Below, one piece after another: positions 1 through 64,000 of a stretch of DNA of 64,000 bases. Made by a program: the position numbers and the translations under genes. Position 1 is the stretch's first letter. Each line of letters starts with the position of its first letter. The notes beneath the pieces were generated by a model. The model did not search any database. It worked only from the letters and a program-made list of their open reading frames with translations, and was not told the origin of the DNA. Origin of the DNA: Hericium rajendrae (Eukaryota > Basidiomycota > Agaricomycetes > Russulales > Hericiaceae); the NCBI GenBank assembly GCA_033439255.1, contig CM065880.1, positions 2,666,001-2,730,000 on the forward strand, given 5' to 3'.

Positions 1-880
1 CCTTGACGCGTGCTGGTACCTTGGTGGTTCGTTCTTGCTCATGCTGCGCTGAAATAGAAGCCGAATCATCTTCCTCCGCGTCTTCGTCATCCGCTTTGCG
101 CTTGCGGCTTGTAGACCCAGATGTCTGTCCAATTGGATCTTGGACAAACGGCGCTCGGAAATGAGTCCACGGCTCCGTAGCTCGGAGGGAAGGATCGATG
201 ACGGAGGGAGTCGTAGAGCCTGCAGCAGGGACGCCTTGTGTCTGAACGGGAGCATCTGTGACATAGCTGTGCGATAGGCCCTGAGATGTGGCATGCGGTC
301 CGCGTGAATCAAGCATGAGAAACTGCTGAAATGAGAGAGATGAACCATGGGTCGGCTGGGGTTGATATTGTCTACGATGTCCACCTTCAATGGCCCGAAT
401 GAAGAGAGATGAGTCGACCAACGCACATTTGATGTTCATTCTCGTTTAGCATAGGCATACGCAAATGGTAACCTGCTTGGCTCGGAGACTTATAGCTGCC
501 GCACATTAACTCAACATCACCCATAAGAGCGCCGAAAGTACGGACTCACTCATTCATCGGGTACGGGGCAGTGTTGACCAATGGTGGCTGGGTAGTGGAT
601 GTTGCATACATTCCAAAACCACTGTGGGATCAGACATCAGCCATTCTCTGCATAACTAGAGGCCATGGACTTGCCTGACACCCTGGATCGGTCCTTCGGC
701 GGCCGGACTATAATCATGGGACCATGCACTCGATCCCTGCTCGAACGCCTGCGGTTCATATCCACTCCCTTCATTTGTGCTAGATACTGTCGGAGGACCA
801 GCTTCCGATACGTTTGAAGGACCTGCCTGCTGTGAGACGGAACGCCTGGTCCGTTTAGTGGGACGAGAATTGCTAGCCAT
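1..880 (-). CDS. 5' part of an unidentified gene running off the left edge
   Basis: I do not recognise this protein. The most likely start is the ATG at 880, giving a basic, Ser-rich N-terminus (MASNSRPTKRTRRS). A second exon at about 549-625 is rich in Thr, Pro and Gln and ends at a GTGAGT donor. A third block covers about 1-385 and encodes a disordered Gln/Ser/Pro segment ending in a nuclear-localisation-like run, SRKRKADDEDAEEDD. The basic clusters and low complexity suggest a nuclear or DNA-binding protein, but no domain is visible before the window ends. The phase between exons 1 and 2 could not be made fully consistent, so exon limits are approximate. Confidence 0.45.
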
Positions 881-1418
881 CTTGGTTCGTTGCTTGCTGT
901 TGATTTGATGTCGCAAGCTTGAACGTACCGATTTAATACGCGCAACCGAACATGATCCAACTTATCTCAGAACAAAGGTGCACAGCAAAGGGACTGGCGA
1001 GAACAAGACGTTCGAGTGCAGACAACGCGTCGGATTCGGGACCTGTATGCACCCACGACGCTAAAGGACAGCTGTATGCACCTGCCTGTTTTCGAAAACG
1101 ACACTCTGTTTCCATGGATTCAGGCGAGTGCACGGACACGACGTGGAACATTGCATGGGTGACAAGAAATGCCTATCCCGGACGATTTGAAGGTGACTTT
1201 GTGTTAGTACTAGTATCTTCATGTTGCCTTCGGGCCCGGAATCTAAGCATGATCGCTGATACACGCATAAGAATCTGATATGAGAAATCAGTAAGAATTC
1301 GGTGGGCTCTCATTATAAAAAGATTCGACGACCACCTCAAGACACGCGATCTGAGATCATTGCGTGAAGATCGCAGCTCTGAGCTATTGGAGTCGAAGAC
1401 AAGGAGCATTTCTCAAAA
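881..1418. other. intergenic region, divergent promoter area
   Basis: No gene was recognised. A plus-strand TATA-like box (TATAAAA, 1314-1320) lies about 100 bp before the ATG at 1419. ORFs on both strands here have no family features and look like chance frames. Confidence 0.4.
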
Positions 1419-1860
1419 TGGAAAGTGACGCGGTTGACTCTGAGGCGCCCGAATCGCAAAACTTGTCCAACGCGACCTTCAAGAATCATGGTAACCTCCA
1501 CAACATCCCAGAGGTGAGGATCTATACCTTGAGACGATGATCTTCACATGAGAGGCCAAAGTCACCCGTCAACTTGTTTCTGCCCTGGACGAAGCCAGAG
1601 GGACTAGATATCGGTGGCATGACTTCGACGTTTATCACACCCTACCCAGGCAATCTTCGCGCTCTCGAAAAGTGCACCATGATATGCAGTTTCACGCTTC
1701 ACAGGCGTGGTCACTATTAAGATGCTTTTTCAGGACTACATGCTCCAGCTAAAAGCGGTCTCTCGTGGTGAGCAAGGCTCCTGGGCTTTTCTTCCGAAAA
1801 ACGGACGTACCCTGCTGTCCAGGCATCGACCCATTCTTCTTGTTTCTCACTACACTTCCT
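1419..1860 (+). CDS. possible small gene, function unknown
   Basis: A weakly supported gene model. An ATG at 1419 opens a 32-codon acidic exon (start MESDAVDSEAPESQ) that ends at a GTGAGG donor near 1515. In-frame coding may resume near 1562 with a run that includes NLFLPWTKPEGLDIGG. A TATAAAA box sits about 100 bp upstream. I see no known domain, and exon structure after about 1680 is unclear. It could be a decayed gene or a chance ORF. Confidence 0.22.
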
Positions 1861-2119
1861 TCCTTACTTCGTAACAATCTATCGCGTTTGGTGACCCCAA
1901 GAATAAGCCACACCTATACAGCAAGTGATCAAAGCATTCAAAGGCCATATCACAATGCGAGGTCAGTCTGCGCATCTCACTTATTGTGTTACCACCTGAT
2001 GTCCCAGCAGCTACGCTTCTACCATATTGTGATAATCAAAGCGAATGGAAGCCATTGCGTCATTCATTTTCTACGCTTTCTTCCTCTCGCATGGAGCTGT
2101 GATGGCGCATCGTGATGGC

Positions 2120-2187
2120 GCGGTCAAAGCGTTCGTTGGGCGCTTCATGTTTTTTGTTAGTCCTGCGGTTGCTCGCGCTTTGACCGC
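2120..2187. promoter_or_regulatory. perfect 12-bp inverted repeat upstream of TATA box
   Basis: GCGGTCAAAGCG at 2120-2131 is repeated as its exact reverse complement at 2176-2187, with a 44-bp spacer. The pair ends 20 bp upstream of the TATA box at 2208, a position suited to a dimeric activator. The half-site GCGGTCA recurs as an inverted pair upstream of ureG (26342-26364). Confidence 0.45.
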
Positions 2188-2207
2188 GACTAGTCATGAC
2201 CACAGGA

Positions 2208-2214
2208 TATAAAA
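2208..2214 (+). promoter_or_regulatory. TATA box
   Basis: TATAAAA lies 115 bp before the ATG of the duplicated-exon gene at 2329. Confidence 0.55.
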
Positions 2215-2328
2215 GACTTCGGCGGGCATGGATTCTGACCAGTTATCCGTTCTGCGAACTAGTTGCATGTCGCTGAGCTACTGTCTCCCAATCGCGATCC
2301 GGTCATATTCGTCCAGCATTCAACGAAA

Positions 2329-2765
2329 ATGCCATCTATTGTCAACACCGCGACTGCAGACTCGTCGGCCTCGAGTCCTTGCAAAGCAAGGCCAGAATGG
2401 ACCCGTGCGTTTTCTGATATGGCGAAGGAGCACTAATAACATATCTTCATGAATCTAGGACTGGACGTCTCGTCTTTCTTCCGAGGACCGTCCTACACCA
2501 GGCCGTCTCCACCAATCCCGAAACCTGGAGTCGTACCGAACCAATGTCGCCCAACCAACAAACCCACCGCCTATAAAATCAAAGATCTGACCAGCATGCC
2601 ATCCCCATTCAACACCGCGGTCGCAGGCCCGTCTGTCGCCAGTCCTTCGAAGGCAGAGCCAAAGACGATTAGTGCGTCTTCTGATATGACGAAAAAGCAC
2701 TGCTAACATATCTTCGTGAATCTACCCAGTTCAATTCTTGGACGTCGCGCTTTTCTTTGAAGACC
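2329..2765 (+). repeat. tandem duplication of an exon-intron-exon unit
   Basis: Two diverged copies start at 2329 and 2596, exactly 267 bp apart. The offset holds through both start ATGs and both donor sites (2405 and 2672); the second intron is 4 bp longer. The copies cover exon, intron and the start of the next exon, so the unit was duplicated as genomic DNA and enlarged the protein in frame. Confidence 0.75.
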
Positions 2766-3139
2766 CGCTTGACACAGTGCCATCTCCCCGAACCTTGAAC
2801 CCTCCAGCCACAGCGACCCAACGCCTCCCAAACGGCTATACCACACACAACGCATACAAGCAAGCTTCACAACTCCCAGCCGTCCCGAATCTGCGCCTCC
2901 ACGGCGGCCGCATCACCCAGGATAGGTATTTTGCCGGGCTCAAAGCCCACTGCGGCCGTCTGGCCGATCGGCAGGCGCGCAGGCAGAGGCTGCGCGGACA
3001 GCGGCTGGAGGAGGAGCTGCCGCCGGTGGAGCTGTGGGGGTATAGCTGCACGGAGGAGGAGCTCGAGGTGAAGAGGATCTGCGACGAGGTCAGGCTGCAG
3101 ATACAGTTGATGCAAGGGAACCCCCTCAGGGCACTGTGA
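2329..3139 (+). CDS. 232-aa protein of unknown function built by tandem exon duplication
   Basis: Three exons (2329-2404, 2459-2671, 2730-3139) join in frame to 232 codons plus stop. I do not recognise the family. The N-terminal half is a duplicated module: exon 1 (MPSIVNTATADSS) with its intron resembles the end of exon 2 (MPSPFNTAVAGPS) with its intron, and the starts of exons 2 and 3 match as well (LDVSSFF / LDVALFF). The C-terminal ~90 residues are charged and probably helical, with the pattern RQARRQRLRGQRLEEELPPV followed by an acidic segment and a final helix. No signal peptide or membrane segment is seen. The two introns share the branch-site region CTAAYA and the donor GTGCGT. Expression is probably driven by the TATA box at 2208. 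The model is sound because all phases close; the function is unknown. Confidence 0.7.
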
Positions 3140-3562
3140 TCCTGGGCCATCGAGGCTGTGTGGACTTTTGCATATCGTTGCGCAATGAATTTTGCTTTCC
3201 TGCGACTGGCTGATCACTCACATCGTGCATGGATTCTTCCAGTTCAGGAGAACTTATCACCTGCTGCCGCTATGCTTTCAGATTCAAAGGATTGCTCACA
3301 GCTGAGTGTTTTATCATTCGTTCCATCATCATGATTGTAACTTTGATGATGCACTGCGATGGTGCCTCCCGTTGGCGTCGTATTCTTGTCGGCCCAGCCT
3401 TGGTCCAGCCTACAGTCATCCGCACCTAACCTGTCTCGACTCTCCTTCCGCCTGTAATCAAACATACACACAACAACAGCACGTTACTATAATCATAACT
3501 AAGATCAGCATCCCAAATCCGCTTCACCACTGACCGAACGTAGAAGTGTCGTATCATCCAGC
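3140..3562. other. intergenic, convergent gene ends
   Basis: About 420 bp between the convergent 3' ends of the 232-aa gene and the P450. No gene, repeat or clear terminator signal was recognised. Confidence 0.5.
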
Positions 3563-5951
3563 TCACCCACTCCCCTCTCCAGCAGGTCCCAGCGCAGGCT
3601 CTTCGTCCCGCGGCACGACGCGCAGGCGAAGGGGCATCTGGTTGCCCGAGCCCGGCGCAGACTTGACGAACGGGCGCGTCACGACGCTATCATCAACAGG
3701 TGAGCCTACATGCTTTACGAAGGAAGACAGTGCGAAACGCACTTAACCCGTTTCTCAATGACGATGTCGTCGTCGATCGTGAACTCGAGATCGCGCAGCA
3801 GCGTGTACAAGAAGATCTTGATCCTGCAGCCCCAGCATGTCAGCATAGACGCAGGGAATAAAGGTAGGACCATACTCGGCCAGCGCGAAGCGGTACCCGA
3901 TGCACCCCCGATGGCCGTTCCCGCCCGCCGGCGCGCCGTTCAAGAACGTCAGCGTGTGCGAATACAGACCCTGAATCGCCATCGCCGCCGCAGGCGGATT
4001 GAGCCATCTATCAGGCCTACACACTCCCCATCAGCCAACACCGCGCGCGACGGCAAGCATCTAGACGCACCGGAACTGCTTCGCATCCTCGCCCCAGATC
4101 TCCGCGCACCGGTTGACCGCCTGAATCGGCACGGTGACGATATCCCCGCGCCGCAGCCGCACCGCGCGCTCGACGGCCCACTCCCCGCCGCGCCGCACCC
4201 GTACGCCATGCGCAACGGGCACGAGCACCTCCGCCTCGGGACCATCATACACGCGCATCGTGCTGCCCACGGGCGCATGCAGCCTCAGCGCCTCGCGCAC
4301 CACGCGATCCAGCAGCGCGCACTGCTCGACCTTCCCCAGCAGCTCCTCGCCATCGTCCTCCACCGAAAGCTCAAGCGCGCGCAGCTCCGCGCGCACGCGC
4401 GCCTGCACGCCGCGCCCGTCGCGCCGCGCGAGCGCGTAGAGCGTCCACGTGAGCGCGGACGCGCTCGTCTCGTGCCCCGCGGCGAGGAACGTCGCGATCT
4501 GCGAGAGCACCTCGCTCTCGGAGAGGCCCTGGCCCGCGGCAGCCGCGGACGCGCGCACGAGCACGCTGAGGATGTCGCGCGCCGGCGCCGCGGCGGGCTT
4601 GTCGTCCGCGCGGCGCTCGGCGATGAGGCGCGAGCCGATGCGGTGCATCGTTGCGCGCGCGTCGGCCATCGTTTTGTTGTTCGCGCGCTGATGGCGCGTC
4701 GGTGGGTGTTTTATTATGCGGAGATGGGGGAACTTACGAATCGGCGCAGGATGGGAAACCAGACTTGGAAGATGGTGAAGACGCGGAACTTGCGCGCGGT
4801 CGAGAAGATGACGCCGAATGCGTTCGCGAGCTCGTTCTCGGCCGTGCTTTCGCCCTGGAACGGGTCTGCATTCGGGACGGCGGCGCGCCGGGCGGTGCGG
4901 AGGGAGTTGAATTGGTACCCAAAGCCTGCGGCGAACGGCGTTTCAGCATGAGGAAATGGAGAAATGGGGAACGGTGGATATATATGGGTATGTACTTGCC
5001 TGCCTCGCCGATGACGTCTAGCGTGGCTCGGCCTAGCCAAGAAAGGACATCGACTGATGGGTGCTTATTCGCCTCCGTATTCCCCTTCAGCTCCGCACCC
5101 TCGTTCTCTTTCTTACCACCATGTTCCTCATCGCTCTGTTTTGATCGGCGTCGGAGGTGGCCGTCGACGGGTCGCACGGGGTCCAACGAGCGAAGGAAAG
5201 AGAACGAATCGTACTGGGGTTGGCTCGTTGGCGGGGAAGCTGGGGAAGGCGACTTGGAGGGCGCCGATGCGAGGTGGACGAAGATATCTCGGAGCTGCGC
5301 GCGTGTTAAAGACGAACAGAGAAGGTCGGTTTCATCATACCTCGCAGGCCTTCTCATAGAAAATGGGCGCAAGCGACTTTATATGCGGGGTCGTGAAAGC
5401 TTGATTCTACAATCGTATGCCGATTGACAACCAGGAGGGCATTGAGGACACGACACTCACCATAATCTTTCTCTACAGACGCATATAGTCAGTGCCAAGG
5501 TTAAAAATCAGCACACGGTACGCACCTGCCGCCGATGTGTTTCGCCCTCGACCACGACGAGGCCCTCATGGCCGGCTGCCATCGCCGCGAGACTCTCCCT
5601 CACGAACTCAGGCTTCGGAAATTCGTACGCATGGCCAAGAATCCATGCGAGCGCAGCCGGATCCGTCGTCAGCAGACGCCGCCCACCGAGAAAGCCCCGG
5701 TAGACGAGTGTGCGGCCGTATAAGGCTGTCCACTGCGAGATAATGTCGTTATTCTCCTGGTCTGCAAAGTCCGCGAGGTTTCCGGTGAGGAACGATGTAG
5801 ATGGTGGTCCCGGGAGAAGACGAAGCGGCGAGCGAAGGTTTTGGATGAGGAGAGTGAAGAGCGGGGAGAGGAGGTAGGCAGTGAGGGAGGTGATGGAGGC
5901 GACGAGGACGGCGGTCGCGCTCGGGAGGGGGACGTGGGCGAGGGTGAGCAT
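3563..5951 (-). CDS. cytochrome P450 monooxygenase (microsomal, basidiomycete type)
   Basis: Nine exons (5526-5951, 5461-5472, 5341-5406, 5000-5294, 4738-4925, 4071-4687, 3876-4016, 3743-3823, 3563-3686) join in frame to 649 aa. The protein starts with a hydrophobic ER anchor (MLTLAHVPLPSATAVLVASI), followed by the proline hinge LLPGPPS. The I-helix oxygen-binding motif is AGHETS (about residue 398), the K-helix ExxR lies in REALRLH, the PERW-like motif is PDRW, and the heme loop is GNGHRGCIGYRFA with Cys near 573. All catalytic signatures are present. Exon 2 is only 12 nt (codes RKIM). The intron between exons 4 and 5 is GC-AG (donor GCAAGT). Exon 4 carries a long polar insert that makes the protein longer than the usual 500-550 aa. 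It would oxidise a small hydrophobic substrate at the ER with a reductase partner; the substrate cannot be told. Confidence 0.93.
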
Positions 5952-8900
5952 CGCATGAGGACTGGCCTGCAGCGAACGATGGGTATAAACTGCAGCGAAA
6001 GGAAAAAAGAAGAAATCGAACGGCCGTCAAGGCCTTTTGGCTTGACAAAGATGAAGACTGCTGCTCAGAGGCGAAAGCGACCGACGCTAGCGCCCGATCC
6101 CCAGTATCCCCGGTGGCGCCAAGCACCCGGGCCCGACGACCCCGACCGCCCAAGGCACTCCTGCCATCTTCTGCCATTTCCTCCCTCATCCTCTCCTGCT
6201 CTCATCCAGCTGATTGATCTCGCGCACAACCCTCGTACCCTATACACCGGACTTTTGCGCTGGATCGACAGGTTTGACTAGAGCTGACTGCCGGCGCAGA
6301 GTCACTGTCATGTTGCCATGCTGACGACCTGTGCTAGCGCGTCGCACTTGGAGCTGCTAGACGAGTCCGCGACATCGCGACACCGCCGGTGTGCATGCAT
6401 CGGAGCGCGATAGTTCGCATGAACCACGTTGTGCCCGACAAGTCCGCATGTTCTGCATGTTTCTTGGCCTTGGGGCCGCCCAAGCGCTCGCCCGGCCCGC
6501 CCACGGTTTCAGTCTGCCTTCCTGCCTGCCATGGAGGGTGCATTCCTCAATCTAGAACACACGCCTGCAATATGCGCCGCGCGTCCTCATCCTAGTGTCA
6601 GTGGCCCTTCCCCGCCGCTGTTCGATACACGACTCCGTACACGACCCCCTGTCCATCCACGCGGGATCTGCTGCGATCTGCCTCCGACGTTGCGCCGTCC
6701 CGCCGGGTGCCTCGATCGGTGGGCCCGAAGTCCTGATTCCTCGGTCCCGCATGCAACGCCAGTGGGCATCTCGGCCAGGCGGACTGTCTTCTCCGCGTTC
6801 GATGCCAGGACTCCCTGGAATGTGGGATACCCAGGCATCCTTCCTTGGCGTTTTGGTCAGGAGGCCCGACGTGCGGCGCGGGTCTCGCAGACCGCATCAA
6901 CATGCGGGCGTGATTCTGCGCGGGTGCCTCAGGTGAGCACTGGTGCGGTGTGTTCTGACATACATAGTGATACACAGGCGCATACTATATTATGCCCCGC
7001 TACCCACGATCTCATCGACAAGGGACAGATGCCATCCGTCCATCAGGCATCATCGATCAGTATTCAATCGTGCAATGCATTCACACCCCCATACTACAGA
7101 TCAGATGCGGCGTGTGTGCGTCTGTAGGGGCTCGGGTGGCACCTCTATGGATGCGGTTTCATTGTGCGGTCATTGACGACTCGGGTGAGTTTCAGGGCGA
7201 ATCATGCGTCGAGACATCGGCCTGTGCGGCTTGCGCCCTCGCACGCCCAGGTGCACGGGATCCGCGTCCTGAAAAGTGCACGCTTCTATTGCTTCTTGCT
7301 ATATGATCTCTACAAAGGCTGATATTCTCGTGCGATACAGCTTCGGATTAATGTCCGTCATGGCCGAGACCTATCGGACCTCTATGTTCACTTTATGAGT
7401 TTATATCTTCCGTATTCTCTCACACTCACTATTCACTAAATCTATAGCTTAGATCCGTCTCTCTTAAGGCAATGCTTGGCGCGCATTCGTCCGATACGCC
7501 ATAATATTCATGCATCGATAGACGGTCTTAAAGCAGCATCCGTTCGCGCGATCACGCCTTCAATAACGGCACCTAGATGTCACTGCGTTCTCTCGACGTT
7601 GTGTAACCATGCGCGGGCCGTATCATGCCTTTGTTGCGCTTTCGCTGTCTACCACGACAAATATCGTGAGGTGGGCAAAATAGGAAGCAATGGGCCCGCA
7701 TTGTTCAGGGCGTGTATCCATTCTCCCTTGATCTTGTATACACAACTACTCAAGGTGAGTAACACACCCGAAATTGTACACCCCTTACTCATAATATCTG
7801 TCCACCGGGCTTGTCTGTCACAGGCACTGTACTTGTCTTGCAGCACGTCTGAGGGCGGCAGAGTTGAGTTTGGTTGCTTGCTGTGTGGAGCCTTTTTGAT
7901 ACGCAGGACCGTCAGCCTCGTGGTCGTCATGGTAAGTATACATGTATCTTTTCCTATTTTTTTTTTAATGCGGGATGCCAATTGTCCCTGTTCTTCGTCG
8001 GTCCCCAGGGTCGTCGTGTGCATGATCCATGCGATGGGGGCGGCTTGTCGAAACAACACGCCGAACAGCGCTTCGCGTTGCAGAAGAAAGGTGCCGCTTC
8101 AACATCGTGGCATTCAATCCACTGTTTGACCACAATTACTGGACGTGCATAGGCTTGCACATTCCCCGGAAATTAGACACCTCCGTCTAGCCATAGCTGA
8201 CTGTGCTCTCGCCTTTTTTTGATCGATAGCACCGCGCTGCACTAGACGCAATGATGTCGCCATGCGCAGTGTGCACCGTGTTCACTATCGTTCAAAACTG
8301 CATTTTTTTTACGGACGCCACCCTTTCTGGACGCCGCCCTGTGGCACAGATCCAGGACAGGCTTGTTTGCATTTCGCCGGCCACCGACGGGGACGAACTG
8401 AATACTTGGGGCTCGACAAATATGACGGCAGCTATGCGCATCCCACCTAACTTATCTGCTGTTGTCGGTCGGAGATTCCTTCAAATTCCTCCGCAATCGA
8501 TGTTTCACTCGTTTGATCGAGGCCAGGGACATCAGTATAGTCATGCCCGTCGACTCGAGTTCTCGAAGAACGCACTCGGAAGAAAACGGACAGCGTGCTT
8601 GAAGGACAGACGGGAACTTTGTCATTGGAAATGGAATTTCTCCAGAGATACAGAGGGTGATATCGTAGCGCGTTGGCTCGCTTCAGATGTTTTCTCTCCG
8701 AGCTCGCCCTTTGCTCGATCGATCGGTGTTGAGCGCAAGGGACGCCCCTTGGTTGAGCGAAAGTCAAGATGTTCAGAAGGCAAAGGCTTCTGACCCTAAC
8801 AAATGTAAACAACGCGTTCTTGTCGACAGTTCCAGCCGTAGACATCGTCAACGGTCATCTCGACCAATCCAACTGCTGTCAATTCGTTTCCTTGAATCTC

Positions 8901-9786
8901 TATACGGAACGATTTCTTGACTAGTCACAGGTCCATACTAACAATCCTATCTGGACAGGAAAGCCACCCTGTGTCGAGATCGTTACGGTCGTGAGTCGTG
9001 AATTCGGAATTTACTTACTTAGCATCATTAGGAAGCATTTTCTTGCCGCATGGCATCCCTGAGGCCTCCGAAAAATCCCTGCTTCACCCGATCCTCAGCT
9101 TCTCATCGAGAAACAACCCTCGGCTGACAGCAATCTAGTGATCCGGCTTGTGATCAGCGGTGAACACTTTCTCCATCAGCGCAGGGTCGGGTTACCCCGA
9201 CGGGTCCTCCGACTGGATTTTCTCTTCAAATTCATGGCCCAGCTGTGAGCTTAACCCTGTTTTATTAACGGATCGCACCGTTTGTTCTAACTTTGACTTT
9301 ATGACCATGATGCACGCGGAGACTCGTTAATCGCAATTTCGCTGGCAAGAGTCTATGTATTGTTTATTTTTTTTGTATTCCGTATTTGAAACTTCTGCAC
9401 CACCGGAATACTGATGTATACCAGGGGTCGCGATTCTCTCCGAGAAGGCACATTTCGACTGGGCTCTCACCAGGGTGTTGCTGACATCCTTTCCAACATG
9501 TTGAAATTCCAAGTTCGTTGTGAAGGTCAGTCAGATGGTCGCATGTTGAGCGGCCTTCACCCACGGTAAGCTGGTATGGAAGGTATTTTGCACCGAAGCT
9601 AAATGCAATTCGTCTTCTGCCGTCCCCGTCCGAGCCCGTTTTCTTTTCGGGGTGGTTGTTCTTACCCATCTTACGCGCAGGTCCAATGACATGTATGGTC
9701 AGGTGCGTCGGGCTTTTTGAGATGTGCGCAACTGGAACAGTCCACAGAACCCGGGTTCCAAGTATGCAGGGCGGGCTCTCACAGGA
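5952..9786. other. 3.8-kb stretch with no recognisable gene
   Basis: Several ORFs of 180-230 codons occur (for example 6429-7127, 7476-8129 and 8251-8793, all +), but none shows a domain, a plausible exon chain or low-complexity coding character, and frames on both strands compete. A 101-codon minus ORF at 9364-9669 is the best residual candidate, unsupported by any motif. I see no terminal repeats or element ends. This could be decayed sequence or a long regulatory gap between the P450 and the nitrilase. Confidence 0.4.
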
Positions 9787-9792
9787 TATAAA
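9787..9792 (+). promoter_or_regulatory. TATA box of the nitrilase gene
   Basis: TATAAA lies 78 bp before the nitrilase start codon. Confidence 0.6.
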
Positions 9793-9869
9793 GTCGCCAG
9801 CTCGTTTATAGTGCTCCTTAGGTCAACCTAGCTCCCGCAGCATTTTTACCTACGCGCATCTTCTTCAAC

Positions 9870-11377
9870 ATGCCCGTCAATCTCAACCCGAGCAACAGCG
9901 ACCCCACCAAATTCAAGGTCGCTGCCGTCCAGGCTGAGCCGTACGTCCTCCTCGCTCCTCAGCGTCCCGAAAGCTCAACAGCGGCCCGTCCTCGTCAGCG
10001 CCTGGCTCGATCTCCAAGGCGGCGTCGAAAAGACGATCCGCATCGTCACTGAGGCCGCCGAAAAAGGCGCCAAGATCATCGGGCTGCCCGAGGTCTTCAT
10101 CCCAGGTGCGCCTCCCCTCTCCCTCACGGGCGAACTGCATCTTCACGACGCACTGGCGCCCGCCCCCGTATGTCGCAGGCTACCCCTGGACGCCGTGGTG
10201 TAATAATTTTGTCGACTGCCAGGACATCCTTGCGAAGTACCATGCGAACTCGCTCGCGGTTCATTCGCCTGAGATGGATCAAATCCGCGAGGCAGTGAAG
10301 AAGCTCGGCGTTTATGTCGTCTTGGGTTTCTCTGAGCGGGATGGAGGCTCGCTTTACATCGTAGGTGCCGGCTGCTTTAAAATTATTTTGAGCTAACTAC
10401 ATTCCTTGACGTAGGCGCAAGTCACCATCTCTCCTAAGTGAGTATGATTTCCCGAGTGGATGCGGTGCGTCGGTATTAACGATAATGCAAGGGGACAGAT
10501 TGTGAACCACCGCCGCAAGATCAAGCCTACTCATTACGAGAAGACTATCTTCGGCGATGGAAACGGTTCGTCCTTCCGCCTCAGTTCCCATCATCCATTC
10601 ACGTCATCGACTCCTTGCGATAGCCCAATCCATTCACAACGTGGTGCAGACCCCCTATGGCCGTCTCGGCTCTCTCAACTGCTGGGAGCACATGCAGGTT
10701 TGTCATGGTCTTGTATTGTATCTTCCCTACCTCTTGACTCATCATATCTCATCTACGATAGCCCGCCCTCAAGCTACATTTCTTCTCGCAGCTGCCCCAG
10801 ATTTTCGTCGGTGGCTGGTGGCCCGCATTCAAGGCAGGCGCCGGCGGCTCGCCGTACATCGTCTCGGGCGAGGCGTCCAGCCGCATGACGCAGAGCGTCG
10901 CGATGGAGGGCGGCTGCTTTGGTCTCGTCGCGTGCCACGTGGTCAGCGAGAAGGGCGCGGAGATCATGAAGATCAAGGGCTTCCCGTGGTTCGAGTTCCC
11001 CGGCGGCGGTTTCACGACGGTACGTGCATGTAATAAGTGCATTTGTCTCGGAGGAGTGCTCATACGAAAAGACAGATCTATGGGCCTGACGGCTCGGCGC
11101 TCACCCCGCCCATCGATCCTGGCGTCGAGGACATTGCCATCGCCGAGATCTCGCTCGACCAGATCGCGGTGGTCCAGAATATCGCGGACCAGATGGGCAA
11201 CTAGTGCGTTTTGCTTCTATTTGTTCGACAATCGTGGCTGACGATGGCCTCAGCTCTCGCCACGACCTCTTCCATCTCGTTGCTCGCGGCAAGAATTGGG
11301 GCCCGGTCAAGTACGAAGATCCCGAGGAGGCTGCAGAGCTCGAAGCGGTGACAGCCGACATCAAGAACGTCCTCTGA
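9870..11377 (+). CDS. nitrilase-superfamily enzyme (aliphatic nitrilase / cyanide hydratase type)
   Basis: Nine exons (9870-9940, 9999-10105, 10179-10360, 10415-10437, 10492-10565, 10624-10697, 10762-11019, 11076-11203, 11254-11377) give 346 aa, the normal length. The catalytic Glu-Lys-Cys triad is complete: Glu55 in [12 protein letters not shown], Lys137 in [13 protein letters not shown] and Cys172 in LNCWEHMQP. Near the end sits the family-typical ADQMGNYSRHDLF segment. Such enzymes hydrolyse the C-N triple bond of nitriles to the acid plus ammonia, or cyanide to formamide, in the cytosol as large spiral oligomers. Sequence alone does not decide between nitrilase and cyanide hydratase. Exon 4 is only 23 nt. 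The gene stands alone with its own TATA box and converges on a small minus-strand gene. Confidence 0.93.
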
Positions 11378-11702
11378 TTTTCTTTTGTTGAAAAACTTGT
11401 CTACCTCATTGTACGATAGTGTCAGCCTGGTGGGCAGATGGCTGCTGGTGAAAAACAATCCCTGCTCAGTGTATACGAGACGATCACCATCATTGGTTGA
11501 TCAAACTTCCTTGACCTGTGTCCTTGGATGAGCCTGCTTAGAGTGTTTCAAGATCACCAGGTGCGTCTCCGGTTGGTGCAGGCAGTTGACTCTAAGCTGT
11601 ACAACAACGTGGTCTACCAATTTCAAGAAGATGTCATTGGTCATGCAGCGATATAAGTATACTCTTACACCCAGCGTCTGTAGATCAACGTAAGCCTCCG
11701 CG

Positions 11703-12092
11703 CTATGCAGTATTCGACAACAGCAAATCCAACATCTCCGCCATAGTTTTAAGGTAAGCATCGTCCGCCTCTTCCTTTGTCCAGCCGTAATGCAGCAATT
11801 CACGGAAGTCGAAGTCGGCACTTCGACACCCTGGCTTTCCGCACGAGGCAAGGAAAGTATCAACTTTGGCTAACAAGTTCTTGTCGAATGATTGAGCGTG
11901 TTCGCGGCGCGCTATCAATTGGCGTATGTCTGGGCATTGACATTGCGCTTCTGAAAAATAGTACAGAAGAGCTTGTCAGAAATTCGTTTTCGTAATGTGC
12001 TCAGTAAACGCACGAGGATTTTCTTTCTTAGAAGAAGTTGAGGTAGGTTTTCCTTTGGATACGTTGGTGGTAGCTGTGGATGGCATGTTCAT
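11703..12092 (-). CDS. 108-aa protein of unknown function
   Basis: Two exons (12014-12092, 11703-11950) join in frame from MNMPSTATTN to a stop at 11703. The first exon encodes a short Ser/Thr/Lys-rich disordered tail. The second carries CQCPDIRQLIARRE, a segment with CGKPGC, and a helical C-terminus ending LDLLLSNTA. The paired cysteines might bind metal, but no known zinc-finger spacing is evident. A TATA-like run lies about 130 bp upstream at 12222-12230. It converges with the nitrilase gene; the ~325 bp between them show nothing further. The coding call rests on the clean splice and phase. Confidence 0.5.
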
Positions 12093-12731
12093 TGAATGCG
12101 AGGCTAGGCAAGAAATCCAGAGTGATGAGCAAAGCGCAGTTCGGCAACAGGGCGTCAGCAACACGGAGCTGGGTTGCAAAGAAAATGAGTGGGACAAAAC
12201 CACCTGCGCCGGTCTTGTTGTTTATATATACATCTGTCCCCGGATAATGGGGCAACAGGTCAAAGCTCATGCATGTCGATACGTGGCGAGACTAAAGGCC
12301 CAAGGCACGGCAATGCTTAGGCAGTCTCAAAGCACCTCCATAACGCCGCGATGTCAGAATGGAAATGAACGGCCCAAGCTATTGCCTCGTGGTTGATCTT
12401 CTAATTATTGTAAGCCACAGATGCCACAGACGTCGGATTGGAACAAGGGAAAATACATAGACTGAAGTGTTTCGCATGGTCCTCGGGCGGCTGGCTGCAT
12501 AGGTGCTTGTGCCTCGGATCTTCAGTCGCAACTACATGATTGTCGCAGCAATTGGGAGTAAGCAGACCTTGAGCTCAACAGAGATAACGAGTTCGAGTCG
12601 ATCTATGTTGTTAGTTGCCAATCACCAGATATTCGACGCAGAACCCAAGCAATGGTTGACGGATTGCTCTGTGGTCTTCCCCGTCGTCGAATCAGGAAAC
12701 ATCCAAGTCTATTGTTTTTCAATTGCGACGA

Positions 12732-12983
12732 ATGGCTATGGCAGACGAAGACAAAAGGCGTTTCGAGGCTCGAACTGAATCCCACTTCTCTCATTTGCCG
12801 ACCAGGCGTCCCTGCATGTTCTTGACCGACGAGGAAGAACTGGAGCTCCAGCAGGCATATCAAGGAAAGAGATGGAAATTACATGACATAAGGACACATC
12901 TCAAGTTTGTGCGGCTCGATGGCCACCTGAGTCGCGGTCAAGAAGACGCGACGCACGACGACGTGAGAAGTTACATGCCGTAG
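12732..12983 (+). CDS. 83-aa charged protein of unknown function
   Basis: A single open exon beginning MAMADEDKRRFEARTES, rich in Arg, Asp, Glu and His, with a helical acidic stretch (LTDEEELELQQAYQGKRW). Composition looks like real protein, and an upstream non-coding exon is possible. Its 3' end overlaps the convergent gene at 12971-13300 by 13 bp. Function is unknown. Confidence 0.4.
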   Translation: MAMADEDKRRFEARTESHFSHLPTRRPCMFLTDEEELELQQAYQGKRWKLHDIRTHLKFVRLDGHLSRGQEDATHDDVRSYMP

Positions 12984-13300
12984 ACCGTCGTCTCGATCCT
13001 CAATATGAATGCGTTGACGTTGCATACGATCTCCCATTCCTCGTACATGTAGCCATATGGTCCGCGTTTCACAGACTTATTAGGCTCGCCCCTCAGCTCC
13101 CGCATGCGCCTCGCGCGAGCCAGCATCTGGTCCTTCCACCGCATTGCCTCGGCAATGAATTCTGCATGGGCAACCTCGCCACGCCTGGTACGTCGCATGA
13201 ACTGGGTGAAGTGTCGACGTTGGACTTCATATGCTTGACGAGACGTGCAAGGATCCTCTGAGATCAAAGAACTTGAGGCGACGTTGGGGTTCGGTGACAT
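12971..13300 (-). CDS. 109-aa basic protein of unknown function
   Basis: One coding exon starts MSPNPNVASSSLISEDP; just upstream, a GTGTGT...CAGTAG segment looks like a 5'-UTR intron. The body is a long Arg/Gln-rich helical region (RRHFTQFMRRTRRGEVAH, then MLARARRMRELRGEPN) and ends in a hydrophobic strand. It resembles a small coiled-coil or nucleic-acid-binding protein, but no family is recognised. It overlaps the convergent gene tail to tail by 13 bp. Confidence 0.45.
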   Translation of the reverse strand: MSPNPNVASSSLISEDPCTSRQAYEVQRRHFTQFMRRTRRGEVAHAEFIAEAMRWKDQMLARARRMRELRGEPNKSVKRGPYGYMYEEWEIVCNVNAFILRIETTVYGM

Positions 13301-14343
13301 GTCTACTGGACGTGGAAAATTAGATAAAACTCTGGCTGAAGGTGAGCAAAAATACGATCCAATAATACTAGCTGAGCAATACACACCTTGTTTATAGGAG
13401 AGATGAATGGCTAGCAGCTACGCCAGTGGGAACCCTTATATGCCGCGGTCGTAAAAAGCATCTTCTGCGAAGCTCGCAGTGCACGTAGACGACTCACAAA
13501 AAAAAGCAAGGTCCAATAGACATGTGAGCAGGTTGTCGAAATGCGGCATCGTAGCTAAATACGATCGGAAAAACGCGTAAACAAAAAGGCAATCAATTGC
13601 GCGTTAGTGCATACGGAGCGGAGACATCAGAGGTACGTGACGCCAGCCGGCAACACAACAGTGGATATAAACTGACCCACGCTGCCATGCCTCTCAGATG
13701 CTCTAGATAATTGCGTCCTGGTGAGGCGATATGGTTGCTACAGTATCTTGAATCATCAGATGAAAGCTATCGCCTCCACGACAAATGGTGGAAATTGCAG
13801 CGAGGTCGGGGACGTGCCTTCAAATCGAGCAATTCAGTCTACGATTACCAGCTGTGCATCGAAAGAATAACTGCTTGCGTGGCTGTTCGTTGCCTGAAAG
13901 AAGCTGGTTATTGTCTTTGAGCTGCGAGAGTATGGATAAGATCTAGTTGACTAACTTAACTCACGAGATCTCGATGGATGCTCAAGCCGAACTCTTAATA
14001 TTCTTGTCCTAGATCCAAATTCAACATCTTGCATACATACCGCTTTCAAGGAACAGCCAGTGAGGCTGGAGAATTTGGCTAAAAGTCGATGGAGTGGCTG
14101 GTGGTTGGGCGTAGTGACGCATAGTGGCGGCGACGTTCGGAGTTTGATTGGCGGAGGTATAAAAGGCTACCAAATCGGGAGATCGACGGAAGCATTTTGC
14201 TTTACGCCATATTCCCGCTACCCCTGCGGTAGTGGGTCTTAGTCGTTTGAAATGTCCACTCCGACTTTTGGCGGAAGATTTCATAGATCGCGCAGCAGGC
14301 ACGATCTTCCAAACTCGGCAAGTGCCGCAACACGACGCTGACG
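13301..14343. other. intergenic region with TATA-like boxes and a short ORF
   Basis: About 1 kb without a firm gene. TATAAA-like sites occur near 13664 and 14157 on the plus strand. A 69-codon plus ORF at 13711-13920 may be a small exon or chance. The right end (from about 14250) belongs to the local tandem repeat into which the LINE inserted. Confidence 0.35.
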
Positions 14344-17300
14344 CGTTCTCGACCTTTCTTTTTTTTTTTTTTTTTTTTTTTAAAAATCAAGTATTTATAA
14401 CGCGCCGGACGAGGCCAGAGGCGCCTTGTAGCTACGACAAGATGAGACAGCGTGGTACCGAGAAGAGGAGCAGTACAGTACGAGGGGCAGATAGACCCAG
14501 ACCGGAAAATACGAAACGTATCGAAGGATGGAAAGCATAAGACAGGCACAATGACAAGTCAAACGAAAAAGGCGGAAAGGAGACAATGAAGATGGACACG
14601 AACGAAACTAAATAGAGTCATTGGTCGAAACGTGATAAAGAGGATGGATGAGATCAGGAAGGGGTGGGCGCATCAGCGAACGTAAACGCCGACGGGCTGG
14701 TTTGGAGGAAAGATAGGAGTTGGGCGCTAGGCTCGGACGAGTTTTTGAGAAACTCGGAGAAGTTAGGGCGCGGGCGCTGATAGCGGCGGCAGGAGTCGAG
14801 GATGTGACGGCGCATTTGAAGGACGTGGCAGTCGGGGCAGTCATGGTCTTCATGGGGGAAAAACCGCGTACGGTATTCCCCCGTCGGGGCGTGATTGAGG
14901 ACCACGCGTACATAACGTGCAGCCAACCGTGAGTCATCGCCGACCATTGTCAGAGTCGGTCCACCACCGTGGGTATGCGAGACGCGTTTGAGTCGCAGGT
15001 TGGGAAAGAACCCCTGACCGAGGGTAGTGATGCGCGCCCATTCGGCACGCATGCGGTGGGTAATCCACTGCTTGGCGTAGGCGTACGACTCATGGCTCGC
15101 GATGGGTCGAGTCTGATGAGCGCGGTCTGCATCGTCATCGACCGCATCATTCTGAGGGATGTCGCAGTGGCCCGGGCACCAATGCAACTGGATCTTACGG
15201 TCAGGGCATTCTCTCAACCAAGAACGCGCATCTTTACAAGCCAGAACGGAGAGCATCTGCGAGGAATGCAGCTTGCAATCGAACAGCGAGTTCAGCGCCG
15301 ACTCATTGTCTGCGAAGAGGTGGATGGTGGTGGTGGCCGCAGGGATGCTGGTGACAAGATGACGGAGGGCCGACATGAGAGCAGCGATTTCGGCGTCGAA
15401 GGATGAAGCGCACCCGACTGAGAATGCACGCTGGGATGTGAGGTTGTGGCCCTGATAGGACTGCCATGCCGCCGTCGAGCGGTACCCCTGCTTGGAGAGG
15501 ACCGAGCCATCTGAGAAGGCATAAAAGGAAAGAGGGTCGTCAGCGAGCTCGGCCAGACGGCCTTTGAAGGCGTCCAACCACGGGGCGAAGTCATCACTTG
15601 CACGCTTAGGGTGCGAAGTGTCATAGACGAGATTAGAGGAATACTCATCGACAAGGCAGAAGCCGGGGTGGGCCTCGGCGTGCATGGGCACGAACTCTTC
15701 TTGGTTGGGTTCCGCTAGGCTCGCGGCATCGTGATGGAGTGGTAGGCGCTTGCGCGTGACCATGCGACGCATGACCGGACTGAAAGAGAAAATGGTGGCC
15801 CTCGCCGGTGCGACTGCGGCGGGAAGAGAGGTGAGGATGGGGTGGAGGTCGGGGAGGTGACGTAGGCGGAGTTGGGCACATAGGCATAATTTACGAACAT
15901 GGAGACGAATGGGCATGAGGCCGGCGAGGACGTCAAGTCCATCCAAGGGCGAAGTGCGGAAAGCACCCGTGATCCACTTGGCCGCCAAGCCCTGTGCAGA
16001 TTTAAGAGGAAGAAACATGGTTTTCATGGGACAGCCGGGTTTAAACCACAAGCATGCCCCATAAGTTAGCAGAGGACGAACACAGGATATATAGAGAAGG
16101 CGTTTGTCTTTAGGGGTAAGTCCGCGCTCGGAGTTACCGAGGAGGCCATACGAGCGCACAGTGCTGAGGGCATGGGTGGCATAGAACTTGATGTGCGACC
16201 GGAACGAGAGAGTGCGGTCGAGGAAGAAACCGAGGTAACGCCACACCATCTTGGGGCGAACAGTGTAGTCGGGCAGGACAAGGGGGGGAAACCCGCCCCC
16301 ATCCTGACGGGATGCGACAAAATGCTGGAGCTCGAGCTTGTCTCGTTCGAGAGCAAACCCGGCGCGAAGGAAGAGGGATCGGAGGAGAGAGAATTGCTGA
16401 ACAAGAAGCATATTGTTAGTAGCGGTGGAGTCAGACGAGACAGCGAGGACGCCATCATCGACATAAAAGAAAAGAGAGGCGATAGCGTCCGCGCTAGGGC
16501 AGAGGAGATAGTGAGAAGAGAAAATATGGAGGACAGGCGCCATAGCCAAGTTACACAAAATAGGAGATAGAGCCGAGCCTTGTCCAACGCCGACAGAGGC
16601 TTCGACAGGGTCAAATAAGTTACGGTTCCACCGGAAAGAAGTGGTGCGATCAGCAAAGTAATGCCGCATCAAGTGGACATATTCAGGCGCAAAGCCCTGG
16701 CGCTCGAGAGCAGCGCACAAATAATCATGCTGAATGGAAGGGAAACACTGTGCGACATCCATAGCGAGACAGGAGGTGATGAGGCCCTTGGCGCGGGTGG
16801 CCAGGATATGATGGACAAGGAGTTCGCCGGCGTCCTCGGTGGAACGAGCCATGGCGCCCCCAAACTGAGACGGGTGGAGCAGCTGACACTTGGTCACTTC
16901 GAACTGGAACCTCTTCGCGAGGACCTTCTCCATGAGTTTCCCCATGCACGAAAGAAGAACGATGGGACGATACGCCTTGAGCACCGAATAGTCGGGCTTT
17001 CCAGGCTTCGGAATGACGACGGTCACTGACTCCTTGAACTGCTTCGGCCAATGACCGAGATGCAGACAAGCATTAAACAGACGGACAACGGCGGGTCCCC
17101 CACGGGGATCGCGCACAACGTGTTTGACGTACTTCCAGGAGAGGTGATCACCCCCGGGGGCCGATGAATTAGAACACGTAGCCACTTGCTCCAAACACTC
17201 CGTCAGAGTGATGGGGGCGCAGGGGCGAGCGGGATGAGACGGGCTCTCGTCGAGGACGGACATATCCACGACACGGCCAGAAGCAGAGAAAAACTGAGAC

Positions 17301-17678
17301 GCAAGACCAGTGCGAACAGAAGCATGATCGGTGAGGGGATTGCCGTCCCGGTCCTTGAGCGCATGCGTGTTAGACAGCGCCCGAGGGCCGGTCCAGTTCG
17401 TGAGATCCCACACGCGTTTCTTAGCAGAAACTTCGCGGATAATGGTGTCATAGTGCGTGCGCTGAGAGCGCTTGCACGTCGCGAAGAATGCCTTCCGGGA
17501 CTCGGCGTCACGCAGGAAGCGGTACTGGTCAAGAGCGGCCTGGCACTCATCGTTCCACCACGGGCGGGAACGGGCTGAGCGCTTGGTGAGGACCGCGAGC
17601 GACGCGAAGCTCGTGGCAATGGCAGTGAAAGCCGTGTCACACGCCGACTGAACGTCAGCGGCAGACGTTCTCGACCTT
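14344..17678 (-). mobile_element. 5'-truncated non-LTR retrotransposon (LINE) with 13-bp target-site duplications
   Basis: The element occupies 14357-17665 on the minus strand. It is flanked by identical 13-bp direct repeats (cgttctcgacctt) at 14344-14356 and 17666-17678. Its 3' end is a poly(A) tail, seen as a T-run of over 20 at about 14358-14382. The body encodes the C-terminal ~1000 residues of ORF2. ORF1 and the AP-endonuclease part are missing, the usual result of incomplete reverse transcription. The reading frame is open from the truncation point to the stop and the duplications match, so insertion is recent. Domain order RT-RNase H-zinc motif fits the Tad1-like group of fungal LINEs. 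Confidence 0.9.
14654..17665 (-). CDS. LINE ORF2 fragment: reverse transcriptase, RNase H, CCHC-like end
   Basis: An uninterrupted frame of about 1000 codons, truncated at its 5' end by the element boundary. Reverse-transcriptase motifs in order: YRPIVLLSCMGKLMEK, the SQFGG motif, AMDVAQCFPSIQH, GVGQGSALSPILCNL, the catalytic FYVDDG, and WRYLGFFLDR. RNase H follows with FSDGS, the E of SFDAEIAALMSA, FADNESALN and HCDIPQNDAVD. The C-terminus holds a Cys/His cluster, CPDCHVLQMRRHILDSC, common in this LINE group. The product could copy RNA, but the copy lacks its endonuclease and promoter and is probably not transcribed as a functional unit. Confidence 0.92.
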   Translation of the reverse strand, partial: SAADVQSACDTAFTAIATSFASLAVLTKRSARSRPWWNDECQAALDQYRFLRDAESRKAFFATCKRSQRTHYDTIIREVSAKKRVWDLTNWTGPRALSNTHALKDRDGNPLTDHASVRTGLASQFFSASGRVVDMSVLDESPSHPARPCAPITLTECLEQVATCSNSSAPGGDHLSWKYVKHVVRDPRGGPAVVRLFNACLHLGHWPKQFKESVTVVIPKPGKPDYSVLKAYRPIVLLSCMGKLMEKVLAKRFQFEVTKCQLLHPSQFGGAMARSTEDAGELLVHHILATRAKGLITSCLAMDVAQCFPSIQHDYLCAALERQGFAPEYVHLMRHYFADRTTSFRWNRNLFDPVEASVGVGQGSALSPILCNLAMAPVLHIFSSHYLLCPSADAIASLFFYVDDGVLAVSSDSTATNNMLLVQQFSLLRSLFLRAGFALERDKLELQHFVASRQDGGGFPPLVLPDYTVRPKMVWRYLGFFLDRTLSFRSHIKFYATHALSTVRSYGLLGNSERGLTPKDKRLLYISCVRPLLTYGACLWFKPGCPMKTMFLPLKSAQGLAAKWITGAFRTSPLDGLDVLAGLMPIRLHVRKLCLCAQLRLRHLPDLHPILTSLPAAVAPARATIFSFSPVMRRMVTRKRLPLHHDAASLAEPNQEEFVPMHAEAHPGFCLVDEYSSNLVYDTSHPKRASDDFAPWLDAFKGRLAELADDPLSFYAFSDGSVLSKQGYRSTAAWQSYQGHNLTSQRAFSVGCASSFDAEIAALMSALRHLVTSIPAATTTIHLFADNESALNSLFDCKLHSSQMLSVLACKDARSWLRECPDRKIQLHWCPGHCDIPQNDAVDDDADRAHQTRPIASHESYAYAKQWITHRMRAEWARITTLGQGFFPNLRLKRVSHTHGGGPTLTMVGDDSRLAARYVRVVLNHAPTGEYRTRFFPHEDHDCPDCHVLQMRRHILDSCRRYQRPRPNFSEFLKNSSEPSAQLLSFLQTSPSAFTFADAPTPS

Positions 17679-18300
17679 CCCCACTGACCACCGAGTACTA
17701 CTCAAGTAAGTACTGCTTCCACCAACAACCGACAGCGACAGCGACAACACCATCCACGCGCACCATCACCGTTCGTCGACACCACCGCTTGCTGTCTGCC
17801 GCCTTCGATCATTTCGTGTACTTCTCCCACCGTGTCGTGCTTCATCAGCGAGAAGACGGCATCTGTCCGGTACAATCCGGCATGCGTCGCATCCTACGTT
17901 TCTCGCGCGTTCGTCGAGTCGAATTCCGACCTGTGCGACAGCCATCAACCTTGCTTTCGTGGTACTGTCACCTAGCGCCGCGACACAGTGCTGACGCGTT
18001 CTCGCCCTCCGCACTGACGACCACTCGTTCCACTGACGGCGACAGCGACACCACCATCCACGGACAATCACCTCTCGTCCACTCCGTCGCTCACCGTGAG
18101 CTGCGTGCTTGGATAATCTCCTCGACTTCTCACACCATGTCGTGCTTCATCAGCGACAAGACGGTGTCTGTTCGGTACAATCCTGCATGCGAGACATCCT
18201 ATGTTTCTCGCGCATTCCTCGCGCATTCCTCGACTCGAATTTCAATGTCTACGACACCAATCAATCTTGTTTTCGCGGTATTGTCACCTTGACTGGGCCA
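17679..18300. repeat. diverged tandem repeat of about 305 bp, interrupted by the LINE
   Basis: A segment around 17800-18000 (gtcgtgcttcatcag at 17834) recurs around 18100-18295 (18139), offset 305 bp. A third partial copy is split by the LINE: its left part ends at 14356 and its right part resumes at 17679, matching the sequence around 17975-18060. Copies have diverged by substitutions and small indels. No protein product is evident, though similar frames persist in both copies. Confidence 0.6.
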
Positions 18301-18775
18301 TCCTTGGCATGCAGCTCTGGCATGGATTTTCTCGTAGATCCCTCCCTTTCTGTTGGCTGGCTTGGTGTCTCCTCTCGCATATAATGTCCCAGTATGCTTG
18401 ACATACGGCCGGCGATTGCTGGAATACATTATTGTAGAGTAAATTCCCGATGCGGATTTGATGTGAATGTGATTTTTATGCGCTCCCAAGATACCTACTA
18501 AGCATAGAGCCAATTCGTAGCAACTTCGCAGTGGATAAGACAATGCTATAATTGGTCTATGCCTCTCCTCCACATCGACAGCTCTGCAGGTCGAAATTGT
18601 GACTACAGAGACTAGCAGAGGGCTGGGGTAGCGGGCTTTGCCGTGCTCTGCGCGGCGCTCGCGATTATCAGTCAGCAGTCATTCTGTCGTCATCCGTTTC
18701 ATCCATTCACCCCATCCATCCCAGATCTCACATTATCTCCGTCCACAACGATCCACAACGATCCACAACTCTTAT
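18301..18775. other. intergenic region upstream of F-box gene 1
   Basis: No gene recognised. A short tandem repeat of the unit gatccacaac lies just before the F-box start codon (about 18740-18770). Confidence 0.4.
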
Positions 18776-18930
18776 ATGCCTGCACTCCCGCTAGAAATAT
18801 GGCGGAATATCTTCCGCATCGCGACCTTTGATCCCCCATTCCTCGACGATGACCACGAGCCCTTCAATGAGGATATCACAGACGACGACATCGTCAATCG
18901 GCGCCCACAGCCGTCTACCCTCGGAGGCAG

Positions 18931-19332
18931 TTCAGTTAGACAGAATTAATCTGCGGCTGTAGTAAGGCCTGACAGAATTAATCTGTCACCTTTAGGATTA
19001 GCCACATTACGGTTCAAACCGTAACACGATCTCCCACAGTAGTACAGATCAACTCGTAATGAAAGGTCCTGAGCCGCGTAGTCTAGCAAAACAATGTAGA
19101 GACCGGGAATCGAACCTAGGACAATTCACCGGTTCATCATGAATGTAGACACAACTAACCACTGAGCCAATGTGCTGTTGAAGTAAACATAAATCTATGT
19201 ATAATGAGTCGTTATTTCGCGAAAATTTCGACTTAACAACATTTCCGTGGGTCATAACCTGGACGGATACACTCGTAATTACAGCTTTATCTGTAAATAT
19301 CAAGTTAGTGAATTATAACCAACAAACAATAA
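18931..19332. repeat. left arm of the foldback element
   Basis: Inverted copy of 19437-19838; position x pairs with 38769 minus x throughout. Confidence 0.9.
19088..19176 (-). other. tRNA-like Pol III unit in left arm
   Basis: Mirror copy of the right-arm unit: box B at 19106-19116 and box A upstream on the minus strand, followed by a TTTT stop signal. Not a functional tRNA gene, because no acceptor stem can form. Confidence 0.6.
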
Positions 19333-19436
19333 AGGTATAAATTACAGATACATCTGTCAAGACAGGTATATCTGTAAGAACAGATGTATCTGTCAGTATT
19401 AGCTTTGAAAGTTGTGTCCATAGGTTTTCTTCATTA

Positions 19437-19838
19437 TTATTGTTTGTTGGTTATAATTCACTAACTTGATATTTACAGATAAAGCTGTAATTACGAGTGT
19501 ATCCATCCAGGTTATGACCCACGGAAATGTTGTTAAGTCGAAATTTTCGCGAAATAACGACTCATTATACATAGATTTATGTTTACTTCAACAGCACATT
19601 GGCTCAGTGGTTAGTTGTGTCTACGTTCATGATGAACCGGTGAATTGTCCTAGGTTCGATTCCCGGTCTCTACATTGTTTTGCTAGACTACGCGGCTCAG
19701 GACCTTTCATTACGAGTTGATCTGTACTACTGTGGGAGATCGTGTTACGGTTTGAACCGTAATGTGGCTAATCCTAAAGGTGACAGATTAATTCTGTCAG
19801 GCCTTACTACAGCCGCAGATTAATTCTGTCTAACTGAA
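19437..19838. repeat. right arm of the foldback element
   Basis: Inverted copy of 18931-19332. Outer tip CTGTCTAACTGAA, inner end TTATTGTTTGTT. Confidence 0.9.
19593..19681 (+). other. tRNA-like Pol III unit in right arm
   Basis: Box A TGGCTCAGTGG (19600-19610) and box B GGTTCGATTCC (19653-19663) match eukaryotic tRNA promoter consensus, 42 bp apart. A TTTT terminator follows at 19678-19681. A T-arm with one mismatch and a central hairpin (GTTCATGATGAAC) can form, but the acceptor stem cannot. It looks like a tRNA-derived SINE head, not a working tRNA. Confidence 0.65.
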
Positions 19839-21012
19839 TATCTACACCCTCGCCACCAAACGATCTCTCATACTCGTCAACTGGACATGCTACCACCTTA
19901 CCATGTACATGCTTTGGGAGACTCTGATCATCGACAGTCCCGACAGGGCTCACCAGATTCTGTCGAGCATGTTGGGGCTGTGCCAGGCTGTCGGTGGAGT
20001 GGACATCCTTCCAGGTCGGTTCGTCAGAAAGATCCTTTGTATCCAGGACAATTCGATCCACCCAACGATCGATATGTCCCAATTTGGGGTGCTCGTTGCT
20101 GAAGTCATAAGTCACTGTTCAAACCTGGCAGTCTTTACTTCTCGCGGGTTCACCGAGCCATCAGTTTTGCGCCCCATTTTGGACAGGCTCGCGAGCTCGT
20201 CATCGGCGAAGAGTTTGCGGAAGTTGGATTTCGGGTATTCGGATCAGTGGTTGACCTGGAGTCCATCGCAGTGGAATCTCACACTCGGGCTGATGGGCTC
20301 AACCACTGTCCGAACGCTCGTTCTTCCATTGGATTCGCTCGGTGTGCTCGATGATAGTTTCGAGCCGCCGTTGCCTTTCACAATCTATCACAACTGCCTT
20401 TTCAATAACTTGCGGATCCTCGTGATCACTCCCCGCATCTTTCTGCTGTGCGCTCGCATCGAACAGGTGTTGCCCCAGCTCACAGACATACATCTGTTCG
20501 GTGCGGTCGTATCTGCACCTCAGTCATCATTTGTTTTGGGCAACATGCAGGCGGTTCCCAGCCTAGATGATCTCGGAAGTAGGGTGCGCTCGCTGCGTGT
20601 ACAAAAGCACCCACTGTATGCATTATCGCACATTACTGCCTGCTTCCGACTTCTCGCCCTTTTCCCGCACCTTTCCGTGCTCTACGTTGAGCTCTCCGAC
20701 ATGCGTACGCGTCCCGAGCAGCTCTGGCCCTCGCATGCGTACCATCCGTCGCTGAGTTGTATCGCGGTTAACTGCAGTCGTGAAACGGTGCAGCGACTTG
20801 TCGAAGTGCAGTATGGAATAACCGGAGCGATACCGCCGGAGTTGCAACCCATGGTCCAATTGGCCCGTACGCTGGACTTAATCATAAGTTTCAACCTTCC
20901 AAACCTACGCACCATTCGCCTTCTCGGATGCTCTCAAGCCGTGTTGATGCCACATATCAAAGAGTGGACGAAGTTTCTGGAAAGTGAGGGAATCAACCTA
21001 CGTTGGGATTGA

Positions 21013-22956
21013 CAACGTCATGCCGTAGGTCCTCCACGATTTCATCCTCATCTACCCCTGATCTCCATTGCTTTCTTTTATAGTTTAACACGATGCTCAG
21101 ATTCGACACTCGACCGGTTCCTCGACTTCAAACTCTTATCTCCTGCATAATCTCAAGCTTCAAGGCACCCATGTGTGGTCAGTCCAGCATACTTCCTTTC
21201 ACTTCGAAGGGCTGATCTATTCTCTGTTGAAAGGGTCTACCCTCACCTCAGGTCTCTGGGTGTCGCTGAGCCGTGCAATTATGCGCGCTCGTCGCCGAAC
21301 TACCCGCACATCATCGCCCTGTGTCCACACCCCCGCGGGTATACGTGAAGCATGCAGACATCAAGCCGCATCATTCATGGGTGCACGCAGCCCCCGTATA
21401 CCTGCTATCCGGAGGGTCGTAGCATTCATTGCCGAAGACACAGATGAAGTCCTTCAATTATCCTTCCTTTGTGTCGCCTCTTCGCTGGGAAAGGATCTTC
21501 TTTTACCTATTGTACTCCCGATATTTTCGTCCCGGCCTTTTCTTCCTTTATACCACTGTATGTCTAAACCAGTCTGCAGTAACGGACCGTTCATGCTTCC
21601 ATTTTCATATGATTCGTACAAACCACTACTCAGCTACTTCCTTGTCTGCTTACTATATTATTCCTGCCCCGTCGCTGTGCGGCTACAAGTCAGGTTCTAG
21701 AGCACAGTGACGGGGCATTATTGACACCTCCACTTCCGTCTGTTTGACATAGCCGATTCCTTCGGTGCTTTTGTACTATAGACCCCCTTCCTTCGCCACA
21801 TACCTACTTTGATTGTAGGTGTGCAGCGACTCCACTTCCCCATGCATGCATGTACTGCCATCGTATCCTGGAAATGCAGTCTATTTGAACGTTATCCGAA
21901 TGTCTTATGTAGTGTCTGCATGGCCGTCGACAAGGCAGTTGGTATGTAACTTACACTGCCATACAGTAACTCGATTGGATCGGCAAACACCGAGCAGCTG
22001 CGATATCTGTCATCGCCGCTTCGAACTTGAAATCGATTTTCGAACTCATCTCATCTCAACCATTTCGAATTGTATCCATGCTTGTTGTAAGTCATATCCT
22101 TCGAATATCGCGCTGTACGCAGTTCCAAAACGATTAAGCTCTCGAAGCCGAGTTGCAGTAGGACCGTCTTATTCTGGAGCACTGATCGTCTGTCGTTCGT
22201 ACCAGGTTCTATCGTCCGGACGCTATCGTTTTACGTGGCGAAGAACGAGAACGATTTTCGGTCTCTCTGCTGTGTCTACTGTCAATCGCTTCAACAGCTG
22301 TACCTGCACGACGTTTAGAGGCCTCCATGCTTCTCCATGTAACTTGTCAGCGCGGACGTACGTGTCGCCGGGATCGCGGTCGCTCAGCTCGCGCAAGAGC
22401 CCGCCGCCAGTGCAAATCGGTTATCATAACAGTAAATCCACTTGGGCCCAGGTGCAGCACAATTCCCGGCGATGAAAGCGATAGGCCGCCTGGCGATGCA
22501 ATCCAGCTGGGTGATGAGTGGATACCCGGGCAGGCGATGATACGCAACAACTTAGAGCTGATGGCGACCAATCCATCGAATTTATTCCTGTTTAAGAATC
22601 GCTAAACGTGCGCGCGCAAGTATGGAAGTCTATCAGCGATAGAATCTATGAGGACCATCCGCAGTCCACGCCCATAAAGCGCGTTTGCAAAAGTCGCTGG
22701 CTAACAGATTTCATCGAAGGAATCGTGATGGCTTGCTCATTTTCAAGCTTTGGAGAGCTCTGCGCCTTATGAATTACCAACTCGAGCGACATCTTGTGCT
22801 TTTTGGATTTGCATCAGTCAGCGCAGCGAGGAGATGTTTTCCTGTGAGGACAAACGTTGCGGCGGGACGAACGAAGGACAGGTCGGACGCTTCTGGTCCT
22901 GCATCCATCTTCTCCTCGCTCCATAACCAAGAAGGCTTATCCGAGTCGCCACCACT
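21013..22956. other. 1.9 kb without a recognisable gene
   Basis: ORFs up to 218 codons (21819-22475, +) occur but show no domain, motif or consistent exon chain. No terminal repeats were found. The last ~250 bp form the promoter area of the SDR pseudogene. Confidence 0.4.
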
Positions 22957-24110
22957 ATGTCGCCCACCATACACACCGCCGACGTCATGCTCTCCGTCAC
23001 AGAGCAATTCACGTGAGTAGCCTTCCCGTTTCCTGCGTATTGGACCTCAATTTTGACGCAGCGCGGCAGTATCTATCCCGAAATCGATCCTTCTAAAAAC
23101 TCCACCGAGAAGTCTTTCAAGGACAAAGTCGTCCTCATCGCCGGTGTCCCTCGCGGCATTGGAAAGCAGTATACCATCACCTGCGCGCAGGCCGGAGCCT
23201 CGTTCATCATCTCGGCATGCAACGCGAAGGCGCTGGACGATGTCAAGCAGGGTGTCCTGCGCGTCAGCCCGGCAACTGAATTGTCTGCGTCGTTGCGGAC
23301 ATGGCGGATGTCTAGCAAGTCGAGAGGGTCGTGAAGGCCGGTGTCAAACGCTTTAAAAAGGCTCGACGTTGTCATCAGCAACGCGGTAACGTTCATTGAC
23401 TGGGATGCATTTTGCCCTTCGTAGAGTCGGTCATTGATTATTCATATGTATACTAGCTCTCGGCGAGCAGGATCCCGTCATGGTCGGGCACGCTCGAAGT
23501 CAACCTCCGAGGTGTGCACTTCCTCGCACAGTTCGTCCTTCTACTTCTGCTGGTCATCAATCCACGACACTGATCGCGCTCTGCTATCCAGCTACACATT
23601 GCCGCACCTCATGAAGACCGACGACTACTTCCTCACCATGTCGTCCATGAGCGGCATGATACGCATGGTGAATGGCAGTTCATACTGCATGTCCAAGCAT
23701 GCAGTTAACCGCTTCATCGAGTTTGTCACACTGGGTGTGACCTATATCCTCGTCGAGCACGATGTCCTCTGACGCTGGTTCTGGTTGTCAGAGTACCCTA
23801 CCGTCAAGGCCTTTGTGATCCATCCTGGGGTAATCGCCACCGATGCGCATGCAGAAAACGATTTCCCGGCGGTCCACGAGATCGGGTTATCTATGGCCAC
23901 GACGATGCATCCTACCTCCGATAATGCTGATTGGTTCTCCGGAAGGCATGTCTGGATTCCAAGTACATCAATAAGTGCCCGCTGACTGTTGTTCATGTAT
24001 GTAGGTTTATCTCGGCGCCGTGGGACCTGGACGAGGTCCGCGAGCCGTGGAAGGAGAAATTTGAGAAAGAGGCGGGTCTCGTGAGCAAGCTTTCATTCCA
24101 GTTCAACGAT
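22957..24110 (+). pseudogene. short-chain dehydrogenase pseudogene (SDR paralogue A)
   Basis: Homologous along its whole length to the intact SDR genes at 25071-26233 and 35203-36303, with the same N-terminus style (MSPTIHTADV) and most of the same intron positions. The nucleotide-binding motif has changed from TGASRGIG to AGVPRGIG. In the Rossmann exon one base is lost near 23285, an in-frame TAG stands where the paralogues read AAG near 23313, and one base is gained near 23355. The catalytic YCMSKHA motif survives further down. The C-terminus runs past the paralogues' stop. Three frame lesions in one exon make this a dead copy of a dispensable oxidoreductase. Confidence 0.8.
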
Positions 24111-24971
24111 ACGTCTTTGTGGGTTGGATATCTCCTTTTCCTAGCTCCGTTGCATGCGGGGTCGATCGTCAGGTGTGCAGTTGCAGTAGTTTTATTCATC
24201 GACACTCTACTTCTCTGTCGTTCAGCATATAGCATATGCCAATGGAACACATTAACAACGACAGGAAGGGCGGGCGGTCGAAAGCCAAAGAGGGAGCCTA
24301 AGACTTCTCACAGATCCTTCCAGAGCTTTTAAGCGATTCCATCGTCTGGGCACCTGACCACTCTTCAGCGCGGCAAAACAGCTTTTGCAATGACAAGCTG
24401 CGCTTCTTGACGCACCCATCCGACGGAACTGGCAATGCTGCCTTGATAACAAGTCTACGGCTTGACTGACCCTGGTGCACCATACATCCCCTCTTCAATG
24501 TCTCTCTAATTAATATATTATATATTTTGTTCATGATCACAGAACTTCCACACTTCACTCTTTACATTTTCAGGCTTAGGCGCCATACAATGTCTAGTCG
24601 GCCGAAGTAAGCGTCTAAGACTGCATTGAGCTCGTCAATGAACCTGTCGCCACGCAACAATTACTCAGGATTCTCATGATGAGCAGCTCCTATATCCGCT
24701 CCGTGGTTTCCCTTTGTCACTAACACCGACTAGCACCGAATTCACCAAGAGACTTTCCGGGTCCCAATGCTGCTCCCCATGTTCCGCTTACATTGTGATC
24801 ATACAAGTTCGACCCTGTTCCGTCAACTCTGTTCAACCTTATCGATTTATCCGAGAGCTTTGGTCTGGAGCGGCTTGATTCTGATTACCGGCGGCAGATC
24901 CTTGAACGTGAACTTCTTTTGCATCCTTTCATGTATAGTATGCGGCGCCGTTACGGCAGGGTGAGACAGGC
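24111..24971. other. intergenic region between SDR copies
   Basis: About 860 bp. No gene recognised; an AT-rich patch at 24505-24530. Confidence 0.45.
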
Positions 24972-24977
24972 TATAAA
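24972..24977 (+). promoter_or_regulatory. TATA box of SDR gene B
   Basis: TATAAA within GGCTATAAAGGC, 94 bp before the start. The same 12 bases stand before SDR gene C on the other strand, so the promoters are homologous. Confidence 0.65.
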
Positions 24978-25070
24978 GGCAAGCCCTTATTGTGTTAAAC
25001 AGAGCAGTCCTATTCACCCATCAATTATACAGCCGGCAGCTTGGCAGTAACAGCAACCTCAACAGCAAGA

Positions 25071-26233
25071 ATGTCCCTTGCCAACCGCACTGTCGAAGCA
25101 GACCTCCCGGTCACAGAGCGATTCGAGTATGTCTTACCTCTGTGTATGATACATGTTATATTGACACCGGGCGGACAGTGTCTATCCAGAAATCGATCCC
25201 TCCAAGCACTTCGCGGACAAGACGTACAAGGGAAAAGTTGTCCTTATCACTGGCGCATCCCGCGGCATTGGCAAAGAGTTTGCCATCGCCTACGCCAAGG
25301 CTGGAGCTGCGCTGGTCCTCTCGGCTCGTAACCAGAAGTCGCTGGATGACGTCAAAAGGGACATCCACGCCATTGATCCTGCGACAGAGGTCGTGAGCGT
25401 CGTGGCGGATGTGGCGGATGTCAAGCAAGTTGAGGCGGTCGTGAAGGCGGGCGTCGACCGGTTCGGGAAGCTTGACGTGGTTATTGCTAATGCTGGGATA
25501 GTGCTTGACTGGAACGAGCGTGGGTCTTTTGCAGTGTCTGATGTTTGGTGACACATTCATCGTCTAACTGTCTATTAGCCATCGCCGAGCAGGACCCCAA
25601 CGCATGGTGGAGCGTCTTTGAGGTCAACCTCCGTGGTGTTCACTCTCTGGCACAGTTCGTCCTTTCTGCATCTGGAAACCGTTAATGCGCGATGCTAATT
25701 GCTTTTCTATCCAGCTTCGCACTGCCTCACCTCGTCAAGACCGACGGATACTTCGTCGCGCTGTCGTCCGGCGCCGCTCAGTTCCGCGCTCCGAACGGCA
25801 GCTCATATTGCGTGTCCAAGCACGCAGTCAACCGATTAATCGAGTTCATCGACATTGGTAATGCTTGGATCCTGACCGTGCATGACGCTGGTCTAACTGT
25901 TGACTTTGTTGTCAGAATACCCCGACGTCAAGACATTTGCGGTCGCCCCTGGCATAGTCCAGACTGACATGAAGGTGCAGGGCGGCTTCAAGCCTCTGCA
26001 TGCAATAGGGCTGCCTGTGGCTACGATGATCTATCTTACCTCTGGTACTGCAGACTGGCTCTCCGGAAGGTACGTCAACTTTCAAAGAAGATCAACGAAT
26101 CCATCTTAAACGTCCTGCGTGCGTGTATAGGTACATCTCGGCGCCGTGGGACCTCGGAGAGGTCCGCCAGCTGTGGAAGGACAAGATTGAAAAGGAAGGG
26201 GCACTTGTGAGCAAGCTGGCTATCCCTACATAA
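25071..26233 (+). CDS. short-chain dehydrogenase/reductase (SDR paralogue B)
   Basis: Six exons (25071-25126, 25179-25519, 25579-25654, 25715-25857, 25916-26069, 26131-26233) give 290 aa. The cofactor motif TGASRGIG (about residue 50), the NAG motif (VVIANAG), a catalytic Ser in the strand before the active site and the YCVSKHA catalytic Tyr-Lys pair are all present, so the enzyme should be an active NAD(P)-dependent oxidoreductase of classical SDR type. The substrate is unknown. The first exon encodes a short pre-Rossmann tail ending VTERFD. Paralogue C (35203-36303) has the same length and intron positions except the last; paralogue A is dead. The ATG at 25071 was chosen because it matches the paralogues' N-termini; an in-frame ATG at 25041 is less likely. 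Confidence 0.93.
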
Positions 26234-26341
26234 AGATATGATTGTACTACAGTAGAACATAAACTTGGAGATGGATATTTTGCAAAAAACTGAATAAAAC
26301 TTGAGATGGAGGCTTTTAATGGACCCTAACATTACCAAACA

Positions 26342-26364
26342 ACGCGGTCATCACCTGACCGCGT
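26342..26364. promoter_or_regulatory. inverted repeat ACGCGGTCA-5-TGACCGCGT upstream of ureG
   Basis: A perfect 9-bp inverted repeat with a 5-bp spacer, about 160 bp before the ureG start. The same GCGGTCA half-site forms an inverted pair at 2120-2187 before another gene. It could be an operator for a dimeric regulator or an rho-independent-like hairpin for the preceding gene; the first fits better in a eukaryote. Confidence 0.4.
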
Positions 26365-26522
26365 CTAATATCGCGCTTATCTCAAGTTCTTATCAGTGCC
26401 ATTTCAAGCCTCGTCGTCTTTTGAGATTGTGCGTTACAACGGCGGAGGGGCTTTGAATCAAACACATCCGCCGACCCCCAGCATCTACAAAAAACGCGAA
26501 GCTAAGTAAAGTATTCGCAGAA

Positions 26523-27652
26523 ATGGCTACCACCGTGCAGTTCATCAACAATTTGTCGCCTGCCGCGGCTTCCAACAGCCTGAAGAACCACCATTCGCAT
26601 GATGGCCTCGATGGCACGCACGAGCATGACCATGGAATCGGCGAGCATGGGCACACGCACGAGCATCTCGAGCATCCAGGTGTGGATCACGGCAGGTATA
26701 TTTGGTGATTGATGCTCATTTATTCGATCTAACAGGAAAATTCGCGGAGCGGGATATGCCTGACTACTCCTCACGCAATTTCGAGGAGCGTGGGTTCACT
26801 GTTGGAATTGGAGGGTAAGTTTCTCTTTGGAAGCGTTCCATATCGACCTGCTGAAACCATATATCTATATTCAAAGGCCCGTAGGCTCCGGCAAAACAGC
26901 CCTTACGCTTGCACTCTGCCAGCGCCTCCGCACGGAATACAACATCGGTAGGCACTTCCCTCACTGTCCACGCATCCGACCACCACTCATACCCTGCGCA
27001 GCAACCGTCACCAACGACATCTTCACGAAGGAGGACCAGGAATTCCTGATCCGCAACCGCGCGCTGCCCGCGCCGCGCATCCTCGCGATCGAAACGGGCG
27101 GCTGTCCGCACGCCGCGATCCGCGAGGACATCAGCGCGAACATGGGCGCGCTCGAGACGTTGCAGGCGAAGTACGAGTGTCAGCTGCTGTTCGTCGAGAG
27201 TGGTGGTGACAACCTCGCAGCGAACTACTCGCGCGAGCTGGCGGACTATATCATCTACGTGATTGACGTGGCGGTGCGTCGATTTGCGTTCCTTGCTTCC
27301 AGGGAGATATATCAACTATCGGTGCATGTCGTTTAGGGTGGCGACAAGATTCCGAGGAAAGGCGGGCCGGGCATATCCCAATCCGATCTGCTTGTGATCA
27401 ACAAGGTACGGCTGCAGCACCTCGTCCCCCATCCCTTGATTGAAGTATTTTCTAGATCGATATCGCGCAATACGTCGGGGCATCGCTCGAAGTGATGGAA
27501 CGCGACTCCAAGCTGATGCGGGGGATGGGCCGACCGTGTTCACGAGCGTTAAGCAAGGAACGGGTGTGGACGATGTCGTGGACCTGGTTCTGGCTGCGTG
27601 GCGAACTGCAGGCAGCCCGGGGAAGCCGGGCGCTGTCGGGGACGTTGAATAG
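26523..27652 (+). CDS. ureG: urease accessory GTPase UreG, with an apparent frameshift near the 3' end
   Basis: UreG loads nickel into urease using GTP, with UreD and UreF, in the cytosol. Exons: 26523-26679, 26736-26814, 26877-26947, 27002-27273, 27337-27405, 27456-27652. The N-terminus is His-rich ([16 protein letters not shown]), a known metal-binding feature of eukaryotic UreG. The P-loop GPVGSGKT lies near residue 79. The CPH nickel motif sits in [13 protein letters not shown], and the NKID guanine-specificity motif spans exons 5-6. In the last exon a run of five Gs (about 27530-27534) appears one base short: the sequence switches from SKLMRG to [14 protein letters not shown] in the next frame, which continues the family sequence to the stop at 27652. 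This may be a homopolymer error or a true lesion removing the last ~50 residues. Confidence 0.9.
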
Positions 27653-28334
27653 GCTATGGAAGATATGGACCGGAGAACAGGAATTTCACGTGGACTGTTG
27701 CATTGTAATGTTGCCCAGACTTGTACCACGAACACGGTACAGGACTGGCACAGGGACCTTCTCAAATTCGAGTTGGTCGAATTGACGATACGGACTTTAT
27801 TAAAAACTCGATTCAAAACTGATTGTGTTCGCTGACTTCTAGATATCGCATTAACAAAAAACAGATGAACGAAACCGCTGTACATCTGCGGATCAATCAA
27901 GCTTATAAAGAATATGGGCAGGGGACGCATCCACCGTGCCGACTATGTCGAGGTGCGAAGCCTGCTCACAAGACCCATCCCCTTCTCTATATTCTCTCCC
28001 CAAGATGCGAACATAGCGAAGAATGTATTGTGAGGTGCCAACGAGGCAGCGGTCGGGATATTGATCGAAGGACGGACAGACGCGGGCCGTCTTGGTCCGA
28101 GGGGTGACACACTCGTTTGCTCCTTCATCTCGACAGCAACGCTCAGCAGCGGCATCATACCCGCAAGACTCTCGAAACACTGAGTATTTCAGGATTTTTC
28201 TGCTCCTCTTATATCATTCAAACTTCACGTCGTCAACGCGTGGCGTCTCATTCCTACTTTGGGCGAGTTGGTAAGAATCGTACGTTAAAATTGAATTCCA
28301 ACCACGAAAGACTTACTGTTCATTTCATCGCATT
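27653..28334. other. intergenic region
   Basis: About 680 bp between the convergent ends of ureG and F-box gene 2. No gene or repeat recognised. Confidence 0.5.
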
Positions 28335-28734
28335 CTATACCCAGCGCAATGCAATTCCCTTCGACCGTAAAAGCTCTGTCCACTTCTTCCTATAAGCCTT
28401 CAAAATCACCTCTTGAGAGCATCCAAGAAGGCGGATCACACTCAGACTCGGGAGGTCTATAGCCGTGACGACGTCCAACATTCGTGCCAAATGGTCCATA
28501 GGACGAAATTCGGGCCTAATCGAGCCTGAGACGCCATAACGCGACGCTGCGAGCATCCGCGCCGTCTCGCGACTGAGATGAATGGCAACGCAGGTGATAG
28601 ACGGGTGGTGCAGATTATGTTCATTGAGGTGCTTCGGGTATGTGTAAACCTCAGACAGCTCCAGGTAAAGCTCGACGAGGAGCGGGAAGCGGGCGAGAAG
28701 CCGAAAGCAGGATATGAAATGATGTGGGTGGTAT

Positions 28735-29221
28735 TGTAACGGACGATAGAGGTCGAGCCGCTACTGCCCGGGAAGTCCAAGGTAGGCGAGCGAGTGAGGA
28801 GGGTATAAAGGTGTCGTAGACCTCCTAGAGAGAGTCCACGAGCTAGAGCTAACAGAACCGAGGATGCCTCAGTCCTGCAGCCAAGCAGATGAGTGATGAG
28901 CTGGCACCTCCTCTGAGGGCCAGCAGCAGATATAGACCTCCTGATGAGGGTTTTGGGGGCCACACACCTTCCTTTGAGGGTTGGATCCCAAGAGAACCTT
29001 TCAGATATGAGGAGAACAAGCAGAGACTGAGACAAAAGCAGACAGGTAGTGGTGAGTTGGCAAGATCGATGCTTATTCCCAATAAGGAAATCCGCTCTAA
29101 GTACATGATTCAAACTCAGCTATCCTAATAAGGAAACTCTGCAAAACTCGAAAAGTAAGCCAGGTAGAAAAGAGTAAGAAAGTAGAAGACTATAGTAGTA
29201 ACTGATAAACCATCCGTTACA
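28735..29221 (-). repeat. 3' LTR (left copy)
   Basis: 487 bp, TGTAAC...GTTACA. Almost identical to 33395-33881. Confidence 0.92.
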
Positions 29222-32200
29222 GAGCCCCCCCACTTTCTTGGTCTTTGAGACTCCTGAACACAAAGTGAGTAGTGCAAAGCTGAGAATGAACAAAGCAGAA
29301 AGGGAACAAGACAAAATTAGAAAAGAAGAAAAAGGGTTAAAGTAGAAAAATCAGAGAAAAATCTAGAGAAGAAAGTAGAAACAAGATAAAAGTGAAAAAT
29401 TAGAGTGAAAAATTAGAGTGAAAAATTAGAGAAGAAAATTGAAGAGAAAATCTGCATGTGAAGCTCTGTAGTTCCAGACTTAACTGCACCAAGCTCTCTT
29501 AACAGAGCAGCCTCCAACCCTAGCCAAGCTACAAGTCCTCCAGCTGCAGCACTTCACATCCAAAAGGGAAGGATGAAAGATGCTAAGCCAAGGCTACAGG
29601 CTATCTCAGCCACCCAGACTCCAGACTGCTCTCAGCAAAGAGACAGGATCTCTTCAGCTCTTAGGTCTCCAAGCTGGTCTCAGGATGGCTGAGGCCTGAG
29701 GCATCCAGCCACTCCTCCAGTCTGCTCACAGTAGGAAGGCAGGATCTCACAAGCTCCTATGCAGCTCCCAGCTGCTCTCAGCCCTAGGGGTCTGACTCCA
29801 AAGGAATGCTAGATCCAGTGCTCTGCAAGGCTCCAGCCTCCCTCCTATACATCCCTATAGCCCCCCATCGCTAGCTCTGTGCAGGTACTCCCAGTAGATG
29901 GACAGGGGGAGCGAAACCTCCATACCTCTAAGGTCCCAAAATCCTGAAAACTGTGCCACAGGCCCTAGTCACACAAGCCCCCCCAGACTCCGCATCAGAA
30001 ACTAGATGGAAGTCCAAAATATGGGTGGATGGTGGGGTCGAGGACGGACGATGAGTGAGGCGTGCGAGCCCCCCCAGACTGGTGCAGGAGATTTGAGTTG
30101 AGAGTAGAAAGGATTGAATGAGGATCACAGAGCGTAAGAGCAGCGAGGGTTGCAGATAAGCAGAAAGGGATGGATGCCATCCCTAGGATGTTGAAGGAGA
30201 TGAGGATGGAGAGAAGGGATTTGCGGAGCAAGGTCGTGTCGGATTAGGACGTGTGAGGGCGCGTTTTGGAGGTGTGAACAATGCGGAGGAGATGCAAAAA
30301 TCCGCTTGTTGATTCGTGGTCTGGATGCCGAGATATGGCCGAGCCAAGAGAGGCCTAAATCGCCAAGTGACTTGCTGGATGACTACCCAAGCCATAGAAT
30401 ACCCCAGAGCTTGTATAGGGATTTAAAAGCGTTCGAGTATGCGAGCAGAGCGCAAAAATCCGCATCCAAATCGGTCTAGAAACGAAGGAGATGTGGCAGG
30501 ATAGGGAGGAAGGCTAGCTGCAAAGGCCAGGCGAAGGTCGAATGGGAACGGCTGGGCGGATAACCACGATTGAAGGCTTGTTCGAATCCGTTTTATGAAC
30601 ATGTTAAGGGACAGAAGAGTTTGCGGCGATAGCGCATGTGGATCGAGCGCTACAAGCCTTATAAGGCACCCAAGAGCGCCACCTGTTCCATTGGAATCCA
30701 ACGGAATGCGATGGTGCTCCTGGAGATGTTTTGGGTGTCTCAGAATACGACGATTATTGCGGTCCAGATGCAAAATCTGCTTAGGAATTGGTCCACGGAC
30801 AGCAGAGATATGGATATGCAGTCTGGGCCCTTCCCAGAGGCTGTGGCCCCGTAGGTGGAATGGGAACGGCTGGTCGTATCAGGTCGTATGAGGGCTTGTT
30901 GGAATCGCATTAAAAACGCAAACTTGGGCGTTCAAACTGTTTGACAATCCGCCAGATATTCAGCCTTGGGTGTAGAGATGAGTCTGGCCTGAAGAACAGG
31001 CAGGGCCAGAGAGATGGCGAAGAAAGGAGCCTCTCAGGGCAGAACAAATGCAGGAATACGAAAGCAAATTCTCAGTGGATTCCACCGAGAAAGGTTTCGA
31101 AAGAATTGGAGGAGAATTGAAGAAGATACAAGGAAATTTTGCCCCAGAGGGAGGAGGAAGAGGAGATGATTCGATCTTGAGAACGGCTGGACCAATCAGC
31201 ACAATCTTGGGCTTGTTAAAAAGCGTTTGCAAAGGGTAGGCTGAATGTAGGAAGAACAGGAGGAATGAAGCTCCAGTGGATACCACAGAGCTTCATCCAA
31301 GTGCCACTACATCGCCCAGGGTTGCCCAAGTCCGGCCATTGGCAGCCCCCCCAGCCTCCTGGTCTTAAGACAAATGAATATGGTGAAATAAAGGAATAGA
31401 TGACAAGAAACCGCTTGTTGATAGCACCCCTGGTCACGGAGATATGGAGCTGGGGCTGCCTGGGGCATCCCCTGGACTATGGACACAATTCCGGAGGAAC
31501 GGCTGGACGTCCCTCAAATCGTTTTGGTGTTCCAGTACCGGGTCAATAATGCGAGTCGAGTGCAAAAGACCGCTTCGAAATCGGTCCAGTATTAAGGGAG
31601 ATACCAGCTGGCACTCAGGAGGGGCAGCAGGGTGAGTAGCCCCTCGAGCATAATGAGAACCGGTGGTCGGATCTGGACGTATGAGGGCTCGTTCGAAGCA
31701 TATTTGCAATGCGGACTCGGGCCAAAAGTCCGTTTGGTCATAGCTAGCATAGGCTCCACGCTATGGCCATCTTAGCACACCAGGAAGCGTCCTTGATACC
31801 CTCGGATTCCAAGGGGATGGCTGGACACTCTGAAAAGCATCCTGGTGAGCGGAACGGTCCTAAAGGCACACATTGACGTGCAAAAACCCGGTTCCAAATT
31901 GATAGAGGGAAAGGAGAGATACAGCAGTGCAATATGATCTCTCCTCCAGGCAGAGCAGGATCGCCGATGAAATGGGAACTAGGGCTCCAATCAGCTCGTG
32001 CAAGGTCTCGTTGGATTCATGTGGATGGTCCGAATCGAGGCGTCCTGTCTGTATAAGGATCCGTGCAGAACTGACTTCATGAGCCCCAGGATAGTCCGGC
32101 CATAGGAGATGGACTATGGCAAAGATTTGACAGGTTGGGTCTTCTCCCAGGGTGAAAGCGGTTATGCGAAGGTGTATCAAATGCTCCATGGATTCCACGG

Positions 32201-33394
32201 AGCAAGTTTCGAAGGAATAGAAGAAAATTTGAAGGAAATACAGTGAAATTTCGCTTCAGAGGGAGGATGAGGAGAGCATGAAGATATCTTGACAACCGCT
32301 GGAGCGCTTGAGACGTTCTTGGGCTCATTCGAAAGCGTTTGCGAAGGCGAAGAGGATGGTGGAGTGGTTTAAGGAGCACGGGCAACGTACAAAGCACGAT
32401 TTGCGTCCAAAACCTCCCTACATCGCCTGACAGAGCCTGATCTCAGCGATCTACAGCCCCCCCAGCCTCCTGGACTTGAAGCGAGGTGGAAAGCGTTTAA
32501 AAAGCGAATAGGATACAAAAGAAACCGAGGGAATCCGTCCAGAAATGAGAGAGTTAGAGAGGGGGTGAACTACCAGGCTCCCTGACCCTCTCCTCGGCAT
32601 GGGAGTTCTCGAGGTGAGGCCCTGTTGATAGGGCGATGAAGCGAAGCATCTCTATGAGGACTAGAGATGCATATAGAGCCCTCCAAGCAGCCAGAATTGG
32701 GCCGAAGGAGGAGCTGGAGGCAGGGAGCTGCCCAGAGGAGGAGGAGGCCTGGAATGGCCGAGCGAGTCTTGCGTCGACAGACAGTGGCCGGAGAACACAT
32801 GGGACATGTTCTGTGCGAAGGTAGAGAGCTCCTGGGACTGCCAGGGACATGGATTCCACGTCCCTGAGGTCCTCAACTCGAGGAGGAGGAGGAGTCCTGA
32901 TGGCAGGAGGAAGAGCACCTGCATACCGGAATAGGATATCGACACCTTCGGCAACTCGTGCCTGCAATGTGCGCCAGGCCCAGCGAACGTCCCAGGGAGA
33001 TGGTGACCCATGGAGACAGGAACAGAGAACGAGATCCCTGTCGACCATAAAGACAGAACTCGGGGGGTATGGCAGGCAAAACCCAACTTGATCGAGCAAC
33101 GATTGAAGTTGCTCGATGACCTCTAAGGCAAAGTGGAGCAAGGGCTCCCTGATCCGAAACTGATGGGCTCGGATACCAAGCCCATTGTCGACAAGATCAC
33201 TGTCGACAAGGGAATGAGACCGGAGAGCAAGAATGCGGCTCTCCAGCGAATGGCGATAAGACGACTTGACATCATCACTTGAGATAAGGAACCTGGACAT
33301 GGATGCCACGTCCAGGGAGAGGGGAACTGAATGAGACATGTGAAGTCCTCACCAGCCAGCCAGAGACAAGTGGACTTCCGGATGTATCCACCTT

Positions 33395-33881
33395 TGTAAC
33401 AGACGATAGAGGTCGAGCCGCTACTGCCCGGGAAGTCCAAGGTAGGCGAGCGAGTGAGGAGGGTATAAAGGTGTCGTAGACCTCCTAGAGAGAGTCCACG
33501 AGCTAGAGCTAACAGAACCGAGGATGCCTCAGTCCTGCAGCCAAGCAGATGAGTGATGAGCTGGCACCTCCTCTGAGGGCCAGCAGCAGATATAGACCTC
33601 CTGATGAGGGTTTTGGGGGCCACACACCTTCCTTTGAGGGTTGGATCCCAAGAGAACCTTTCAGATATGAGGAGAACAAGCAGAGACTGAGACAAAAGCA
33701 GACAGGTAGTGGTGAGTTGGCAAGATCGATGCTTATTCCCAATAAGGAAATCCGCTCTAAGTACATGATTCAAACTCAGCTATCCTAATAAGGAAACTCT
33801 GCAAAACTCGAAAAGTAAGCCAGGTAGAAAAGAGTAAGAAAGTAGAAGACTATAGTAGTAACTGATAAACCATCCGTTACA
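33395..33881 (-). repeat. 5' LTR (right copy)
   Basis: 487 bp, same ends. Flanked on its right by the GGTAT target duplication. Confidence 0.92.
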
Positions 33882-34842
33882 GGTATGATGGAAGTTCCCG
33901 TAAGCGCATTGAGCGCACTTTGTCCGCGAGGTAAGGAACTTCCTGAATTCTGCTTTTGAATAACTCTGTTTTCTCTTCAGTGACTACCACACCAAATAGG
34001 TGTATATCGATGAGCTTGGATAACACCTCCTCGCCACGCATACACATGAAGAGGCGCGGTGTGACCACGAGGGTCTGTACGTCCGCGAGCTGAGACGCGT
34101 CGTGAATTTCGAGAGGCTGCGGAAGCCGTAAGTCCAGAGGCTCGGCATCGTCGCCTTCGGGAGAGGAGTCAAGTGGAATGACAAGCGTCCGAACAGATGT
34201 TGATCCCATCAGTTCGACCACCAGGTTCCACTGCGATGGATCCATAGTCAAGCACTGATCCGATGACCCAAAGTCGAGCTTGCGCAACGTTCGCGACGAC
34301 GCGATGTGCGCAAGACTGTCCACAATGGGCTGCAGCACAGCTGCTTGTGTGCATCCGCGAGACGCGAATAGTGCCAAATTTGGGCAGCATCGTACAACGT
34401 CGGATACGAACATCCCAAGTTGGGTCATATCGACGCTTGTTTGATCTGACTCGTCGAAAATGCAGAGTATCTTTTCAACAAACCGCGCTGGCGATGGGCC
34501 CGCATCCGCGCCGTCGATGACCCAGTAAAGTCCTGACATACCTGACAGGATCTGGAGTGCCTTGTCCATCTTGTCGAGAACAAGTGTCTCCCAAAGCATG
34601 GGCATGGCGAGATAGTACCACGTCCAGCTGACAAGGACGAATACGCGTTTCGCAGCGATGCTGGATGGCTGGGGATGCTTATTAACAATATCATGGATAG
34701 TGACATCCTCGCTGAAGTGCGCATGGTCATCATCAAGGAAAGGAGGGTCGAGCGTCGCCATGCGTATAATCTTCCGCCATATTTCGAGCGGGAGGGTTGG
34801 GATGTTTTTGTGAGAGTCGACGTGGTGGTTCGAATTGAACAT

Positions 34843-35202
34843 GGTTACGTCAGTATTTCCTTATTTAGTAGCTTTTTATAGCTCCGGTAAGCCCTAACCC
34901 TTAGCCCTGAACACTGCAGAGTACTTGTCTGTTGCTTGTCTATCTCCCATCCGGTGAAATTTGTGTGCGTCGGCGACACGCTCTGCTAGAACTTGAAAAG
35001 TTCAGAGACATAAGTCTTTTCACGTTTTCATGAATGATACTCAGATGACAGCTGGCTACTTCTCCAGAAAATGGATCAATCAACAAAGATCCTGCGGATC
35101 ACCGCATTCATGTTCGAAGTTTCGAGTTATAAGCACTCAACATTCAAAATCTATGTCAAATATTCTACCAAGCTTCTAGATTTCTCAAGTATGCCCAAAC
35201 CG
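34843..35202. other. intergenic region between F-box gene 2 and SDR gene C
   Basis: 360 bp serving as 3' region of SDR C and promoter of F-box gene 2. No repeat or further gene seen. Confidence 0.45.
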
Positions 35203-36303
35203 TCAGGCGGGGATGGCAAGCTTGCTCACAAGAGCCCCTTCCTTCTCGATCTTCTCCTTCCACACCCGGCGAACCTCTCCGAGGTCCCACGGCGCCGAGA
35301 CATATTTTCCAGAAAGCCAGTCAGCATTGCCGGAGGTGAGGTAGATCGTCGTAGCGGTAGGCAGCGCCATCTCATGGATTGGCTTGTAGCCGCTCTGCAC
35401 ATTCATGTCGGTGGCGATCACGCCGGGATGGAGCGCAAAGGCCTTGACGTTGGGGTATTCTAGCGACCGGGAAAAACGTCAGACTACGTCGTGCTGAACT
35501 ATAGCACGAATTTACCAAGCGGGATGAACTCGACAAAGCGGTTGACCGCGTGCTTGGAGATGCAGTAGGAGCTTCCCTTCGGGATACGCATGAGGCCGGC
35601 TGCGGAGGACACTGCGACGAAATAGCCGTCCGTCTTCGCGAGGTACGGCAACGTGAAGCTAGACAGTGAAGCGGCATCAGGATCATGCATCGATGGCCAC
35701 CAAAAGGAAGACGAACTGAGCCAGCGAGTGCACGCCCCGGAGGTTGACCTCGAATACACTCCACCATGCGATGGGATCCTGCTCGCCGATGCCTAACATA
35801 CACGAATGAATGATTGATGTACCACAAATTGCAAGATGAAAGTCCACTCACGCCCGTCCGGATCAATGAGCTTCCCGGCGTTGGCGATGACAACGTCAAG
35901 CTTTCCAAAGCGGTCGACTCCCGCCTTCACGACCGCCTCGGTCTGCTTGACGTCCGCGACATCAGCCACGACGCTCACGACCTTGGCGGCGGGGTCGACG
36001 CGCAGGATCTCCTGCTTGACCTCCTCCAGCGACTTTTGGTTGCGCGCAGAGAGGACGAGGGAGGCTCCAGCCTTTGCATAGAGGATGGCAATCTCCTTGC
36101 CAATGCCGCGGGAGGCACCGGTGATGAGCACCACCTTGTCCTTGTAGGTCTTGTTGGCGATGTGCTTGGAAGGATCGATTTCAGGATAGACACTGTCCGT
36201 GGGGTGTCAAAAAAAAAATCAAAGGCGCAATGCAAGATAGCACGCACTCGAATCGCTCCGTGACTGGGAGGTCTGCATCCTGGATGAAAGTGGTGGGAGA
36301 CAT
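35203..36303 (-). CDS. short-chain dehydrogenase/reductase (SDR paralogue C)
   Basis: Five exons (36248-36303, 35852-36192, 35717-35792, 35516-35658, 35203-35459) give 290 aa, exactly the length of paralogue B. The TGASRGIG cofactor motif, VVIANAG and the catalytic YCISKHA motif are intact. Intron positions and phases equal those of B except that the last intron of B (before YISAPW) is absent here, with the reading frame running through SGKYVSAPWDLGE. This is intron loss in C or gain in the A/B line; A also has it. The start ATG lies 86 bp downstream of a TATA box. Likely an active NAD(P)-dependent oxidoreductase of unknown substrate. Confidence 0.93.
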
Positions 36304-36388
36304 GCTGCTGGTGCTGTCGATCTACTGGCTGGGAGAGTGAAGAAAATGTGGGATTGTTCGATGCATGAACACGACCATCCGGCTGGCC

Positions 36389-36394
36389 TTTATA
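36389..36394 (-). promoter_or_regulatory. TATA box of SDR gene C
   Basis: TATAAA on the minus strand within GGCTATAAAGGC, the same context as before SDR gene B. Confidence 0.65.
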
Positions 36395-37107
36395 GCCTGG
36401 CTCGTCGCCCCGTCTCGCCTGCCTGGCCTTGAGGCGCTGGTGCATATTGGTCGGACGAAGGTAATTTCGGCTGACTGATACAAAAGAAGTTGGAACTGCC
36501 CCTTGAATTGGTAAGAAAGGAGACCAAGCCGCATCAATAAGCAAACAGATACACCCTCACAGATGCAAATGCGCGGACGCTGATAGTAAGTGCACAATAA
36601 GTCCTTCGATAGATTGGCAACCAACTGAACTTGCATGATTATGAAGCGCGTTATTGGGAGTAGTAGGAAGGTCTCTTGGTGGACTCGGTTCCAGTAGTCT
36701 CCTTAGCTGACCTCGGACGGAAGACAATCGTTCTGTCTATTGATAGTCGGGTTTACGATGCATAGACCCGATGGCGACGCGTAACACATATTTGACTTCT
36801 CTCTATGCGGGATTGTTCCCAGCGTCTAAGCTGAGTAATCTGTCGTCTGGAGAGCGCTGGACCGTCGAGGCTAATAGATGCAAACGAAGGCGTGATGAGT
36901 GTAGGATAAGGTCTCATGCGATCGATGATAAGAAATGCTGGTAGGCGCTGCAATATTCAGTCGATGAATCAGTCGAACTGAGTGTCAAACGGATGTACAA
37001 ACTGCGGTGTCCCAAGGACGACGACTGAACGCAAACATGCGTGTACGCGCACATGCAGGCTGTGTGAAGAAAATCGAGTACGAAGGCGTGCACAGAATGA
37101 GCGGACC
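36395..37107. other. intergenic region
   Basis: Between the SDR C promoter and the 3' end of the tyrosinase gene. No gene or repeat recognised. Confidence 0.45.
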
Positions 37108-38735
37108 CTACTCGTACACGTAGCACAAATACCCTCCAGTTGTGTCCATCACATCACTGATAGTGACCTCCGGAAACATGCCATCCGCTGGTATTTTCGA
37201 GTCGAACTGACCACATATTTGTCAGCGTCTGCGCAAGTTGACCTCGCCCTGCTTCCACTCACGTTCAGGAAAGGCGGCGCGCCATTTGGATATTGAGTGT
37301 ACAACGTAAAATTCGTGGTCTCCTGTACAGTCCCACCATGGAACTGCCAGAAGTTGGCCACATTACGATGCTGCCAGTCGTACCAGATTTTATCGACCAT
37401 CTTCCAAGATGTCCCGGTATCGGTCAGCAGTTTATTCAATACGTAGCAAGGTGAGATCGCTCACTGCATGGTGCATGAAGAAGAGGGGCTCTGATTGGGT
37501 TGTTGCCTCAGTCACCTTGACGGGATAAGAAGAGCGCAACACACGCTCACCGTTTGCCGACCAGGTTGGGCCTGGAGTGCAGTTCTGTGGCGCGTTTATG
37601 GGGCACGCACCACCAAGATCACTACGACAATACACAAAATGAGCAAGGTCATTGCTAGGAACGACATTGACTACTCACCCTCCCATAATCTCATGAACGC
37701 TCGAATGCGCACCCTTCAGAGCAGTCAGCAACCTCCCTAAGACACGATATTCGACTCCACAAATGCACCTCAGGCTGCTCAAAGTATTTCTGGAACCCGA
37801 CAAAATCGCCAACGAAGCCTCCCACCATTTTCTCGACCTCTGCCGCAGTGAAAGACGAATTCGCCTGCATCGCAGGGTCCTGAAAGAACGGTGCCACGGC
37901 CGGCGTGTCGAGAGCGAGGAACGGCTGGAGCGTGAAGTTCCGTCGCAGGATGTGTGGAGCTGGATACGACAAGTGCAAATCGCTGAAGCCGCCGTCGGAC
38001 ACGGCGAAGTCGCGCGCGGGGTCGCCCCAGCCGCCGAGCCCGCTGGCAGGATCGGGCTCTTGGAAAAGCGTGGATCTGAAGAAGTCTGCAGCGTCTTCGT
38101 TGTGGAAATAGCGATAGTATCAGTGTTAGGGAGGATTGTGGCAAACGAGAGAGATACCTTGGGTCCAGTTCCAATATGGTGAAGCACCGGTGTAGCCGCA
38201 TTTTTCCTTGAGCGCCGTCTCGTAAGCTTGGACATACCACCGATGCCAGGGGAGAAAGAGTCCAGTGAAATGAATCTTTAACGGCAAGGTCAACAAGCGA
38301 GCTGACCCCGAGAAGGGAAAGGCGTGCCCTGGTGTTAAGATCCATGTGCATATAAACGATGTCTATAGAGTAGAAATGGTTGTGGTATCGGGATACAGAA
38401 TAGAAAGAAACATACCATCTAAGAATGAACCGGAAGAATTGACGGGCGGGATTTGTGAGATTGAAGGATCAATCGACGGGGTCAAAGCCGGGTTGTGAGG
38501 AACGTGTGAAAGACACTAGAATTGACGATGATCAAGATTTCGACAACATGCAAGAGACGGATGTGAACCGCACGTTAACAGCCCGTATCCAGTCTGTCCG
38601 CTGCTCAGAAGTGAGCGCTCGCCATTCTTTGCGGATGGCAGGCTTCGTACAGGCGGCGGCTTCTGCAGAAGCGACGTACCCGCACAGGGCTGAGAGAATG
38701 CTGAGACATGTGAGTAGGAACGCAGATATCTGCAT
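37108..38735 (-). CDS. secreted tyrosinase-like copper oxidase (catechol oxidase / short tyrosinase type)
   Basis: Ten exons (38574-38735, 38416-38515, 38328-38362, 38158-38275, 37769-38094, 37679-37713, 37551-37621, 37465-37490, 37263-37400, 37108-37206) give 369 aa. A signal peptide opens the protein (MQISAFLLTCLSILSALCGY). The CuA site has His in VYMHMDL, IHFTG and FLPWHRWY. The CuB site has His in SSVHEIMGG and the pair in FFMHHAMVDKIW. These ligands bind the type-3 dicopper centre that oxidises phenols or catechols with O2. There is no C-terminal lid domain as in classical intracellular tyrosinases, and the short secreted form fits the catechol-oxidase-like group. The third intron appears to use a GC donor (AGG|GCACGC). 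Exon 8 is 26 nt. Confidence 0.9.
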
Positions 38736-39702
38736 GGCTGTCCGGTCAGCGAGGAAGACAAGCTCACCATATTTATAGAGTTCTTGGACAGTGTCAACGG
38801 TACCATTTAGGCAGCGCATCATTATTAACATTAAAGAACAGCCGAAAGGAAAGGTATGCATCGATATGAGGAGTAGCGCCGCCGCGCAATCAACAGACAT
38901 TTCTTCCTGCTCGAATGCCAAGTCAATATGCCCCGACTGTCGCATACACGTACGACCCTCGGGCGAGTAGACAGGCATTTGAGGAACGGGGACACGTTGT
39001 AGATGACACTTACCACAAAGGCTCATCCTACGATACACGAGGCCGATGATCGCTTTGCTTCGATAACAAGCTGGAAGGGGTGGGTGGAAGGGTACCTAGT
39101 GCATTCGATGTTATGAAGTGGCCTGAGGACACCTCATGGCTTGTCGTGTATCTGAAACGTGGGTTTTTAGAGGTTTGGGAAAAGGAACATGATCCAGATA
39201 TGACTTAATATACACAGCGAAGGACGCAGAAGAACGTCCCTGGCGTGCAGGGCCGTGGATCGTGGTGGTATTGAGACCCGAGCCAGGCAAGTTTACGAGA
39301 TCTTCGGTGCACATGGTATGTATCAAGAAACCCTCCGCGATGCATGAACGTGATGTTCTGAGCGGCTGCTAGATACCCTGCGATTCAGGAATCGAATCCA
39401 ACGAAAGGTACCGTGACGTTCAGTATCAAATGAACTCACTGCATCCACATGCTTTGTACTATTGTAGTGTTCTCGGTCTTCCTACGGTTTCCCCAGCGGG
39501 AAACAACTGTTTGGTTCCATGAGGGTCACGGCAATCAAGAAGTGAAGCTGGTCGATACATAAGGAGGTTCAGGGAAAAGAACAAGCTCTAGCGCCGTGAC
39601 CGGCCCCGAATGCGACGCGCCGCCCGACACAGCGGCGGCGACCGTCACCTTAGCCAAGACGCGCTTTTCATTCAGAACGTCCATCCACCGACCATCCCGG
39701 CC
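38736..39702. other. divergent promoter region
   Basis: About 970 bp between the divergent tyrosinase-like and METTL25-like genes. ORFs here have no supporting features. Confidence 0.45.
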
Positions 39703-41630
39703 ATGACCAAGTCGGCCAATGCTTGCATATGCACAATGGAAACATCATCACTGTCATATGTAGGCAAGAAGCCAAGGCCAGATGAGCTGGTTCGGCCTTT
39801 GCTGGACTTCCTTCAAGACTCTTTTGTCGCATCTCTGCTCTCCACTCACCCGAACCAGGTTCCCAGCGGAGATTTCGTTCTACCACCGGCATGGGAGCAG
39901 CACACATGGTGGGACTGGGCTGCTTCTGAAACTTCGCAAAGCGGAGAGGACCTCTGGATGCCGCTCGTGCGGAGATACACCGATTTGACTTGCGAGCAGG
40001 TGCGTTCTGCTTGTAAACTATCATCTCTAGATCATACTTTGCTCAGTTCTTTTCGCTGATTAGAATGAACACACCGACATATCTTCTTCTCATTCGACCC
40101 TTCCTTCAGATCTGGCGGAATTCATTCACAATGCCAGTCATCTACAACTGGACCGAACGCCTATCCATATCCCCGACCTAATGCCAAGCAATAGCGAGGG
40201 TCGGGATTTGCTCATATCAAATCGCTACGGACACTGCGGATCTATTAATTTTACTGTACGTACATCATGCCCCGGTATGATTGAGTTCCAACATTTACAG
40301 ATAGATCCCCGACAGTCGCCAAATGCACGGCATGTCACCTAAGAAAGCGCACGAAGTCTCGCGCATGCTGCATTTCATTGCCCATCTGACATCCTCAGAA
40401 CATCGTCTCCGTCGGATCAGGCATATAGTAGATGTCGGTGCCGGGCAGGTGAGTTCTTACCAGCACGCCGAACATGATGGTACTGCGACTCGTCGTGGGA
40501 TTTGCTGCTTATCTGCGCTTCCTAGGTATTTTGCTAATCCTGTGTTATTTGCCCAGGGCTATCTCTCTCGTGCTCTGCGCGACGCCGAATTTCATGTTCT
40601 CGCTCTAGACGGTGATGCAGTACAGACCGAAGGAGCCGAACGACGCGAAACGGACAAACACAGGCCAAAGATCGACGCAAATACATCAGGCTCCGGGTCC
40701 TTGTCGCACAAGACCATCTATATCACACCGTCCACGTTACAAGAGGTCGTATCTTCCTGGATTGCCGAACTTTCTTCCCAGCAAGATGATAAGCCGATAC
40801 CTGTACTTTTCGTAGCTCTGCATGCATGCGGGTCTTTAACTCCAGATATTTTCCGCGCATTTTCGTCTACCCGCACATCAACGCCTTCATCAGGTTCTGA
40901 TTCCCATAGAGATTGGGTATCCGAAGGCGCAGTGATAGTCGGATGCTGTTACAACCTCATGAACACCGAAGGTCGGCACGTCTTACCCCTTCCTCAATGA
41001 AAATGCTCAAGCATCTTCATCCCAACAGCCGATTTCCCGCTCTCCGAGGAATTCAGTTCCTTCCCCCAGCTGACGCCCTCGCATCTGCAGCTCGCCGCGC
41101 AGATGCCCGCACACTGGTTCGATTCTCCGTCCTCCACCAAATCGTCCCAGCTGGCCGTCCGGAAGGTCGCATACCGCGCGCTGCTCGAGGCCCTCGCCCC
41201 AGCCTCGTCTTCTCAATCTGAACCGGGCAAGAAAAGGCTCGGCCGACTGCCGGACAGCGCCTACGCCTCGTTTCCTGAGTTCGTGTCGCGCGCTTCGGCG
41301 AAGATGGGAGTCGCCTTCGACGCGTCCGTCCATCGCACCGATGCACCGATGCCGGGATCGCAGGATGTCGTCCCCTCTTTTCTAGTGGTCACACAACAGC
41401 GCGTAGAGATCCTGCATGCACTTCGATGTATCGTCGGGCCTTGTATCGAGTCTATGATTCTGCTGGACCGGCTCTTTTGGCTGCGGCGGATCTTATCAGC
41501 AGGGGATGGGGCGGAGTCGGATTGGAAGGTGGATTTGGTAGGGCTGTTTGACCAGGGACTTGGGAGTGCGCGAAATTTCGCGTTAGTCGTCGTGCCTAAC
41601 GATTCCGCGGAGGCGAGCAATACAACGTGA
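39703..41630 (+). CDS. METTL25/RRNAD1-family methyltransferase-like protein
   Basis: Five exons (39703-39999, 40064-40255, 40305-40448, 40557-40971, 41029-41630) give 549 aa. Family hallmarks are MHGMSPKKAHEVSRM followed by the S-adenosylmethionine motif VDVGAGQGYLSRAL, split by an intron. The later LFVALHACGSLTPD and VIVGCCYNLM blocks are typical of this group. The C-terminal region (DFPLSEEF onward, with YRALLEAL) also matches the family in layout. Animal and fungal members are predicted Rossmann methyltransferases of poorly known target, with ribosome-related roles suggested. Start at 39703 was chosen for context; an in-frame ATG lies upstream at 39610. Housekeeping gene, single copy here. 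Confidence 0.87.
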
Positions 41631-42379
41631 ATCGCTAAACACACAAGCAGCCTGAGCCTGATTCCCAGTTTGAGAGAGTCTCCGTGAGCTTGGCGTGTAC
41701 GGACATACCTTGAGTAAATTTCAGGTCATTTCCCCGGCGACAATACACGGCACAAGGAAGGACACCATCCCTATCGTGACCAAAGGCGTACGAAGACAGC
41801 ACTTGTAAGTTGAACGAGCAGAGAAAAGAGCATGATATACATGTTTGGTACTCGCATTATTGTGTATGCGCTCAATATGCGCTGGTACCGCTCGCTACAT
41901 ATAGGTTAGAAAACCATGAATTCACCTGGTCGACAACTACATCGGTAACCAAAAAGAGAAAGGACAAACGCATTGAGCCACGACATCGAGAGGAAGTATC
42001 GTAAGACTACATCAGTCGAACATAGAGTCTGTGGGTTGATCAAGTGAGGCCGTGTGTTATCGATACAATATGGATGTTTGGGGCGAAACTCGCATGCGGA
42101 GAGGTAAGTGCAATGTAAAAGTTCTGGGGACCAGGGGATGGGGTAGTTTTGAACGGGTGAGAAGGGTCATATGTAGGGATGAGATGGTAAACATTTGTTT
42201 TCGATAATTCGAAAGCGCGAAGTCCTTCAGCACGAGATGATCGATCATGAAAGCCTGTGGGCGATATAGTCCGAAAAGCAGGAAGCATGTTCAGAACCAT
42301 TCAGAACAGAGCGTATGCAGTGATAGATATGCGAAGTTGCATCGCCTCCCTCACCTGAATTGCGCTTTCTTTTCTGCAC
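41631..42379. other. intergenic region, convergent ends
   Basis: About 750 bp. No gene recognised; short minus-strand ORFs are unsupported. Confidence 0.45.
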
Positions 42380-45290
42380 TCAAGATGCAGCTGAACTGCG
42401 TTGCAGATCGACAGAGCGCGGAAACCAGCCGCCGATTTCCCAGTTGGAACCACTGTGGTATTCGTCCTGTCTGCGCTGTTTTCGTCGACAACACCGTGAA
42501 GGATAGTGTTCAGCCTCCCAAAGTCGATCGATAGGCTTCAAAATCCAGCCATCGACGCCAATAGATTGCAGCTCATGCTGTTGACGTTCGAGCAGAGATG
42601 CCGATACCATGAAGATGGGCATCCGGCCGTTCAAAGAATGCGAGAGGCGTTGACCTGTAGGCGAGGACGATGACGCCTCGAACTTTCGGATGCGTAGCTT
42701 CGAAGCCATTTAGGATGGGCATCCTGAAGGCAGATACGCGAATCAGTACCCTGAGTAGCAGATACAATGCCGGTACCTACTGGACGTCCATGAGGATACA
42801 ATCGAAGTCTGGATCTTCTAGTACTTTGTCCACGCCTTCTTGGCCGTTTGTTGTGCTGACCACGGTGTGACCATCCAGCGACAAGCGTTTCACTAGGATC
42901 ATGCGATTGATGTCGTTGTCCTGTTGGATTAAATGTCAACATCTCAATCTTAGAACCATGACTTGACTCGTTCTTACCTCGACGATCAACACCCTAAGTT
43001 TGAGGTCACGCGGGTTCTTATGTCCGGCCTTGGGAGGCATCACAATATTCTTCTCTGCAACAAGCGGTCGAGTTGTTGTGTCCAGTTTCTCAGGGAAACC
43101 AAGAGCTTTGGCTTGAATCTGCGTGCCGAAGTCAAACTCGTCTTTCTTCACTGGCCGTAGAAGTGTCCCCATGCCAGTGATAGGGATTGTCCCAGGTACA
43201 GACTCAGGAGAACTGGAATGCCTGACCTGAGTAGGACCAAGAGCACCGAGCATTGTCGACAGGGCATCGACGAGGTTGTCCACCTCGCGGCTGCTACTCG
43301 AGCCACGGCTGCTTGTCCTGTGCCGAGGCGAGAGCTGCAAGGATGATGGCGAAGGATATTCGCTTCGGTCCCAGAGAAAGAAAGGAATCAGGAATGAGAA
43401 CCGACTGCCTTCGTCCACTTTGGAATCCACCTGCAGCTGTCCTCCCAGCTGCTCTACAATCCGCGCTACCACAGCCAAACCGAGACCTACATGGAATATG
43501 TCAGTGGCTAGAACTATCGGTATCAGAGAGACTCGACGAACCCTGACCAGGAGCAGTACTTGTCTTGGGCAGCGCCGATTCAACTTGCTCGAATGCTCGG
43601 AAGATTCTTTCCAGTTTCGCAGCCGGGATACCGCAACCCGTATCGCCAACGATGATTTCGACAGCGACTTGTTTCACATTTCGAAGGCCCTCTGGTTCTT
43701 CAAACGTCCTGCAGATTATCTCAAGAGAGGCCGTCTGCGTGTATTTCACTGTGCAACAAAATGAATGAAGGTCAAAACAAAGCATAAATGAATACTGACA
43801 GGCATAAGCAGTCAAATTAGCGACCACAGTGCGGATCTTGTTCGAATCGCCAACGACCGTGCCCGGACTGCCGGAGGTATCAGGCTTGAATTTCAAGCCT
43901 CTACGGATCGCCTCGGTTCTGTAGAGGTTCGTAGCATCTTCAATGATCGAGGGCAGATCAAACAGCTCATGGAAGGATGTTTCATTCCCGCTCTCCAGGC
44001 GAGTGAGGTCCTGAGATATTAAAGTTAGCTTTAAAAGACCGCAGTCTCATCGAAAAACTCACCAAAAGATCGTTGATAGTGAAGAACAAACTCTGTATAG
44101 CAGCACATCAAACACCCTTAACATAGTAAGCCACCGAAGAACGGCCAGCGTACCTTCGATGCTGCATGCGACTTGTTCAGATTTTCGCGTGTTTCAAGAT
44201 CCAGTTTGCCGTTGAGAGCCAGCTCAAGACAGCTGTAACAACTAAGTTGAGAAGGGACCCGACCACGTCAGAGTACAAACACTCACTTGATGATGTGGTT
44301 TAGGGGCGTCCGGACTAAAAGCGAAGCAAACATCAATATATACTCCCTGGGCTTCCCCCGCAGTAAATACTCTACCTTCATGGCCAGCATTGGCCAGCAG
44401 GAGGTTTGTCAGTTTCTTAGTCTGCAAAGCGCTTTCTTTTTGCCTCCAGACTTCGATAAACTGTGTGAAGGTTAATCGGATACCTGCAGCATTACCAAGA
44501 CGGAAAACTGACCTTTCCATACACCAACGCCAGAACACCCGCCGTCTCCACCTGCTCGTCCGTCCATGCCCTGCACCGCCCCGCAACCGTCTCTGACCAG
44601 ACTCTAAACGACTTCCTCGGCTCGAAGGTCGCCTTTCCTCCCGCACCGTCCTTGTACGGCTTTCCAGCCCAGCGCCCAGCTCACGGCTGGCCCTTACGCA
44701 GAAATGCGATAAAGTCGCATCTATCCGACGAGAGCGGCACGTATAGCAGGTCCGCGATGATCTCGAGCCCCGTCGAGAGCTGCAAGTCGGGGAAATCCTT
44801 TGTCACGGCTTGTGAGATCTGGATCATATCGAATTGTTTCAGTCGCAGGTATTCAGCCATGACGAGCACCTCCTGGCCTGCTGGTTTGGCCCGAGGATCT
44901 TGGCGCCCTCGCCGATGACAAGGACGCCAAAGTCAGCATCGAATAAGCCGAGCAGGTCGTTCGCGTTCGAAACGATGTACACTGTGGGGTGCGCGCCTGA
45001 TGTTATGGTATTGAACTGCATAAGATGGCGATGAGCATCAGGATCAAATCTGAATAATACTGTAGGCGTACTAGTTTACGGATATGCAACTGCTGTGCGT
45101 AGCTGAGCCGCTCCATATTTCGGGATATCGAATCGCTGAGAAGCCGAAGCATTTGACGGACAGGGAACGAGACGCGAATGCCATGAACACCGTAAGAATG
45201 ACATGCGACCAAACCCCATAGCTGCCCGAGATCTTTAGAGCCCTGGTCGCTACTGCCCCGAGTCTGGAGGCGAAGACAAGTTGGCATAAA
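42380..45290 (-). pseudogene. fungal phytochrome, C-terminal block (end of GAF, PHY, histidine kinase, receiver)
   Basis: Encodes the rest of a phytochrome that starts on blocks at 50490-52541. Order on the minus strand: end of the chromophore-binding GAF domain (LWGLVACHSYGVHGIRVSFP); PHY domain (LLGLFDADFGVLVIGEG, LSTGLEIIADLLYVPLS); histidine kinase with H-box GHEVRTPLNHIIN, G-boxes VGDTGCGIP and GLGLAVVARIV; receiver with VLIVEDNDINRMILVKRL and ILMDVQMPILNGFEAT. A base seems lost in the PHY region near 44873, a TGA interrupts the frame near 44690, and the receiver end shifts frame near 42685 and again near 42530. Upstream of 45240 the exon is degraded. The block has no start of its own, so it is a pseudogene part. 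Confidence 0.85.
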
Positions 45291-45420
45291 CGAAGATTAG
45301 CTGACCGAGAAGAAGAAATATTAGCAATAGAATCAAGCTTCCAAAATGACGTTGAGGGCGGACCCTCCAAGAAGATCGGTGCGCGCCGCGGCAGCTGCAA
45401 TTGACCATGAACCTGCGTGA

Positions 45421-45963
45421 TCACGGTGTGTATTGCGTGTATATTATTGAAGAGGATGTGATTTTACCGCACCAGGGATGGTGACCGATGCCTCTGAAGC
45501 TGGTTTCTGCGTTTTGTTCGTCTATGGGATCGGAGTGATGAGGATGGGTATTGAACGGCACTTTTGGAATTGGGAGCATAGGACGGACTGGATATGAGAC
45601 TCGCAATATGTATACCATGACGGATGAGCAAACATCGTATATGAGAAGCGTAGGAGGCAGAACTTGAAGCCAGTCTTTCAAACGTACCAATTCCAAGTCG
45701 AAGTTCCAGTTTGTGCGAAGTTCAAGCGCCCGACGAGACGCGGTCACGTGGTGCAGAACAAAAGACGCGCCTTTGACGCGCCATGGCTTTTCTGAGTACA
45801 CCGTGAGCCAGGAAGGAGTGATGCCTATTTCTCCAAGTCTCGACGGACGACCGATATCCGTATTCATGAGTTTATTTATTCGAGTAGCGCGGACACATGT
45901 AAGTAAGACAACAACAAAGTATAGTATGCAGACGCGAGCCATGTACATAACAACATTCAACAA
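45421..45963 (-). CDS. 180-codon ORF of unknown nature
   Basis: An open frame with protein-like composition (LGEIGITPSWLTVYSEKPW, then NWNFDLELVRLKDWLQVLPP). I recognise no family, and it does not match phytochrome. It lies between the phytochrome C-terminal block and the HMG-box gene, at a likely rearrangement breakpoint, so it may be a gene fragment brought in by the event. A membrane-like N-terminal stretch (YMARVCILYFVVVLLTC) may be chance. Low confidence. Confidence 0.25.
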   Translation of the reverse strand: MLNVVMYMARVCILYFVVVLLTCVRATRINKLMNTDIGRPSRLGEIGITPSWLTVYSEKPWRVKGASFVLHHVTASRRALELRTNWNFDLELVRLKDWLQVLPPTLLIYDVCSSVMVYILRVSYPVRPMLPIPKVPFNTHPHHSDPIDEQNAETSFRGIGHHPWCGKITSSSIIYTQYTP

Positions 45964-46073
45964 ACGACGTGCTCGAGCAGGGGTAACATGTGCAGTAGGT
46001 ATAGTAAGTGACCATGGGATAACTAAGAGAATATGCGAGACAGAGGTAAAGAGCGTGCGGGCCTAGACTGCTC

Positions 46074-47366
46074 TCACACTGGAGAGTCGTACTCGTCGAC
46101 GGGGTCCCACGACGCCAGAGGCTGGTCCATCTCAGCCAGGAAGGCGTCGACGTCGCCAGAGAGGGAGACGGGCAGCTCATATTCCCCGACGTGGATGTCC
46201 ACGTTTTCAGCCGGCGCAGGGGGGGCGATAAGAGCCGCAGGCAAGACGGGAGTCGGAGGAGCTGCCGCCTGAGGCTGGATTGCGATAACAGCCGCGGCGA
46301 AGACGGGAGTCGGAGGGGCAGCCGCCTGAGGCTGGATAGCGAATGGAAGGCGGGGGCCCGCCGGCGGGGGCATCGGCGCGAAGCCCGTCTGACCAGCAGG
46401 CGGGGAGAAGAACTGCGGGTCGGTACGATGCTCGGGATAGGTGGGTGCTGGCAGACCCGGGTATGCGGGCTGGGGGACGATCGGCCTAGAGATCTGCAAG
46501 GGGCCCGGCTGGCCAGCAGGCGGGGAGAGGAATCGCGGGTCGTAACGATGTGCGGGATAGGTGGGTGCGGGCAGGCCTTGGTATGCGGGGTGGTATGCGA
46601 TCTGCTGATGCAGCTGCGAGGGGCCCGGCTGGCCAGCAGGTGGGAAGAATTGCAGGTCGTAACGACGTGCGGGATAGGTGTCGGGCAGGCCTAGGTATGT
46701 GGGGTGGTAGGCGGTCTGCTGAGACATCTGCGAGGGGCCCGGCTGGCTAGCAGACGGGGCAATGGACTGAGGGTAGTGACCAGCTGCGGGGTAGGCAGGA
46801 GCGCTTGGGTATGCAAAGGAGCGACCGGTCGATGGGGGCATCTAGGGAACGGATGAGACAAGATAGAGATGAATGAAGAAGGGGCGTACCTGGCATTGCA
46901 CACCAGGCTGATAATAGCGAGAGGGAACACCGCTAGGCAGAGCTGCCATGGGCGACGATGGAGGGTGCGATGGAGCAGGATCCGACTCGCGTCGGCGTGG
47001 TTGCGATTGCGACCCCGCCGCCTTGGGCCCTTCAACATTCCCCGCCTTCTTAGGGGCCGCCTTCTGCTTCGGCGTGGGGTGATACCTGTAGCCCGGATGG
47101 TCGATCAATTGCTGCGCTTTGAGCTGCTGGAACTTCTCATCCCAGGGGGCTTTGTCCTCCTTGCTCAGCGCATGCCACAATTCGCTCATGATTTTAGACA
47201 AGACCTTTTGCGACAGCGCACGGCCCTTGTCATCGACGCGCACCAGGGTGGTACCACTGACATTTCCATGGATCAACGCCGTACGGTATAGGAAAAAGCT
47301 GTTGGGAACCCGCTTGATGTGGCCGTCATCTTTGTTCTTCGAAGATTTGACACGGTCCACTGGCAT
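46074..47366 (-). CDS. HMG-box (MATA_HMG-like) transcription factor with Pro-rich repeats
   Basis: Two coding exons (46890-47366, 46074-46841) give 414 aa. The start at 47366 follows a likely 5'-UTR intron. Residues ~12-95 form an HMG box of mating-type style: HIKRVPNSFFLYRTALIHG, then LSKIMSELWHALSKEDKAPW and HPGYRYHPTPKQK, with a short insertion (GTTLVRVDDKGRALSQK) in the middle. This fold bends DNA in the minor groove. A basic, Ser/Pro-rich linker follows, then about four tandem repeats of ~36 aa (core AYHPAYQGLPAPTYPAHRYD), two QPQAAAPPTPV repeats and an acidic tail (DVDAFLAEMDQPLASWD) that looks like an activation domain. No pheromone, receptor or homeodomain gene is nearby, so a mating-type role is not supported. 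Confidence 0.85.
46385..46800 (-). repeat. coding minisatellite in the HMG-box gene
   Basis: About four tandem units of ~105-110 bp encode the Pro/Tyr/Gln-rich repeats. Units differ by a few residues and short indels, always in multiples of three. Confidence 0.65.
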
Positions 47367-48384
47367 GCTGTGATCAGGGAGGGTGGTTAATAAGGTGAAG
47401 GACAAAGTGGGATAGCGGGCTTACTTCGATAATGAGATAACACGTGAGGCAATGTGTCAAAGCGGGGAGCTGGGGACGAGAATGAAGAGAGGAAGAAGGC
47501 AGAGAGGACGCCGTTAAATAGCGCTGCACTGGCATTCAAATGTTTTGCCGAGGCCTCTTTGCTTTGGAGCCTGCTGAGACATTGGATCTGAAAGACATCA
47601 GTTTAAGCGAGCCTCAATGTTGCGATTATGTACATGAGGTAGGTGGACTTGCAAGTCTACTATTGTCGACCGTTATGCCGTAGTGCCTCCGAATCCGCGC
47701 TATGTTGCCGATAGCACAAAGGCCGACTGATCAGTCTCTATTCCCCATCATCTGTATTGTGCGTACCTGGCGTGTCGGCCGACTCACAAGTTGCTGCCAC
47801 GCCCGTAACCTAGTCTCTGCTTACGAAGCACATAATGTGGTTTGTATCCCAGAAGAAGTCTATTTTCTTTGCATATAACGCAAATAGCAGACAGAGCGGT
47901 GGAACGTACGTCTGAGCTGAAAGAAAACGGAGCAGTGTGAGGCAAACCTAGCCTCTGTAGATGTGCCTCTCATTATGCTCCTTCATAAAGTTAGCCAATG
48001 ACAACAAAGCTCAGCGGAGAGATTCACCTCCGGAGGAGCAAATGCGTGCAATTCGTGGCTACAGCGGCATCTCTACATCAGCACGGCGCTTGGGCTACGC
48101 AATATTGCCTCAACGACACGTCGTCTGTGGCCGCGGAGTGAACGCGCTAAGCATCCGATCGGCTCGCCACGATCAACGATGAGATTACATGTAAAATGCA
48201 GATGACAAAAGAAAGGGCCGGGCTGACAAACCTTCTGGGAGCCGAAATGTCACAAAGCAAATTAGCCGAACGACAATGGCGGATGCTCAAAGCATCTCCG
48301 AGGGCCGATGGTGCGGGACGGTAGAGTCGCGTTGCATAGCAACTAGCATGAGGAAACCCGCATTGTCCTCATGAGATGCGATTC
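47367..48384. other. intergenic region
   Basis: Promoter side of the HMG-box gene, about 1 kb. No gene recognised. Confidence 0.4.
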
Positions 48385-48926
48385 TAAGGCTGCGATCGGC
48401 AACGCGGTTGAGCGCAACCAGATTGCGGTTGACTACCATATATAGACGAATCTTACCTAGAACTGCTCTCGCAACCAGATTTGATACTGACCTGTTCGGC
48501 TGCACCAAAATCTGCAAAATCCGAACTGAGTGGCATTTCGGAGAACAAATAATCGGTAAGTGCCGCACGGCACGGTTCGGCCTCTACAACTACAAGATCA
48601 GTAAAAAGTATCTCATGGATGTTTCTTGGCAAAACAAAACAGGAGGATCATATTTATTTTATTTTTCAAGTTAATCAGTAGATTTTTGAGGTTGTACAAG
48701 AGGCATAGCAAGCACAGTAAATATGAAGAACTGGGGGTGCCAAGGGGGTGCACTATGGATTAGATGGATTGGGATCGGCATTGGCCCGGCATGGCCGGCA
48801 TGCCACCGGCATCACTGTAAGCGGCATAGCCACTGAACCGCGATCTAATACCAGTACCTTCCCACGCCAGAAAAGATACAGTATCTCAGAAATCGTATCT
48901 CAACCGCGTTGCCGATCGCAGCCTAA
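48385..48926. mobile_element. Harbinger-like MITE (536 bp, TAA target duplication)
   Basis: Exact 25-bp terminal inverted repeats, starting GGCTGCGATCGGCAAC, lie at 48388-48412 and 48899-48923. They are flanked by the 3-bp direct repeat TAA (48385-48387, 48924-48926). Three-base TWA target sites are typical of PIF/Harbinger elements. The interior has no transposase frame, so this is a non-autonomous miniature element. Perfect terminal repeats suggest recent movement or selection on the ends. Confidence 0.7.
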
Positions 48927-50489
48927 CACAATGAGCAGGCCGATTGGGCAAACGTTGACACCGGAGCTCGGGACTGGGACCGGCCGGCGGTCGAAATGGC
49001 CGGGTCGGGTTTTTTTGAACGCGTCATCACATTGACACTCGGTCTGATAGCCTACTCTGATAAACAGAAAAAGCAGTCACTTATTCTGCAGTCTGCTAGG
49101 CAGAATCATAGGTTTGATCTGCGGAAGGGGCAGTCAGTGGAGATGAAAAACTATCGGGAGAAAGAGAGGTGGGATCACTTTGAATTTGACGTACTTACTC
49201 GACGGCATTTATATTCTGCAAATCAGTGCGATTGTGCATCGATTGTGCATGGTCTCCATTCTGCTAGCTCAGACTGCGAGGCTCGCATGCTGAGCTTCAA
49301 GCTTCAGTGACCAGTGTCCGGGTGCTGACGGTCCAGGGCCGCGGACTTGCAGTCTCACTTCGATCGAGGCCTCCTTGTACCTAGGAGCATCCTATAAGCA
49401 AACAATAACGAGCGCTGAGCGTTCCAAGGAATTAGGCGGACTTACATACGTGCTATCATTTTCAGTTTGCAATCCGAGGCCTACTTGACTTCCTTCGTTC
49501 CTTCCGACGGCAGCCGAAGACTGCGTAGAAGCGTCCAAAACGCAGACGACGATGCCTATAAATGAGCCAAAACAGACGTACTTATGTCGACAAGGAGTGT
49601 TTCGATGAAGGACATCTGAAAGCAGCTCGATGTTCAAGAATTTGGATGATGGAAGCGCCAATAGAAGCACTGCGAGTGATGCAACTTGCAATCGGCCAAG
49701 TCGACAAAATCGCAGGACAAGCGCTGGCTTAGCCTAGCTGGCAGCCTCTGGCTCGCCGATGTCTTGACCTTGTTCTGGATGAGCACCCCCTCCATTCCTT
49801 TCTTACCTCACTCCATACACTGCGCCAGCACACTTCCGTCCTAAGGCTTTACCGTTTCCCCTTGGAATCCTGATCACCCACCCCATCTGTCTTCGATGGC
49901 TCCTCACAAGTGATCAGTAACTCGTCACCCATGCGGCCAAGATCCGCGATCCTCAGAATCGTTGAAAGCGCGATACTGCGTCTCACCATATCATGCATAT
50001 GCCCAAGCTGAATACGCTCCGACTTTGTGTGCGTAAATTTAATGCGCGAGGTCCCCGTGCTGTGACTCAGGCAGAGCTACTCGAGTAGACCCCGCCAGGC
50101 CGAGGAGGGCATGGGTGACGCGTGGATGCGACATTCATCGCTATCTTCCAAAGGTGCATATGCTCAGTTGTGTTCCCTGCTGGACGTCGAACGTTCTACT
50201 AACCTGATGGACCGCACATAGCTTCTCTCGTGCCCGTGGAGGAGTGGCCGACGCTCTGCGCTGCAAGTCCAAGGGCCAACCCTTATTCTCGCGCACCGTT
50301 ATCCATCGTACTGCGTTCTCCAGGTGCTTTTCAATGCCTGCCTTCCCTCCATCTTTCTTATCTATTAGCCATCCTACGCCCTTGCATACCCCGCCTGCTG
50401 CGCACATCGTTTCTTGAACACATTCTTATATCCACTCGAGTCCGTACCCTCTGCACGTACGTCTCAAGCCATGTCCTTCTCTGAATGTC
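48927..50489. other. intergenic region, possibly rearranged
   Basis: About 1.5 kb up to the phytochrome middle block. A minus ORF at 49392-49691 has a hydrophobic start but no recognisable family. No terminal repeats seen. Confidence 0.35.
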
Positions 50490-51712
50490 CCTTCGCATTG
50501 GCAATTTTTTTCCGGCTATACGGCGAAGAACTGCGACAAGGCTACGATGGACTGGAAAAAGCTCACAATCACTCGTCGAACAGGTAAGCAAACAACTCAC
50601 TATAGACATCGAAGAGCGCACACCCATATTGCTCAGGTCTACAGAAACGTGAGGTCGAGCGGGATGTCTACAACCCGCTGTATCCGTCGCCGTTGGCGGA
50701 GCATCATCATGTTCCTTCGGAGCTTTCCTCGCCTGCGAGCAATAGCGCCGCAAGCAACAGCAGCACAGATACCTCTAGAACGCTCGTGTCGGACTCAGGA
50801 AGGCTTTCTGATCCTGGTCTAATGTCTTCGCTGACCATGACAGATATGCGCGCCAGCTCGACCGCGTCAGACGCTTCGGCGCAGATTGCGGTGTCACGCG
50901 CATCACCTGAAGTCGTTTCGCCTACGCCTCACGCACTTTCGTTGCAGAACGTGAAGGGCCTCGAAGGCGACGACGAGTGGACGCCAAGTGCCGAGGCCAT
51001 TCCGGAGAGCACCACGAACCACGCGGAGCCGCTTCTCGCTGTGGAGCGCATCCGCAAAATGAACCGCCCTTCGCTGTCCACCTCGCCCTCCAGCGACGGA
51101 TCTGGCACGCACTCGCGCCGCGGCGGACGGCGCGGGCCTGCGCGTGGCCTGAGCATCGGGATGATGGATGTGTTCGCGGTGATGGCGCGGATCAACGAGC
51201 AGCTCGCCGCCGCCGACTTGGACGCGTTCCTGAACGTCGTCGTCGGCGTGATCAAGGACCTGACGCATTTCCACCGCGTGCTGCAGACGGTCGCGGAGCT
51301 GGTGGACTGGAGTCAGTCGCACGATCTGTACAAGGGGCTGCATTTTCCGGCTTCGGATATCCCTGCGCAGGTAGGCAGCATAAATTTTAATGAGTTGTGT
51401 TTGGCGGTCTGGCTTATGTCTTGTTGTCAAGGCGCGAGAATTATACACGACCAGTAAGTTTTCGTCGCATTTGTTGGGCATTGGATTCGAGTCTCTTGAC
51501 ACTTGAATTTCATCGATAGATAAGATGCGTCTGCTATACGATCGCGAGCAAAAGACGGCACGTATTGTTGTGCGAAACAAGCAGGATCTCGAGACTCCAC
51601 TGGTTGGTGTCCTTGCGTTTGTCGTGCGAGCGAGTCTGATTGGATTGCTTTGGCAGAACATGACTCACTGTTATCTGCGCGCCATGAGCCCGATCCACCT
51701 CAAATGTAAGCC
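50490..51712 (+). pseudogene. fungal phytochrome, middle block (PAS-GAF linker and most of GAF), on the opposite strand
   Basis: Encodes the phytochrome part that should lie between the blocks at 51740-52541 and 42380-45290, but on the plus strand. Frame: KREVERDVYNPLYPSPLAEH, a long Ser-rich linker, GMMDVFAVMARINEQLAAAD, VVAELVDWSQ-type sequence (TVAELVDWSQSHDLYKGL), the chromophore-domain motif GLHFPASDIPAQARELY (split by an intron), MRLLYDREQKTARIVVRNK, and MTHCYLRAMSPIHLK. It ends at a GTAAGC donor at 51713; the next exon of the gene (start YLAN in relatives) is not here but appears on the minus strand near 45290. Splice sites look intact within the block, so the break is structural. Confidence 0.85.
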
Positions 51713-51739
51713 TGCTCGCCGCTGTCCATTTCGGCGCCG

Positions 51740-52541
51740 TAGACACCAGGCTGCGCACTGCCGGGCTCGCCCCATCCACTGAGTGTAAACACGTGTGGAC
51801 TGTTGTCCTCGCTCTCCGAGTTATCCCTTTCGCCTGCGGAACCGTCCTTGGTCCCACAGCACGTCGACCTGCGAGTCGGGGAGCATCTCGGTGAAGCACG
51901 GCAGCGAGAAGAGGTAGCGCGGGCTGAGGCCCAGGAGCTCAGTTGAGTTCTCTGAGACCTGGCGCACGATGAGGGTCTCGTCGTCGAGGTTCTCTTGCAC
52001 GGCGATGAGGATGCCGAAGCCCTGTACTGCGCCGGGCGTGCGGATAGGCTACAGACCAGGTGTTAAAGCAAGAGAAAAACGCTTCATCCTCGCAGCGCGC
52101 GAGGTTGCCCTCGCGCCCCACGACGATATGGTGCCCGTGGCCGTCATCCTTGTGTTCGAAGCGGAAAGTGACATACGGCTCTTCGCTCGTCTGGTAGCTG
52201 CTCGACAGGATCCGGATGCCGGTTTCGATGACACCTGGTTGGAAGGGTCGGACGACAGAACAGGCGAGGAAGATTACGGGGAAACCAGCGCGGACGAGTT
52301 GCCCGCGCCCGAGCTCGGTGCCAGCGAAGAGCGTCCACCGCTCCGATACGACACGACCGCGTGCTTCGAGCAGAGATGTGCGCTTCGATCGGATGACGAC
52401 ATGCCAGAGACTGAGCGGCCACTCGAAGAGCCATAGGTCACACTTGAGGAGTTGGAAGACGGGCGCGCGGGGAGGTGTACGATGCCTGTATCGATCACGT
52501 CGAGGCTCCCGCGCAGCTCCTGATCCCCGGTGAAAACCCAC
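51740..52541 (-). pseudogene. fungal phytochrome, N-terminal block (PAS domain)
   Basis: Carries the start of the phytochrome: a Ser-rich tail with DVIDTGIVHLPARPSSNSS, then EEPYVTFRFEHKDDGHGHH, and the PAS core GREGNLARCEDE, PIRTPGAVQGFGILIAVQ, RQVSENSTELLGLSPRYLF and LPDSQVDVLWD. Frame changes occur within the Ser-rich part near 52270 and after VLWD near 51855, where a few codons are missing; the frame then continues with HVFTLSGWGEPGSA. Coding similarity stops at about 51740, where it meets the oppositely oriented middle block head-on. Confidence 0.82.
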
Positions 52542-54405
52542 TAGTTCTAAGAGGATTTACGTCGAACTGCATCGAAGTGCCATATGTCTGATAGAACTGT
52601 CGCGATCTGTGTTGATTTGAATCGAAATTGTTATGCGATGAGCTCGTGAGAACGTCAATTTACGTCGGCACGAGAAGAGCACAAGAGACAATTTGCTCTC
52701 GCTTCGTACGTCGGCGCGTCCCGAGTACGTACAGGGAGCGTCTCAGACAGAATCACCATTTTTGCCTTCTTACAAACCGCATCGTGCTCTGCCTCTACCG
52801 CTACGTATGTCTGGCATCCCCTGCTGACCTCCTTCAATTGCGATCAGCCGTCGCCCTCTCGCTCTTCAAAGCATTACTGGTACCAATATCTATCAATGTG
52901 AGTCAGTTCGAAGTCATTCGCACTCACACTCGCCTAAGGCCTTCTACATCTTGCGTTCAACCATTGACGTTATATGGAATCTTCTGCCTAGATGAAGGAA
53001 CTCTGGAACCCGGCCGACTGAACAACCCAAAGGACGATGGTCTCACCACCGTGTCCAATGTCCTTGGGTCCAGTAGTGGCCAAGTGCATGGCACGCAGAA
53101 CGAGCATTACCGAGCCCGACGCGCAATTTGTGTCCCCGCGCGTGCTGCTGCTGCGCTCATTCCTCAAAACCCCCACTCTACGCATTCCTGTTCGACCTCG
53201 ACGACGCGGTGGCCGAGCTCACGCCCTACGCGCCGCCCTACGCAGGCTTCAACCTCCTGCTCCTCGCACCCGAGTCTGTACCGCCGTCATATGCTGCGTG
53301 CCTGGTCACGAACGGCGGCAGCAGGGTGGTGCGCGTGCAGCCACTGAGCATGCTCGAGCACACCGGGGTGAGGGGATGTCGGATGTCGGATGTTGTATCG
53401 AGGTGGCCCAGAATCGTGTGCAGGATGGCCTATTGAGTCGGCGCACACGGTGCCGGTGAGTCCTACGGCATCCTCTATTGACTGTCTGACACGACGTCAG
53501 GACATGCCATCATGCTGCCCACACTCACCGTCAAGTGTGACCGCCGCCGACGGCGTCCGATCGCGCAAGGGTCGAGCTTGGTGACAAGGTGGTGTCCGGG
53601 CCTCTGATAGCTATTGCACTGTGTAGAGTACAATGTAATAGTATATACAATATAGGTGATGAATTGCTGGGATATAACGACCAGATCGATATGGATCGAA
53701 ATATTATAATCTACCCCGCCTACACGCTGTTGCAGCCGAGTCCTGCATAGTTCGATGTGGATCGACACAGATTTATGATTTGTGTCAAATGCCACAGAAG
53801 TCGTCGATCTACGTCGTGTATAGTGCCATTTTTCGAACCAGGTCGATCCTTAACCGAAGGATCGACTCAAATCGTTGTAAATCGCCTTGGAACTAGGCGA
53901 TTTTCACCGGGGGTTATCGGTCATATCTACGGGGACGGGTTCGCCGGAGGGTCCAGAGGCAAGAAGTGGGCGCGAAAAGTCGAAAGGCCCAGTCGGTAGA
54001 GAGCGAACGCGTCGGGTAGATGAAAGAAGTCGCGGTACTCGGCTTGGGGGAGCTTGGGGGACGGTGCTTTGTCGTCATTTGGGTCATCGTCGTGTTGCAT
54101 TTGAGATTGTCGTCGTCGTGGTCGTCGTGGTCGTCGTGATTGCTGTGGTAGAAGTAGAGTTGGTGGTAGTCGACAACATAAAATAGTGAAGTAGGCAAGA
54201 CGAGCGGGAGCGGGAGCAAGGCGTCTAATTCCTTCCTTCACCAGACCCGCCCCGGATCTACTTCCAAACTCAACCAGCTTTAGATCTCAGATCTAGCTAC
54301 ATGGGCCTTTTCACGTCGAAAACTGCATGCACTTTGCAAGGATCGCCGCAAAGTAGTCGACTGCCTCCGGATATACCCCCTGGCCCCACAGCATACGTCT
54401 ACCAT
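52542..54405. other. 1.9 kb with a possible gene fragment and a GTC microsatellite
   Basis: At 53090-53370 a plus-strand frame with protein character appears (DAQFVSPRVLLLRSFLK, then FLFDLDDAVAELTPYAPPYA in a neighbouring frame, with a shift at a C-run near 53170). I do not recognise it; it may be a remnant or an unidentified gene. A (GTC/GTG)n run lies at about 54105-54150. The rest is unassigned. Confidence 0.35.
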
Positions 54406-55830
54406 CTAATGCAGATTGAATAGCTGCCCCATCAGATCCTGCACGCCTTCTAACAATCCCACTCGGTCATGCCCACCCCACTGCGTCTTCAGAAAGACAA
54501 CGTCGCCGCCTGTGAACACTTCGAGGAGCCCGAGCTGCTCGATTTCCCTGCGCTCCACCAGCTTGCTGCGCGTCACCGCGCGCTCTTCGAGCACGGTGTG
54601 TAGGCGCTCAACCTCGTCTGCGTGCGCCCATGTGGGGCCGGCGGGGAGGTCGAGCACCGGGAGGTGCGGCTCCATGATGGCGCTGAAGAGCGTCTCGGAG
54701 TGCGTGAAGGGGATGTCCCAGTCGTCTTCGGAATGCACGACGAGGATGCGGGTGCGCAATGTCTGTGTGGGTGTCGTGCGTCAGTCATTTGGAGGCTCGA
54801 GACTGGACATCGATCCACAGAGCACATCAAGGAAAGAAGACTCACTGTAATGCGTGATAGCGTGTCAAAGTGGTGTACTATGAAGTGCTTTACATAACCT
54901 GTGTCGATTCCTCAGTCGCAACGTCTGCATGCGGATGATTTCACTTACCAACAGCCAACGGGAAGGCTTTCAACGGCGAGAAAAGCGGAACAAGGCCAAG
55001 GATGTGGTACGTCTCAATCAGCGTGTCGACGGAGCTGAACGGCGCGAGCAGCACCATGCCCCGCGGCTGCACGCCGTCCTTCTCCAGGTCACTGACCAGC
55101 CTCACCGACACGGCCGTCCCGAGACTGTTGCCCACGACGAGCACGTCCTCCGGCTTCGCACCGCGCTGAGCCAACCAGTCCCACGCTGCGCGCGCATCGA
55201 GCGCGAGTCCTTCCTCGCTCGGCGTGCCGGTCGAGTCAGCAAAGCCGCGATAGTCGAGCGCGAGCGTGTTGGCGCCAAGTCGCGCCGAGTAGGCCTTGTA
55301 ATACGCGATGCGCTTGTGGAGCGCGCGCGTTGCGGCATTGCCGTGGAAGAAAAGGATGGTCGGGTGCTGAGTGAGGGCGGACGTGATATCTTCCTCGGCC
55401 AGAGGTGTGCTCGCGGAGCGAGATCTATAGAAGCGTTCGGACACCGTGAACCATGCACCGAGGGTCTCGTTATCCGGTGTATGAATGTGCAAGTTCACGC
55501 TTTTGAAGGCTACGATGTCGGTATGAGTAAGGGTGGGCATGAAGCCGACAGAAAACTCACGAGCCAGGCCATATTTTTCCGGGTGATCGAAGTCCGCAAA
55601 GAAAGGGAACTTGATCTTGTGCATGTACACAATTCTGCAGATCCAGGCATTAGTGTCATAGGCCACGATTTGACAGCAGGTCGATACGCTCAACCTTCAA
55701 GTTCGAGAACTCACTGTCTTTGCACGACCGGTATCGTTAGCAAAAGGATTAGAAATACATAGAGACCTCCTGTAAAAATCAAGAAACGATGCGCTCGTTT
55801 GAGAAAGCCATGATTTGGATGGGAAGGCAT
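54406..55830 (-). CDS. membrane-anchored alpha/beta hydrolase (ABHD12/Bem46-like)
   Basis: Five exons (55715-55830, 55561-55634, 54949-55509, 54846-54898, 54406-54762) give 386 aa. An N-terminal membrane anchor (FLIFTGGLYVFLILLLTIPV) precedes the hydrolase fold. The oxyanion motif is FFHGNAATR, the nucleophile elbow GNSLG lies in DVLVVGNSLGTAVS, the acid is in HSEDDWDIP, and the catalytic His in QWGGHDRVG. All triad parts are present. ABHD12-type enzymes hydrolyse lysophospholipids or monoacylglycerols at membranes, and yeast/fungal Bem46 proteins act in cell polarity; which applies here is open. Its start lies 95 bp from the divergent Bor1-like gene, so they share a compact promoter. Confidence 0.9.
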
Positions 55831-55925
55831 GTCGTGGCCGTCGTGTACCAAGGACCTGCTAAGCGCCTTCAAGTAACTTACTTGGCCGGCGGCAAAGGAC
55901 GCGTAGATAAGATAAGATTGTCGAA

Positions 55926-58483
55926 ATGATTTCCAACGGTTCGTCACTTCGAGCCTTCGCACCACCTCTTCCGGTGACCACGACTGCGCGGGACGGCGAC
56001 GACGAGGCTCACCCTACAAATGCGGATCGCCACGACTTTATGACCCTTTCCACGCCTGACGACTTGCACACCATCTCTTCTGCTCTCATGTCGTCGCCGT
56101 CAATCAATGGCTCGGCCAGGCCAACTGCAGCCGGCCAGCAAAATACCCAGGGAGATAATGCTGTAATAGAGGCGGCAGCCGTCCCGTCGAGCACCGCGTC
56201 GGCGACTGTGCGCGGTACGTCGAATAGAAACGGGCGTCGGAGGCGGACGTTATGGGTGGGTGCTGGCATTGTGCGAGACATTCGCGCTCGGGCACCCTGG
56301 TATCTCAGCGACTGGCGGGACGCGTGGAATTATCGTGTCGTGCCAGCAACCGCGCTGATATTCTTTGCCAAGTGAGTATCTTTAGTCCAAGTTTATCCGA
56401 GGACTTTTCTGCTCAATACACAGCTTACCTCGAAATAGTGTCCTGCCTGGGATTGCGTTTTCCCTAGATCTCATAGAGACTACCCAGCAATATGGCGTAT
56501 CTGAAGTCCTTCTCTCGTGATTCATGGCGGCATTTATATTCTCCATTTTCGGAGCCCAACCACTTTGCATTGCCGGAGTGACTGGTGTGTTCATCCTCCA
56601 ACATCATCTTCAAATACTAATGTGGCGCATATAGGACCTATCACGGTCCTCAACCAGACTATCTTCCATATTATAGAGAATCACCCCGATCCCCCTAATT
56701 ATTTACAGTTCATCGGCTGGGTCTACTTGTGGGGCGCCATCCTTCACTGGATCACCGCGCTCCTCAATTGTGTGTTAAACTTCCCGATTTATGTTCGTTC
56801 ATTCCCTCACCAGTCACAGGCTGCAACTTCCTCCGCTACGTGACCCTCTTCTCCTGCGATACCTTCGGCTTCTACGTTTCTTGGGTATACTTGCAATACG
56901 GTGTCCAGGTGACCACGCGCCAATTGACCGAGCCCGACTCCTCCGCGTCCGGCGCATTCGTCGCGATCATCCTCGCGCTGCTGATGGTCGTCACGTCCTT
57001 CCTCTTCCAGTCTGTCGCGCGCTCGCACCTGTTCCACCAGCACGTCCGCCGCTTCTGCGCGGACTATGGCATGCCCATCTCGCTCATCGCTGCCTCCGCC
57101 ATGGCGTACTGGGGCCGCTTCAACGCCGCGAACCCGGTGACGCTGCCTGTCAACGGCGCGTTCAAGGCGGCCAACGGGCGCGAGTGGCTGGTGCGCTTCT
57201 GGGAGCTGCCCGGCAAATGGGTCGGCATCGCTTTCCCGTTCGGCGTTGCGTTATGGGTGCTGTTCTTCTTCGACCACAACGTCTCGGTTCGTGGACAGCA
57301 GCTTTTTGAGGGCGATGAATGCTTATACTCGTTGACAGTCGCTCATGGCCCAGGGGGCTGCGTTTCCGCTGCGCAAGCCGCCCGGGTTTCACTACGACTT
57401 CTTCCTGCTCGGCATCACGACGTTCATCGCGGGCCTGCTGGGCCTGCCCGCGCCGAACGGGCTCATCCCGCAAGCACCGATCCACACAACCTCGCTCCTG
57501 GTGATGGGCCGTCCTCCCAAACGCAAAGATGAGGAAGACAATGTACAGCCTGCTGAGCCCTCGGAGAACGCCACGAAGCGGAAGTCGCGGCCTGCGTCAC
57601 TGCAGTCCGCTGAAAAAATGGATGTGACGGTCGAGCCTGACCCGGCGGCGACGCCGTGGCGCGAGGTGCCGGTCGCGGTCGTCGAGCAGCGCGTGTCGAA
57701 CCTCGCACAGGGCTCGCTGTGTCTTGTCATGCTGAGCGGGCCATTCTTGCACGTGCTACATTTGATCCCAAGAGGTGGGTAGCTCTCCGCGTAGCAAACG
57801 TCGCTCACCGTCCTCGTCCTCTAGGTGTGCTGGCTGGACTCTTGTACGTCCTTCCCGACTTCGCGTTTGGTTAGATCTGTGTCTGACTTTCGCCGTAAAG
57901 CTGGTACATGGGCCTCGACGCGCTGGCAGGCAACGGCATCACGCGCAAGCTCCTGTACTTCCTGACTGACCGCGCGTTCACGCCCGCAGACGAGCCGCTG
58001 CGGCACGTGCGCAAGTCGCGCATCCTGCTCTTCGTGGGCGTGCAGCTCGTCGCATTCGGCGCGACCATGGCCATAACGCAGACCATCGGTGCGTCCCTCC
58101 CCACGCATCCCGTCAGTGGCCCCCGCGCGGCCACTCGGTTCTATCGCCCACACACGCCGAAGCACACGCGGGGTGCGAAGGCGAAGAAGCTGCGATGACG
58201 CATCGCTCGCGGGCTGCGACGGGCTGCGTGTGCCTCTTTGCCTCCGCGCCGTGCCTGACCTGCCTGCGTCGTACAGCGGCCATTGGCTTCCCGGTCATCA
58301 TCCTGCTGCTCCTCCCGCTTCGGACGCTCGTCGTCCCGCGCCTGCCCTTCACCGACGCGGAGCTGGGCATTCTGGACGGGCCCACGGCGTCCCCGTTTGT
58401 AAGTACCCATGTGATGGGCCTGATAAGAGATTTCGCTGATCGGCCGCGTGCAGACGATGGAGTCGGTCGGCGGCATTTCTTGA
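55926..58483 (+). pseudogene. Bor1-type SLC4 anion/borate transporter, disrupted in exon 2
   Basis: Nine exons (55926-56371, 56440-56584, 56635-56769, 56820-57286, 57339-57774, 57825-57843, 57901-58088, 58277-58398, 58454-58483) encode ~660 residues of the SLC4 family, which exports borate across the plasma membrane in yeast. Family motifs include IETTQQYGVSEVLLS, FGAQPLCIAGVTGPITVLNQ, FFFDHNVSSLMAQG and GLPAPNGLIPQAPIHTTSL, with many membrane helices. An acidic/basic hydrophilic loop (PPKRKDEEDNVQPAEPSEN) lies between helices. Two lesions sit in exon 2: one base missing near 56461 (frame changes between PGIAF and LDLIETT), and an in-frame TGA at 56518-56520 where relatives have Ser. All other exons are clean. 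Exon 6 is a 19-nt microexon. Recently inactivated, or two local sequence errors. Confidence 0.82.
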
Positions 58484-58887
58484 GCAGAATGCGGCGCATC
58501 GTCTCAGGCTGCTTGCGTCGTCGATGGCTTCTTGTCAGATGATCTGTCGTGCCTGTATTATGTGTGCTGAGGTTCATCACGCAGGCTTAGAGTGACTTGC
58601 CTAGCCACCATGGATAGTGCACAGGGCGCCGCAGGGAGTAAATTGGCCACCCATAGATTGCCAATGCGTCTTGAATAGATCGATGTCGGAGATTTCGGAA
58701 TCGCCTCGGAAGCTAAAGTAACATCTATCCAGAGAAGAGTGAGCATGGTACGTAAACTCCATAATGCGGCCACTATCTCGACGAGATGGCCGCATGGCAG
58801 GCAGCATATAAGGGACAGATGTTGACCATGCGAATGATCGGCCGGCCCTGCGCGTGCTTCGTCTTGTTCCACTGACTTATTTCCGAG

Positions 58888-59292
58888 ATGTCGAGCAGCG
58901 CAGACAGCACCGTCCTTGGCGTCGTCCTCCTCATCCGCCATGGCGACCGCCAGGGCTTCTACCAGGACCCGCACACCTATGCCGCATCCGCAACGGCCAT
59001 CACGCCTCTCGGGAACGTGAGTGCTCCATCGTCATCATGCTATTCTTCAGTCTCCTTATCGCCGATATCAGCAACAAGAAATCGCGCTCGGCGCCTTGCT
59101 GCGGCAGCTGTACTTCAATGCCTCATCGTCGTCGCATATTCGGAGCATGGCACGGGCCTATTCAACGCGACACAAGTCAAAATTCGCGCGGATGCGGGAG
59201 ACGAAGGCGGTGTGATCTATGACTCGGCTGTGTCGCTGACGCAGGGCCTCTGGCCTGCGACCGACTCGTACAATACGACGCTCGCGAACTGA
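58888..59292 (+). pseudogene. histidine acid phosphatase fragment
   Basis: Starts MSSSADSTVLGVVLLIRHGD with the RHGxR catalytic motif of the branch-2 histidine phosphatases (phytase/acid phosphatase group). After an intron (donor near 59018) the frame continues as IALGALLRQLYFNAS. A frame change near 59150 is needed before VKIRADAGDEGGVIYDSAVS and LTQGLWPATDSYNTTLAN, and a TGA follows at 59290. Only about the first 140 residues of a ~500-600-aa enzyme remain; the catalytic C-terminal HD motif is absent. A dead remnant between Bor1 and SDR D. Confidence 0.75.
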
Positions 59293-59423
59293 AATATGCT
59301 TATGACTATTGTTGTACATTGACGGCATGTATTCAGCTGTATACAATGTCAGCCACGCCCGACATATGGCATTTTGGTTACCCTGCGAAACAAGCAAGAC
59401 GTCAGCAAGATCAAGACAACATC

Positions 59424-60560
59424 TCAATGCGCAGCAGCTACGCACATCACATTCATCCACAATACGGTGACGCTATTCGGCAGGGCCGCAACCGCCGCGA
59501 TCTGCGACGCGACGTGTTCGACCTCGAATGTCGCCTCGCGCGCAGTCTGCCCGTTCGGCTGCACGTGCAAGACGTCCGTGCCATAATCCTGGTCTGCGCC
59601 GCCCACGGAGCCTCCGGTGGACAAGGCGGTGTGGACATTACCTGCGCATAATCATGAAGCACGACATATAGGCTTGAGGGCCCAAAGAGGGCGCACCAAT
59701 GTCCACTTGTGTACAGGTGATGCCGTGCTCCCGACCATCGAGGGAGATACTCTTTGTCAGGCCAGCGATGGCGTGCTTAGACGTAGTATACGCTACCGAG
59801 TGCGGGCGTGGCGTATGCGCCGATAAAGAGCCATTGTTGATGATGCGGCCTACACAATTAGCGAGTAGAATATGCTTGCCAGCATAGACAGGGCGATCTT
59901 ACCTCCCTTAGGCTCTTGCTCTTTGAATATACGGATCGCCTCGCGTGCGCAGAGGAAGGGCCCCAAGAGGTTGACGTTCAAGACCTTCGTAAAGGTTTCT
60001 AGGGATAAATCCTCAGTTGACGTGGGCGGTGCCGAAGCGCCTGCATTCTACATGTTCCAAACCTACATGAACATGCTTCGCGGAACACACAGAATAAACA
60101 TACGTTAAAAAGCATATTCAGCCTGCCTGCAACCGCAGCATCAGACCGCACCTGCCATATGAAGACATCGACTGACCGAAGCGCGTCTTCGTCTGCGCGA
60201 ACAGCTCCTTCACGAAGCTTTCATCCGTGATGTCGCCCGTGATGGCGATAAGAGCATCACTACTCGTGTTCGTATTGACGGATGCGGCTTTGGCCGCATC
60301 GATGCACAGCTGGACGGTGTCCTGTAGCTCCTTCTCGCGACGAGCTGTTAGCACAAGGTGCCAGCCTTCCCGAGCCAGCGCGATTGCGGTTGCGCGTCCT
60401 ATGCCTGCGAATAGATGAAAGATCGAGTTATTTGGTCGTATAGGAAGAAACAAATTCACAGATAACCAGCCAAATCCTCCAGATATGATGGTAAGATGTA
60501 CAGAAAGAGTAGATTCTCACCTGAAGACGCGCCAGTGACAAGACCGTACTTAGTAGGCAT
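59424..60560 (-). CDS. short-chain dehydrogenase/reductase (SDR D, distinct subfamily)
   Basis: Six exons (60521-60560, 60177-60404, 60104-60126, 59903-60047, 59697-59849, 59424-59641) give 268 aa. Cofactor motif [17 protein letters not shown], then NNAG split over exons 3-4 (MLFN/NAGA), catalytic Ser in INNGSLSAH and the YTTSKHA Tyr-Lys pair. It is not close to the A/B/C set: motifs and intron positions differ. The C-terminus ([20 protein letters not shown]) is typical of 3-oxoacyl-ACP-reductase-like SDRs. Exon 3 is only 23 nt. Substrate unknown. It converges with the phosphatase remnant. Confidence 0.9.
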
Positions 60561-60940
60561 CTCGTAGGGTCGTTATTGTCAGGCAAAGGCCAGAAAGTAA
60601 GAAGGTCTTGGGGAACTAAAGGCCCTCACCCGTGCATGGAGAGGACGGCGGCCTTAGGCTTAAGTGCAGCAGACGGGCGCTTGAATGGCCGGACCGCGGT
60701 CCCGCTGTCGGCCCGCACTGAACCTGACCTCTGCTCTCAATCTACCACACTTTCGGGCGGATTGCATAGCACAGCTAAGTGTATAGTATCAGATCGACTG
60801 TAGGCCTGAATCCTGATAACTGTAAGAATGATATATAAAGCAGTGGAGATTTAATTAGCCTTCCAGAATTGGTTCTTTTTGAGAAAGTATAATACAATGT
60901 CCCCCAACAGTAGCCGCATCGCGTGCACCACAGAAGCTCA
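60561..60940. other. intergenic region
   Basis: 380 bp between the start of SDR D and the 3' end of Iwr1. Nothing recognised. Confidence 0.45.
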
Positions 60941-62247
60941 TTAATCTAAATCGGCGTCCATGTCAGCATCCTCGGGCCTCATGGACTCGTCATGATCTGA
61001 ACGTTCATGGAAAATATCTTCGTGCATCCAATTAGCACAAAAAGATCGGCGAAAACAACTGAACCCTTACCGCTGCCCTCGGAATCTGTTTCGTCTGGGT
61101 ATTCATTCTTGTAATACTCCTCCGCTGCAGAACAAATGAATAAGAAATGCCTAGAAAGACACGATGCTTTTGTGCGAGACGTACCGTTTGAATCCTCATC
61201 GGCCTCATCTTCAGGTTCCGACTCCGATTCTGATGCGAATGGATCCGCAAACGATGCAGGGAGGCCCGTCCTGTAGAGATCATGAGAACGAATCAAGAGA
61301 GAATTTCGAGCAACCACGAACAGTGTTCCAATATTCGAGACCTTGTCATACTCGCTCAATGGTCCAGCTCGATGGTAGAACACGTCCCACACATAGTCGA
61401 GGTCTTCTTGTGACGGCGGTGGCGGCGCGGGCACAGCGATGGGCTCAGCGCCTTGCGTGGCTGTTGGAGGGGTCGGCGGTGGCATTACGTCGGAGACTAC
61501 AAATGGCATTAGCTCGTATAGATTGCATTCGAAAGCTGGCACGGCGTACCTTTCAAGTACTCTTGCAATAGGGGCAGGAATTTCGCCATCTCGGCATCCA
61601 TGGCGGGCGGCGGGGCCTCCGCCGTGGGTACTGCGTCATACATCTGGATGTCGGGCTTCTGAGTCTCCATATCCTCCGCAGAGACTACTTTCGGTCTGAC
61701 GCAGAGATCCATGAGACAAATCAAGTGTATGAGAACCGCGTACGTACGGAGCGGTCGGAGCCTCAGCTCTCGACGAAGGTGCTTCATGAGAAACAATTGT
61801 GTACTGTCTATCTGCATTTGGTGGTGGAAACAGAGGGATCTCCGCAGCTGCCGATGGTTGTGGTTCTGTCCTGGGTGGCTGTTCCCGCGCAAGGGTCGAT
61901 AACCGCTCCTGCAGAGGCACTTGATATTGAGTAAAGTCGAAAGCGCGATTCATGGAGACGAACCTGGAGATCTCTGGTGATCCTCTCGTCATCCCAAGCA
62001 CCCGCTTCGACAGTTTCTGCAAATTGAAACAAGTCAAGACCTCCTCGCGATCTTTTCCTCCTCACACGCGACTCGACAACTGTGAAAGCATTAATGCTCA
62101 GTGCTCAGGCAAGCTAGAAACTTGCTTACCTAGCGCATCGAGCGGCTCTTCATTCCTCTTACGTTTCACACGTAGGATAGTATACGGCTGTCTTTGCGAA
62201 GGTGCTTGTGTTTGAGTAATGCTCGACATGGGTGACACGGACGACAT
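60941..62247 (-). CDS. IWR1: Iwr1-family protein (RNA polymerase II nuclear import factor)
   Basis: Eight exons (62130-62247, 61964-62079, 61748-61908, 61550-61695, 61322-61496, 61185-61270, 61071-61124, 60941-60996) give 303 aa. The N-terminus has the family segment YTILRVKRKRNEEPLDAL and VRRKRSRGGLDLFQFAETVE, which in yeast carries the bipartite nuclear localisation signal. The conserved Iwr1 domain follows at DYVWDVFYHRAGPLSEYD, NIGTLTGLPASF, an acidic run and SNAEEYYKNEYPDE. Iwr1 binds RNA polymerase II between its two large subunits and directs it into the nucleus, then is exported. The middle is disordered and Pro-rich. Divergent from the aldo/keto reductase across a 336-bp promoter with a palindrome. 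Confidence 0.9.
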
Positions 62248-62352
62248 GGTTGAGGAAAGGATAAAGTGCTAAGCGAACACGACCTGGGCCTCACCTATTA
62301 TCAGTAAGCGCCCAAAGAGCCCGATGGCCTGTGACGTAGTTGCGAACCGGTT

Positions 62353-62366
62353 GCGAACCGGTTCGC
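62353..62366. promoter_or_regulatory. 14-bp perfect palindrome in a divergent promoter
   Basis: GCGAACCGGTTCGC, preceded directly by a further half-copy (TGCGAACCGGT from 62341). It lies midway between the Iwr1 and aldo/keto reductase starts. CGG...CCG-type symmetry would suit a fungal Zn2Cys6 dimer, but no factor is assigned. Confidence 0.45.
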
Positions 62367-62583
62367 GATCCAGAAGGTCGCCGGACCGGTCTTCGTCGGC
62401 GCCTAACTCGTCCATCTCCTTCCCAGATCGCAACAACTTGTTGACAAAGAGCAACAACTGTTGTCTGTGCAGTACGTTCCTTATCTCTGCAACAAGCATA
62501 CGACTGAATATGGAGGCATAGTGACTTGATTTCAGTGAAGCCGCGATTGGCATGCGCACGCGTATCGAACTCTTACTCTTACC

Positions 62584-63860
62584 ATGTCGACGTCGGCGTT
62601 GAGCCTCACATCGACTGTCCGGCTGTCTTCCGGTGAGTCTTGAAATTCTAAATCTGGAGGAGGAGCTATCTCAGTGATACCAGAAATGACTGTTGATGCG
62701 CTGACGCGTGAATAGGTTATATGATGCCCCTACTGGGCCTAGGCGTATACCAGAACTATCATACAGCACAATCTGTCGTGGATGCTCTTGCCGCGGGATA
62801 CAGGTGTGTATGGTCGGCTGGGGCATCGACATCACTACCATGTTGATTTCGATACAGGCATGTAGACACAGCCCAGGCATATCGCAGCGAAGCCCATGTG
62901 GGTGAGGCCGTCAGAAATAGCGGCGTGCCCAGAGAGCAGGTATTCGTTAGTGAGTTTCACCCGGATCATTGACGCCTCGGATCCCAAGGGCCGCCTGCTG
63001 AGACAAGCGTACTTACAGCGACAAAATGCATCAACAAAACTCATGGCTATGAGAGCACTCTAAAAGGCGTAGAAGCTTCGCTGCAGAAATTCGGCTTTGG
63101 CACGTCTCACTTCACCATCAGTGCTAACAGCGGCTGAATCTGACCTGCAGACTACATCGATTTGTTCTTGATACACGATCCAATGTCCGGCTCAGAACGG
63201 AGACTGGCAACCTATCGCGCGCTGCTCGAGGCTCGCAAGCAGGGAAAAGTCCGGAGCGTGGGTGTGTCCAACTAGTACATCACTTGTATTTCTCACAACC
63301 TCGGCCTCTGAAACCGATGCTTCTGTCATTGCAGTGGAATTCACCATCTTGAAGAAATTGAGAATGCTGCATTGGAGCTTCCATCCGTTAACCAGATTGA
63401 ACTCCACCCGTTCTGCCAGCAAAAGCCCGTCGTCGCGTGGTGTCGAGCACGGAACATCGTCGTTCAGGCGTATTGTCCTCTGATCCGCGGCCGCATGGAT
63501 CACCCCACGATTGTTGCCTTGGCCAAGAAGGTGAGTCGCTGGGCTTTTCGACTTTTCATTGATCAATGTGTAGCTTGGATGTTCGTTAGCATAACCGGGA
63601 TCCTGCGCAGATCCTTCTTCGGTGGTCCTTGCAACATGGGTGCGTGACCTCCTGGGCCTTCCTTTCTGGACACATAGAGCTGAGATCATTCCGATCATGA
63701 CAGGTACAGCCCTCTGCCTAAATCAGAGCACAAGGAACGGATCATCTCAAATGCAAATCTGTATGACTTCGAGCTCGACGAAGACGACATGGCCGCGCTG
63801 AATGCGCTGGACAAAGGAGATGAAGGAGCCATTCAATGGAATCCGATACACGTCCCATGA
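62584..63860 (+). CDS. aldo/keto reductase
   Basis: Eight exons (62584-62632, 62716-62803, 62858-62949, 63019-63099, 63151-63274, 63335-63530, 63590-63639, 63704-63860) give 278 aa, normal for the family. The start is [20 protein letters not shown]. Catalytic residues are Asp and Tyr in [11 protein letters not shown], Lys in [10 protein letters not shown] and His in LFLIHDP. NADPH-site features include the [10 protein letters not shown] block, NQIELHPF and SPLPKS near the C-terminus. It should reduce aldehydes or ketones with NADPH in the cytosol. The intron after exon 4 uses a GC donor (G|GCACGT). Substrate unknown. Confidence 0.93.
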
Positions 63861-64000
63861 GGAGGTTTCATTCACCAGTTGGTTTCATTTCGAATCGCTG
63901 ATAGTACATGATATACGATGCAAGATACACGATTCCAGCTCAGCGAGCCACAACTTGAACTACAGATTTTCCTTGACATTCAACAAACCGCAAGAACGCA
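63861..64000. other. 3' flank of the aldo/keto reductase
   Basis: 140 bp to the window edge; nothing recognised. Confidence 0.5.

Follow-up and report, generated by a model that had tools for sequence, protein, structure and literature searches.

A probable phytochrome pseudogene in Hericium rajendrae, split by a short inversion and an insertion

Phytochrome-like coding sequence occurs in a 64,000-nucleotide stretch of Hericium rajendrae DNA (the window) in blocks on both strands, which raises the question of whether these blocks are parts of one gene and, if so, what has happened to it. Scanning genomes with the GAF piece yielded a single confirmed relative, a Pseudomonas phytochrome, whereas no relative was confirmed in two scans of viral contigs. 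We searched 200 genomes of the phylum of that Pseudomonas phytochrome, 24 of which had a PHY domain, and from 31 loci kept the 24 with an open frame of more than 450 aa and the GAF motif, which were aligned to a profile of 764 positions. The 24 reference rows include one protein twice. All of them are bacterial; lesions in fungus-specific parts (the N-terminal leader and the C-terminal tail) and some frames were judged by eye. The profile was then compared with the 2574 stop-to-stop fragments of at least 12 aa from all six frames of the whole window. Six fragments scored above 4 bits, every one of them inside the locus, and together they tile the phytochrome profile in order with zero overlap (Table 1). 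The best scores in each of five shuffled windows were 3.8, 2.6, 1.8, 2.3 and 5.5 bits. Five of the six matches are clear; the 5.4-bit piece is insignificant by itself, because shuffled windows reach 5.5 bits, and takes its support from the join tests described below. The locus is a single phytochrome gene laid out in blocks on both strands, the middle block being opposite in orientation, and the profile ranges confirmed the original prediction that the blocks are non-overlapping, ordered and derived from one phytochrome. Blocks on both strands could also be left by two partial phytochrome copies in opposite orientation. In that case the blocks might overlap in protein sequence, and when this was checked against the bacterial profile their ranges did not, which points to one gene. 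Since, in addition, the join between the plus and minus strands is codon-exact, we rejected two partial copies, the chance of which is next to nil.

Table 1. Coordinates of the features of the phytochrome locus, numbered from the first nucleotide of the window
Feature	Position	Strand	Profile positions	Score (bits)	Remarks
C-terminal block	42380-45221	-			end of GAF, PHY, HisKA (HEVRTPLN), HATPase, receiver
Receiver domain	42524-42700	-			frame change near 42690; tandem TCGA and frame change near 42527; by eye
Profile match	43380-43490	-	709-744	22.1	
Tyr codon at invariant Asn of kinase N-box	43804-43806	-			
Profile match	44531-44674	-	461-510	39.8	
In-frame TGA in PHY	44681-44683	-			
Profile match	45078-45227	-	291-338	23.6	
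Insert	45222-50530				5309 bp; within the exon coding SIVALS/GQLWGLVACH; flanks rejoin
HMG-box gene in insert	46077-47420	-			two open frames, Pro-rich repeat tail; model by eye
MITE in insert	48385-48926				perfect inverted ends of 26 nt, flanked by TAA on either side
Short minus-strand block	50531-50638	-			(Y)LSNMGVRSSMSI, 49-nt GT-AG intron 50552-50600, SIVALSQ
Profile match	50601-50636	-	274-285	5.4	12 residues
Inverted segment	50639-51705	+			1067 bp; LQKREVERDVYNPLYP, linker, most of GAF as far as MSPIHLK
Profile match	51206-51370	+	160-222	19.4	
In-frame gap in GAF	51283/51284	+			10 profile positions between HRVL and QTVAEL (alignment)
N-terminal block	51706-52541 (start codon and upper limit provisional)	-			Ser-rich leader, RCEDE, PAS domain (PIRTPGAVQGFG...)
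Profile match	51905-52048	-	34-77	26.6	

Pfam recognized PAS_2 (PF08446, E 1.7e-8 at 51824-52045), PHY (PF00360, E 3.5e-10), HATPase_c (E ~2e-6 over two exons) and Response_reg (E 1.7e-4, below its cut-off). It made no GAF call on the plus-strand block, where both the custom profile and the search of the PDB picked up the GAF piece. In the PDB, the GAF piece matched phytochromes with a best E of 0.019 and the end-of-GAF piece with a best E of 0.013; the PAS piece gave weak matches, the best to 9jry (named FiDCB, E 6.8e-4), with bacteriophytochromes from E 0.15. PAS_2, GAF and PHY follow one another in phytochrome order, as judged from the profile order and the two Pfam families PF08446 and PF00360, and PHY is followed by a kinase (HATPase_c; 117 bits for the kinase half) and the sub-cut-off receiver. 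What the locus lacks is one continuous frame on one strand, which is interrupted by the inversion, the insertion, a stop and frame changes. The order PAS, GAF, PHY, histidine kinase and C-terminal receiver is shared with fungal phytochromes (Aspergillus FphA, Neurospora PHY-1 and PHY-2, and those of basidiomycetes), and the motifs C-E/D-DE before PIRTPGA, PASDIPAQ, SPIH..Y..NMGV and LWGL..C are common to the locus and the bacterial references. Unlike fungal phytochromes, the locus is non-collinear, several of its domains are broken, its GAF domain is without vYrFdedgsG and the N-box Asn is lost, the references aligned being bacterial.

The limits of the inversion could be read from the protein sequence. 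The LSNMGVRSSMSI fragment on the minus strand lies directly left of the plus-strand block, and its place in the reference pattern SP.H..Y..NMGV with a later W (present in 13 of the 24 rows, failing in 11) is close after SPIH. Joining the plus strand up to 51705 with the minus strand from 50638 gave 36.5 bits, compared with 4.8 bits as the sequence reads today. Among 896 joins tried (plus ends 51693-51720 by minus starts 50624-50655), 589 were stop-free and this one was the best of them; it falls within a codon and is codon-exact. When the 5.3-kb gap was shuffled 300 times by mononucleotide, no shuffle contained a fragment with its best match at 5.4 bits or more within profile positions 223-300. 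Provided that the flip cost no base, the inversion has the limits given in Table 1, and the join scan thus shortens the plus block of the original prediction, which had run from 50490 to 51712. The same scan ruled out the intron donor once placed after MSPIHLK: this site is the inversion junction, and GTAAGC comes from reading the PAS block of the minus strand in reverse. Neither event broke the gene in an intron, as had been proposed, the tested inversion junction splitting a codon and the insertion lying in an exon about seven codons past the 49-nt intron. The short minus-strand block makes a fourth where three had been described. Exon scraps beside an inversion are easily overlooked and a junction can mimic a splice donor, a trap for the reading of such loci.

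At the second inversion junction (minus strand 51706 to plus strand 50639), GWGEPGS reads into QKREVERDVYNPLYP in frame by eye, and we took LQKREVERDVYNPLYP as the end of PAS. The bacterial profile gave this junction no support, the best of 1896 joins reaching 1.3 bits outside the PAS range. Within about 100 bp of both inversion ends the longest inverted word is 8 bp, and none lies at the ends; imperfect inverted matches of 16-20 nt occur farther out (e.g., 50049-50064 with 51855-51870), again with none at the inversion ends. A model in which the segment flipped between inverted arms at TACA/TGTA was rejected by eye, as it did not restore the conserved Y-L-x-N. With invertible DNA switches that work by site-specific recombination, the locus shares a flipped segment and a frame kept at the testable junction; unlike them, it has no inverted recombination sites at the two ends, the 8-bp word being the longest shared, and the gene carries other breaks as well.

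The insert lies about 100 bp from the inversion edge. Homology stops after SIVALSQ and resumes at 45221-45234 with (G)QLWGLVACHSYG, and the rejoined flanks score 58.5 bits, compared with 44.7 bits without the short exon. This join is the best of 4379 stop-free joins and has the same spacing as references such as L001. The insertion point is ambiguous over about 14 bp, and the top-scoring joins of equal length all agree on 5309 bp for the insert. CTGC is present at both insert ends, making a 4-bp target duplication possible; it is not settled, because the CTGC join scores 54.4 bits, under the 58.5 bits of the best join. Beyond CTGC, no TIRs, LTRs or longer target duplications were found at the insert ends by eye or among the 20 of 32 direct and 25 of 38 inverted families listed. 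The HMG-box gene and the MITE that had been noticed between the blocks both proved real, the former by PF00505 (E 4.5e-9 at 46842-47420) and the latter by its perfect inverted ends; the second open frame of the HMG-box gene had no Pfam match. Of the two scenarios proposed, the one supported is the small inversion plus an insertion, originally put at 1.2 and 5.2 kb, and not the larger inversion plus insertion; the sizes are revised to 1067 and 5309 bp.

Besides the two rearrangements, the sensor half carries further lesions, of which extra frame lesions had been noted in the original prediction: frame changes, a stop in PHY, a defective intron and a deletion in GAF. The defective intron (52049-52082) is 34 nt long with a GC donor and lies between RCEDE and PIRTPG. 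Frame changes near 51.86-51.80 kb in PAS and near 44.88 kb in PHY were placed by eye, as were a TAA at 52274-52276 and a frame change in the N-terminal leader. The gap in GAF removes the consensus vYrFdedgsG and appears identically in the PDB alignment. Compared with the bacterial profile, neither the second-frame PAS piece nor the first-frame PHY piece gave a match, and the remaining PHY piece reached -0.9 bits.

At both junctions that could be tested with the profile, the juxtaposed flanks restore the original codons without loss. This is also what would be expected of a correct, collinear gene in which the flip, the insert or both were misjoins of the assembly. We therefore weighed this explanation against the sequence around the gene, reading five neighbouring genes by eye. 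Three were clean: a methyltransferase at 40.3-41.6 kb reads through via GT-AG introns, and two SDR-like paralogs (25.0-26.5 and 35.0-36.4 kb) have open exons with indels confined to putative introns. A third SDR-like paralog (22.9-24.3 kb) is a broken pseudogene, and a Bor1-like transporter is open except for one in-frame TGA (56518-56520). The window is without any N. With three clean neighbours and lesions confined to certain genes, the lesions are gene-specific and not uniform noise; the unexpected stop in the transporter, which fits an assembly error, is a caution, and since it and the broken SDR-like copy lie nearby, local errors in the sequence could account for some of the lesions. Against misjoining stand the clean neighbours, the shortness of the inverted words near the inversion ends, and the frame changes, stop, GAF gap and defective intron inside the three main blocks, which persist after rejoining. 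We consider an assembly error improbable.

The C-terminal block, with 10 GT-AG introns of 51-61 nt, is better preserved in its kinase half. With nine GT-AG introns spliced out, a frame beginning at 44680 stays open for 535 codons, as far as about 42575, and reaches 117 bits. No ORF-breaking lesion was counted in the 1.6 kb of the kinase half compared with about 9-11 elsewhere, a contrast with a rough post hoc chance of 0.003-0.008, the lesion counts and coding lengths being estimated by eye. These observations would suit persistence of the kinase-receiver half as an independent hybrid histidine kinase that is blind to light, a reading that we judge from the sequence to be highly improbable. 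The N-box Asn, kept in 24 of 24 reference rows (two of which are the same protein), is replaced by Tyr, and the receiver is frame-broken, so that the end of the 535-codon stretch has left the homologous frame; both losses argue against a working kinase. We give only a slim chance to a history in which the sensor half was destroyed first and the kinase core remained longer under selection, the former photoreceptor being for a time a light-blind hybrid kinase until the receiver and ATP site decayed as well. At most, the kinase half can be said to have decayed later or more slowly than the sensor half.

With high confidence, then, we read the locus as an old, multiply broken pseudogene of a minus-strand fungal hybrid-kinase phytochrome (PAS-GAF-PHY-histidine kinase-receiver). 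The short introns and the hybrid kinase point to a fungal, probably basidiomycete, source. The locus combines homology and disabling lesions with less damaged neighbours, two of the five neighbours also having lesions. As in other unprocessed pseudogenes that an inversion and an insertion have disrupted, introns are retained, the lesions are mixed and the gene is rearranged in place; unlike in these, the inversion is clean and no base loss is needed at the testable junction. It is a well-preserved case of an ordinary dead gene. The flip of the 1067-bp piece in place may have come about through repair of two double-strand breaks, a route suggested by the lack of a long inverted repeat at the ends of the flip, and the 5309-bp insert would have arrived either through transposition or as captured ectopic DNA. 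The small lesions presumably built up once selection on the gene had ceased. A working photoreceptor would not be expected from this locus, because GAF is mostly on the wrong strand with some of its core missing, the frame changes in both PAS and PHY, and an invariant residue of the kinase ATP site is gone.

Published work describes fungal phytochromes as having a classical kinase and, at the C-terminus, a receiver, with basidiomycetes thought to have lost one of two ancestral phytochrome types (PMC4422448), and mentions several phytochromes in some fungi (PMC10056346) and two putative phytochrome transcripts in the polypore Cerrena unicolor (PMC6358801). Since some fungi, by these accounts, have several phytochromes, one dead copy need not mean that red-light sensing is lost; if this were the sole phytochrome of the fungus, such a loss would be documented. 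No broken fungal phytochrome was found among the titles and abstract openings listed by literature searches, and we do not claim that none is in print. The locus represents a cleanly mapped death of a fungal red-light receptor gene, in which codon continuity by itself suffices to give the inversion ends and the insert length.

Neither the Rfam scan nor the tRNA scan gave any match in the window. Two repeats were noted, with 299 of 300 and 400 of 402 positions identical.

Three short-chain dehydrogenase-like copies were read, a family name that we presume from the TGASRGIG motif with no Pfam hit behind it; one of them is broken, carrying an in-frame TAG as well as indels of 1 and 2 bases, and is adjoined by two cleaner paralogs. 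An in-frame TGA also lies inside the Bor1-like anion transporter gene, the rest of which is readable. The Pro-rich tail of the HMG-box gene, located in the insert of the broken phytochrome gene, consists of in-frame tandem repeats of 114-120 bp.

A 1015-aa open frame with reverse transcriptase and RNase H represents a retroelement that is apparently intact. A near-perfect inverted repeat (400/402 bases, 104-nt spacer) may be a fold-back element of recent origin, or else a feature of the assembly. Two segments 4660 bp apart form a direct repeat, with identity at 299 of 300 bases.

Positions of these features in the window
Feature	Position	Strand	Pfam
Retroelement open frame	14657-17701	-	
Inverted repeat	18931-19838		
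Dehydrogenase-like, broken	22900-24350	+	
Dehydrogenase-like, cleaner	25000-26480	+	
Dehydrogenase-like, cleaner	35000-36420	-	
Direct repeat	28734-29033, 33394-33693		
HMG-box gene tail	46077-46841	-	
In-frame TGA	56518-56520	+	
Bor1-like anion transporter, Pfam match	56699-57529	+	PF00955
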